Assembly: GCA_902787185.1 (NCBI GenBank)
Contig: CADAFP010000044.1
Location: forward strand, 1-41,321
Direction of reading: 5' to 3'
Source: an uncultured Bacteroidales bacterium
Lineage (GTDB): Bacteria; Bacteroidota; Bacteroidia; Bacteroidales; Muribaculaceae
DNA: 41,321 bases
Part shown: one piece after another, positions 1-41,321 of the stretch
Numbering within the stretch: the first letter of the stretch is position 1
Layout: every line of letters begins with the position of its first letter
Program-made: the position numbers and the translations under genes
The notes under the pieces: generated by a model
Database searches by the model: none
Told to the model about the DNA's origin: nothing
What the model saw: only the letters and a program-made list of their open reading frames with translations

Positions 1-1
1 C

Positions 2-439
2 ATCAACGACGTGGAGCCCCTGTGGTCGCGTATGCCCACCGACCTCAAGGACGAGGACTACCTCAAGTTCTACCACGCCATCGAGCCGATGCAGGACGAT
101 CCCCTGTTCTGGATTCACCTCAATGTGGACTATCCCTTCACCTTGACGGGTATCCTCTATTTCCCCAAAATCAAGAACAACCTGGACATTCGCAAGGACC
201 GCATCCAGCTCTACTGCAACCAGGTCTATGTCACCGATAGCGTCGAGGGCGTCGTCCCCGACTGGCTGATGTTGCTGCAAGGTGTCATCGATAGCCCCGA
301 CATCCCCTTGAACGTGTCGCGCAGCTACCTGCAGAGCGACCGTGCCGTGAAGAAGATTTCGACCTACATCACCAAGAAGGTGGCTGCCCGCCTCGAGGAG
401 ATTGCCACATCAAGATCTTTATCGAGTACGGTATGCTGA
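2..439 (+). CDS. htpG: Chaperone HtpG (Hsp90), upstream fragment, 5' partial and frameshifted
   Basis: This is the middle part of the ATP-dependent cytosolic chaperone Hsp90/HtpG. The frame is already open at base 2, so the true start and the ATPase domain lie upstream of the window. Recognisable middle-domain sequence includes LYCNQVYVTDS, PDWLMLLQGVIDSPDIPLN and VSRSYLQSDRAVKKI, all typical of bacterial HtpG. After the codons for RLEEI (near 389-403) the frame runs into a short non-homologous tail ending in a stop at 437-439, while the family's next block (IKIFIEYGMLSDEKF) resumes in another frame at about 409. About 11-14 residues normally lie between these blocks, so a small deletion that is not a multiple of three is the simplest explanation. 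Gene identity is certain; whether the break is real or an assembly error is not. Confidence 0.9.
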   Translation: MNDVEPLWSRMPTDLKDEDYLKFYHAIEPMQDDPLFWIHLNVDYPFTLTGILYFPKIKNNLDIRKDRIQLYCNQVYVTDSVEGVVPDWLMLLQGVIDSPDIPLNVSRSYLQSDRAVKKISTYITKKVAARLEEIATSRSLSSTVC

Positions 440-1350
440 GCGATGAGAAGTTCTGCGAGTCAGGTCTCAAGTTCGCCATGCTCGAGAATACTGACGGCAA
501 GTACTTCAAGATTGAGGATTACCGCAAGCTCATCGAGGGAACCCAGACCGACAAGGAGGGTAACCTGATTTGTCTGTATGCCACCGACAAGGAGGGACAG
601 TATGCCTACGTCAAGGCGGCTACCGACAAGGGCTATGATGTGCTGATGATGAACGGCGAGCTTGACGTGCCCTTCATGAGCATGCTGGAGCAGAAGCTGG
701 AGAAGGTGCGCTTTGTGCGCGTTGACAGCGATGTGCTCGAGAACCTCATCCGCAAGGAGGAAAGCCACAAGCCCCAGTTCACCATGGGGCAGCAGGAGAT
801 TGCCCAGACGCTGTTCAAGTCCCAGATTCCGCCCGTTGAGAAGGCCGAGTTTATGATTGCCTTTGCCGCCATGTCGCCCGACGACCAGCCCGTTGTCATC
901 ACCCAGGCCGAGTATATGCGCCGCATGAAGGACATGGCACGCTTCCAGCCCGGCATGAGTTTCTATGGCGAGATGCCCGACATGTACAGCATGGTGCTCA
1001 ACACCAAGCACCCGATTATCCAAAAGGTTGTCGAGCAGGCCGAGCAGTCGCTTGCCGCCGAACTCAAGCCCGTGGACGAGGAAATCACCGCCACCCAGAA
1101 TGTGGTCAACGCCATCCGCGACCTTGACAAGGACAATAAGGGCGTCCCCGAAGACAAGAAGCAGGAACTGGAAGACAACCGCAAGCACCTCGACGAGTTG
1201 CGCCAGAAGAAAGAGAATATCGTCGCTGCCTATGCCGTCGGCGAGAGCCGCGTGCACCAGCTCATCGACATCGCCCTGCTGAGCAACCGCATGCTCAAGG
1301 GCGAAGGCTTGGAACGCTTCCTGAAGCGTTCGGTGGGCTTGCTCAAGTGA
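433..1350 (+). CDS. htpG: Chaperone HtpG, C-terminal fragment after the frameshift
   Basis: This is the downstream part of HtpG: the end of the middle domain and the C-terminal dimerisation domain, about 305 residues from the first ATG in this frame. Homologous sequence actually starts slightly upstream, near 409, with IKIFIEYG, which shows that this ATG is not a native start but an internal codon of the broken gene. Family features are the motif VRVDSDVLENLI, the block EYMRRMKDM, and the ending NRMLKGEGLERFLKRS, which matches the usual Bacteroidota HtpG C-terminus before the stop at 1348-1350. A run rich in charged residues (about residues 205-265 of this fragment) probably forms the coiled C-terminal helices. 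If the break is real, two separate non-functional pieces would be made; if it is an assembly error, the gene is intact. Confidence 0.88.
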   Translation: MLSDEKFCESGLKFAMLENTDGKYFKIEDYRKLIEGTQTDKEGNLICLYATDKEGQYAYVKAATDKGYDVLMMNGELDVPFMSMLEQKLEKVRFVRVDSDVLENLIRKEESHKPQFTMGQQEIAQTLFKSQIPPVEKAEFMIAFAAMSPDDQPVVITQAEYMRRMKDMARFQPGMSFYGEMPDMYSMVLNTKHPIIQKVVEQAEQSLAAELKPVDEEITATQNVVNAIRDLDKDNKGVPEDKKQELEDNRKHLDELRQKKENIVAAYAVGESRVHQLIDIALLSNRMLKGEGLERFLKRSVGLLK

Positions 1351-1380
1351 ACCGACAGATGAAATTACACAGGCGGTTAG

Positions 1381-1411
1381 TTGGACGCTAAAGGGAAAAC
1401 CATTACCTTTG
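1381..1411 (+). promoter_or_regulatory. Bacteroidota-type promoter for the dockerin-like gene
   Basis: TTG at 1381-1383 and TACCTTTG at 1404-1411 are separated by 20 bases, fitting the -33/-7 consensus of the Bacteroidota primary sigma factor. Transcription should start near 1418, about 16 bases before the ATG at 1434. Confidence 0.6.
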
Positions 1412-1433
1412 CACAACTAACCACTTGTGTTTT

Positions 1434-2114
1434 ATGATGAATCGAAGCCTTATATCGCTGCTGTTTGCCCTTGTCGTGGCTGTTGCCGCCCACGGACAGT
1501 TACCCCAGTTCTCGTCAACGAGCTTTGAGGATTGGGTATATACCAATCCCGCTGTGGAGTTGAACCGTGACAACATCCTGAATAACAAGATTTACCTGTA
1601 CACGACCTCCGAGCGGTTGCCGCTGACGTTGATTTCGCCACTGTTCACGTGCCGTGGCGGGTATATCCTTGACATGGATGTCACGTGGGTCACCGACCAG
1701 TGGATGAGCGAGGAATTTGTCGTCCGCAAGGTGGGGCTGACGGCGACCATCCTCGATGCCCAGGGTGCCCCTGTGGACTCGGTGACGTTCACCCCGAGCA
1801 GTGTGAGCCGCACCAACCATATCAACCTCGCCATCGCTGTGCCTGACGGAATGACGCGGATGAAGCTGCGTTTCGCCTCGTGGAAAGCCGATATCAACAG
1901 CAACGGGGCCGTCCGTCAGATTGAACTTAAATCACTGCTTCGCGGCGACCTCAACCACGACGGCATGGTTAGCATCTCGGACATCAACGCGATGATAGAC
2001 ATTATCTTGTCGGATGGCGTTTTTGACGGTCCGCTGATTCTTGCCGACCTCAACGACGACCATTCGGTGACCATTGCCGACATCAACCGCCTGATTGACC
2101 TCATTTTGCGTTAA
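1434..2114 (+). CDS. Secreted protein with C-terminal dockerin-like repeats
   Basis: This is a protein of about 226 residues of unknown function. A signal peptide is clear (MMNRSLISLLFALVVAVAAH, cleavage near AHG-Q). The middle 140 residues look like a beta-rich extracellular domain with no family I recognise. The last 56 residues hold two calcium-binding dockerin-like repeats, DLNHDGMVSISDINAMID and DLNDDHSVTIADINRLID, each with the Asp/Asn-rich loop followed by a helix. In gut Bacteroidales such tails occur on many exported proteins; their partner is usually unknown and need not be a cellulosomal cohesin. An upstream TTG in the same frame exists at 1425, but ATG at 1434 or 1437 fits the promoter and the signal peptide better. 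It is a single-gene unit between htpG and the porin gene. Confidence 0.75.
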   Translation: MMNRSLISLLFALVVAVAAHGQLPQFSSTSFEDWVYTNPAVELNRDNILNNKIYLYTTSERLPLTLISPLFTCRGGYILDMDVTWVTDQWMSEEFVVRKVGLTATILDAQGAPVDSVTFTPSSVSRTNHINLAIAVPDGMTRMKLRFASWKADINSNGAVRQIELKSLLRGDLNHDGMVSISDINAMIDIILSDGVFDGPLILADLNDDHSVTIADINRLIDLILR

Positions 2115-2169
2115 AAATAGGGCGAAAAAGCATCAAAAGTGCTATTTTGGTGAAAAAAGTCCTTTAGAA

Positions 2170-2201
2170 TTTGCATAAATCAATAATAAGGTCTATTTTT
2201 G
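2170..2201 (+). promoter_or_regulatory. Distal promoter upstream of the ompA-like gene
   Basis: TTTG at 2170-2173, then 20 bases, then TATTTTTG at 2194-2201 match the Bacteroidota consensus. Predicted transcription start is near 2208, which would give a leader of about 190 bases before the porin ATG at 2398, or a short RNA ending at the hairpin at 2261-2295. The region is very AT-rich, so a chance match is possible. Confidence 0.4.
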
Positions 2202-2260
2202 CTTGAAGTTTTGTCGAAAGTTCAATTTTTGGCTGTTTTTTATCGTGAAAAACGCTAAAA

Positions 2261-2295
2261 ACGCCTCTAAAATGGTCTATTTTGCGTGTTTTTTT
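2261..2295 (+). terminator. Possible intrinsic terminator or attenuator in the ompA leader
   Basis: The arms ACGC...AAAAT (2261-2273) and ATTTTGCGT (2279-2287) pair around the loop GGTCT, with an unpaired CTCT on the 5' side, and are followed by a run of seven T (2289-2295). The stem is weak, so this is a candidate only. Confidence 0.3.
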
Positions 2296-2312
2296 CTAAA
2301 TGAACGTTAAAT

Positions 2313-2344
2313 TTTGGCCGTATTAGAAAATTGTATTACTTTTG
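2313..2344 (+). promoter_or_regulatory. Proximal promoter of the ompA-like porin gene
   Basis: TTTG at 2313-2316 and TACTTTTG at 2337-2344 are separated by 20 bases, an excellent match to the Bacteroidota promoter. Start of transcription is expected near 2351, giving a leader of about 47 bases. Confidence 0.7.
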
Positions 2345-2397
2345 CCGAAAATTATGTAATAACAAATTATAATAGTGTTTAATAAAATTTTATTAAA

Positions 2398-3663
2398 ATG
2401 AAAAAGATTATCTTGATTTTAGCCCTGTTTATGGGCGTATTCGCTGCACAGGCTCAGTCTCTGCAGGAGAACAAGTTCTTTGACAACTGGTCGGTAACCT
2501 TGAAGGGTGGCGCTATCATGCCCTTCCAGGGTTATGCCTTCTGGCCCAGCGCTCGTGGCATCTTTGGTCTCGAGCTGCGCAAGCAGATCACTCCGGTTAT
2601 CGGTTTCGGTATCGAGGGTGAGGCTACCATCAACACCACCAGCTGGGAGAAGACTCCTAACTACTGGGGTCCCAAGAGCCCGAACATCATCGACCACACT
2701 CTGGCCGGTATGTTTGGAACCGTAAACCTGGCTAACCTGTTCATGGGTTACAAGGGTGTTCCCCGCGTATTTGAGGTAGAAGGTGTTATCGGTGCTGGTT
2801 GGCTGCACGCCTTCCATCGCGCTGAGGCCGCTGGCATGTACGGTAACGACTATGACAGCTGGTATGTAAAGGCTGGTGCCAACCTGAACTTCAACTTTGG
2901 TGAGAGCCGTGCTTGGACCTTCAGCCTGAAGCCCAGCGTTGTTTGGGACATGAACGGCGACGTTATGGAGGTCTTCCGCAACAACGACCGCTTCAAACAC
3001 GAGTGGATTGTTGACCAGAAGCACGAGACCCACAATGGCAAGAGCCAGATGAACGCTAACCACGCTGCTGTAGAGCTTGAGGCTGGTATCACCTACCACT
3101 TCAAGGGTAGCAACGGCGAGCGTTACATCACCCTGTGCCCCTACAAGTACAGCCAGAACGACATCGATGCTCTCAACAACGAGATCAACGGTATGCGCAA
3201 TCAGCTGAACGGCCTGAAGGGTGACCTCGATGCCGCTAACGCACGCAACGCACAGCTCCAGCGCGATCTGGACGCTGCTCGCAAGGCTCCCAAGCCCGAG
3301 ACTATCGACAAGACCAAGTACATCGACCGCGAGAGCGCTATGATGAATGTTCTCGTTCACTTCAAGGTGAACAAGACCAACATCACCCCCGACCAGCAGG
3401 CAAATGTTGAGCGCGTGGCTATGTACCTGAAGAACAACCCCACTGCCACTGTTGACATCAAGGGTTATGCTTCAGTTGAGGGTCCCGCTGACAACAACGT
3501 ACGTCTGGCCAATGGCCGCGCCGAGGCTGTTAAGAACATGCTGATCAACAAGTACAAGATCGCTGCTGACCGCATCACCGCTCAGGGTTGTGGCGCAACC
3601 GACATGTTCCAGGAGCTGAGCTGGAACCGCGTATCGATCTGCGAGCTCATCATCAAGAAGTAA
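2398..3663 (+). CDS. OmpA-family outer-membrane porin
   Basis: This 421-residue outer-membrane protein links the outer membrane to peptidoglycan. A signal peptide (residues 1-19, MKKIILILALFMGVFAAQA) is followed by a beta-barrel of about 230 residues, then a heptad-rich segment at about residues 250-300 (NEINGMRNQLNGLKGDLDAA) and the C-terminal OmpA domain at about 318-421. In that domain the motif VDIKGYASVEGPADNN is followed by LANGRAEAVKNML, the usual peptidoglycan-binding core. The gene has its own strong promoter, an AT-rich leader with no Shine-Dalgarno site (normal in this phylum) and a terminator hairpin behind it, so it appears monocistronic. Codon choice resembles that of an abundantly expressed protein. 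Identity as an OmpA-family porin is secure; which OmpA paralogue it is cannot be said. Confidence 0.92.
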   Translation: MKKIILILALFMGVFAAQAQSLQENKFFDNWSVTLKGGAIMPFQGYAFWPSARGIFGLELRKQITPVIGFGIEGEATINTTSWEKTPNYWGPKSPNIIDHTLAGMFGTVNLANLFMGYKGVPRVFEVEGVIGAGWLHAFHRAEAAGMYGNDYDSWYVKAGANLNFNFGESRAWTFSLKPSVVWDMNGDVMEVFRNNDRFKHEWIVDQKHETHNGKSQMNANHAAVELEAGITYHFKGSNGERYITLCPYKYSQNDIDALNNEINGMRNQLNGLKGDLDAANARNAQLQRDLDAARKAPKPETIDKTKYIDRESAMMNVLVHFKVNKTNITPDQQANVERVAMYLKNNPTATVDIKGYASVEGPADNNVRLANGRAEAVKNMLINKYKIAADRITAQGCGATDMFQELSWNRVSICELIIKK

Positions 3664-3691
3664 TTCTCGCGTTTCGTTACAAGGAAACAAG

Positions 3692-3750
3692 GTGTTCAGT
3701 TAATTGAACACTGAACGACTCCCCGTTGACACACCGTTGACGGGGAGTCT
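3692..3750 (+). terminator. Tandem hairpins after the porin gene
   Basis: Two inverted repeats follow the stop codon. GTGTTCA (3692-3698) pairs with TGAACAC (3705-3711), and GACTCCCCGT (3717-3726) pairs with ACGGGGAGTC (3740-3749) around a 13-base loop. The second is a strong GC-rich 10-bp stem, followed only by a short T-rich stretch. Confidence 0.6.
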
Positions 3751-3869
3751 TGTATTGTGGTGGGTGCAATCGGCGGGAAATGCAATTTCTTTATCGATAC
3801 TCGCCATAATTCAGATATTATATCTATATTTGCCAAAGATTAAATAATGAATGTAAAAACGAGAATATT

Positions 3870-4712
3870 ATGAAGAAGAGGATTTGTTTATTCGGTGTGG
3901 CTATGATGTTGGCTGCCTTCACCATGCTGGCGGGTGATAATAACGTATTTCGTCATTATGGCCTTTCGGTAGGTGTCGGCACGACTGGCGTGACAGCCGA
4001 TTTGGGAACGATGGTAACCGATCATCTGGGCCTGCGCGGTGGTGTGGACTACATGCCCAAGCTCAGTTATAGCGTGTGGCTTGATATGGATTTCATCAAT
4101 CAGAAGTTCGACAACATGGCCGATGAGCATGGTGTGCCCCAGTACCTTCGTGATCAGTTCGGCTTGCCCGAGAAGGTTCAGGTCGAGGGCAAGTATGACA
4201 ACTTTACCGGTCATGCCCTGCTGGATATCCATCCCATCAAGAGCAGCGGTTTCCGCATCACCCTGGGCGCCTATTTCGGCAAGGGTGGCGACAGCAAGCT
4301 CATCACGGCCTACAACAAGCAGGATGGCTTCTTGAAGAATGTTGCCGACTTCAATAACCGTCGTGGAATCTTTGGCCTTGTTCCCGAATCATACGGACAG
4401 ATGGCCGCTAAGTTGGGAGAGTATAACTTGATGCCCGATGACCAGGGAAATGCCAATGGCTACATCAAGGTGAACAACGTGCGCCCCTATGCCGGCATCG
4501 GCTTTGGCCGTGCCGTTCCCAAGTCGCGCATCGGCTTCCAGTTTGACCTGGGTGTTCAGTTCTGGGGTCATCCTAAGGTGTATAATGGCGTCAATGGGCA
4601 GCAACTCACCTCAGAAGGCGCCAAGGGCGAGGATGGCGGTGTGCTGAAGGTCATCAGCAATGTCAGCATCTTCCCCGTCTTGTCGTTCCGCTTGACCGGA
4701 CGTATTTTCTAA
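3870..4712 (+). CDS. Probable outer-membrane beta-barrel protein
   Basis: This exported protein of 280 residues has a signal peptide (about residues 1-21, ending near MLAG). The rest alternates short hydrophobic beta segments with polar turns (for example YGLSVGVGTTGVTADLG, FRITLGAYFGKGGD and PYAGIGFGRAVP), and the chain ends in an aromatic residue (LTGRIF), as outer-membrane barrels do. I do not recognise a specific family; an OmpW- or porin-like small barrel of unknown function is the best description. A TATATTTG at 3825-3832 could be its -7 element, though no good -33 element is seen 19-21 bases upstream. It ends 18 bases before the convergent lipoprotein gene. Confidence 0.7.
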   Translation: MKKRICLFGVAMMLAAFTMLAGDNNVFRHYGLSVGVGTTGVTADLGTMVTDHLGLRGGVDYMPKLSYSVWLDMDFINQKFDNMADEHGVPQYLRDQFGLPEKVQVEGKYDNFTGHALLDIHPIKSSGFRITLGAYFGKGGDSKLITAYNKQDGFLKNVADFNNRRGIFGLVPESYGQMAAKLGEYNLMPDDQGNANGYIKVNNVRPYAGIGFGRAVPKSRIGFQFDLGVQFWGHPKVYNGVNGQQLTSEGAKGEDGGVLKVISNVSIFPVLSFRLTGRIF

Positions 4713-4730
4713 AAAATAATAAAGAGGAAA

Positions 4731-5348
4731 CTACTTAAGCAGTTTCAAGTGCTCGTCGTCGAGCAGGTTCCCATACCGCTCGCTGACGATGCGTCCCACA
4801 GCATCACCGCGATTGATACAATCGACGGTGATGCGTTGTAATGAGTCGTTGAGCAGGCTGTCCAGGGCGACGAGACGCCTCTCGTCTTCCCGCTTGAGCG
4901 ATTTGTCGGCAGCCATCTTGAGGTATTCTTGCCAGGTGCCTACGCGGGCGTCCATAATGGCTTTGCGCTGGTTGATGTAGTGCAGATAGTTGCTATTGCC
5001 CTTGCTGCCGGTAATGGTCCATGAGCCCGCCTCGATGGTGATGGAGGTGTGGCCGCCCTCGAGCACGAAGTAGAAGGGCTTGGTCGAGTCGTTGTCCCAA
5101 CGGATAATTCCCACTTTGGCCCTGTCGGTCTGCCCCTTGAAGGTGCAGGTGCCATCCTGGATGCGTGTCGTGCCGCACCGCCTCAGCTGGTTATAGGTGT
5201 CTTCCAGCACCAGCAGCGTGGCACTGTCGTGTTGCTGGTGGCCATGCAGCGTGCAGGTCACCGTGTAGTCGGCCAGTTGTGAACTGTTGTCACATCCCAT
5301 CAGGCCGATGGCCAAGAGGGCCATAAAAGTCAAAATCAGCTTTTTCAT
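4731..5348 (-). CDS. Lipoprotein with DUF4369-like domain
   Basis: This is a protein of 205 residues. The reading frame stays open upstream to 5519, but the start at 5348 gives a proper lipoprotein signal, MKKLILTFMALLAIGLMGC, with the lipidated Cys19; the upstream extension would run through the divergent promoter region. Residues 27-130 (YTVTCTLHG, LLVLEDTYNQLRR, FYFVLEGGHTSITIE) resemble the DUF4369 beta-sandwich, which in Bacteroidota is often fused to thioredoxin-like thiol-disulfide oxidoreductases. Here only a helical tail of about 70 residues follows and there is no CxxC motif. The function is therefore unknown; an envelope role is likely. It is transcribed divergently from the S9 peptidase gene. 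Confidence 0.72.
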   Translation of the reverse strand: MKKLILTFMALLAIGLMGCDNSSQLADYTVTCTLHGHQQHDSATLLVLEDTYNQLRRCGTTRIQDGTCTFKGQTDRAKVGIIRWDNDSTKPFYFVLEGGHTSITIEAGSWTITGSKGNSNYLHYINQRKAIMDARVGTWQEYLKMAADKSLKREDERRLVALDSLLNDSLQRITVDCINRGDAVGRIVSERYGNLLDDEHLKLLK

Positions 5349-5361
5349 CGTGGCAAAATTA

Positions 5362-5391
5362 CAAAAATACTTTGTTTCATCACCCGTGCAA
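5362..5391 (-). promoter_or_regulatory. Possible promoter of the DUF4369-like lipoprotein gene
   Basis: On the minus strand TTG (5389-5391), 19 bases and TATTTTTG (5362-5369) fit the consensus. The implied leader is only about 8 bases, which makes this a moderate call. Confidence 0.4.
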
Positions 5392-5447
5392 CAGGTGGTG
5401 TGAGGGGCTTTTTTTGCGAGAGTCATGGTTTTCTCAGTAGAAAAGCA

Positions 5448-5455
5448 TATCTTTG
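5448..5455 (+). promoter_or_regulatory. -7 element of the S9 peptidase gene
   Basis: TATCTTTG lies about 36 bases before the ATG at 5491. A clear TTG at -33 is not visible, so only the -7 element is called. Confidence 0.4.
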
Positions 5456-5490
5456 CGACTAAAATCAACAAACCATAACATGAACATATA

Positions 5491-7671
5491 ATGATGAGAA
5501 AGACAAGACGACAAGCCATGCTGATGCTGCTGGCATTGCTGGCGCTGCCCCTGGTGGCTCAGCAACAGTTCACCCTCGAGGACCTGAACTTTGGTGGTAA
5601 GAATTACCGCAACATGATTCCCCAGAGCCGCAACTTGAGATGGTGGGGTGACCAACTGGTAAGACTTGCCGACGACACCTGCTGGACCGTGGATGCCGTC
5701 AAGGGCAAGGAAAAGGTGCTCTTCACACGCGAGAAACTCAATAAACGTGCGGGACTCACTGCCGACACGCTGCAAGTGGCACGCTTGAGCGGCATTTCGT
5801 TCCCCTATGCCGACCAGCCGCTGGTCATGGCCACGAACCGCAACGAGCGCCTGCTCATCAACTTCAAGACGGGCAAGGTGGCATGGCGGCAACCCCTTAC
5901 CAAAGGGGCTCAGGCCACCGAGTGGAACAAGCAGAGCCATGCCATGGCCTATGTCAAGGACGATAACCTGTATGTCACCGACGGTGACGGCAACACCCGC
6001 CAAGTGACAGATGACGGCTCCCGCGACCTGGTCTATGGGCAGAGTGTGCACCGCAATGAGTTCGGTATCGACGGTGGCCTGTTCTGGAATCCGCAGGGCA
6101 CGCGCCTGGCATTCTATCGCATGGACCAGAGCATGGTGACCGACTACCCCCTGATTACCGTCCCCGAGATTGACGACAGCACCCAAGTCATCGCAACTCC
6201 CGCCCCCGAGAAATACCCGATGGCAGGGCAGACGTCTCACCTGGTGACCGTCGGCGTGCTTGACGTGGCAACGGGCGACACCGTCTATCTGAAGGCAGGT
6301 GACCCCACCGACCGCTATTTCTCCAATATCTCGTGGAATCCCGACGGCAACCTCATCTATGTGATGGAGGAGAACCGCGACCAGAATGACATGAGCCTGA
6401 TGGCCTATGACGCCGCCACTGGTCGCAGCCTGGGTTCGATTTACCATGAGACGCATCCCAAGTATGTTGAGCCGCAGCACCCCATCACCTTCCTGCCGTG
6501 GGACAAGGAGAAATTCCTCCTGTGGAGCGAGAAAGACGGTTACAACCACCTCTACCTGTATGACACCAGCGGCCGACTGCTCAAGCAGCTCACCAGCGGC
6601 AAGTGGGTGGTGATGGATCTGCTGGGATTTGACACCGAGCGCCAAGCCGTCATCATCAGCGCTAATGCCGACAATCCCATCCAGCAGAACCTGTACCGCG
6701 TGGATGTCGCCAGTGGTGCGATGACGCGCATCGATGAGGGTGGCCACGGTTGGCACACCGGCATCCTCAGCAGCAGCGGCAGCCGTCTCATCGACAGTTA
6801 TCAGGAGCCTGAGGTGCCCCGCAACATCGCCATCGTTGACACTCGCACGGGTAGCGCCAGCCGCTACTTCACCGCCCCTGACCCCTGGCAGGGTTATACC
6901 TTGCCCGAATACCGCTGCGGCAGCATCAAGGCAGCTGACGATAGCACTGACCTTTACTACCGCATGGTACTGCCCACCGACTTTGACCCCAGCAAGAAGT
7001 ATCCCACTGTGGTCTATGTCTATGGCGGTCCCCATGCCCACAATGTGGATGCCCGTTGGCACTGGGGCAGCCGCAGTTGGGAAACCTATATGGCGCAACG
7101 CGGTTATGTGCTTTTCATCCTTGACAACCGTGGCAGTGAGAACCGTGGCCGTGACTTTGAGCAGGCCACCTTCCGCCACTTGGGCCAGGTCGAGATGCAG
7201 GACCAGATGCGCGGCGTGGAGTTCCTGCGCACCCTCAATTATGTGGATACCGCGCGCTTGGGCGTTCACGGCTGGAGCTTTGGCGGTTTCATGACCATCA
7301 GCCTGATGACCAACTATCCCGACGTGTTTAAGGTGGGTGTTGCCGGTGGTCCCGTGATAGACTGGAAGTGGTATGAGGTGATGTATGGCGAGCGCTATAT
7401 GGATACCCCGCAGACCAATCCCGAGGGCTACAGTGAGACCAGCCTGATCAATAAGGCCGCCAACCTGAAAGGCCGTCTGCAGATCATCATCGGCCTGAAC
7501 GACCCCACCGTCGTTCCGCAGCATGCTTACAGCTTCCTGAAGGCGTGCATCGCCGCTGGCACGCAGCCCGACTTCTACGTTTATCCCGGCCAGGGCCACA
7601 ACATGATGGGTCACCAGAGTGTGCACCTGCACGAACGCATCACGCGCTACTTTGACGACTACCTGAAGTAA
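5491..7671 (+). CDS. Dipeptidyl-peptidase IV-like serine peptidase (family S9B)
   Basis: This exported prolyl-oligopeptidase-family enzyme has 726 residues and removes N-terminal dipeptides, typically X-Pro or X-Ala, from peptides in the periplasm. Signal peptide: about residues 1-24. Residues 50-470 form the eight-bladed propeller typical of DPP IV (pieces such as GLFWNPQGTRLAFYRMD and FSNISWNPDGNLIYVMEE). The C-terminal alpha/beta-hydrolase domain carries the full catalytic triad: Ser596 in HGWSFGGF, Asp671 in GLNDPTVVP and His703 in GQGHNMMG. Length and order agree with bacterial DPP IV. It stands alone, with a shared convergent terminator downstream. Exact cleavage preference cannot be read from the sequence. 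Confidence 0.93.
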   Translation: MMRKTRRQAMLMLLALLALPLVAQQQFTLEDLNFGGKNYRNMIPQSRNLRWWGDQLVRLADDTCWTVDAVKGKEKVLFTREKLNKRAGLTADTLQVARLSGISFPYADQPLVMATNRNERLLINFKTGKVAWRQPLTKGAQATEWNKQSHAMAYVKDDNLYVTDGDGNTRQVTDDGSRDLVYGQSVHRNEFGIDGGLFWNPQGTRLAFYRMDQSMVTDYPLITVPEIDDSTQVIATPAPEKYPMAGQTSHLVTVGVLDVATGDTVYLKAGDPTDRYFSNISWNPDGNLIYVMEENRDQNDMSLMAYDAATGRSLGSIYHETHPKYVEPQHPITFLPWDKEKFLLWSEKDGYNHLYLYDTSGRLLKQLTSGKWVVMDLLGFDTERQAVIISANADNPIQQNLYRVDVASGAMTRIDEGGHGWHTGILSSSGSRLIDSYQEPEVPRNIAIVDTRTGSASRYFTAPDPWQGYTLPEYRCGSIKAADDSTDLYYRMVLPTDFDPSKKYPTVVYVYGGPHAHNVDARWHWGSRSWETYMAQRGYVLFILDNRGSENRGRDFEQATFRHLGQVEMQDQMRGVEFLRTLNYVDTARLGVHGWSFGGFMTISLMTNYPDVFKVGVAGGPVIDWKWYEVMYGERYMDTPQTNPEGYSETSLINKAANLKGRLQIIIGLNDPTVVPQHAYSFLKACIAAGTQPDFYVYPGQGHNMMGHQSVHLHERITRYFDDYLK

Positions 7672-7692
7672 AGTCAGGTTCTTGAATACAAG

Positions 7693-7738
7693 AAAGACAA
7701 TTCTGTTTTCAATTGATGAAAAACAATGAATTGTCTTT
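7693..7738. terminator. Bidirectional terminator between S9 peptidase and RyR genes
   Basis: AAAGACAATTC (7693-7703) pairs with GAATTGTCTTT (7728-7738); the intervening 24 bases can extend the stem (TGTTTT with AAAACA). T-runs follow on the plus strand and A-rich sequence precedes it, so it can serve both convergent units. GTCTTTCTTGTCG is then repeated at about 7742 and 7786. Confidence 0.65.
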
Positions 7739-7806
7739 TTTGTCTTTCTTGTCGTCTAAATGATCCGATGTATCCCTTGCCAGAGTCTTTCTTGTCGGTT
7801 AAGATT

Positions 7807-8103
7807 CTACTTGGTGATGTTGAAGCCCTCCTTGACGATGAATTTTAAGGCACTCAAGGCGGTGTCGCGGTCATACTGCTTTTCTTGCTCAGTCAAGTCC
7901 TCATAGGGGATGAGGCTGGGATGCGTCTTGAGGTCGTCGTTGCGTTTCTCGCCGTAGGTCCATCCCTGACTCATGCGCGACTGTGCCCAAACCTCATGGA
8001 TATTGTGGGCCAGGTGCTCGGTGAGCGCTTCCAGCTCCTCGGGCAACTTGACGTCGCTCAAGTCAATGGGGTGGGGGTTGTATCCTTGTTTTTTCATACC
8101 CAT
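7807..8103 (-). CDS. Small RyR-domain protein
   Basis: This 98-residue protein consists almost entirely of one RyR domain, the module repeated in animal ryanodine receptors and also found singly in bacteria. The diagnostic pattern is present: LAHNIHEVWAQSRMSQGW, then TYGEKRNDD, HPSLIPYEDL and EKQYDRDTALSALKFI. There is no signal peptide or membrane segment, so it should be cytosolic. Its ATG overlaps the stop of the TIR gene by one base (TAATG on the minus strand), so the two are probably translationally coupled and expressed together. It is the last gene of the seven-gene unit. The ligand of bacterial RyR domains is unknown to me; because TIR enzymes make ADP-ribose derivatives, a nucleotide-sensor role is an attractive but untested idea. 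Confidence 0.85.
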   Translation of the reverse strand: MGMKKQGYNPHPIDLSDVKLPEELEALTEHLAHNIHEVWAQSRMSQGWTYGEKRNDDLKTHPSLIPYEDLTEQEKQYDRDTALSALKFIVKEGFNITK

Positions 8104-9260
8104 TATCTCTTACTCATTACGTCATTCTCGCCACAAGGCATGTGAATAGAGTCTTCTTCCAACGCGAAGGGTGCCTTGACCAGATAGGCGCGGCTTTGCT
8201 CCTCCAGGGGGATGAAGAGCGACACGATACCATTGGCGTCTGATTTGGCTTGATGGCCGGCAACCTCGACCGGCGTGTTGGGGATGTAGGACTCGCTCCA
8301 GGGATTCCACAGGCAGAACCTCACCGCACCATAGACCGAGGGGTCACGGCTGATGTCAAGCGTCACGTCACGGCTGAGCGTGATGGTCGTGTCGATGGGT
8401 AAAAAGTCTTGACAGGTCAGGGTGATGTGTGCCTGCTGGTTGAGGTAGCGGTGTGGGATGTTGGCAAACAAGGCATGGCTGTCCATCGTGGTGATGGTGT
8501 CAGTCTTGGTCTCGTTGTCGAGCGTGATGGAAACAATGGCATCCTTCAGTGGTGGCAACTGTTGGTTGCTGGTCGAGACCTCGTTCAAGCCCACCTTGGC
8601 GTCAAAGGGTTGGTTTGCGAGCCATACGCCGACTATTGCTCCCACCACGAGGATGGCTCCCAGAGTCCAGGCAATGGCGCGGCGGATGAGCAATCGCTTG
8701 TGGCGTTTCCAGATGGTGTCAAACTCGACGCCCAGCAGCTTGGACACGAGTTGGACGTAGGCACGGTCCTTGTTGAGCCAAGGCCATCGGTAAATCTTCT
8801 CATTGACGTTAGCTCCCAGAATTTCGGGCAGGTCAAGTTTCTTGATTACCGGGTTGAAGCACTCGGTGTCGGGATTGCCGCTGTTAGGGGAGCCGTCAAC
8901 GATGAAGAAATGGATGTTTTCGGTGCGGCCCAAGCTATGGAAATACTCGATTTCCTTGCCCACCCACTCAGACTGTGCCGAGTTGGGCGAACAGATGACA
9001 ATCAGGTTCCTGGAGGCGCGCAAGCGTTCCTGCAATTCCTCGGTGAGTCCTCCCGGCTGAATGTCGGTCGGCGCAAAGAAGACCGGATTGATGGGCTTGC
9101 GTTTCCAGCCTTTCTCGGAGCACATCGTGGCGGGCATGCGGTAGTGCTCAAGTTTGCGCTGCACCCGTTTCCCCCACTCGGTGTCTTTCTTGTTATAACT
9201 GATGAAGGCATAGTACTTGTACTCTTGCTCCATCGTCATGTTTTGTTTGGTCTCTTCCAT
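8103..9260 (-). CDS. Membrane-anchored TIR-domain protein
   Basis: This protein has 385 residues. Residues 14-125 form a TIR domain: YYAFISYNKKD (strand A), FFAPTDIQPGG (BB-loop region), NLIVICSPNSAQS and W99xxxE103, where Glu103 sits at the position of the NAD-cleaving glutamate of enzymatic TIRs. After a basic stretch (KRHKRLLIRR) comes one membrane helix at about 195-215, so the TIR faces the cytosol and the last 170 residues face the periplasm. That outer part looks like two small beta-sandwiches; the second (about 305-370, KSDANGIVSLFIP) resembles carboxypeptidase-regulatory or PEGA-type domains. The architecture suggests a receptor that passes an envelope signal to a cytosolic NADase. 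It lies 38 bases after the 13-TPR gene and overlaps the RyR gene. Met8 or Met10 are alternative starts. Confidence 0.88.
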   Translation of the reverse strand: MEETKQNMTMEQEYKYYAFISYNKKDTEWGKRVQRKLEHYRMPATMCSEKGWKRKPINPVFFAPTDIQPGGLTEELQERLRASRNLIVICSPNSAQSEWVGKEIEYFHSLGRTENIHFFIVDGSPNSGNPDTECFNPVIKKLDLPEILGANVNEKIYRWPWLNKDRAYVQLVSKLLGVEFDTIWKRHKRLLIRRAIAWTLGAILVVGAIVGVWLANQPFDAKVGLNEVSTSNQQLPPLKDAIVSITLDNETKTDTITTMDSHALFANIPHRYLNQQAHITLTCQDFLPIDTTITLSRDVTLDISRDPSVYGAVRFCLWNPWSESYIPNTPVEVAGHQAKSDANGIVSLFIPLEEQSRAYLVKAPFALEEDSIHMPCGENDVMSKR

Positions 9261-9298
9261 TATTGATATAGATATGATGTTGTTGAGTTGTTCTTGTA

Positions 9299-12022
9299 TC
9301 AGGATTTTTTCATCATTTGCCGAGCGGCATCGATGTTCTTTTTAACGGTTTGGACGTTGGGATGGTCCTCGCCGAGTGACTTCTGCCAGATTTCAAGAGC
9401 CTTGAGGTAATAAACTAAGGCCTCCTGATAGTTCTTGAGGTGATAGTGAATTGAGCCGATGTTGTTATAGGAGAGGGCTGTGCTTGGATGCTCAAATCCC
9501 AGCGTCTGCTCTTGGATATTCAGTGCCTTGAGGTGGTATTCCAGTGCCTTGGTGTAGTCGCCTTGCTCCTCCAGTGTGGTGCCGATGTTGTTGTAGGCGA
9601 TGGCGATGTCGGGGTGATTCACACCCAATGCTTTCTCCTGTATCTCCACGGCCTTGAGGTAATACTGCAGTGCCAGTTTGTGCTTCTTGAGGTTGCTGTA
9701 GGCCGTACCAATGTTGTTATAGGTTGAAGCCAGGTCGGGATGGTCGGCTCCCAGCCCACTTTCCTCGATGGCAATAGCCTTAAGATAGTATTCGAGTGCT
9801 TTTTTGTTGTCGCCCTGATTCTTGTAGATTGAGCCAATATTGTTTAGGAAAGTGGCGGTTTGGGGGTGCATTGTGCCCAAGGCCCTCTCTTGGATTTCCA
9901 ATCCCTTGAGGTAGAACTCGAGTGCTTTGTTGAGCGCCCCCATGTTGTAATGTATCAGTCCGATGTTGTTGTAGAGGATGGCGATGTCGGGGTGCTCGTT
10001 GCTCAGGTTCTGCTCCTGAATGTGCAGTGCCCTGACTGCAAAGTCGAGAGCCTTGTCATAGTCGCCGGCACTGCGGTAAACATTGCTGATGTTGCTCAGC
10101 GTGAGTGCAATGTCGGGGTGTTGCGATCCCAACACCTGCTCGCGGATGGCCAGAGCCCTGCCATAAAAGTCAAGTGCACCGTTGTAGTCGCCTTGTCTGA
10201 AGTGAATCATGCCGATATTGTTGCAGGCGGCTGCCGCCTGGAGGCTTTCTTGTCCGAGCCTCATGTTCCAGATATCGAGAGCCTGCATGTAAGCGTCCTT
10301 GGCCTTCTTGTATTCACCCTGCCTATCGTATATCATGCCGATGCTGTAGTGACAAAGCGCGACATTGCTGTTGTCGTTGCCGAAGATCTTTTGCCATATA
10401 CCCATGGCCTTGAGGTAGTATTGCATGGCCATGGCATTGTCGTCGAGTTGGGCATAGTCGGCGCCGATGTTATAGTGTATGTTAGCGATGTCGGGGTAAT
10501 CCTTGCCGAGTACTTTTTCCCAAACATGCAGCGCTTTAAAGTGATACTCGAGCGCCTTGGTGTAGTTGCCGTGAGACGCGTAGAGGGTGCCGATGTTGCG
10601 GTAGGACGTGGCTGTCTCGGGGTGCATTTTCCCGAGTCGCTTCTCGTTGATGTCGAGAGCCTTGAGATAATACCCCAGTGCTGTGCTGTAATCTTCCATG
10701 CTAGAATAGATGGCGCCGATGTTGTTGTAGGACGAAGCCGTTTCGGGGTGGTCCATGCCATAGGCTTTCTCATAGATGCCGAGAGCCTTGAAATGATAGT
10801 CGAGGGCGATGCTGTCTTTGCCGAGTGAGCCATAGACTGAACCGATGTTGTTGAGTGAGGTGGCCGTCTTGGGGTGCTGGCTGCCGAGTGTGCGCTCATA
10901 GATTTCCAAGGCTTTGTGATGGTATTCCAGAGCCTTCTCAAAGTCACCCTGGTGGTTGTAAACCGAACCGATGTTATTGTACTGAGTGGCCAGGAGTTCC
11001 TCGGCGTCCTCTGGGTAATCTTTGGCGAGAGCCAGTACGCGATATAGGTACTTGAGGGCTAATGAGTAATCGGCGACGTATCGCTCGATGAACTGTCCGG
11101 CGTCGTTCTGCCAGGTGATGTTGGTGGTGTCGAGCTCTGCCCGGATCTGGATATAGTGGGTGGCCTTCTCGTTGTTGAACTGGGCCAGGGCGATGGTGTA
11201 GAGTTGGTAGAGGTATTCGGCATCCTTTTGCTGTTTCTTAATTACCGCTGCCATCTCGGCATTGGCTTGGTTGATGACGGCTTGTGCGTCGCTGATGGAC
11301 TGCTCGATGCGTGCCAGTGCTTCCTTGTTGCGCCGGATGACATCAACGGGGTCAAACATCGTGAGGATGAGTGAGTCGGCCTTCTCGAGCTCGCCGTTCT
11401 CGATGAGGATGTTGACCTCGGCTTCCTTGGCACTCAGGGCATCATAGTCGGTGTGGGCATAGTGCTCAGCCATGCTCTCGATGAGCGACTGGTATTTCTC
11501 AAATTTCTCTTGGAGCTGCTGGATTTCAATCCTGTACTGCTCGCTGGTAATCCTGTTGTCATTGAGTTGCTTCTCTAACTGAATGACCTTGGCTTGGTAG
11601 TTTTCCTCGGCCACTCGGTAAGCGTTATTCTCGATGCGGAGTTTCTCGGCTTGAAGTTCCTCGGTCGAGATCATCACAATAGTGAGGGGAACAGAGTTGG
11701 AGAAGGCATACTTGCGTCCGATGAGCCCTTTGTCGTTGAGTTCAAACCCCTTCTTGCTCACCTGCTGAAGCGTGAACGGCTCTCCTGGCTTCTTGCCAGG
11801 CAAGGCAAGAGAGAATGTTCCGTCGTTTTGGCTGAGGACGGCGTTGTGTCCACCACTTGCCCTGACGGTGACACCGCTCAAGGCTTCCCCTTTTTTCCAC
11901 GGCTTGCCCACGGTCTTGACATAGCCATATTGAGTTTGCGCCATGGAAAATAACGAGACGACACAGCACAAAGCCATCAACAGGAGCGGCTTTTTGAGTA
12001 TTGTTGTTGTGGTGTCAAGCAT
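9299..12022 (-). CDS. Exported TPR protein with 13 kinesin-light-chain-type repeats
   Basis: This is a protein of 907 residues. Order of parts: signal peptide (about 1-28, ending near SMAQ), a small beta-sandwich of carboxypeptidase-regulatory type (about 30-110, SGVTVRASGG...DGTFSLALPG), a long coiled coil (about 120-190), the motif MAEHYAHTDYDAL, a helical linker, then thirteen TPRs of exactly 42 residues at 346-891. The repeat core is NNIGxxYxxxGDYxKALEYxxKALxIxExxLGxxHPxxA. Such TPR arrays are protein-binding scaffolds; the signal peptide puts it in the periplasm or on the cell surface. It shares its whole N-terminal half with the genes at 12062 and 15508, so the three are paralogues. Spacing to its neighbours is 39 and 38 bases, which fits one operon. 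The partner protein is unknown. Confidence 0.88.
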   Translation of the reverse strand: MLDTTTTILKKPLLLMALCCVVSLFSMAQTQYGYVKTVGKPWKKGEALSGVTVRASGGHNAVLSQNDGTFSLALPGKKPGEPFTLQQVSKKGFELNDKGLIGRKYAFSNSVPLTIVMISTEELQAEKLRIENNAYRVAEENYQAKVIQLEKQLNDNRITSEQYRIEIQQLQEKFEKYQSLIESMAEHYAHTDYDALSAKEAEVNILIENGELEKADSLILTMFDPVDVIRRNKEALARIEQSISDAQAVINQANAEMAAVIKKQQKDAEYLYQLYTIALAQFNNEKATHYIQIRAELDTTNITWQNDAGQFIERYVADYSLALKYLYRVLALAKDYPEDAEELLATQYNNIGSVYNHQGDFEKALEYHHKALEIYERTLGSQHPKTATSLNNIGSVYGSLGKDSIALDYHFKALGIYEKAYGMDHPETASSYNNIGAIYSSMEDYSTALGYYLKALDINEKRLGKMHPETATSYRNIGTLYASHGNYTKALEYHFKALHVWEKVLGKDYPDIANIHYNIGADYAQLDDNAMAMQYYLKAMGIWQKIFGNDNSNVALCHYSIGMIYDRQGEYKKAKDAYMQALDIWNMRLGQESLQAAAACNNIGMIHFRQGDYNGALDFYGRALAIREQVLGSQHPDIALTLSNISNVYRSAGDYDKALDFAVRALHIQEQNLSNEHPDIAILYNNIGLIHYNMGALNKALEFYLKGLEIQERALGTMHPQTATFLNNIGSIYKNQGDNKKALEYYLKAIAIEESGLGADHPDLASTYNNIGTAYSNLKKHKLALQYYLKAVEIQEKALGVNHPDIAIAYNNIGTTLEEQGDYTKALEYHLKALNIQEQTLGFEHPSTALSYNNIGSIHYHLKNYQEALVYYLKALEIWQKSLGEDHPNVQTVKKNIDAARQMMKKS
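9350..10987 (-). repeat. 126-bp tandem repeat array (13 units) encoding the TPRs
   Basis: The thirteen 42-codon TPR units lie head to tail without insertions, giving a 126-base period over about 1.64 kb. Sister units share recognisable DNA segments (codons for NNIG and KALEYxxKAL), so copy number could change by recombination and short-read assemblies could collapse units. Confidence 0.8.
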
Positions 12023-12061
12023 GACGGGCTATGTTTAACGTGTTGAAAGAATGTTGTCAGC

Positions 12062-13039
12062 TCACTGGGTGAGGGCTTGTAGCTTGCGCCTTGTCAGTTT
12101 TGCCTGTTCGCTGTCCTCGCCATCGATGATAGTAAGGATTTCGAGGGATTTCTCCAGGCACTCGATGGCGTTACCTGTGTCGCCTTGAACCAAGAATTCG
12201 TCAGCAAGGTTATTGCTCAGAGTCACTACACGTCGGGCATAGTCAAGGTCGCGCAAGATGGCGGCTTTGTCGGCTAGGGCTTTGTCAATGACACTTTGTG
12301 CAAAAACCTTTCTTTGCTCAATTTCCTGCTTTGCGGCGCGGTTTCGCTCCAGCACGGTTTCGGGGTCAAACACGGTGTGAATGAGTGAATCGGCTCTCTC
12401 GAGTTGCCCATCCTCGATGCACATGTTGATGTGGTAGTCGATGGAGTCGAGCTTGTCATAGTCGGTGCGTGCATAACGGTCGGCCATCTCGCTGATGAGA
12501 GCCTGGTAAGACTCATATTTCCTCTCCAAGTCGTCCAACTCCTGGCGGTATTGCTCGATGGTGATTTCCTGTTTGTCGATCTGCTGTTGCAGCTGGTTGA
12601 GTCTTTTCTTGTAGTTGAGTTCGGCGGTCTTGTAAGCGTTTTTCTCTATCCGTTCCTTGTCGGCCTCGAGCTGCCTGATGTTGACCATGACAATCTCTAT
12701 GGGCACCTGGGTGGAGAAAGCCTGCTGGCGGCCGATGAGCCCCTTGTCCTTGAGCTCATAGCCCGCCTTGGAAACACTCTGGAGCACAATGGGGTCGCCA
12801 TTGCGCTTGCCTGGCATAGGGGTAGAGAAACGGCCGTCTTGTGCACTGCGTGTGGCGTTGACGGTGCCGCGCCACCTGATGACGGCATCAGGAACCGGCA
12901 CTCCAGGTTTGCCAGGACGACCGATTGTCCTGACATAACCCACCTGTGATTGCGGCTGGCCTTGCGCGAGGACGGTATCGGCTATCGACAGCAGAGCCAC
13001 GCATATCCATATTCTGATGGTCGTTAATCGTAAAGCCAT
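12062..13039 (-). CDS. Exported coiled-coil protein, paralogue of the TPR proteins lacking the TPR array
   Basis: This 325-residue protein has a signal peptide (about 1-25), followed by a beta-sandwich (about 30-115, GYVRTIGRPGKPG...DGRFSTPMPG), the segment YELKDKGLIGRQQAFS and a long coiled coil (about 120-200) with the motif MADRYARTDYDKLDSIDY. All of this aligns by eye with residues 1-260 of the 13-TPR protein next to it. Where that protein begins its repeats, this one has only one TPR-like unit (FLVQGDTGNAIECLEKSLEIL) and stops. It could be a natural short form that pairs with the long paralogues through the coiled coil, or a copy that lost its array. No enzymatic motif is seen. It lies between the caspase-like and 13-TPR genes, with 73 and 39 bases of spacing. 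Confidence 0.8.
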   Translation of the reverse strand: MALRLTTIRIWICVALLSIADTVLAQGQPQSQVGYVRTIGRPGKPGVPVPDAVIRWRGTVNATRSAQDGRFSTPMPGKRNGDPIVLQSVSKAGYELKDKGLIGRQQAFSTQVPIEIVMVNIRQLEADKERIEKNAYKTAELNYKKRLNQLQQQIDKQEITIEQYRQELDDLERKYESYQALISEMADRYARTDYDKLDSIDYHINMCIEDGQLERADSLIHTVFDPETVLERNRAAKQEIEQRKVFAQSVIDKALADKAAILRDLDYARRVVTLSNNLADEFLVQGDTGNAIECLEKSLEILTIIDGEDSEQAKLTRRKLQALTQ

Positions 13040-13112
13040 GGTTGAGCGTTGATGAAAAAGAGGAGGATCGCCGGCATCAAGCCATTTGTCAACCCTCCCC
13101 GATGGTGTTAGG

Positions 13113-14618
13113 TTAGAAACTCAAACTCTTCCACGAGTCGTTGGTATAGGTGGTGGACGATTTGGGCGTCTGCTTCTTGCGCAGTTCCAATGTGGGAGCC
13201 ACATTGCTCACGTGCTTCTTGACGTCGTCGGTGAGTTTGCCGTAGGACACCAGTCCTTGGGTTTCCTGAAGCTCCTTGAGCAGGTAGTAGGTGAACAGTC
13301 CATGTCCCTCTTCCTGGTAGCTCTGGGCCGTCTCGTTACCGTGGGCAGCCGAGAACACGATCACGTTGCCGATGGTGGGGCGGGCATCCTCGGCCTCGAC
13401 CTCGACGGCACGTTCCACATTCAGTCCCTCGTTGTCGCGGTTGACGCCGCTGAAGCAGGCGTCGATGAACACCGTCACGCGTTCAAAGCCCAGATGTCCC
13501 AATTGGGTATAGAATTCGTCCAGGGCGATACCGTGGCGGGGCTTGGTGCCGTAAACGTCGGTGGGCAGCAGGTAGGACTTGTTGTGGTCTTGGATGTCGG
13601 GGACACCGTGTCCTGCGTAATAGACGATGAGTTTCTTGGCCGCCTTGTCCTTGATCTCGTCCTTGAGCCAGTCGTTGATTTCCTGCTCGAGAATCATGTG
13701 CTTGGTCGCATCCTGGCACAAGTGGATGTTGGTCGCGGGAATTCCCAAGGTGTTCTTGCAGTATTCCGAGAAAATCGAGGCATCATTCTTGGCAAAGGGG
13801 ACATTGGACACAAAACGGTAGTTCTGGTTGCCGATAATCAGCGCATAGGTGTCGTTGCGCATGACCTGTGAACCGGGAATGTCGGTGTCCACGTCCGACA
13901 GTCGTGACTCGCTCTCCTGGGGGTCGGATTTCTTGATGCAGATGGCCACGGCCTCTTTGGCAAGACCGTATTCCAGGCAGTTGTCGGTGTTGATGGTTGC
14001 CGGCAATCCTAAAATCTCACCGTTGAAGGGCTTGTGGCGTGTTTGTCCGTCCTCAACCACCTCGGTGGCAAATGCTGCCTTGCCGATGAGCGCATTGTTG
14101 CCAATCTCGATGAGCGTCAGGTTGGTGCATGACAGGAACGCCTGGTCCTCGACGCGGCACAGTCCCGGAATCCTGACGGAGCGCAACGATGCACAGTTGG
14201 CAAAGGCGATGGTCTCAATCTTTTTGACATTGACAGGAATGGAGAAGTTGAACAGGTTCTTGCAGTTCAAGAAGGCACCCCATCCGATTTCCCAAAGGAA
14301 CACATCCTGGAACTCGACGGAATTCAGGTCCTTGCAGTTGGCAAATGCGCACGACCCGATGCGTCCGATGCCCGACCCGATGACGACCTTGCGGATGGCA
14401 AGGCGCTGCTTGATCCAGGGCGCCAAGTCCTTGTTCAGGTCATAATTGGGCATGGCCGCTCCCTTACCCATCGTAGTACACTTGATATAAAGGGTGCGTC
14501 CGTCAAACTCCCATTCGACATCATTGCTGCATTTGCCTGATTTGGCTTTGGTGCTTTGGGCATCGGCCAAGCCAACGCAAAGCACCAAAGCTGTCAGGAG
14601 TAGGAATAATCTTCTCAT
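13113..14618 (-). CDS. Exported caspase-like (C14) peptidase with leucine-rich repeats
   Basis: This is a protein of 501 residues. A signal peptide (about 1-20, ending VGLADAQ) is followed by BspA-type leucine-rich repeats at about 75-200 (FANCKDLNSVEFQD, FANCASLRSVRIPG, FLSCTNLTLIEIGN). A caspase-fold peptidase domain spans about 260-475. The catalytic dyad is complete: His337 in YYAGHGV and Cys388 in FIDACFSG, with the expected spacing; YALIIGNQNYR marks the first strand. Caspase-like enzymes cleave after a specific acidic or basic residue and often act in cell-death or defence pathways. The unusual feature is the signal peptide, which would place it outside the cytosol, where the LRRs may recognise a target. 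It follows the barrel gene by 12 bases. Confidence 0.88.
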   Translation of the reverse strand: MRRLFLLLTALVLCVGLADAQSTKAKSGKCSNDVEWEFDGRTLYIKCTTMGKGAAMPNYDLNKDLAPWIKQRLAIRKVVIGSGIGRIGSCAFANCKDLNSVEFQDVFLWEIGWGAFLNCKNLFNFSIPVNVKKIETIAFANCASLRSVRIPGLCRVEDQAFLSCTNLTLIEIGNNALIGKAAFATEVVEDGQTRHKPFNGEILGLPATINTDNCLEYGLAKEAVAICIKKSDPQESESRLSDVDTDIPGSQVMRNDTYALIIGNQNYRFVSNVPFAKNDASIFSEYCKNTLGIPATNIHLCQDATKHMILEQEINDWLKDEIKDKAAKKLIVYYAGHGVPDIQDHNKSYLLPTDVYGTKPRHGIALDEFYTQLGHLGFERVTVFIDACFSGVNRDNEGLNVERAVEVEAEDARPTIGNVIVFSAAHGNETAQSYQEEGHGLFTYYLLKELQETQGLVSYGKLTDDVKKHVSNVAPTLELRKKQTPKSSTTYTNDSWKSLSF

Positions 14619-14630
14619 GGGAGGGGAGGA

Positions 14631-15446
14631 TTAGAAGCGGAACTGGATGTAGATGCGCGTGGTCTTCTCCTTGAATTTCATCTTCTGGCCACCAAAATCA
14701 CTCTTGGCGTGCTTGACACTGATGTTGTTGTCGTTGCGAGCCTCGAAACCGATACCGATGGCGTTGAAAGTCAGGTTGCCGCCAAATGCGGTATACAGGC
14801 CGTGTCCCCAGGCGAACTGGTTCTTATTGCTCGAGTCCTTGATCAGGAAACCGGCAGCCTTGTAACCCACGTGGAAGTAACCCTGCAGACGGATGTTGTC
14901 GGCAGCGTTCTTGTGCATCGGGGTGAAGGGGTATAAGGTGAGTGACGGACCCACAGACATACCGTAGTCAATTGTCATCTTCTTGTTGTGCCAGGGCATG
15001 GGACTTGTCACGTAGCCATCACCAGAAAGGTACTCCATGGGCTTCACGCTTGCCTTGTACTGGTTGAAGTTCATGTCCATCCAGGTGTAGTCAAGACCGA
15101 TGAACACGACGTTACCTAACGCCTTCTTATGGAAATTAAAGGTCTGTCCCCACTGGAGGCCAACGCCCCAGTCGCACTTGAACTCGTTGTGGAAACCGTG
15201 CCCGTCAAGGCTGATGGTGGGGAATTCGTCGGACGAGAGCTTGGTCTTGTTGTAGCTGATGTTGAAGAACGTGTTCTTGCTCCATACATTCCTCAAATGT
15301 TGGTCATACTTGACATCGGTCTTGGACTTGGATTCCTGTGCGATGATGTCGTTGAGGGTTGTCACTCGGGTGGTGTCACCGCTCTCCATAGCGTTGCCGG
15401 TGAGTACACAGGCAAAGGTAAACAAAGAGAATAATAATTTTTTCAT
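14631..15446 (-). CDS. Probable outer-membrane beta-barrel protein of the TIR/caspase locus
   Basis: This exported protein has 271 residues: a signal peptide (about 1-19, ending TGNA), a linker of about 35 polar residues, then alternating amphipathic beta strands (VGLQWGQTFNFHK, NVVFIGLDYTWMDMNF, MSVGPSLTLYPF, GYFHVGYKAAGFLI) and a terminal strand ending RIYIQFRF. The C-terminal phenylalanine is the usual recognition signal for outer-membrane barrel assembly. No named family is recognised. Its place between a TPR gene (61 bases upstream) and the caspase-like gene (12 bases downstream) suggests it is the outer-membrane part of the same machinery, perhaps as an anchor or pore; this is inferred from gene order only. 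Confidence 0.75.
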   Translation of the reverse strand: MKKLLFSLFTFACVLTGNAMESGDTTRVTTLNDIIAQESKSKTDVKYDQHLRNVWSKNTFFNISYNKTKLSSDEFPTISLDGHGFHNEFKCDWGVGLQWGQTFNFHKKALGNVVFIGLDYTWMDMNFNQYKASVKPMEYLSGDGYVTSPMPWHNKKMTIDYGMSVGPSLTLYPFTPMHKNAADNIRLQGYFHVGYKAAGFLIKDSSNKNQFAWGHGLYTAFGGNLTFNAIGIGFEARNDNNISVKHAKSDFGGQKMKFKEKTTRIYIQFRF

Positions 15447-15507
15447 GATGAATTGTTTTGTTTGTTTGATTATTTGATTGTTATTTAATAATTAGCGGTT
15501 GAAAGTG

Positions 15508-17781
15508 TCACTCAGCCAGCAGGTGACGGATGCGTTCCACGTCGGCCTGACGTTCCTTGGGGATGATGCCCAAGGTCGAGAAGACCTCCAAGTCGTCGAG
15601 GAACATATCGTGCAACTGTGACTTGTAGCGGCGATAAATCTCTTCGGCTCGAGCCGTCTCACCCAGGAACAGGTAGGCGGCAGCAAGGTTGGCATGGATG
15701 AAGAGCCTGCTGTCGTCAACGGCCAGTCCCTTGTTAGCCAGGTCGATGGCTTTGTTGAAGTCCTTCTTCAGCAAAGCGTGGTTAGACAAGTTGCCGTAGC
15801 TGCGGGCCACATCATCGTTGTAGAGCGAGGGCTCTCGCTGGGCAAGGGCCAGGTTGATTTCCAGCTCTTCCTGGTACATCTTTTCGCCTTCAGGAAGTCG
15901 GTTCAGGTTGTCGTAGGTGGTTGCCAGGTTGCGCAGCACCTTAGCGACTTCAGGCTGGAAGGTGGCGGGGTCGGTCTTCACCAGGTCCCGATAAATCGAC
16001 AGAGATTCCTTGAACAGCGGTTCGCTTTGCTCAAGGCGTTCATCCTTGTAGAGCCTGATGGCGTGCTCATAGAGGTGCTGTGCCAGCATGGGTTTGTAGT
16101 CGGATGCATTGTCCTGGGCAATCCTGCGGAACACGTCGAGCGCCTCGTTGCAGGCTTTTTCGCCCTCGTCATCACGGCCCTCGCTGTAGTACTGCACCGA
16201 CAGGTTGTTGAGTGCCGCTGCCATCATCGGCCCGTAGAGTTGCGGGTCTTCCTGGTCGAGCTGGCGGTAAATATCCAATGCTTGCAGCAGCGGTTGCTCG
16301 CCGTCGCGCCCGTTGCGGTAATAGAGTGCCGACAGGTTGTTGAGCGTTGCCGCAACGTTGGGGTTGTAGATTTTGGGGCTGGACTGGGCGAGCTTGCTGT
16401 AGATGCCCAGCGCCTGCTGGTAACACTGCTCACTCTTGTCGAACTGCCGCTCTTGGTCGTAGAGCTGTGCCATGTTGTTCTGCACGTCGGCGACACGGGG
16501 TATATAGGCCCGGGCATCTTCCTGTGCAAACTGCCAGTAGATGTTGAGGGCTTGCTCGAAGAGCGGCTCGCACTGTGCCAGACGGTCGCTGCGGTCGGGG
16601 TAGTTCATCGCAAAGTTGTTGAGCACCTCGGCCAGGTAGGTCTGATAAATCTGCGGGTTATCTTCGGCCAGTTTTTCATAGATGCCTGCGGCCTCCTGGA
16701 AATATCCCATGGCGCGGGAATCTTGAGGCTGATGGCCTGTCAGCAGCGTTGCGGCATGCTCAAGCGCCCAAGCGAGTCCGGGTTGGTATTCCTCGGGGTT
16801 CTCGTTGGCCAGTTGACGCATGCGTTGCAGCACCTGCTGCAAGCGGGCGTCGGCTTTTTGTGACAGTCCACGCTTGAGGCAGTAATTGATGGCATCCAGT
16901 TGCCAGTGGAAGTTCTGCGGGTCGATGCTTGCTCGCTTCTCGATATAGTGCAATGCCGAGTCGGGTTGCATATCGAGGACAAACATCTTGTAGTAGTTGT
17001 AGCAGTCTTGAGCGAGGTCGTTTTTCTTGGCGCTGGTGCCGGCACGGCTGGCCTCAAGGTTCTGCTGGCGGCGTGCCAACTCGGCTGCCTCGGCTGCTTG
17101 TTCGGCCTCTTCGCGCTGCACCTCGGCAAGGCGGGAATCCACCGACCCCTTGCTGCGAAGCAGCGAAAACGCCTGTGTGAGGTCACCATCAAGGATGAGG
17201 TCCTCGATTTGCTGGTCAAACTCATTCAGCTGGTCATAGTCAATCTGTGCATAGCGCTCGGCCATCTCGCTGATGAGTTCACCGTTGCGCCTCCTTTCCT
17301 CATCCACGGCCTGCATCGCCTCGCGGTATTGCTGCTGGGTAATCTCGAAACGGTCCATGAGCGCCTCGATGCTGTCTTCCATGGCGTCTATCTTGCGCTG
17401 CATCGTTCGGCGTATTTTGCGTTCGGCGCTCTTCACGTCATCGTTCTTCTGCTCTGGGGTTTCCATGACGATGACCAACGGATTGCTGGAGTAATTGTAG
17501 GATTTCAACAGGATATCGTTGTCGATGAGGACATAACCCTGTTTCTTCACCGATTGCAGATAGTACTTCTTGGAGGGGATAGCAATGGAAAATTTGCCGC
17601 CTGTCGAGCTGACGACGGTGTTACAGCCTTTCACTTGGATTGAAGCGCCAGCCAACGGTGTGCCGGCAACTGCCCGGGTGTTGGTTCGCCTTCCTTTGGT
17701 TTTCACGTATCCTTGCTGCGTCTGCCCAACTACTGTGAGCGCGGCGAAGATGCAAATCAGCGTTAATATGAGATTTTTCAT
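15508..17781 (-). CDS. Exported TPR protein, first gene of the TIR/caspase locus
   Basis: This protein has 757 residues. The frame is open further upstream to 17862, but ATG at 17781 starts a good signal peptide (MKNLILTLICIFAALTVVG) and lies about 43 bases behind a strong promoter. Next come a small beta-sandwich (about 20-105, AGASIQVKGCN...GGKFSIAIPS), a coiled coil (about 115-185) and the motif ISEMAERYAQIDYDQLNEFD, which is shared with the two paralogues at 9299 and 12062. A glutamate/alanine-rich helix (about 220-250) leads into eight to ten divergent TPRs (about 300-735, units such as VAATLNNLSALYYRNGRDGE). It differs from the 13-TPR paralogue in that its repeats are irregular and longer. 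It is probably a periplasmic scaffold; the ligand is unknown. Confidence 0.85.
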   Translation of the reverse strand: MKNLILTLICIFAALTVVGQTQQGYVKTKGRRTNTRAVAGTPLAGASIQVKGCNTVVSSTGGKFSIAIPSKKYYLQSVKKQGYVLIDNDILLKSYNYSSNPLVIVMETPEQKNDDVKSAERKIRRTMQRKIDAMEDSIEALMDRFEITQQQYREAMQAVDEERRRNGELISEMAERYAQIDYDQLNEFDQQIEDLILDGDLTQAFSLLRSKGSVDSRLAEVQREEAEQAAEAAELARRQQNLEASRAGTSAKKNDLAQDCYNYYKMFVLDMQPDSALHYIEKRASIDPQNFHWQLDAINYCLKRGLSQKADARLQQVLQRMRQLANENPEEYQPGLAWALEHAATLLTGHQPQDSRAMGYFQEAAGIYEKLAEDNPQIYQTYLAEVLNNFAMNYPDRSDRLAQCEPLFEQALNIYWQFAQEDARAYIPRVADVQNNMAQLYDQERQFDKSEQCYQQALGIYSKLAQSSPKIYNPNVAATLNNLSALYYRNGRDGEQPLLQALDIYRQLDQEDPQLYGPMMAAALNNLSVQYYSEGRDDEGEKACNEALDVFRRIAQDNASDYKPMLAQHLYEHAIRLYKDERLEQSEPLFKESLSIYRDLVKTDPATFQPEVAKVLRNLATTYDNLNRLPEGEKMYQEELEINLALAQREPSLYNDDVARSYGNLSNHALLKKDFNKAIDLANKGLAVDDSRLFIHANLAAAYLFLGETARAEEIYRRYKSQLHDMFLDDLEVFSTLGIIPKERQADVERIRHLLAE

Positions 17782-17830
17782 ATCTTGCTTATCCTTCAAT
17801 GAGTTAGAATGACATTCTAATACGATTTTG

Positions 17831-17863
17831 CAAATATAGTTAAAATAATTTGAATAATGCAAA
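17831..17863 (-). promoter_or_regulatory. Promoter of the seven-gene TPR-caspase-TIR-RyR unit
   Basis: On the minus strand TTTG (17860-17863), 21 bases and TATATTTG (17831-17838) match the Bacteroidota consensus. Predicted start near 17824 leaves a leader of about 43 bases. No comparable promoter is seen in the later gaps of this unit, which supports one transcript of about 10 kb. Confidence 0.65.
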
Positions 17864-17960
17864 TTCCTGTGGAAATGTTGTCAATTCCAGTAGCTGAAAC
17901 CGAAAGATGCCATGTTTTAACTATCTGTTAGTTAATTATTTGCTGGGGATTGAGAATGCC

Positions 17961-18734
17961 TTATTTGGGAGGAATGCGCTTGATTGGGAAATTGAAATAG
18001 GTGTCGGGGAAGGACTCGTTGTCGAGGCGGAAGTGCCACCACTCGTTGTCCAGTGGCAGGAAACCGTGTCTCATCATCGCTGTGCGCAGCACCATGCGGT
18101 TGTAGAACTGCTCTGAGGTGATGTGGGTGCCGTCGTCGGTATATTCCATCGTCTCGGGGTTGCCTCCATAGTCAGGGTGGCTCTCTGGTCCAAACCAGTC
18201 AAAGGTGCCTCCCATATCCAGTTCCTTGCCTGTGGTCATGTCGAGCAGCGTCAGGTCAACCGTGGAACCGCGGGAGTGACCGCTGCGGCGTGCCACATAC
18301 TCCTTCTCAAACACCGTCGGCTTATCCAAATATGGGTAGAAATATGCCTTCGTCAACGTGTCGGTGGGATCCAATGCCCAGCGCATGAAGTGGTCAACGG
18401 CCATTTGAGGGCGGTAGGCATCGTAGATCTTGAGGCGGTAGCCGTGGCGTTTCAGGTCATCGCTCACGGCGCGCAGGCTGTCGGCGGCCTGGCGGGTCAT
18501 CAGCGCCAGAGGCTCCAGGTAACCGTCGATGCGTGCTCCCACAAAGTTGTAAGTGCTGTAGTAGCGTATCTCAAGGATGGCATCTGGAATGACATCGGTC
18601 AGGGTGACAAACTGGCTCGAATCGAGCGTCTTGTCGGTGACAACCTGTTGGTTGGACTTGCATGAGGCAGCAAGTGTCATCAACCCGATAAGGGCCACCA
18701 TGATGTGGAAATGAAGGAGTCTTTTTGTTCTCAT
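17961..18734 (-). CDS. D-Ala-D-Ala dipeptidase lipoprotein (VanX/DdpX family)
   Basis: This protein of 257 residues is a zinc-dependent dipeptidase of family M15D, which hydrolyses D-alanyl-D-alanine. The zinc and catalytic residues of the family are visible: His153 and Asp160 in GHSRGSTVDLTLLD, then Glu231 and His234 in NEWWHF. The segment IYDAYRPQMAVDHF is also typical. A lipoprotein signal (LMTLAASC, Cys25) anchors it in the envelope, unlike the cytosolic vancomycin-resistance VanX, so it probably recycles cell-wall dipeptide rather than giving resistance; no vanH or vanA partner is present. It sits between the TIR/caspase unit and the divergent RyR membrane-protein gene. CAAAATTA at 18763-18770 (TAATTTTG on the minus strand) may be its -7 element, but spacing to a TTG is poor. 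Confidence 0.9.
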   Translation of the reverse strand: MRTKRLLHFHIMVALIGLMTLAASCKSNQQVVTDKTLDSSQFVTLTDVIPDAILEIRYYSTYNFVGARIDGYLEPLALMTRQAADSLRAVSDDLKRHGYRLKIYDAYRPQMAVDHFMRWALDPTDTLTKAYFYPYLDKPTVFEKEYVARRSGHSRGSTVDLTLLDMTTGKELDMGGTFDWFGPESHPDYGGNPETMEYTDDGTHITSEQFYNRMVLRTAMMRHGFLPLDNEWWHFRLDNESFPDTYFNFPIKRIPPK

Positions 18735-18780
18735 AACACTGTCATTGTTGGATTTGAAAGTTCAAAATTACAAAAAACAA

Positions 18781-18812
18781 TTTGCTTTTGTGCTCAACTT
18801 GCACTAATTTTG
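18781..18812 (+). promoter_or_regulatory. Promoter of the membrane RyR/Rossmann gene
   Basis: TTTG at 18781-18784, 20 bases, TAATTTTG at 18805-18812 is a full consensus match. Transcription should start near 18819, about 21 bases before the ATG at 18840. Confidence 0.65.
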
Positions 18813-18839
18813 TAAAAAATATAAAAAAACACGTACGAT

Positions 18840-21281
18840 ATGAATTGGTTTCAGCAGTTATGGAATAGTCTGATTGACGGGCTTCCCATCATCGAGAAAC
18901 ATGTGGATGTCACTGGCAATCTGCCGGCGATGGCAATCATGAGCCTCTTGGCCGGACTGGGGGTGGCACTCGTGATATTGGTGGTGCTGGCTTTACTTAA
19001 CAGCTTCCGTCATGGGAAATGGAGCATTTCGGGAAAGTGGCTCACGACGCTGTTCTGCGTGACGTGGCTGTTCGGCTTTATCCTGTATGACATCGGTATC
19101 TACACGGGTGAGCCGAGGTCATTCCTGTTGAATGCACCGATGGCCATGATTCATGCCTTCGACATGTTTTTCCTGCAGAGTGATGCTGCTGCGCTTCACC
19201 ATGAGTTCCACGAGAACGTTGTTTTCATGGGGTTTTTCTCGATGGCCCATTTGCTTGCGGCATTTGTGAGCATGGTGTTTGTCATCAAGCACTTTGGCTT
19301 CAACATCATCGCTGGTTTCAGGATGCTCCTTGCTGCCTATTGCTTTTGCAAGAAGAAACGCAAGGATACCTACGTCTTTTGGGGAATGAATGAGCCATCC
19401 TATCTGCTTGCCAAGAGCATCAAGCAATATTATGAGGATAACAGCAGGAAAAAGGATTACCGCATCATCGTTGTCAGGACAGGCAGCGACGGGGACAGGA
19501 CAAGCGTCAGGAATGGCATGGAACGCATGTTTAACTTCTTGTCACTCAAGAATAAGGACCTTGAACGCTTGCAGGACTTGGGTTGCTTGACGACCAATAC
19601 CTTTGTCGATGTGTCTAAACTGAATATCGTTGGCAAGACCGGCGATGACGTTGAGGTGTTGAAAAAGCAGCTCAACCTGCGGCAACTGTCCCGGATATTG
19701 TCGCATAAAACTACCTCGGCGATTCACCTGTTTTTCCTGGGCGATGACGCCTCGGCCAATATCCAGTCGATTACCAACCTCAAGAAAGACAGTGTCTTGC
19801 TGCGCTTTGCCGGTAACGAGAAACACCATGACGAGCGCAAGATTACCTTCTACTGCCACGCCCGATATAACAGCGTTCACCGCGTCATCGAGGATGAGCA
19901 GTTGCAAGACAACATCGAGGTCAAGGTGGTTGACTCGTCCCACATCAGCATTGAGCAGTTGAAGCAGGATGTGAGCCTGCACCCGGTGAGCTATGTAGAT
20001 ATCGAGAACGACGCAACGGTGTCCTCGCCGTTCAACGCGCTTGTGGTGGGATTTGGCGAGGTCGGGATTGACGCCGTGCGTTTCCTGTATGAGTTCGGCA
20101 CCTTTGTTAAGCATGGCACGGCTCAGGATGGCAAGGTCGAACGTTCAGACTTCCATTGCGATGTCGTCGATTCCAAAATGCCGGTAGTGGCAGGCCCCGT
20201 CCTGTCGGCTGTCCCGGCAATTATCTCAGAGCTGACGCTGAAAGACGGCACCAAGGTGGTGCTGAACTCGGGTGACGGAAATGGAAAAGAGCGAGTTGAT
20301 CAAGCCCCCACCGTTGCCCCCCTGATGTCGCTGCATGAGCTGGATATGCTCGGGGTGGACTTCTACAAGAAACTCGACACTTGGGTCAAGACGCTCAACT
20401 ACGTTGTTATCGCCACCGATGACGACGAGCAAAACATGGCGCTGGCGGTGCGCATCTTCAAACTCGCCATCAGGTATCGCCCCGACTTGGAGCACTTCCG
20501 CGTCTTGGTCTGCGTGAAAAGCGATAACGACGGACACATCCGTCGCACCGCCGAACACTACAACCGCCTGTGGGTCGCTGAGAAACACAGTACTGCCGAC
20601 GAGCGACAACTGCACCAGAAGAAGGTGAAAAACGAGGCACAGTACAAAGCGCCAATCACCGTGTTTGGCATGAGCGACATGATTTATACCTATGATTACA
20701 TCATCAGTGACAGGCTTGTCGAAGAGGCCAAGTCGTTCAAGGAACGCTATGATGCCTCGATTGCCGCATTGAGGCAGCAGTCGGGCGAGAGCACTCAAGT
20801 GTCGCAGAACTGGGATGCCGAGTACAAAGACCTCATGCAACTGGTGGGAGAATACAAGGATTATTCGCCCACCTACACCGGAATGATGAGGCTCCGCCGC
20901 ATCCAGAGTCAAAACCGTCAAAACTGTTTCCACCTGCGCACCAAGCAAGAGTTGGCGCGGCGGGCCCTCGGTGAGGAAGTGTATGCCAAGCTCTCCAAGA
21001 ACATCTTGTTCAGGAAGAACAATGAGATTGAATATAAATGGAAAGAAGGCAAACCGATTGACAAGGTGGTGACAGTGCTCGACGTGCTGGCAATGACCGA
21101 ACACCTCAGGTGGTGTGCATCGCATGAGATCCTCGGCTATCGCGACCAAGGAGATGAAGAATTCAAGGACGAAGCCAGATTGCAGCATGGATGCCTCAAG
21201 CCATGGGATGAACTCTCTGACGAGAAAAAGAGCTACGACTACAACATCGTGGACGTCTCGCTGGGCATTATCAGTGAGTGA
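18840..21281 (+). CDS. Membrane protein with TrkA-N-like Rossmann domains and C-terminal RyR domain
   Basis: This is a protein of 813 residues. Hydrophobic segments at about 31-55, 67-88, 126-149 and possibly 97-113 and 155-170 form an N-terminal membrane part. A first Rossmann-like region starts near 177 (DTYVFWGMNEPSYLLAKSI). A second, with the nucleotide-binding turn GFGEVG at 404-409 followed by strand ends such as CDVVDS and YVVIATDDDEQN, resembles the TrkA-N/RCK domains that gate potassium channels on binding NAD(H) or other nucleotides. Residues 740-813 are a RyR domain (LAMTEHLRWCASHEILGY, HGCLKPWDEL, KKSYDYNIVDVSL). Together this suggests a nucleotide-gated membrane protein, perhaps a channel, though no K+ selectivity-filter motif is visible. 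It is transcribed divergently from the vanX-like gene near the TIR unit. Confidence 0.78.
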   Translation: MNWFQQLWNSLIDGLPIIEKHVDVTGNLPAMAIMSLLAGLGVALVILVVLALLNSFRHGKWSISGKWLTTLFCVTWLFGFILYDIGIYTGEPRSFLLNAPMAMIHAFDMFFLQSDAAALHHEFHENVVFMGFFSMAHLLAAFVSMVFVIKHFGFNIIAGFRMLLAAYCFCKKKRKDTYVFWGMNEPSYLLAKSIKQYYEDNSRKKDYRIIVVRTGSDGDRTSVRNGMERMFNFLSLKNKDLERLQDLGCLTTNTFVDVSKLNIVGKTGDDVEVLKKQLNLRQLSRILSHKTTSAIHLFFLGDDASANIQSITNLKKDSVLLRFAGNEKHHDERKITFYCHARYNSVHRVIEDEQLQDNIEVKVVDSSHISIEQLKQDVSLHPVSYVDIENDATVSSPFNALVVGFGEVGIDAVRFLYEFGTFVKHGTAQDGKVERSDFHCDVVDSKMPVVAGPVLSAVPAIISELTLKDGTKVVLNSGDGNGKERVDQAPTVAPLMSLHELDMLGVDFYKKLDTWVKTLNYVVIATDDDEQNMALAVRIFKLAIRYRPDLEHFRVLVCVKSDNDGHIRRTAEHYNRLWVAEKHSTADERQLHQKKVKNEAQYKAPITVFGMSDMIYTYDYIISDRLVEEAKSFKERYDASIAALRQQSGESTQVSQNWDAEYKDLMQLVGEYKDYSPTYTGMMRLRRIQSQNRQNCFHLRTKQELARRALGEEVYAKLSKNILFRKNNEIEYKWKEGKPIDKVVTVLDVLAMTEHLRWCASHEILGYRDQGDEEFKDEARLQHGCLKPWDELSDEKKSYDYNIVDVSLGIISE

Positions 21282-21309
21282 AACAACACTTTCCATAACA
21301 GATACAGAT

Positions 21310-21346
21310 AAAAAAACGCGCCAAACGCTTGTTTGGCACGTTTTTT
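21310..21346. terminator. Hairpin after the RyR membrane-protein gene, overlapping the tmRNA promoter
   Basis: A-run plus CG and GCCAAAC (21320-21326), loop GCTT, GTTTGGC (21331-21337), then CG and six T (21341-21346) form a 15-bp stem with one C-A mismatch. It is a strong, symmetrical intrinsic terminator. Confidence 0.75.
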
Positions 21347-21358
21347 GTAGTATCTTTG
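21329..21358 (+). promoter_or_regulatory. tmRNA promoter
   Basis: TTG at 21329-21331, 19 bases, TATCTTTG at 21351-21358. The -33 element lies in the loop and 3' arm of the preceding terminator hairpin. The -7 element is about 30 bases before the mature tmRNA end. Confidence 0.6.
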
Positions 21359-21387
21359 CAGGCCGTTTACAACCGGCACACACTATT

Positions 21388-21679
21388 GGGGCTGACTGGC
21401 TTTGACAGCGTGTAGAGGTGGTAAGCAAGCATGCAGAGCGATAATGGCAATGCTCTTAAATCACAGTCATTGACTACTTTAAATGGCGAAAACAACTACG
21501 CTCTCGCTGCCTAACCGAAGAACAGTAAGTTCGGCTTTATCGCTGCCCAAGGGGCAGTGACGAGACATCACCCAACTTCGTTTCGGGCCTGCCAGCGGTC
21601 GAAAACCAAGCCGAGACTAAGCATGTAGAAACCTTATTAGTTCCACGTTTGGACGAGGGTTCAAACCCCTCCAGCTCCA
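21388..21679 (+). ncRNA. ssrA: Transfer-messenger RNA (tmRNA)
   Basis: This RNA rescues ribosomes stalled on broken messages, acting first as an alanyl-tRNA mimic and then as a template for a degradation tag. The 5' end GGGGCUGACUGGCUUUGACAG is the near-universal tmRNA start. It pairs with CAGCUCC at 21672-21678: seven pairs, one of them G-U. A T-arm-like GGTTCAAACCCC lies just before. The tag reading frame at 21485-21514 encodes GENNYALAA followed by TAA, as in other Bacteroidales. The 3' CCA is not encoded (the genome reads CAA after the discriminator A), so it must be added afterwards. A 13-bp terminator hairpin follows. SmpB and other partners are not in this window. Confidence 0.96.
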
Positions 21680-21686
21680 CAAGGCG

Positions 21687-21728
21687 CGAGTAACTATCTA
21701 ATTTACAGATAGTTACTCGTTGTTTTTT
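21687..21728 (+). terminator. tmRNA terminator
   Basis: CGAGTAACTATCT (21687-21699) and AGATAGTTACTCG (21707-21719) form a perfect 13-bp stem around a 7-base loop, followed by TTG and seven T. Confidence 0.85.
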
Positions 21729-21910
21729 TGGAGCACCTGGCTCCAAAGTTGGGGTGGGTTGCGATGTTTGTTGGATGATATATTTGTGTTGCTCGCTTGG
21801 CTGATATGGCTAGGGCCTACGATTGAAATGTTCATGGTTGTTAGTGTCGATTATTGATGAGTGAGCAGACCTAAAAACTATAAATATTGAGAGGTTTTAT
21901 CGTTTTTTCC

Positions 21911-21941
21911 TTGCCCTATTCATTAAATAATGCTAAGTTTG
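21911..21941 (+). promoter_or_regulatory. Promoter of the BspA-like LRR gene
   Basis: TTG at 21911-21913, 20 bases, TAAGTTTG at 21934-21941. A second -7-like TATATTTG lies just downstream, near 21946-21953. The leader would be about 66 bases. The stretch 21729-21910 shows no gene. Confidence 0.5.
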
Positions 21942-22013
21942 TGCTTATATTTGACAACTGATACTATCATCCATCAGATAATCTATTGTTTAACCGGAAA
22001 AATCTTTAACATT

Positions 22014-23987
22014 ATGAAACAAGAATTTCTTAAAACAATGAGCCGAGCATTACTATTGGCGTGCCTGTGCCTAATGTGTGCTGCTACATCGATGGCTGCC
22101 GAAAAGGTTCTCATCGACGGTCTCTATTACACCTTGTCGGGCTATTATGGCGGTGCGACAGTCGAAAAACCCGACTCGGGAATGTATGTGGGTGATATCG
22201 ACATCCCCGCTGAAATCACCTACAATGGCGTCACCAGGCCCGTGAAGGCTGTGGGAGTTAGTGCGTTCTATGATGATTCTCTGTTGACCAGTGTCACCTT
22301 CCATGATAACATGAAAGTCATCGACATATCTGCATTCGACAGATGCACACAGTTAAAGAGAATTGACTTGCCCAACACGGTCACTTCTGTGTCCGACTTT
22401 TCGTTTTGTGGATGTACCAGTCTGGAGTCTGTGACGATGAGCAACCAGGTTGCTTATATTGGGTGGTCCGCCTTCCAAGATTGCAAAAGCTTGAAAAGCA
22501 TCGTTATTCCCAACTCGTGCACAAACATGGACCAAAGCGCGTTTCAAGGTTGCAGCAGCATGACAGACCTGGTCATCGGCAATGGTGTTCAGATCATAAA
22601 GCCCAAAACGTTCTCGGGTTGTTCTTCTCTCCAAAATATCACGATAGGGACTGGTCTCAAGGAGTGTAGGACGTATGCGTTTGAACAATGTTACACGCCA
22701 AAAAACTTATATATATATGACGTGGCAAAATGGTGCGACATTAAGTTTGCAGATATTCTCGCCACCCCTACCTGCTATGGCTGTTATCTGTACATTAACG
22801 GCGAGAAAGTAATCGACCTCGAGATTCCGTCCGGCGTTACGGCCATCAAGGACTATGCGTTCACATGTTGCCTCTTTGAAGGCAAACTGACCATCCCGAG
22901 TTCTGTCAAGACTATTGGCGTTTGTTCATTTGACCTTTGTACACGAATGACGGAAGTGGAATTTTCCGAGGGCTTGCAAAGCATCGGCTTAGAGGGTTTC
23001 GAAAACTGCTATAAGTTGAGGGAGGTGACCCTGCCTGAGAGCTTGATAACGATGGGCAAATATGCATTCTACTGCTGCGAGTCTGTAACCAAGCTAAGAA
23101 TCGGTAATCAATTGACGAGCATTCCTGATGCTGCCTTTGAGTGGTGCAAAGCGATGGAAGATGTGCAGTTTGGCAGCTCCGTCAAAGACCTCGGTTCAAG
23201 TTCATTCTTTGGCTGCTCGACACTGGTGGTTCTTGATTTACCTGAATCGCTAAGGACTATAGGTGCAGCAGCTTTTGGACAATGTGCAAAGCTCGAAACC
23301 GTTCATCTGCCCGATTCGCTCTCGTCGCTTGGAGGTGACGTTTTTGTTCATTGCGGTGCTCTAGACAATGTCATCCTGCCACCAGGGTTGAAGAAAATTG
23401 AGAGAAACACTTTCCAGTGCTGCTCCTCGTTGACCGAGATTGTCATTCCTGACGGTGTTACAACGATTGGAAGTCAAGCGTTCGATGACTGTACTAGTTT
23501 AAGGTCTGTAAAGATGAGCAAGTCACTCAAAACAATAGAAAACTTTGCATTTGCTGACTGTCCTTCGTTAACGTCGGTGACCATTCCCGACTCGGTGACT
23601 TCAATAGGTTACGGTGCCTTTATGAGAAGTAACGCATTGAGGCAAGTGACGTCTCTGGCTCTCGTTCCGCCAACGCTTAACCATCAGGATTGTTTCCAGG
23701 TGTATGATCAGGCAAGGTTGATAGTCCCTCAAGAAGCTCTTGCCGCCTATAATACCGCCCAGTACTGGAGCCTTTTTAACAAGACGATCGCCATCGAGCG
23801 GATTGGTGATGTTGATGGCAATGGCGAGATCAGCATTGCCGACATCACAATCCTCACCGACTATCTGCTGAGCAAGGACGCCACTGGCCTCAGTCTTGAT
23901 TACGCCGACGTGAATATGGACGACAACGTGGACATCGCCGACGTGACCGACCTGATTGACTATCTGCTGAATAAAAGCTGGGATTAA
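22014..23987 (+). CDS. BspA-like leucine-rich-repeat surface protein with dockerin-like tail
   Basis: This protein of about 657 residues is exported. The frame is open from 21930, but ATG at 22014 begins a normal signal peptide (MKQEFLKTMSRALLLACLCL, ending near SMAA) and lies behind the promoter. Residues 50-560 are about twenty LRR_5 (BspA/Treponema pallidum) repeats, with cores such as AFQDCKSLKSIVIPNSC, TFSGCSSLQNITIG and AFADCPSLTSVTIPDSV. Residues 595-655 are two dockerin-like calcium loops (DVDGNGEISIADITILTDYL and DVNMDDNVDIADVTDLIDYL), like those of the gene at 1434. BspA-type proteins bind host or microbial surface ligands; the target here is unknown. Codon use is somewhat more AT-rich than in neighbouring genes, and the gene stands alone between tmRNA and the polysaccharide locus, so it may be an acquired or fast-evolving gene. 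Confidence 0.88.
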   Translation: MKQEFLKTMSRALLLACLCLMCAATSMAAEKVLIDGLYYTLSGYYGGATVEKPDSGMYVGDIDIPAEITYNGVTRPVKAVGVSAFYDDSLLTSVTFHDNMKVIDISAFDRCTQLKRIDLPNTVTSVSDFSFCGCTSLESVTMSNQVAYIGWSAFQDCKSLKSIVIPNSCTNMDQSAFQGCSSMTDLVIGNGVQIIKPKTFSGCSSLQNITIGTGLKECRTYAFEQCYTPKNLYIYDVAKWCDIKFADILATPTCYGCYLYINGEKVIDLEIPSGVTAIKDYAFTCCLFEGKLTIPSSVKTIGVCSFDLCTRMTEVEFSEGLQSIGLEGFENCYKLREVTLPESLITMGKYAFYCCESVTKLRIGNQLTSIPDAAFEWCKAMEDVQFGSSVKDLGSSSFFGCSTLVVLDLPESLRTIGAAAFGQCAKLETVHLPDSLSSLGGDVFVHCGALDNVILPPGLKKIERNTFQCCSSLTEIVIPDGVTTIGSQAFDDCTSLRSVKMSKSLKTIENFAFADCPSLTSVTIPDSVTSIGYGAFMRSNALRQVTSLALVPPTLNHQDCFQVYDQARLIVPQEALAAYNTAQYWSLFNKTIAIERIGDVDGNGEISIADITILTDYLLSKDATGLSLDYADVNMDDNVDIADVTDLIDYLLNKSWD

Positions 23988-24036
23988 TTCTCCAAACAGG
24001 GTCAAGACATATCCCTCAAGCTTCAAAAATCTCCAA

Positions 24037-24071
24037 AAAAATAAGTCGCTGTCTTTCAGCGACTTATTTTT
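24037..24071. terminator. Bidirectional terminator between LRR gene and GH3 gene
   Basis: AAAAATAAGTCGCTG (24037-24051), loop TCTTT, CAGCGACTTATTTTT (24057-24071): a perfect 15-bp stem flanked by A- and T-runs, serving both convergent genes. Confidence 0.88.
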
Positions 24072-24098
24072 GAATTGGGGTTGGTTGTTTCGGGTGGG

Positions 24099-26369
24099 TT
24101 ACCTGAGGGTGAAGGGGAGGCGCTGGACGTCGCGGCTGTTGGGGCCGACCATCACCTCGAAGTCGCCGGGCTCACAGACGTAGCTCAGGTCCTTGTTGTA
24201 AAACTTGAGCAGGTCGGCATTGATTTTGAACGAAACGGTGCGGCTCTCGCCTGGCTTGAGACTGATGCGCTCAAAGCCCTTCAACTCCTGTACGGGGCGC
24301 GCGATGCTGCCCACGATGTCGCGGATATAAAGTTGCACGACTTCGGAGCCCTCGCAACTGCCCGTGTTGGTGACGGTGACTGTCGCGGTGATGCCGCCGC
24401 TTGTTGTCATCGAGTTGCTGCTCAGCGTGAGCGGGCTGTACTCAAAGGTGGTGTAACTCAAACCGTAGCCGAAGGGGAACAGCGGCTCGTTGGGAACATC
24501 CAGGTAGTTGCTGGTGAACTTGGTGAACCACTGGGGATTGGGACGGCCTGTGTTCAGGTGGTTGTAGTAAATGGGTATCTGGCCCACGTTGCGTGGCATG
24601 GTCACGGTGAGTTTGCCGCTGGGCGCCACGTCGCCAAACACGACATCACAGATGGCATCGGCAGCCTCACTGCCACCAAACCACACATTGAGGATGGTGG
24701 GGATGTTCTCTACCTCCCAATCCATCACGGTCGCACGGCCCGTGAAATTGAGCAGCACGATGGGCTTGCCGGTCGCCTTGAGTGCGGTGAGCAGGTCCTT
24801 TTGGGCATCCAGGATGCTGAGGTCGCTGCGAGAGCTGCACTCGCCCGACATCTCGCTGGGCTCGCCCATGGCGGCGACAATCACGTCACACTGCTGGGCA
24901 ATGCGCACCGCCTCGTCACGCATCACGTCAACAGGACGGTTGTCGCGCATCTCGCGCCCGAACATCGTCGAGTTTTTCTCCAATTCGGCATCATAGCACA
25001 CGTTGCAGCCCTTGGCATACATCACCTCGGCCTTATCACCCACGGCGCGGCGCATAGCCTCGAGCAGCGTGCTGTAACGGTCGCTGGCGGCTGCCACGCT
25101 CCAGGTGCCCGGCATGTTGGCGCGAGTGTTGGCCAGCGGACCCACAAGGGCGATTTTGCCCGTGCGCTTGAGCGGCAGCACGTTGTCCTTGTTCTGCAGC
25201 AGCACAAACGTCTCGGTCGCCAGTTTGCGTGCCTCGGCGCGGTGTTCGTCAGTATAGATTTCCTTTTTGGCACGCTTTGCGTCAAGGTAGCGGTAGGGAT
25301 CTTCAAACAGACCCAGTTTGTATTTGGCCTCCAGGATGCGGCGACAAGCCTTGTCAATGTCGGCCATGCTCACCTTGCCCTCGCTTAACGATTGCTCCAG
25401 GGTTCCCAGGAATCCGTCTGCCACCATGTCCATGTCGGTGCCTGCCTTCAGCGCCAATGCCGAAACGGTCTGCAGGTCACCCATGCCATGGTTAATCATC
25501 TCGCTGATGGCCGTGTAGTCGGTCACAACAAAGCCGTCAAAGCCCCAGCGGTCTCGCAGCACCTCGGTCATGAGCCAGCGGTTGCCCGTGGCAGGGATAT
25601 AATCAATGACATTGAACGACGTCATGAAACTGCCGGCCCCGGCATCCACGCCAGCCTGGTAGGGTGGGAAATACTCGTTGAACATGCGCACGTGGCTCAT
25701 GTCCACCGTGTTGTAGTCACGGCCAGCCTCAGGGGCTCCGTAGAGGGCGAAGTGTTTGACACACGCCATCATGGTCGACTTGTCGGTCAGGTCGTTGCCC
25801 TGGTAACCCTCAATCATCGCGCGGCAGATGGCTGAACCCAGGAAGGGGTCCTCGCCGTTGCCCTCGCTCATGCGGCCCCAACGCGGCTCGCGGCAGATGT
25901 CCACCATGGGACTGAACGTCCAGCAGATGCCGTCGGCTGTTGCCTCAACCGATGCGATGCGTGCCGAGTTGCGAATGGCATCCATATCCCAACTCATTGA
26001 CATGGCAAATGGGATGGGGAACACCGTCTCATAGCCGTGAATCACGTCCATACCGAAAATCAGGGGGATACCTAATCGGCTCTGCTTGACGGCTACCTCC
26101 TGCAACGCGCGGATGCTTTGCACACCCTTCATGTTGAACAAGCCGCCCACTTGTCCAGCCTTGATTTTGCCTACCACGTCGCCGCTAACCGTCGAGCCGG
26201 TGATGATGTCACCGGTGACAGGCAGGTTAAGCTGTCCGATTTTTTCTTGCAGGGTCATTTTGCCCATCAACTCGTCAATGAACTGATTCATTTTGACCTG
26301 GTCCACTGCTTGGGCCGTCAAGGCACCCAATACCACAGCCAGTGTGATTAAAATGCGATAAAATTTCAT
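24099..26369 (-). CDS. bglX: GH3 beta-glucosidase (BglX-like)
   Basis: This protein of 756 residues is an exported exo-acting glycosidase that removes terminal beta-linked glucose from oligosaccharides. Signal peptide: about 1-21. The GH3 (alpha/beta)8 barrel spans about 30-330, with the substrate-site residues in KHFALYGAPEAGRDYN and the nucleophile Asp284 in GFVVTDYTAISE. The second alpha/beta domain (about 380-610) includes GEPSEMSGECSSRSDL, where the acid/base residue is expected. A fibronectin type III-like domain ends the chain (about 660-750). The length fits BglX. It is the last gene of the polysaccharide locus, 45 bases after the GH144-like gene; in Bacteroides thetaiotaomicron a GH3/GH144 pair acts on beta-1,2-glucan, so sophoro-oligosaccharides are a possible substrate here. 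Specificity is inferred. Confidence 0.92.
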   Translation of the reverse strand: MKFYRILITLAVVLGALTAQAVDQVKMNQFIDELMGKMTLQEKIGQLNLPVTGDIITGSTVSGDVVGKIKAGQVGGLFNMKGVQSIRALQEVAVKQSRLGIPLIFGMDVIHGYETVFPIPFAMSMSWDMDAIRNSARIASVEATADGICWTFSPMVDICREPRWGRMSEGNGEDPFLGSAICRAMIEGYQGNDLTDKSTMMACVKHFALYGAPEAGRDYNTVDMSHVRMFNEYFPPYQAGVDAGAGSFMTSFNVIDYIPATGNRWLMTEVLRDRWGFDGFVVTDYTAISEMINHGMGDLQTVSALALKAGTDMDMVADGFLGTLEQSLSEGKVSMADIDKACRRILEAKYKLGLFEDPYRYLDAKRAKKEIYTDEHRAEARKLATETFVLLQNKDNVLPLKRTGKIALVGPLANTRANMPGTWSVAAASDRYSTLLEAMRRAVGDKAEVMYAKGCNVCYDAELEKNSTMFGREMRDNRPVDVMRDEAVRIAQQCDVIVAAMGEPSEMSGECSSRSDLSILDAQKDLLTALKATGKPIVLLNFTGRATVMDWEVENIPTILNVWFGGSEAADAICDVVFGDVAPSGKLTVTMPRNVGQIPIYYNHLNTGRPNPQWFTKFTSNYLDVPNEPLFPFGYGLSYTTFEYSPLTLSSNSMTTSGGITATVTVTNTGSCEGSEVVQLYIRDIVGSIARPVQELKGFERISLKPGESRTVSFKINADLLKFYNKDLSYVCEPGDFEVMVGPNSRDVQRLPFTLR

Positions 26370-26406
26370 AGTTGATTATTTAGTTAAATATTTAATAGTC
26401 AATCTT

Positions 26407-26441
26407 CCTAAAACCTAAAGCCTAAAGCCTAAAACCTTAAG
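26407..26441. repeat. Five degenerate CCTAAAR heptads, partly inside a gene
   Basis: CCTAAAA, CCTAAAG, CCTAAAG, CCTAAAA, CCTTAAG run in tandem from 26407 to 26441. The array covers the last eight codons and the stop of the GH144-like gene and the first bases of the gap behind it. Confidence 0.75.
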
Positions 26442-27782
26442 TCCCTGCTGCACCTCGGGACAACTCATAAACAGTTTCCAGAGCAATCCAGTGCGGTAGT
26501 TCTCAATCATCGGGGCAATCGTGCACTGGTCGATGGCCAGATAGCGCGGCAGGGTCCATCCGCTGACGGGGCTGAAGGCATCATAGAAGCCATATTTGCC
26601 CCAAATCGACTCGCCACGGCCGTAGAAGCCCTTGAGCGCCGCCATCGACTGCTCGGGGGTGTAAGGGAAAGAGGACAGTGCCGCAGTGGGCGTGATGACA
26701 CCCAAGTCGTTCCCGGGACAATGGGCCGAGTATCCCTCGACAGAGTAGCTGGCAGTCAAACCCCAGCAGTCGGGGCCATAGCCTGTATATTTCTTGGGAT
26801 TATCCACACAATACTGGTAATTGCTCAAGGCATGGTTGCGCACCACGTTCCAGTAGTCGGCATACTGGTCTTTCAGCCCCTTGGGGTTCAGGCCAATCCA
26901 GCTATAGTGAGCCCAAAACAGAGGACCGCCCGTCTGTTCGGCGCCGTTGTGCTTCAGTTCCAACGGGTAGCCATAGGGGGCTGCATTGCTCTTGATGCCG
27001 CCGCTGCGGGCCCAGCCCTTGTGATAGCACGAGGCGGGAACGCTGTGGGTGGGAGAGGCCGCTGCCAGCACATAGACGATGAGGCACTCGTTATAGCCCT
27101 CAAGGGGGAAGTTCATTTCCCACTCATACTCGGGTGACCAGTGCCAGTAGATGACATCCTGCCCGCCACGGGTGTACCAGTCAAACTCCATCGCTTGCCA
27201 CAGGCCGTTGATGCGTTCAATCAGGGCTTTCTCGGCAGCATTGTCGGGCGAGAGGTACTGGCGGGCACACAACAGACCCTGCATCAGGAAGCAACTCTCT
27301 ACAAGGTCACCACCGTTGTCCTTTTGGCCAAAAGGCTTCACTTTGCCCGAGGGGCCGTTGATCCAATGAGGCCACACCCCGTGGAAACGGTCGGCCCGTT
27401 CCAGGAAGTCCACGATGCGTGTCAAGCGCTCAACGCCCTGGTCACGGGTGATGAAACCGCGTTCCATCGCCACCACAAGGCCCGCGATGCCAAAACCGCT
27501 GCCTCCTGTGGTCACCACATCCTGGTCATGCTCGGGATACTCCCCGTCGAGGTGGATGCGTTCGCGGGCCAGGCCCGACGTGGGTTCGGCCCCGTCCCAC
27601 ATGTAGTTGAAGTGGACGCGCTCGATGTAATCCAGCATGGCATCATCATTGGCGAACGATGCGGGCCGCACAAGGGTGTCTTGTGGCGTCGGCTCCTTGG
27701 GACTTGTGTTATTATCGCTCTTGCAGCCTGTGAAGACCAACAGGAGAATAAAAGTAAAAAGTGTAAAATAAACCTTGTTCAT
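26415..27782 (-). CDS. Glycoamylase-like lipoprotein (GH144-type, putative endo-beta-1,2-glucanase)
   Basis: This protein has 455 residues. The frame is open back to 27845, but ATG at 27782 starts a lipoprotein signal (LLLVFTGC, Cys20), and the upstream extension would overlap the GH43-like gene. The mature part has the glycoamylase-like (alpha/alpha)6 toroid: FNYMWDGAEPTSGLARER at the start, VTTGGSGFGIAGLVVAMERG, VWPHWINGPSGK and SFPYTPEQSMAALKGFYGRG. This pattern is that of Pfam's glycoamylase family, which includes GH144 endo-beta-1,2-glucanases. It lies 10 bases after the GH43-like gene and 45 before the GH3 gene, so it probably cuts a polymer at the cell surface for GH3 to finish. The linkage specificity is inference; other glycoamylase-family activities remain possible. 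Confidence 0.8.
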   Translation of the reverse strand: MNKVYFTLFTFILLLVFTGCKSDNNTSPKEPTPQDTLVRPASFANDDAMLDYIERVHFNYMWDGAEPTSGLARERIHLDGEYPEHDQDVVTTGGSGFGIAGLVVAMERGFITRDQGVERLTRIVDFLERADRFHGVWPHWINGPSGKVKPFGQKDNGGDLVESCFLMQGLLCARQYLSPDNAAEKALIERINGLWQAMEFDWYTRGGQDVIYWHWSPEYEWEMNFPLEGYNECLIVYVLAAASPTHSVPASCYHKGWARSGGIKSNAAPYGYPLELKHNGAEQTGGPLFWAHYSWIGLNPKGLKDQYADYWNVVRNHALSNYQYCVDNPKKYTGYGPDCWGLTASYSVEGYSAHCPGNDLGVITPTAALSSFPYTPEQSMAALKGFYGRGESIWGKYGFYDAFSPVSGWTLPRYLAIDQCTIAPMIENYRTGLLWKLFMSCPEVQQGLKVLGFRL

Positions 27783-27792
27783 GTCAGTTTGA

Positions 27793-29895
27793 TTAATGGT
27801 TGATTTTGACGATTTTAGAGAGGGGGCTGCGTCCTGTCTCGGCAAGTGCCTCGATGCAGAAATAATAGTCGGTGCCTAAGTCCAGACCACGCATGTCGTA
27901 TTGCGTGGCCCCGTTGACGGTGATGCAGTGGTAGAGTTTGTCGGGAGCGATGCCGTAATAGATGTTGTAGCCGTAAGCGCCCTCGACAGGAGTCCAATTG
28001 ATCATGGCATTGCGCAGGTCGCCTTTGTCACGCTTGACGGTGAAACGCTTGACGGTTGCGGGCAGGGTGCCTTGAACCCGCCCGAAGGCGCGCACCTCGC
28101 TCAGGCAGAAATGCCCTTGTGATGGCATGTGGATGTTCTCGATGCGCAAATAACGCGTGTTGAGCGGTTCGCGCAATTCGATATAGTCATGCGGCACATC
28201 ACGGTCGTTGTCGCTCTTGTCCACCACCAGCGTCCATTGCTCGCCGTTGTCGCTAGCGAGTATGCGGTACTGGTAATAGATGTCGTTGGCGCGGTTGTGC
28301 TGTACCGTCTTGTGGTCATAGAAATTGAGTTGCAGGGCACGCACCTCGCACTGGCTGCCCAGGTCCATCTCTATCCATTCCTGGTCGCTGCCGGTTGCCG
28401 CACTCCAATAGGTGCGCATGTCCTCATCGGTGAGGCTTGCGGCGGAGAATGTGCTGTCGCAACTCGACACGGTGCAGGGTTTATTGTAAGTAAGCAGCAT
28501 CCATCCCGTGAAACGGTCGGTGGGATGCTTGATATCATGGTCGGCGTTCCAGCATGGGTAATCGCCAAATGCTGTGATGCAGTACATCACGCCGTCGTTG
28601 TCAAACGCAGTGGGGTATAGGCCGATGCGCCGTTCAAACTTGTACTTGAGTGAGAGCATGCATGTGCCCACATGCCAATAGTTGCCCATGAGGTCGGCAA
28701 AGGTGCCCCCATGTCCCACACCTTGCACAAAGCCTCCTGGCTTGTAACTCATGGGGTTGTGCTGCTGATAAGTGAACGGCCCTAACGGGTGGTCGCCCAC
28801 ATAGACCCCGTCGGCATAGACCTTGAACTCGGTTCCCGGAGCTCCGTACTGGAAATAATATTTGCCGTTATGCTTGGTCATGAAAGCACCTTCCATGAAC
28901 GGCTTGAGTGTCACCTCGTCATCGTTGTTCATGCCGAAGCGCTCCCAGCCATGTTTGTCGGGCTGCAGCAGCACAAGGTTATGGATTTTGCTGACGGGTG
29001 TGAAGTCTTGGCGGCTGATTTCAACGCCCTTGACGGGATATTCGTTGCTCGAGCCGTAGTATTCGTATAGTTTGCCATCATCGTCAAGAAACACATAGGG
29101 GTCCCAGGTGGGAAGCGTGTTGCGTTCCACGGCGCGGCGCCAGCGTCCGCTCTTGGGGTCGGTGGTGTACCAGATGGGGAGGCCCTCATAGGTTGAACCG
29201 GTGTAAAACAGCGTGTCGCCCACAACCCATGCTGCGGGAGCACACTCGTCATCGTCGGCGGGAAAGCGCTGGAACGATGCTTGGCAGAAATCCCAGTCGC
29301 TCAAGTTGCGCGAGTAGTGGAAACCTCCCTGGTTGGTCGAGAACAGGTAATATTCGCCCTTGTAGGCCAGCCCCATCGGGTCGGCCGAAGAACGAAACGA
29401 GCCGCCCTGTCGCGTGTTGTTGTTCCACGGCTCGTAGTTATAGCTGATGTTGAGAGGATTGCAGTAGGTGCTGGTGGCATTGTCACGTGGGTCATACCAG
29501 CGTGTGGCACGGGCCTCACGTCGTGGCGCGGCGATGCTGCCGCTGGTCTTGACCGGCAACATGATGTTGACCTGCCGCTGACTGCTTTGTCGGGCCGCGA
29601 TGACCATTTCCTTGCCAGGATAGTGCACACACAGCAGTGAGTCATGATCGGTAGCCACCATGGAGAAACGGCCCAGTTCATCGGTGTTGCAGTGGGCAGG
29701 GCTGTAGAGCCACATGACGGTGGCGCCCTCTAAGGGCTGACCTTGCTCGTCGGTCACTATGCCCGTCACGTTGTACTCGGTGACCACGGGGATATAGTAA
29801 TCACTTACCTGTCCCTTGACGACCTTGACTGAATCGGTGCTGGCACTGGCTGTAAGGGCGGCGCACAATGCTATGATGGCGAGAAAACGGTTCAT
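27793..29895 (-). CDS. Multidomain GH43-like glycoside hydrolase with carboxypeptidase-regulatory, F5/8C and Fn3 domains
   Basis: This is an exported protein of 700 residues. Parts in order: signal peptide (about 1-19); a carboxypeptidase-regulatory-like beta-sandwich (about 40-115, TGIVTDEQGQPLEGATVMW), of the kind normally found at the N-terminus of SusC proteins; a five-bladed propeller of GH43 type (about 150-470) with candidate acidic residues in SADPMGLAYKGEYY, TWDPYVFLDDDG and MEGAFMTKHNGKYY; a discoidin/F5-8C carbohydrate-binding domain (about 485-615, DQEWIEMDLGSQCEVRAL); and a fibronectin type III domain (about 620-700). GH43 enzymes are mostly arabinosidases, xylosidases or galactosidases, so its role next to GH144 and GH3 enzymes is unclear. 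It comes after the hairpin behind susD, and so may be expressed less than susCD. Confidence 0.8.
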   Translation of the reverse strand: MNRFLAIIALCAALTASASTDSVKVVKGQVSDYYIPVVTEYNVTGIVTDEQGQPLEGATVMWLYSPAHCNTDELGRFSMVATDHDSLLCVHYPGKEMVIAARQSSQRQVNIMLPVKTSGSIAAPRREARATRWYDPRDNATSTYCNPLNISYNYEPWNNNTRQGGSFRSSADPMGLAYKGEYYLFSTNQGGFHYSRNLSDWDFCQASFQRFPADDDECAPAAWVVGDTLFYTGSTYEGLPIWYTTDPKSGRWRRAVERNTLPTWDPYVFLDDDGKLYEYYGSSNEYPVKGVEISRQDFTPVSKIHNLVLLQPDKHGWERFGMNNDDEVTLKPFMEGAFMTKHNGKYYFQYGAPGTEFKVYADGVYVGDHPLGPFTYQQHNPMSYKPGGFVQGVGHGGTFADLMGNYWHVGTCMLSLKYKFERRIGLYPTAFDNDGVMYCITAFGDYPCWNADHDIKHPTDRFTGWMLLTYNKPCTVSSCDSTFSAASLTDEDMRTYWSAATGSDQEWIEMDLGSQCEVRALQLNFYDHKTVQHNRANDIYYQYRILASDNGEQWTLVVDKSDNDRDVPHDYIELREPLNTRYLRIENIHMPSQGHFCLSEVRAFGRVQGTLPATVKRFTVKRDKGDLRNAMINWTPVEGAYGYNIYYGIAPDKLYHCITVNGATQYDMRGLDLGTDYYFCIEALAETGRSPLSKIVKINH

Positions 29896-29916
29896 CGTAT
29901 GATGTCTTAATTAAAA

Positions 29917-29953
29917 CAGGCAGGGTGAGCCAGTGGGCTTGTCACCCTGCCTG
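29917..29953 (-). terminator. Hairpin between susD and the downstream enzymes (attenuator-like)
   Basis: On the minus strand CAGGCAGGGTGA (29942-29953) and TCACCCTGCCTG (29917-29928) pair perfectly over 12 bases around a 13-base loop, followed by TTTTAATTAA. It looks like a partial terminator that would lower expression of the enzyme genes relative to susCD. Confidence 0.7.
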
Positions 29954-29986
29954 ATGATAAATGAATCGATGCGAATAATAGTTGGT

Positions 29987-31435
29987 TTATTCGTTCTTGG
30001 GCTCATTATTGAGCGTGGGCACAGTCTGCTGTTGCGTCAGGGGAATAGGATAGTACTTCACACTCTCGTTCCAGCCTTTGAGCACGCTGGCAGCAAGACC
30101 GGTGCGGACGAGGTCGTTGTAACGCTCACCCCACTCACACACGAGTTCCATGCGGCGCTCGTCAAGAATCTGGTCAACGGTGACATTAGTCAGCGAGGGC
30201 ATCTGGGCGCGGGTGCGCACCAGGTTGAACGGCTGGTCGCCATTCTTGCCCTGACGCACCTTAGCCTCGGCGTTGATGAGCAGCACGTCGGCATAGCGCA
30301 GGATGCGGATGTTGTTGTTTGAACCATACTTGGTGCGGCCGGGGGTCAACTGGTTAGTCGGTGTGTAAGCCTTGCCATTCCACGTGTTGGTGTTGTTGAC
30401 ATTGCCCATCACATTGATCTCGTCACCGTCGCGGGTGGTAGTGCCGCCAAACAGAACTGAGGTCTCCAGACGGATGGTCTCGCCACGGGCCTGAGCCCAA
30501 TTGATAAAGTTGTCGGTGATGCCCACAAAGTTCCATCCGCCCAGGTTGCCGGGACCTTGGAACACAAACCACATGTCGGCGTCAACCTCCTCGCCACTGC
30601 CCTGACCGAAGTCGGTGCACTGGCACTCGAGCAGGCTCTCGTTACACATCTTGCCGGGAATCTTGAACAAGTTGTAGAAATCGCTGTAGAGCTGGAACTT
30701 GTTGCTGCCGATGATGTCATCGGTCAAAGCTTCGGCCCTGGCATAGTCGCCACGATTCATGCAGATTTTGGCGGCAAGAGCCTCGGCTGTGTAGGCCGTA
30801 GCGGCGCCAAAGTGCGTAGCCTCGTTGGGACGAACCTTGGGGCAGTTGTCGATGGCATACTGCAGGTCATCGAGCATGTAGCGCTCAACGGCATCCTTGG
30901 TCGAACGTGTGAGGTCACTCTGACCATTGTCACGCAGAATGGTCACGTCGCCAAAGGCCTGTGTGAGCCTGTAGTAGGCATAGGCGCGCAAGATGCGCAC
31001 CTCGCCGCAATAGGCGCGGTAGGTGGCGCGGTCGTTGTCGTTGGTGATGTGTTCGGCATAGGAATCCAGCGACATGAGTGCGCCGTTGGCCACTTTAATC
31101 ATGCCGTAATACTGGTTCCACATCTCGTTCAGTCCCCAGAACGAATTGTCATACTTGAAGTTGCCGAAGTCAACGAGCAGTCCTTGGTCATCCACACGGC
31201 CACTCCACACGTCGCCGTCACGCACGATGGTCAGGGGCCAAATCACCCAGTGCATGCCGCCGGTGCGCAACTTGGCATATACGCCCGACACAGGCATATA
31301 CATCTCGCTGGTTTTGGTGTAATCGACATCTGACTCGGGAAGGGTGTTCTCGGGCAGAATGTCCATCCAGTCATTGCAGGAGGTGGCTCCCACCATCAGC
31401 AGACCTGCAATCATGATATATTTCAAAAATTTCAT
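29987..31435 (-). CDS. susD: SusD-family glycan-binding surface lipoprotein
   Basis: This protein of 482 residues caps the SusC transporter on the outer face of the outer membrane and binds the incoming glycan. The lipoprotein signal ends in VGATSC (Cys20) and is followed by an acidic NDWMDILPEN, the type of sequence that directs lipoproteins to the surface. The RagB/SusD fold shows in YRAYCGEVRILRAYAYYRLTQAFGDV, with its TPR-like helices, and in the ending LDERRMELVCEWGERYNDLVRTG. The gene follows susC by 39 bases, and together they mark a polysaccharide utilisation locus. No regulator (HTCS, SusR or sigma/anti-sigma pair) is adjacent in this window, so the inducer is unknown. Confidence 0.95.
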   Translation of the reverse strand: MKFLKYIMIAGLLMVGATSCNDWMDILPENTLPESDVDYTKTSEMYMPVSGVYAKLRTGGMHWVIWPLTIVRDGDVWSGRVDDQGLLVDFGNFKYDNSFWGLNEMWNQYYGMIKVANGALMSLDSYAEHITNDNDRATYRAYCGEVRILRAYAYYRLTQAFGDVTILRDNGQSDLTRSTKDAVERYMLDDLQYAIDNCPKVRPNEATHFGAATAYTAEALAAKICMNRGDYARAEALTDDIIGSNKFQLYSDFYNLFKIPGKMCNESLLECQCTDFGQGSGEEVDADMWFVFQGPGNLGGWNFVGITDNFINWAQARGETIRLETSVLFGGTTTRDGDEINVMGNVNNTNTWNGKAYTPTNQLTPGRTKYGSNNNIRILRYADVLLINAEAKVRQGKNGDQPFNLVRTRAQMPSLTNVTVDQILDERRMELVCEWGERYNDLVRTGLAASVLKGWNESVKYYPIPLTQQQTVPTLNNEPKNE

Positions 31436-31474
31436 TGTCGTTATCTTTATTTATGATTGTTGGTAATTGCTCAT

Positions 31475-34400
31475 TTAGAAGTCGATGGTCACACCAAAGG
31501 TGTAGGTCGCTGTCAACGGATAGACCTCGGTATCCCAACCCTCAGGATCGTTCAACTCAGGAGTGAAGCTGTTGGCCTTGAACAAGGTCAGGGGACGGTC
31601 GGCGGTAGCACTCAGTCGCAACGAGGGCAGACTGTAGTTGCCCAGGTTGATGTTCTTGAAGGTGTAGCCGATGGTCACGTTCTGGATGCGGAAGAAGTCG
31701 GCATCCTCGACAAAGAACGAGTTCACGCGCTGGTCGCTCACGTTCCAGGAGCGCACCCAACCCTCGGCCGAGGGATACTTGTTGGTTGAACCGGCACCGG
31801 TCCAGCGGTTAGTCACCTGGTCGTGGTCAAAGTTGTAGTTGGACTGGGCATAACGCAGGGCGCGCTTGCGGTTGTACATCTGGGCACCGGCGTTGCCATA
31901 GGTGGTCAACGAGAAGTCCAGGTTCTTCCACTGGAAGCCCAGGTTCAGGCTGTAGATGAAGTTGGGCAGATAGGAACCCAGCGTGGTGCGGTCCTCACCG
32001 TCGACGATGCCGTCGCCGTTCAGGTCCTTGTACTTGAAGTCACCGGGTTGCAGGCCGTTAGCCTGGGCCGTGCGGTCACCGGCGCACTCCGACTCGGTCT
32101 GGTAGATGCCGTCAACGACGTAGCCGTAGAACGAATTCATCTCCTTGCCCACAAACTGGTAGGTCTTGCCACCGGCGATGTAGGGGTTACCGGCGAGGCT
32201 CTTCACCTCGTTCTTGAGGTAGGACAGGTTCAGGCCCACATAGTACTTGAAGTCGTTGCCCACGCGGTCGGCCCAGTTGATGCTCACGTCAACACCGGTG
32301 TTGAGAATCTTACCGATGTTCTGCAGCAGCGTGCCATTCTCGAAGGGCAGACGCGGTGCGATAACGGCCTTGCGCGTCATGCGGTAGAACCAGTCGATGT
32401 CAACGCTCAGGCGGTTACGCAGGGTAGCGAACTCAACGCCCACGTTGGTCTCGTCAACAACCTCCCACTTCAGGTTGGTGAAGTAGCTGTTGTTCTGGAA
32501 ACCGGCGATAGTGCTATTGCCGAACACACCCGATGACCAGGTGCCCGTCGATACTGAGCGGAATCCGTCGCTGGCGGGAACGGCATTGTTACCCAGGCGT
32601 CCCCAGCTGGCACGCCACTTGAGGTAGTCAACAACGTTCTGGTTGGCCATGAAGTTCTCCTTGCTCATCACCCAAGCGGCACCAAACGAGGGGTAGTAGC
32701 CCCAGGTCTCCTGGTACTTGCTGGTACCGTCGGCACGGAAGGTGACCATGAACAGGTACTTGCCCATGTAGTCATAGTTGACGCGGCCAAAGTAGCTGTT
32801 GCTGCGGTAGCGGGTACCGCCATCGTTGGCACGGCGGGCTTCGCTGTCGGTGCCGAGGCTGATATACTTGTAGGCATCGTCACCGTCCACGATACCGTAG
32901 CCGATACCGTTCAGGTTGCTGTACCTGTCCTCGCGCAGCGAGTGACCTAACATGACGCCCAAGTTGTGGTCGCCGAAGGTCTCCTTGTAGGTCAGCACAT
33001 TGTCCCAAATCCAGTTGTTGTAGGTGTCAATGCTCTTGCTCACCCATGACTTGTCGTTGTGCTGAACCGAGCTCACATAGAATTCGGGCATGTAGGTGCG
33101 GTTGTTTACCGCCGTGTAGTCATAGGCATAGCTGGTCCTGAAGTTCAGCTTGCTGGGAATGAACGTGATCTGGGCATAGAAGTTGGTCAGATACTTGCTG
33201 ATGTCATTCACGCTGTTCTGATAGTTGGCTGTAGCAACGGGATTGTAAAAGTTGTTAGAGAAACCAACCGACTCGGGCGAACCATAGTGGGTGGGGAAGG
33301 TGTTGGCGTTCTTCTCGTCCATCACGGGATAAATGCCGGGAGCATTGAAGGCCTGCTGCCAGGCGGCATTGTTGGGAGTGCGCTGTTTGCCCTTGGAGAA
33401 GATGCCGTTGAAGCCCACCTTGAGCCAGTTCGTGGCCTCGTAGTCGAGGGCGGCGCGGAAGTTCATGCGCCTGTAGTAGTTCTTCACATCCATGACACCA
33501 TCCTGATGCAGGTAGTTGATACCCAGCGAGTAGGTGGCTCTTTCGCCACCGCCAGTGATGCTCAGGCTGTGGTCGGTGATGGCTGCGGTGCGCAGCAGTT
33601 CCTTGTACCAGTCGGTGTCAGAGCCGTAGGTCCAGCCGTGGAAGTCGCCGTTGTAGCTGCCGCCAAAGCGGTCAATCGAGGCCTTCATCGTTGATACATA
33701 GGCATCGTAGTTGGCCTCCATCAGCATCGTGGCATATTCGCTCGAGTTGGCCATCTTCAACACGTTGGTAGCCTTCTGGATACCGAAGTAGCCGTTGTAG
33801 GTGATCTTGGCGGGCTGGTTCTTGTTGCCGTGCTTGGTGGTGATGAGGACGACACCGTTGGCGGCACGCACACCGTAGATGGCAGCGGCCGAAGCGTCCT
33901 TCAATACCGACATGTCGGCAATGTCGTTAGCATTCAGGAAGTCGATGTTGTCATAGAACATACCATCGACAACATACAACGGGCTGCCGCCAGTGAACGA
34001 GCCGTTACCGCGGATTTGCACCTTGGGGCCCTCGCCCGGCGTACCGCTGTTAACAACGTTCACACCAGCCACCTTGCCCTGCATAGCCGTCATGGGCGAT
34101 GCTGCGGGAGTGGCGAGCAGTTCCTCGCCCTTGACAACGGCAATGGGGGCTGTCAAGTCTTTGGCCTGGGCTGAACCGTAACCAATCACGACGATTTCGT
34201 CAAGGTTGCGCACGTCGTCAAGAAGCTGGACGTTCATCATTTCACTGGCTTTCATCTCCACGGCCTGCATGCCCATGAAGGTGAATTTCAGAATTGAGCC
34301 GTCGGGAACATTGGCAATCTCAAAATTGCCATCAAAGTCGGTGACTGCACCCATCGTCGTCCCAAGGACCTTGACGGTGGCACCGATCACGGGCTCGTTG

Positions 34401-34495
34401 ACCTGGTCAACGACCGTTCCTCTTACTGTGAGTGCCTGTGCGCCCATAATAGCACACATCACCGTCAGTAAAAGCATGAAGAATCTTTTTTTCAT
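31475..34495 (-). CDS. susC: SusC/RagA-family TonB-dependent outer-membrane transporter
   Basis: This 1006-residue outer-membrane barrel imports oligosaccharides using TonB energy. The frame opens at 34555, but ATG at 34495 begins the signal peptide MKKRFFMLLLTVMCAIMGAQ; the upstream extension is not signal-like and overlaps the promoter leader. The mature N-terminus is a carboxypeptidase-regulatory-like domain (about 22-95, VRGTVVDQVNEPVIGATVKV). The plug follows (about 100-230, LDEIVVIGYGSAQAKDLTAP and the SusC-specific VVDGMFYDNIDFLNANDIAD). A 22-stranded barrel ends in YTFGVTIDF with the terminal phenylalanine. The absence of an N-terminal anti-sigma-interacting extension suggests control by something other than an ECF sigma/anti-sigma pair. 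Substrate depends on the enzymes downstream; beta-1,2-glucan is a guess. Confidence 0.95.
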   Translation of the reverse strand: MKKRFFMLLLTVMCAIMGAQALTVRGTVVDQVNEPVIGATVKVLGTTMGAVTDFDGNFEIANVPDGSILKFTFMGMQAVEMKASEMMNVQLLDDVRNLDEIVVIGYGSAQAKDLTAPIAVVKGEELLATPAASPMTAMQGKVAGVNVVNSGTPGEGPKVQIRGNGSFTGGSPLYVVDGMFYDNIDFLNANDIADMSVLKDASAAAIYGVRAANGVVLITTKHGNKNQPAKITYNGYFGIQKATNVLKMANSSEYATMLMEANYDAYVSTMKASIDRFGGSYNGDFHGWTYGSDTDWYKELLRTAAITDHSLSITGGGERATYSLGINYLHQDGVMDVKNYYRRMNFRAALDYEATNWLKVGFNGIFSKGKQRTPNNAAWQQAFNAPGIYPVMDEKNANTFPTHYGSPESVGFSNNFYNPVATANYQNSVNDISKYLTNFYAQITFIPSKLNFRTSYAYDYTAVNNRTYMPEFYVSSVQHNDKSWVSKSIDTYNNWIWDNVLTYKETFGDHNLGVMLGHSLREDRYSNLNGIGYGIVDGDDAYKYISLGTDSEARRANDGGTRYRSNSYFGRVNYDYMGKYLFMVTFRADGTSKYQETWGYYPSFGAAWVMSKENFMANQNVVDYLKWRASWGRLGNNAVPASDGFRSVSTGTWSSGVFGNSTIAGFQNNSYFTNLKWEVVDETNVGVEFATLRNRLSVDIDWFYRMTRKAVIAPRLPFENGTLLQNIGKILNTGVDVSINWADRVGNDFKYYVGLNLSYLKNEVKSLAGNPYIAGGKTYQFVGKEMNSFYGYVVDGIYQTESECAGDRTAQANGLQPGDFKYKDLNGDGIVDGEDRTTLGSYLPNFIYSLNLGFQWKNLDFSLTTYGNAGAQMYNRKRALRYAQSNYNFDHDQVTNRWTGAGSTNKYPSAEGWVRSWNVSDQRVNSFFVEDADFFRIQNVTIGYTFKNINLGNYSLPSLRLSATADRPLTLFKANSFTPELNDPEGWDTEVYPLTATYTFGVTIDF

Positions 34496-34786
34496 TCGCT
34501 TTGTTTTTAATGTTAATGATAAGAAATTAATTACTTTACGGTTTTTCTGCAACAAAAATACATCTTTTCTTCATATTTGCAAAAAATATCACTGTTTTTC
34601 AGTGTCAGCATGCTCATTTATTATGGTAAAGCACCATAAAAATGTATTTTCATTCGTAAAAATAAGTTGGATTGCTGGATTTTGTTTTCTTTTGAACTGT
34701 GGCGTTTAGGAGCCAATAGACAGGATTGTTTCTTATGAGGGGTAAATCTGCTGGAAATATGTTTTTAATCAAGACTTATCACCCTC
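34496..34786. other. Intergenic region upstream of susC
   Basis: About 290 AT-rich bases between the susC start and the cbiA remnant. The part nearest susC holds its leader and promoter. The rest (34584-34786) contains no gene, no convincing hairpin with T-run and no repeat that I can support; it may hold the binding site of the locus regulator. Confidence 0.5.
34553..34583 (-). promoter_or_regulatory. Promoter of the polysaccharide utilisation operon
   Basis: Minus-strand TTTG (34580-34583), 19 bases, TATTTTTG (34553-34560). Transcription start near 34546 gives a leader of about 50 bases before susC. Confidence 0.6.
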
Positions 34787-34930
34787 CTAAGTCGGTTTTT
34801 TGTGGGATTGGTTGGTGGTTGGGGAAAGCAAGTTGTACCCCTTGCGGGTAAACAACGCCATCAGTCCCCGGGCAATCGTCGTCTTGCCCGAGCCACTGTG
34901 AGGCGCCGCGATAAGGAATCCGTGTTTCAT
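34787..34930 (-). pseudogene. cbiA: Remnant of cobyrinate a,c-diamide synthase gene (cbiA), N-terminal 35 codons
   Basis: This 47-codon frame opens with MKHGFLIAAPHSGSGKTTIA and continues RGLMALFTRKGYN. This is the P-loop start of CbiA/CobB-type cobyrinate a,c-diamide synthases, which amidate the corrin ring in vitamin B12 synthesis; GSGKTT is the Walker A motif. Full-length enzymes have about 430-460 residues. Here homology stops after GYN, where the family continues into a conserved FKxGPDYID segment, and 14 unrelated residues lead to a stop at 34787-34789. The rest of the gene is absent from the sequence that follows. It is most simply a 5' stub left by a deletion or rearrangement. It lies 67 bases after the macrodomain-like gene in the same direction. 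A functional short protein is unlikely. Confidence 0.72.
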
Positions 34931-34997
34931 ACAACCGACAAAAGGTAGTGCGAACTGAAATGTCTCGCTGTTTGGTCGCGAGGGGGATGGTAGGCTT

Positions 34998-35405
34998 TTA
35001 TGGCATGGTGCTGGCCAACACGCGAACGAAGTCCTCGGAAAGGATGACGTTGGGCAGGTCTATCGCCTCGCTGAACAGCGGTGCCATCTCGGCGACGGTG
35101 AATCCGGCGATGCCACAGCCGATGCGGGTGACCAGGAATTTATACTGCTGGTGTTGGCGGGCAAAATCTATAAACTCGTCAACGTAAGGTTTGATGGCGT
35201 CCACGCCACCATGCATCGTGGGGATGGCATAGGAGCGGCCCTGCAGCCCAACGCCCTGACCCCAAATGGCGCCGAAATGGTTGAGCGCTGCCCTGGCGGC
35301 CCCGCCGCCGTGAAAACCGCCCAGGTTGCTGCCGAACACAAATATCTCATTCTCCTTGAGCTCCGAAATCATGTCGGGCGTAAATTCTCGGTCGTATTTC
35401 ATCAT
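34998..35405 (-). CDS. Macrodomain-like protein of unknown function
   Basis: This is a small cytosolic protein of 135 residues. The conserved pattern is FVFGSNLGGFHGGGAARAAL, then GQGVGLQGRSYAIPT, FLVTRIGCGIAGF and VAEMAPLF, which matches a widespread bacterial and phage family of hypothetical proteins. The glycine-rich loops and the strand order suggest a macrodomain-like fold that would bind ADP-ribose or a related ligand; this is a judgement by eye. The ATG overlaps the stop of the exonuclease gene by four bases (ATGA), which points to translational coupling. A second ATG follows directly, at codon 2. It is too far from the TIR operon to assume a link. Confidence 0.6.
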   Translation of the reverse strand: MMKYDREFTPDMISELKENEIFVFGSNLGGFHGGGAARAALNHFGAIWGQGVGLQGRSYAIPTMHGGVDAIKPYVDEFIDFARQHQQYKFLVTRIGCGIAGFTVAEMAPLFSEAIDLPNVILSEDFVRVLASTMP

Positions 35406-36022
35406 ACTACAATCAGTTCGTGATAAAAGGGTGATTCGGTGGGGATGAAGTTGCCGTCCTTGAGGTAGTCGTAGATGCGCAGGCAGGCCCAGGCGTCGAT
35501 GGCTGCATAGTTTTGCTGCGCCTCGGTGAGTTGGTCGGCTTCCCAGTTGGAGAGTTGCTGGTTTTTGCTGATTTTTTGGTGGAACAGGATGGCATAAATC
35601 TTTTGCAGGCTCATGTCGGTGATTTCAAACTCCTTGACCATCTGCTGCAATTCGACAAAACCGTCGGGGTGGATGTCGGTGAGACGGGCAAGCTGGTGGA
35701 AATCATCGCTGGTCGAGAGCCCTGCCTTGATGCAGTCGGGGTCCTCGAGGAAGGCCTTGAGGTAGTTGGGAATGCCGGTCTTGTTGATGCGGAACAGGAA
35801 AGCGTCGGTGTCGGTCGATAGCTGGATGAGGGCGGCTTTGTGACGCTCCCCGCGCTTGAAACAAGGACGTGTCTCGGTGTCAAAGCCGACCATCCCTGCC
35901 GACCGCAAAGCCACCACGGCGCTCTTGACCTGTGAGATGGCGTCAATGACGTGGATGCGTCCCTGGAAGGAGACGCGCGGCATCGTGTTAATGGTTTCCT
36001 TGTCTATCGATACGGCATACAT
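35402..36022 (-). CDS. DEDDy-type 3'-5' exonuclease
   Basis: This protein of 206 residues is related to the RNase D/DnaQ nuclease domain, which removes nucleotides from 3' ends using two metal ions. The motifs are complete: ExoI GFDTETRP (Asp48, Glu50), ExoII AGLSTSDDF (Asp106 or Asp107) and ExoIII YAAIDAWACLRIY (Tyr172, Asp176). It lacks the HRDC domains of full RNase D; short versions like this are common in Bacteroidales. The N-terminal ISQ/GRIHVID block agrees with homologues, supporting the start at 36022. A TACCTTTG on the minus strand at 36031-36038 could be its -7 element and would give an almost leaderless message; otherwise it is read from relA, 94 bases upstream. It overlaps the macrodomain-like gene. 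Substrate (RNA or DNA) is unknown. Confidence 0.88.
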   Translation of the reverse strand: MYAVSIDKETINTMPRVSFQGRIHVIDAISQVKSAVVALRSAGMVGFDTETRPCFKRGERHKAALIQLSTDTDAFLFRINKTGIPNYLKAFLEDPDCIKAGLSTSDDFHQLARLTDIHPDGFVELQQMVKEFEITDMSLQKIYAILFHQKISKNQQLSNWEADQLTEAQQNYAAIDAWACLRIYDYLKDGNFIPTESPFYHELIVV

Positions 36023-36116
36023 AACGGGGACAAAGGTACAACTTTTTTTTCAAACAACATCAACAACAATAACGGGAAAAACACGCTTTTTAAAAAGCTG
36101 AAATCGGCTTTTCAAA

Positions 36117-38327
36117 TTAGATTCTGTCGATTTGCTTGACGCCCTTGACGTTGAGGATTTTCTTGGTGAGTTCGTCGAGTAGGGCGATGTTGCTGATGTT
36201 GACGGTGATAAGGCCCTCAAAGAGGCCGCCCTCGGCCTGTACCGAAATGCTGCGCAACAGGCAGTTATCAGTCTTGTTGATGACCGATGTGATGGACGAG
36301 ACGATGCCGATGTCGTCGCGCCCCAGCACCTTGAGGGTGGCGACAAACTGGCTGCCTGTCTTGCCGGTCCAGCGGGTGCGGATGATGCGATAGGGGTAAC
36401 GGCTCTTGAGGTGGCGCAGGTTCTTGCAGTCGGAGCGGTGAATCTTGATGGCGCCGTCGCTGGCGATGAATCCCTCGATGCGGTCGCCAAAGATGGGGTT
36501 GCAGCACTTTGACAGCTTGTAGTTCACGCCCTTGACGTCGTCACCGATGGTGAGGATGTCGTCACTGAAGGCCTCCTTGCGCTCGGTGGGCTGCTGCAGG
36601 ATGAATTCCTCGGCGGTGCCGCGTGGCGCGGTTTCGCTCTGCTTGTTGCTGAGGGCCTCATATTGTTCGACGACATCGTTCACGTCGATGGTTTCGTCCT
36701 GGATAGCGGCATAGAAGTCGGTTGTCGTTTTATAGCCCATTTTCTTGATGACGCGTGCCAGGGTGGCGTCGTCGGTCTCAATCTTGCGGTTCTTGAAACG
36801 CCGCTGCAGCGTCTCTCGCGCCAATTGGGCTTGGCGGGCGCGCCGCTCGTTGATGGCGTTCTTGATCTTGTTGCGTGCCTTGCTGGTGACGGCGATGTTG
36901 AGCCAGTCAAGACGCGGCATTTGAGTCGAGGAGGTGATGACCTCGACGGTGTCACCGCTGCGCAGGCGGTAATTGATCTTTTGGTTCTTGCCATCGACCT
37001 TGCCGCCAATGCAGGTGCTGCCCACGCGGGAGTGGATGTGGAAAGCGAAATCGAGGATGGTGGCTCCCTGCGGCAGGCGTATGAGGTCGCCCTTGGGCGT
37101 GAACACAAAGACCTCGTCGTTATAGAGGTTGGTGTCCATGTTGCGCATGAGGCTCATTTGCCCTTCCTGTCCGCTGGCTTCGAGCATCTCGCGCACATCA
37201 TTCATCCACTTGTCCACGTCGCCATCGCTCTTGATGCCTTTGTAACGCCAGTGTGCCGCAACGCCTCGCTCGGCGGTCTCGTCCATGCGGCGGGAGCGTA
37301 TCTGCACCTCGACCCACTTGTCGCCTGGTCCATAGACGGTGATGTGCAGCGACTCGTAGCCGTTGCTCTTGGGGATGGTAATCCAGTCCTTGAAGCGTGA
37401 CGTGTTGGCCTTGTAGATGTCGGTAACGATGGAGTAGGCGAGCCAACAGGCACGTTTCTCGTCCTTGGGCTCGGCGTCGAGGATGATGCGTATGGCGAAC
37501 AGGTCATAGATGCCGCTCAGGTCAACACCCTGTTTCTGCATCTTCTGCCAGATGCTGTTGATGGACTTGGTGCGCCCCTTGAGCTCATACTTGAGCCCTT
37601 CTTGCTGCAGGCGCGCCTCGATGGGTTTGACAAAGTCCTTGATGTATCGCTCGCGCTCCTCTTTAGTCTCCTGCAGACGTGTGGCGATTTGGGAGAAGGT
37701 TGGGCGGTTCAGATACTTGAGTGAAGTGTCCTCGAGCTCGGTCTTGATGGCGTACAGTCCCAGTTTGTGGGCGAGTGGCGCATACAGGTAGCGGGACTCG
37801 CTCGCTATCTCGTGCACAAACTTCTCGTTGGGGTGGTGGTTGATGGCGCGCATGAGGGCGAGTCGGTCCACCGTCATGATGAGGATGACGCGCACGTCCT
37901 CGGCAAACGTGAGCAGCAGTTTGTGGAAATTCTCGTTGGCGACGGCTGCCTGTTTCTTGTAGAGGGGCGTGACGTGCAGCAGGCCGTGCACGACATGGGC
38001 AATATCGTCGCCGAAGAGTCCCTTCACGCGCGGCACGTCGAGGTAATCACTACGGCACAGGTTGTAAATCAGCGTGGCGATGACCATGGTGCGGTCGGGC
38101 GCGATGCTGTCACACAAGGTCAACGCCGTGGTCAGGTGGCGTATCACGGGATTGAGTCCATACTGGTCCCGCTTGAAGATGCCAGCCACAGTGATGCCGC
38201 GGTATATCAAACGATGCACCGTGTTGATGTCATGGGTCGTCAGTTGGTCGCCCAACCTATCGTTGAGGCCCTTGACGAGTTGCAGCAGCCGAGTCCGTTC
38301 CTCACTTGTGAAATATTCCTGCGTCAT
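36117..38327 (-). CDS. relA: RelA/SpoT-family (p)ppGpp synthetase with degenerate hydrolase domain
   Basis: This protein of 736 residues makes the starvation alarmone (p)ppGpp. Domain order is that of long RSH enzymes: HD-type region (about 25-180), synthetase (about 225-350), TGS (about 395-455), helical/zinc-finger part with CCNPIFGD (about 590) and C-terminal ACT (about 665-736). The synthetase signature is intact: YDLFAIRI, GYESLHITVYGP and VEVQIRSRRMDETAERGVAAHWRYK-type sequence. In the hydrolase region the metal-binding HD of functional enzymes (LLHDVVEDT) is replaced by LIYNLCRSD (Tyr88-Asn89), so hydrolysis is probably lost and the enzyme should be a RelA-like synthetase. A SpoT-type hydrolase must be encoded elsewhere. 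TAAATTTG (38350-38357, minus strand) may be its -7 element. It diverges from the DUF4301 gene. Confidence 0.92.
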   Translation of the reverse strand: MTQEYFTSEERTRLLQLVKGLNDRLGDQLTTHDINTVHRLIYRGITVAGIFKRDQYGLNPVIRHLTTALTLCDSIAPDRTMVIATLIYNLCRSDYLDVPRVKGLFGDDIAHVVHGLLHVTPLYKKQAAVANENFHKLLLTFAEDVRVILIMTVDRLALMRAINHHPNEKFVHEIASESRYLYAPLAHKLGLYAIKTELEDTSLKYLNRPTFSQIATRLQETKEERERYIKDFVKPIEARLQQEGLKYELKGRTKSINSIWQKMQKQGVDLSGIYDLFAIRIILDAEPKDEKRACWLAYSIVTDIYKANTSRFKDWITIPKSNGYESLHITVYGPGDKWVEVQIRSRRMDETAERGVAAHWRYKGIKSDGDVDKWMNDVREMLEASGQEGQMSLMRNMDTNLYNDEVFVFTPKGDLIRLPQGATILDFAFHIHSRVGSTCIGGKVDGKNQKINYRLRSGDTVEVITSSTQMPRLDWLNIAVTSKARNKIKNAINERRARQAQLARETLQRRFKNRKIETDDATLARVIKKMGYKTTTDFYAAIQDETIDVNDVVEQYEALSNKQSETAPRGTAEEFILQQPTERKEAFSDDILTIGDDVKGVNYKLSKCCNPIFGDRIEGFIASDGAIKIHRSDCKNLRHLKSRYPYRIIRTRWTGKTGSQFVATLKVLGRDDIGIVSSITSVINKTDNCLLRSISVQAEGGLFEGLITVNISNIALLDELTKKILNVKGVKQIDRI

Positions 38328-38377
38328 CGGGTTTCAATATTTTTTTTCGCAAATTTAGTCTTTTTGTGTCAATTTGC

Positions 38378-38408
38378 TTGCAGGAAAGTGAGCAAAAATG
38401 TAATTTTG
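38378..38408 (+). promoter_or_regulatory. Promoter of the DUF4301-thioredoxin unit
   Basis: TTG at 38378-38380, 20 bases, TAATTTTG at 38401-38408, about 40 bases before the ATG at 38449. Confidence 0.6.
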
Positions 38409-38448
38409 GGGGATTTTTACACGAGAGTAACCAAAACACAATATTGCT

Positions 38449-39972
38449 ATGTTTAACGACAACGACAAAAAGTTGATGGCCAGCAAGGATATCACCGAGG
38501 CCGTCATTGAAGCACAACTCAAGCGGTTTGAGACGGGTTTCCCGTGGCTCAAGCTCGAGGCTGCTGCAACCGTGGGCAAGGGCATCACCCGCCTCGATGC
38601 CAAGCAGCAGGCACAGTGCATCAAGGTGTGGAAGGAGTTCCAATCAGGCGGTGCCATCATCGAGAAGTTCCAGCCTGCTTCAGGCGCTGCGAGCCGCATG
38701 TTCAAGAATCTGTTCGCATTTATCAACGAGGGTAAGTCGGCTCCCGAAACCGACTTTGAGAAACAATTCTTTGAGGGCATTACCCTGTTCGCCTTCTATC
38801 CCCAGTTGAACAAGACCTGTGTGAACCTGTACCAGAGTAACGTGAGCGAACTGACCGCTGCTGGCCGCTATGCCGATGTGCTGAAGGCGCTGCTGCTGCC
38901 CGAAGGCATGAACTACGGCTCATTGCCTAAAGGTCTGCTCAAGTTCCACCGCGCTGCTGCCGGCACCGTTCACACGCCGCTCGAGGAACATCTGGAGGAA
39001 GGTGCCCAATATGCCGCCGACGTGGACCGCCACGTGAGCATCCACTTCACCGTCTCGCCCGAGCATCGCCAGGGCTTCGAGAGGCTTATCCGCGCCAAGG
39101 TGCCCTTGATGGAGAAGGTGTGGGGTGTGAAATATGACATTTCGTTGAGCGAGCAGAAGGCCTCGACCGATACCATAGCCGTGAATATGGACAACACGCC
39201 CTATCGGGATGGCAAGGGCAACCTCTTGTTCCGTCCCGCAGGTCATGGTGCCCTGCTTGAAAACCTCAACGAGCGTGATGCCGACGTCGTGTTCATTAAG
39301 AATGTGGACAATGTGGTGCCCCTGCGCTTGCGCAGCGTGAGCACGCGCTATAAGAAAATCATCGGCGGTTACCTCGTGCAGGTGCAGCGCCAGTTGAAGA
39401 AGTATCTTGAAGCACTGGATGCGGGTAATGTCAAGAGTGCTGACCTCAAGTCGATGCTGCGTTATGCCCGCCAGACGCTCTGCATCATCGACAAGGCAAC
39501 CGACGCCATGGACGATGCCGCCCTGGCCGCATGGTTGCATGACAAGTTCAACCGTCCCATCCGCGTGTGTGGCGTGGTGCCCAATGAGGGTGAACCTGGC
39601 GGAGGCCCCTATCTGGCCTATAACGCCGACGGCTCCGCCTCGCCCCAGATTCTCGAGTCGGCCCAGATCAATCCTGACGACGCTGCCGCTGTCGAAATGA
39701 TGAAGAGCGGCACCCACTTCAACCCCGTTGACCTGGTGTGCTACATCAAGGACTACAAGGGCATCAAGTTTGACCTGCGCAAGTTCGTCGATCCCGAGAC
39801 AGGCTTCATTAGTGTCAAGAGCAAGGACGGCGTGGACATCAAGGCTTTGGAATTGCCGGGCTTGTGGAATGGTTCGATGAGCAATTGGAATACCGTGTTT
39901 GTCGAGGTTCCTATCGATACCTTTAACCCTGTCAAAACCGTTAATGACCTGTTGCGCCGCAACCATCAGTAA
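38449..39972 (+). CDS. DUF4301-family protein, nucleotidyltransferase-like
   Basis: This is a cytosolic protein of 507 residues with no signal peptide. It belongs to the DUF4301 family found widely in Bacteroidota. The early motif KFQPASGAASRMFK and the later FRPAGHGALLENLNERDADV followed by FIKNVDNV look like the nucleotide-binding loop and the sugar/metal site of UDP-sugar pyrophosphorylases, so a nucleotidyltransferase fold is likely; the actual substrate is unknown. The ending WNGSMSNWNTVFVEVP is also conserved in the family. An exported thioredoxin gene follows 18 bases later in the same direction, so they are probably co-transcribed, although the predicted compartments differ. Confidence 0.85.
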   Translation: MFNDNDKKLMASKDITEAVIEAQLKRFETGFPWLKLEAAATVGKGITRLDAKQQAQCIKVWKEFQSGGAIIEKFQPASGAASRMFKNLFAFINEGKSAPETDFEKQFFEGITLFAFYPQLNKTCVNLYQSNVSELTAAGRYADVLKALLLPEGMNYGSLPKGLLKFHRAAAGTVHTPLEEHLEEGAQYAADVDRHVSIHFTVSPEHRQGFERLIRAKVPLMEKVWGVKYDISLSEQKASTDTIAVNMDNTPYRDGKGNLLFRPAGHGALLENLNERDADVVFIKNVDNVVPLRLRSVSTRYKKIIGGYLVQVQRQLKKYLEALDAGNVKSADLKSMLRYARQTLCIIDKATDAMDDAALAAWLHDKFNRPIRVCGVVPNEGEPGGGPYLAYNADGSASPQILESAQINPDDAAAVEMMKSGTHFNPVDLVCYIKDYKGIKFDLRKFVDPETGFISVKSKDGVDIKALELPGLWNGSMSNWNTVFVEVPIDTFNPVKTVNDLLRRNHQ

Positions 39973-39990
39973 ATGACGAGACAATAAGTT

Positions 39991-40455
39991 ATGCTCAGAA
40001 AACTATTGTTCATGGTGTTGCTCATGGCGGCAGCAATGTCTGCGCAAGATGCTGTCGCTCAGCAATATGGTCTCGCTTATGACGGTGACCTGGACACCAT
40101 CTATACTGTCCGTCCCATCAACCAGGAGGAATTTAGGGAGCGTATCGCCGACTGGACCGCCCGCGATTGGGTGATGGTCAGTGAGCGCCCTGTGGTGGTG
40201 GACTTCTATGCCGACTGGTGCCAACCTTGCAAGCGCCTGGATGCCATCTTGCGCCAGGTCGCCCAGCACTATGAGGGAACGGTTGACTTTTACCGCATCG
40301 ATGTGGACAAGAACAGCGAGATCAGCGACGTGTTCCAGATTCGCAGCGTGCCGTTTCTGCTCATCTGCCCGCTCAAAGGCGAGCCCAAGAGTGTCATCGG
40401 CGTGTACCCCCAAAAGGAATTCATCCGCGTCATCAACCAGGCATTGAGCCAATAA
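39991..40455 (+). CDS. Exported thioredoxin-family protein
   Basis: This protein of 154 residues has a signal peptide (about 1-23, ending QDAVAQ), so it acts in the periplasm, probably in disulfide exchange. The thioredoxin fold covers about 50-150: VVVDFYADWCQPCKRL with the redox pair Cys77-Cys80 (WCQPC), then FYRIDVDKNSEISDVFQI and the cis-proline loop RSVPFLLI. The middle residues QP differ from the GP of classical thioredoxin, so its redox potential may differ. It lacks the DUF4369 or AhpC/TSA-type extensions common in Bacteroidota thiol oxidoreductases. It lies 18 bases behind the DUF4301 gene, and a perfect 18-bp hairpin follows. Confidence 0.9.
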   Translation: MLRKLLFMVLLMAAAMSAQDAVAQQYGLAYDGDLDTIYTVRPINQEEFRERIADWTARDWVMVSERPVVVDFYADWCQPCKRLDAILRQVAQHYEGTVDFYRIDVDKNSEISDVFQIRSVPFLLICPLKGEPKSVIGVYPQKEFIRVINQALSQ

Positions 40456-40484
40456 CGGCAAACCGTCACATCGAGAAGTGTATA

Positions 40485-40532
40485 TAAATTTTGCACACAT
40501 GGCAACATTGTTTACCATGTGTGCAAAATTTA
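40485..40532. terminator. Perfect 18-bp inverted repeat after the thioredoxin gene
   Basis: TAAATTTTGCACACATGG (40485-40502) and its exact complement (40515-40532) enclose a 12-base loop. The outer A/T part of the stem provides a T-run, so it can act as an intrinsic terminator before the rpsF promoter. Confidence 0.7.
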
Positions 40533-40616
40533 TTGTGTGGCATGACGCCACTTGAATTTACCATCATTGAAAAGCAAGGAAAAAGGGAAAAAATGAAGAA
40601 AAATTGCTTGAAGTGG

Positions 40617-40646
40617 TTGCTGATTCAAAAATTTTGTGTAACTTTG
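40617..40646 (+). promoter_or_regulatory. Promoter of the rpsF-rpsR ribosomal operon
   Basis: TTG at 40617-40619, 19 bases, TAACTTTG at 40639-40646. Start of transcription near 40653 gives a leader of about 44 bases. Confidence 0.65.
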
Positions 40647-40696
40647 CCCCGCTTTTTTGGCAAAACTTTTATTAATCAACTTATTTTTAACGATTT

Positions 40697-40973
40697 ATGA
40701 ACAAGTACGAAACCGTTTTCATTTTGACTCCCGTTTTGTCTGATGATCAGATGAAGGAAACGGTAGACCGCTTTCCGTCGCGATGAGAAGGTGATCCGTT
40801 TCCTCACTTTCCGTCTGGACAAGTATGCTGCCGAGTACGCTATCAAGCGTCGCGCCGTCCGCAAGGCTAAGCAGGAAGAGCGTGCCGCTCAGGAGGCTGC
40901 CGAGAAGGAAGCTCCCGTAGTGGTTGAGGAGGCTCCCGTAGCTGCCGAAGAGGCCCCCGCTGCCGAGGCATGA
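40697..40973 (+). pseudogene. rpsF: Ribosomal protein S6 gene with a large internal deletion and frameshift
   Basis: S6 binds the central domain of 16S rRNA together with S18. The first 24 codons are a normal S6 start ([20 protein letters not shown]). At about 40771-40778 the sequence jumps to the family's late block [20 protein letters not shown] in another frame, so the 5' piece stops at 40784-40786 and the 3' piece (about 40776-40973) has no start of its own except a GTG at 40791. About 53 residues (some 160 bases), including the WGLKKLAYPI core, are missing. The C-terminal tail rich in Ala, Glu and Val (residues 30-60 of the 3' piece) is a normal lineage-specific extension. S6 is nearly universal, and rpsR directly downstream is intact, so an assembly error is the likeliest cause. 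Confidence 0.85.
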
Positions 40974-41015
40974 GAAAAACCAAATGAGTAAAACTTAATT
41001 AAGGAAGTAAAAACA

Positions 41016-41303
41016 ATGGCACAAGAACAAATGAGGCCCAACAATCAGGGCGAAATCCGTTACCTGACTCCGCTGTCAGTTGACACCCGCAAGAAGAAAT
41101 ACTGCCGTTTCAAACGTAGCGGTATCAAGTACATCGACTACAAGGATCCCGAATTCTTGAAGAAGTTCCTCAACGAGCAAGGCAAAATCCTGCCCCGCCG
41201 CATCACTGGTACCTCGCTGAAATTCCAGCGCCGCGTGGCTAAGGCCGTGAAGCGTGCCCGTCATCTGGCATTGCTGCCCTATGTGACCGACTTGATGAAA
41301 TAA
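41016..41303 (+). CDS. rpsR: 30S ribosomal protein S18
   Basis: This protein of 95 residues is part of the small-subunit platform, where it pairs with S6. The family core is complete: [44 protein letters not shown] and [21 protein letters not shown] single cysteine (YCRFK) remains. It starts 42 bases after rpsF, the standard arrangement in Bacteroidota, where rplI (L9) normally follows; that gene would lie just beyond the window. Length is normal and no defect is seen. Confidence 0.96.
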
Positions 41304-41321
41304 ACAACCCGATTACACAAA

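Follow-up and report, generated by a model that had tools for sequence, protein, structure and literature searches.

Our analysis suggests that this rumen/gut bacterial gene cluster, found in an uncultured Bacteroidales bacterium, forms a new system for alarm or defence that spans the envelope. Its conserved core consists of the genes for TPR758, a barrel candidate, an LRR-caspase and a TIR protein, usually joined by the gene for RyR98 (a solo RyR-domain protein), and it is linked to a gene for RyR813, a membrane protein ending in a second RyR domain. We give about an even chance to the fuller reading, namely that gut Bacteroidales have here a conserved TIR-RyR signalling system, modular and equipped with an envelope arm, that most likely serves immunity or cell death. 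Gene content, layout, linkage and the conservation of catalytic and ligand residues were observed, as laid out below.

The window (the whole stretch of DNA analysed, which is one entire contig of 41,321 bases) comes from a genome of 3.2 Mb in 102 contigs that is 81% complete. An earlier note on this DNA had described seven minus-strand genes behind a single promoter; their coordinates and junctions are as it gave them, with gaps of 61, 12, 73, 39 and 38 bases and then a 1-base overlap (TAATG), the ATG start of the first gene sitting within a longer TTG open reading frame (Table 1). The promoter sequence, TTTG-N21-TATATTTG, fits the Bacteroidales consensus exactly; we take that consensus to be TTTG-N19..22-TANNTTTG. 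The window contains five matches to this pattern where 0.33 would be expected (at least five in 0 of 100 shuffles), and none of the five lies inside the operon. Scans of the window for sigma-70 promoters (8 found, 8.4 expected) and for terminators performed no better than shuffles, and GC3 and base composition showed no sign of mobility or of recent import. The RyR, TIR, caspase plus LRR, and TPR identities read in the earlier note are borne out by Pfam matches (Table 1); the barrel candidate has no Pfam match, no operon protein exceeds an NCBIfam cut-off, and PADLOC returned partial TIR, TPR and caspase matches and nothing beyond. A second RyR-domain gene, on the plus strand and with a promoter of its own, had been overlooked.

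Table 1. Features of the operon and its surroundings in the window
Feature	Position	Strand	Description
RyR98	7807..8103	-	Solo RyR (R12) domain protein; Pfam RyR 4.1e-36
TIR protein	8103..9260	-	Cytosolic TIR, one TM, predicted periplasmic tail; Pfam TIR_2 3e-11, ThsB_TIR 3.6e-8
TPR907	9299..12022	-	Predicted exported TPR protein, variable insert; Pfam TPR_12 1.2e-142
CC325	12062..13039	-	Predicted exported coiled-coil protein, variable insert; Pfam matches all below cut-off
LRR-caspase (C14)	13113..14618	-	Predicted exported; Pfam Peptidase_C14 1.1e-19, LRR_5 1.2e-20
Barrel candidate	14631..15446	-	Candidate small barrel of the outer membrane; terminal Phe and signal peptide identified by eye
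TPR758	15508..17781	-	First gene of the operon, predicted exported TPR protein; Pfam TPR_12 1.8e-22
Operon promoter, Bacteroidales-type	17831..17863	-	Exact consensus match
VanX-like dipeptidase gene	17961-18734		Between operon and RyR813
RyR813 promoter, Bacteroidales-type	18781..18812	+	Exact consensus match
RyR813	18840..21281	+	813 aa; N-terminal TM segments, Rossmann/RCK-like region (by eye), C-terminal RyR domain

The core of the operon recurs in related genomes; the earlier note had named the opposite, genes not found together in relatives, as a refutation of its proposal. TPR758, barrel and caspase are contiguous in all 13 caspase-bearing genomes of the genus, and the TIR gene lies in the same same-strand run in 12 of them (in G111 it is on another contig). 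In L020, L021, L022, L024, L027, L086 and L087 both CC325 and TPR907 are absent, the TIR gene directly follows the caspase, and RyR98 follows the TIR gene, as it does in the window. Elsewhere the TIR gene stands after CC325 (L088), after TPR genes (G093 and G025, placed from the genus-wide TIR scan) or first (L089, whose order is TIR-TPR758-barrel-caspase-539 aa-RyR813-RyR98). CC325 is present in L025, L029 and L088, and both CC325 and TPR907 are missing from the window's closest relative; because they are absent from several core operons, we regard the two as variable inserts, not as core. RyR98 was not found in L088, L150 or L152, and the genome of L088 (G073) has no PF02026 match at all. 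We have therefore rejected the seven genes as one fixed system, and the seven-gene unit of the earlier note does not stand as such: CC325 and TPR907 are absent from many loci, and RyR98 is optional.

RyR813 takes up varied positions around this core. It lies directly before TPR758 on the same strand in L021, L022, L024 and L086, within the same-strand run in these and in L089, L150 and L152, and divergently, with the VanX-like gene in between, in the window and L020. Two of these loci, L150 and L152, come from outside the genus (labels Prevotella and Prevotellaceae) and have TPR758, barrel, caspase, TIR and RyR813 in succession on a single strand, the barrel of L152 not having been called. Across 101 genomes of the genus, many of them incomplete, we found the LRR-caspase in 13 (cut-off 1e-60), the TIR protein in 22 (1e-40), RyR813 in 25 (1e-20) and PF02026 above its curated score in 25; of the 48 genomes with a completeness of 90% or more, 13 have the TIR protein and 7 the caspase. 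Every one of the 13 caspase genomes carries the TIR protein and 12 carry RyR813, the thirteenth (G026) carrying RyR98. Greedy gene calling missed some open reading frames (for example, the TIR gene in L085 and RyR813 in L087 and L160), which we placed from the genus-wide or linkage scans.

RyR813 and TIR genes keep company beyond the operon. In the 101 genus genomes the TIR protein and RyR813 occur together in 18 (of 22 and 25, respectively; p = 6.7e-11), and an RyR domain and RyR813 in 20 (of 25 and 25; p = 3.1e-12), p values that are indicative only, because the species are related. For these counts the TIR set includes G102 (a partial match in a longer protein), and the RyR set includes G005 (a fragment with a stop) and omits G028, the sole match of which is its RyR813. 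At the level of individual loci, a TIR gene lies within 8 kb of RyR813 in 19 of 26 genus loci (counting a weak match 7.7 kb away in L107), against a chance expectation of about 2.3% per locus given the four TIR genes of the window's genome; another RyR gene lies within 8 kb in 17 of the 26. As a further comparison, 69 caspase loci without RyR813 (L116-L187 minus L150, L152 and L160, which hold RyR813, with L108-L115 left out as members of the system) contained a TIR gene in none, among the best 80 of 445 relatives; since neighbours of RyR813 formed part of the training set of the TIR profile, the TIR density of the window's own genome is the fairer baseline, though it is that of a single genome.

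The partner TIR proteins differ in architecture (FGE, Sel1, SIR2, double TIR and WD40, with a TIR below the Pfam cut-off in L103), so the link looks to be to TIR activity. In L092 the two genes are separated by 17 bases, RyR813 coming first. The loci with no TIR gene within 8 kb (7 of 26) are the window itself, by distance (9.6 kb), and L097, L100, L102, L106, L204 and L205, several of these stretches ending at contig ends; in the seven loci outside the genus, in the stretches first fetched, a TIR gene is near in two, none is near in five, and another RyR gene is near in five, and a wider stretch of G488 has RyR98 beside two TIR genes. Given these loci without a nearby TIR gene, some RyR813 proteins may answer other enzymes. 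At other RyR813 loci we noted a gene that by eye resembles one for a sigma factor, together with a further RyR protein, which in L098 is fused to a C39-peptidase-like domain.

The residues expected of a signal-making TIR protein and of signal-binding RyR domains are conserved. E103 of the TIR protein, which we take to be the catalytic Glu, lies in a WVG(K/R/Q)E motif and is kept in 21 of 21 aligned rows (here, and for the caspase and the set of 22 RyR813 proteins below, we counted relatives aligning over at least 75% of the query). The protein has one internal hydrophobic segment at a hydropathy cut-off of 1.5, starting at residue 196 behind basic residues; with this single TM and its basic side toward the TIR domain, the tail should be periplasmic. 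We consider it a candidate ADP-ribose signal synthase.

RyR98 scores 123.5 bits against the curated PF02026 cut-off of 27.4, and its H36, W39, H61 and D78 match H75, W78, H100 and D117 of the phage protein RyDEP with identical spacing (3, 25, 42); among its relatives H36, W39 and D78 are kept in 16 of 16 and H61 in 15 of 16. According to the RyDEP report (PMC13232231), the R12/PF02026 domain of RyDEP binds and cleaves 2'/3'cADPR through these four residues, H75 and D117 being catalytic and W78 and H100 binding the ligand; of eight homologues tested six bound 2'/3'cADPR signals and none was found to cleave; animal RyRs carry the same ligand residues; and phages deploy RyR-domain proteins against TIR signals, some of them as sponges. 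Because the ligand residues are shared with animal RyRs, and because binding phage homologues did not cleave, these residues cannot tell binding from hydrolysis, and RyR98 is a candidate binder or eraser of a cADPR isomer. In a phage collection 202 of 50,697 records match RyR98 at E 1e-3; the two closest resemble bacterial DNA by eye. RyR-domain genes are rare in the class (4 of 296 genomes at E 1e-8), and a PF02026 scan of the window's genome found two, both at this locus.

The second of these, RyR813, has a lower-scoring RyR domain (6.4e-5; 23.6 bits against the Pfam cut-off of 27.4, and 26.3 bits in the genome scan) in which H755, W758, H783 and D800 correspond to the RyDEP ligand residues and are kept in 8 of 8 aligned sequences, with a loop three residues longer than that of RyDEP. 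Within the set of 22, H755 and W758 are invariant and H783 and D800 are each kept in 21, the exceptions being D800 to N in L089 and H783 to Q in L107. Hydrophobic segments start near residues 35, 69, 131 and 152, with another near 449 within the Rossmann-like region. The RCK reading of this region comes from relatives, as the window's own RyR813 has no TrkA_N or RCK match in Pfam. A relative in L203 reaches 21.3 bits for TrkA_N/RCK, under the cut-off of 23.8; L216 belongs to another order, and there the gene after a TIR-WD40 gene encodes a TM-TrkA_N-RyR protein with both domains over the Pfam cut-off (TrkA_N 6.3e-11, 43.1 bits; RyR 3.8e-11), a protein that is laid out much like RyR813 but by BLAST resembles it over the RyR domain only. 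A solo RyR gene overlaps a gene of a TM-RCK-like family in L287, and overlaps or adjoins one of the same family in L215 (Slo-like_RCK 4.6e-4, below cut-off), and in L198 a gene of this family precedes RyR813-RyR98. Across the RyR loci described here, RyR domains thus accompany TIR proteins and RCK-type membrane proteins. Plasmids gave no RyR813 match. We regard RyR813, a membrane protein that the earlier note had missed, as a candidate receptor or effector, and as the likelier effector; the idea in that note of a nucleotide passing from TIR to RyR gains backing from the RyDEP report (PMC13232231).

The pairing of TIR and RyR genes could also reflect another arrangement. Bacterial TIR proteins can deplete NAD+, and the TIR protein might be a plain suicide effector of that kind, with the RyR proteins only buffering its ADP-ribose products or protecting the cell from them and RyR813 being no receptor. 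There is precedent in SpbK, described in the abstract of PMC12847820 as an NADase, and the residues of phage RyR proteins, sponges among them (PMC13232231), are conserved in RyR98. We nevertheless think this account improbable, since a membrane protein of some 800 residues makes an odd buffer, and RyR813 is present without a neighbouring RyR98 in L092, L150 and L152.

The remaining genes of the cluster point toward the envelope. At the same hydropathy cut-off of 1.5 the caspase, TPR758, TPR907 and CC325 each have one N-terminal segment; the barrel candidate has none, its signal peptide and barrel nature having been read by eye. The localisation of caspase, barrel, scaffolds and TIR tail is predicted. 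The His-Cys dyad of the caspase (H337 and C388) is kept in 13 of 13 aligned sequences, and its LRRs are BspA-type. Among the best 80 of 445 relatives, 51 of the 57 named loci L108-L164 (with Prevotella/Prevotellaceae, Bacteroidaceae, Muribaculaceae and other labels) have the barrel gene immediately upstream of the caspase gene, and the pair is commoner in TIR-free contexts, so it may have a job of its own. Outside the TIR system, the genes preceding the pair are often of about 175 and 295 aa (five such loci read); in L142, the one locus scanned, these matched LPP20 (0.042, below cut-off) and DUF4384 (3.5e-6, just over). In a midpoint-rooted tree of 59 caspases, from which loci without a full-length call were dropped, the 15 TIR/TPR758-linked caspases form one clade with no others inside (support 0.943), which fits a single uptake of the barrel-caspase pair into the TIR system.

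A TIR gene and a caspase gene in one operon, with both active sites invariant in the aligned sets, might be taken for a circuit like Thoeris type IV, with the caspase switched on directly by the product of the TIR protein. We judge this very improbable: related caspases occur in loci where no TIR gene was found (among the best 80 of 445 relatives), and the caspase carries an N-terminal signal-like segment and BspA-type LRRs. Because it looks exported, a cytosolic nucleotide should not reach it, and we rejected the caspase as a nucleotide effector; for the same reason the Thoeris likeness seen in the earlier note fits only in part.

How these parts may work together can be set out in five steps. 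First, TPR758, the variable TPR907 and CC325, the barrel and the LRR-caspase would sense something in the outer membrane or periplasm, or process it, the exported proteins forming an outside trigger or an execution arm. Second, the envelope event would reach the periplasmic tail of the TIR protein. Third, the cytosolic TIR domain would convert NAD+ to an ADP-ribose-type signal, probably a cyclic isomer. Fourth, the cytosolic RyR domain of RyR813 would bind the signal and, through the TM-Rossmann/RCK-like body, change an inner-membrane activity, which might be ion flux or polarisation. Fifth, RyR98 would bind or clear the signal, setting a threshold or ending the response. We infer the localisation, every biochemical step, the gating, the direction of signalling and the purpose (phage defence included) from the observations above. 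The most specific form of the scheme, in which a TIR-made cADPR isomer gates an RyR-domain, RCK-type inner-membrane channel upon triggering by an exported caspase/barrel/TPR relay, is tentative and, in our estimate, rather unlikely.

Immunity is our first guess at the purpose because of the patchiness and modularity of the system and because phages carry RyR-domain proteins. A serious rival, which we hold to be possible if on the unlikely side, is envelope-stress or housekeeping signalling, in which the same TIR-to-RyR chemistry would tune ion flux or gene expression upon envelope damage, not defend against phage. Most of the parts look envelope-facing, the barrel-caspase pair occurs in TIR-free contexts too, the base composition carries no sign of recent import, and the sigma-factor-like gene (by eye) and second RyR protein at other RyR813 loci would suit such a role. 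Against this, the distribution within the genus is patchy (TIR in 22 and caspase in 13 of 101 genomes) and, like the shuffled gene orders and interchangeable TIR architectures, resembles that of conflict systems, and phages use RyR-domain proteins against TIR signals (PMC13232231). An immunity or cell-death system with an envelope arm is the reading that we prefer.

If true, a gated RyR/RCK channel would be a prokaryotic counterpart, and a possible source, of the animal cADPR-RyR axis. The TIR-RyR system as a whole, if it works as proposed, would supply a host receptor class for TIR-derived signals (the RyR-domain membrane protein) and link signalling by TIR proteins with the bacterial envelope. 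RyR-domain proteins of bacteria, PDB 3NRT among them, would gain a function, and the RyR-domain sponges and glycosidases of phages would be easier to explain. An old question, how cADPR acts on ryanodine-receptor domains and whether it does so at all, could then be tested with small bacterial proteins.

Our literature search, which covered few subscription papers, found no paper on a TIR-RyR-caspase operon, the directly relevant one being PMC13232231; passage searches of PMC9092222, PMC7159879 and PMC8195603 turned up no RyR-domain protein, ryanodine appearing in the references of PMC8195603 only. The window shares with Thoeris a TIR gene (matching PF08937 ThsB_TIR at 3.6e-8 and keeping the Glu, E103) beside a candidate signal-binding effector; it differs in that the TIR protein is membrane-anchored with a predicted periplasmic tail and the receptor candidate is an RyR domain. 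Known Thoeris effector domains are SIR2-SLOG and macro-TM, and in the operon neither Pfam nor PADLOC matched SLOG, macro or SIR2. The effector of Thoeris type IV is a cytosolic caspase-like protein, whereas the caspase here, with its N-terminal hydrophobic segment and BspA-type LRRs, is predicted to be exported; we know of no Thoeris counterpart of the exported caspase, barrel and TPR proteins. RyR98 belongs to the same solo RyR family as PDB 3NRT (a putative ryanodine receptor, presumably from B. thetaiotaomicron; E 8.6e-33). Both RyR98 and RyR813 keep the H, W, H and D of the 2'/3'cADPR site of RyDEP; unlike RyDEP, which serves phage counter-defence (PMC13232231), they are host-encoded and lie beside a TIR gene, and RyR813 is a membrane protein. 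Although the window's RyR813 lacks a TrkA_N match and the Slo-like RCK match of the L215 family is below cut-off, a likeness to RCK-type ligand-gated membrane proteins (TrkA_N, Slo, CASTOR) is seen in the TM-TrkA_N-RyR protein of L216 and in the RyR genes that adjoin the TM-RCK-like family in L215 and L287.

At about ten loci (L021, L022, L023, L024, L086, L087, L090, L092, L097 and L102), a gene for a phosphoesterase-propeller protein follows the gene for RyR98, the solo RyR-domain protein (in L092 it follows the TIR gene instead). Its product is possibly an accessory enzyme, or the gene may just lie there through a common chromosomal site. tmRNA genes, one of which occurs in the window (see table), are frequent integration sites.

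The RyR-C39 fusion gene of L098 adjoins the gene for RyR813, the membrane-anchored RyR-domain protein, and is preceded by a gene that reads by eye as sigma-factor-like; L099, L200 and L202 have similar layouts. Transcription in such sister loci is perhaps under RyR control. For the L203 group, which includes genes resembling those of the predicted exported TPR proteins, no TIR match was found within a 20 kb stretch.

Features at the compared loci and in the window
Feature	Location	Remark
RyR domain fused to C39-peptidase-like domain	L098:7208-8143	C39-like part by Pfam
tmRNA gene	window 21388-21680	directly downstream of RyR813
Polysaccharide-utilisation-type run	window 24099-34555	GH3, glucoamylase-like, GH43, SusD, TonB-dependent receptor
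Calcineurin-like phosphoesterase fused to PQQ beta-propeller	L021:6520-8346	N-terminus signal-like
TPR907/TPR758-like genes, M48 peptidase, RyR813-like gene and RyR98, grouped	L203:2082-11629	

Two records with RyR98-like genes, MT836850.1 (L287) and MT837259.1 (L288), are labelled 'Bacteriophage sp.' and marked UNVERIFIED; by eye, their DNA looks like that of a Bacteroides-type chromosome. In L287 the RyR98-like gene and a gene of the TM-RCK-like membrane protein family overlap by 4 bases.

Among L116-L164, TIR-free loci carry one module that is widespread across gut Bacteroidales: two genes whose products are roughly 175 and 295 aa long (in L142 with a DUF4384 match), then the barrel and the LRR-caspase. 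In L148 a CHASE2 protein gene lies upstream of it.
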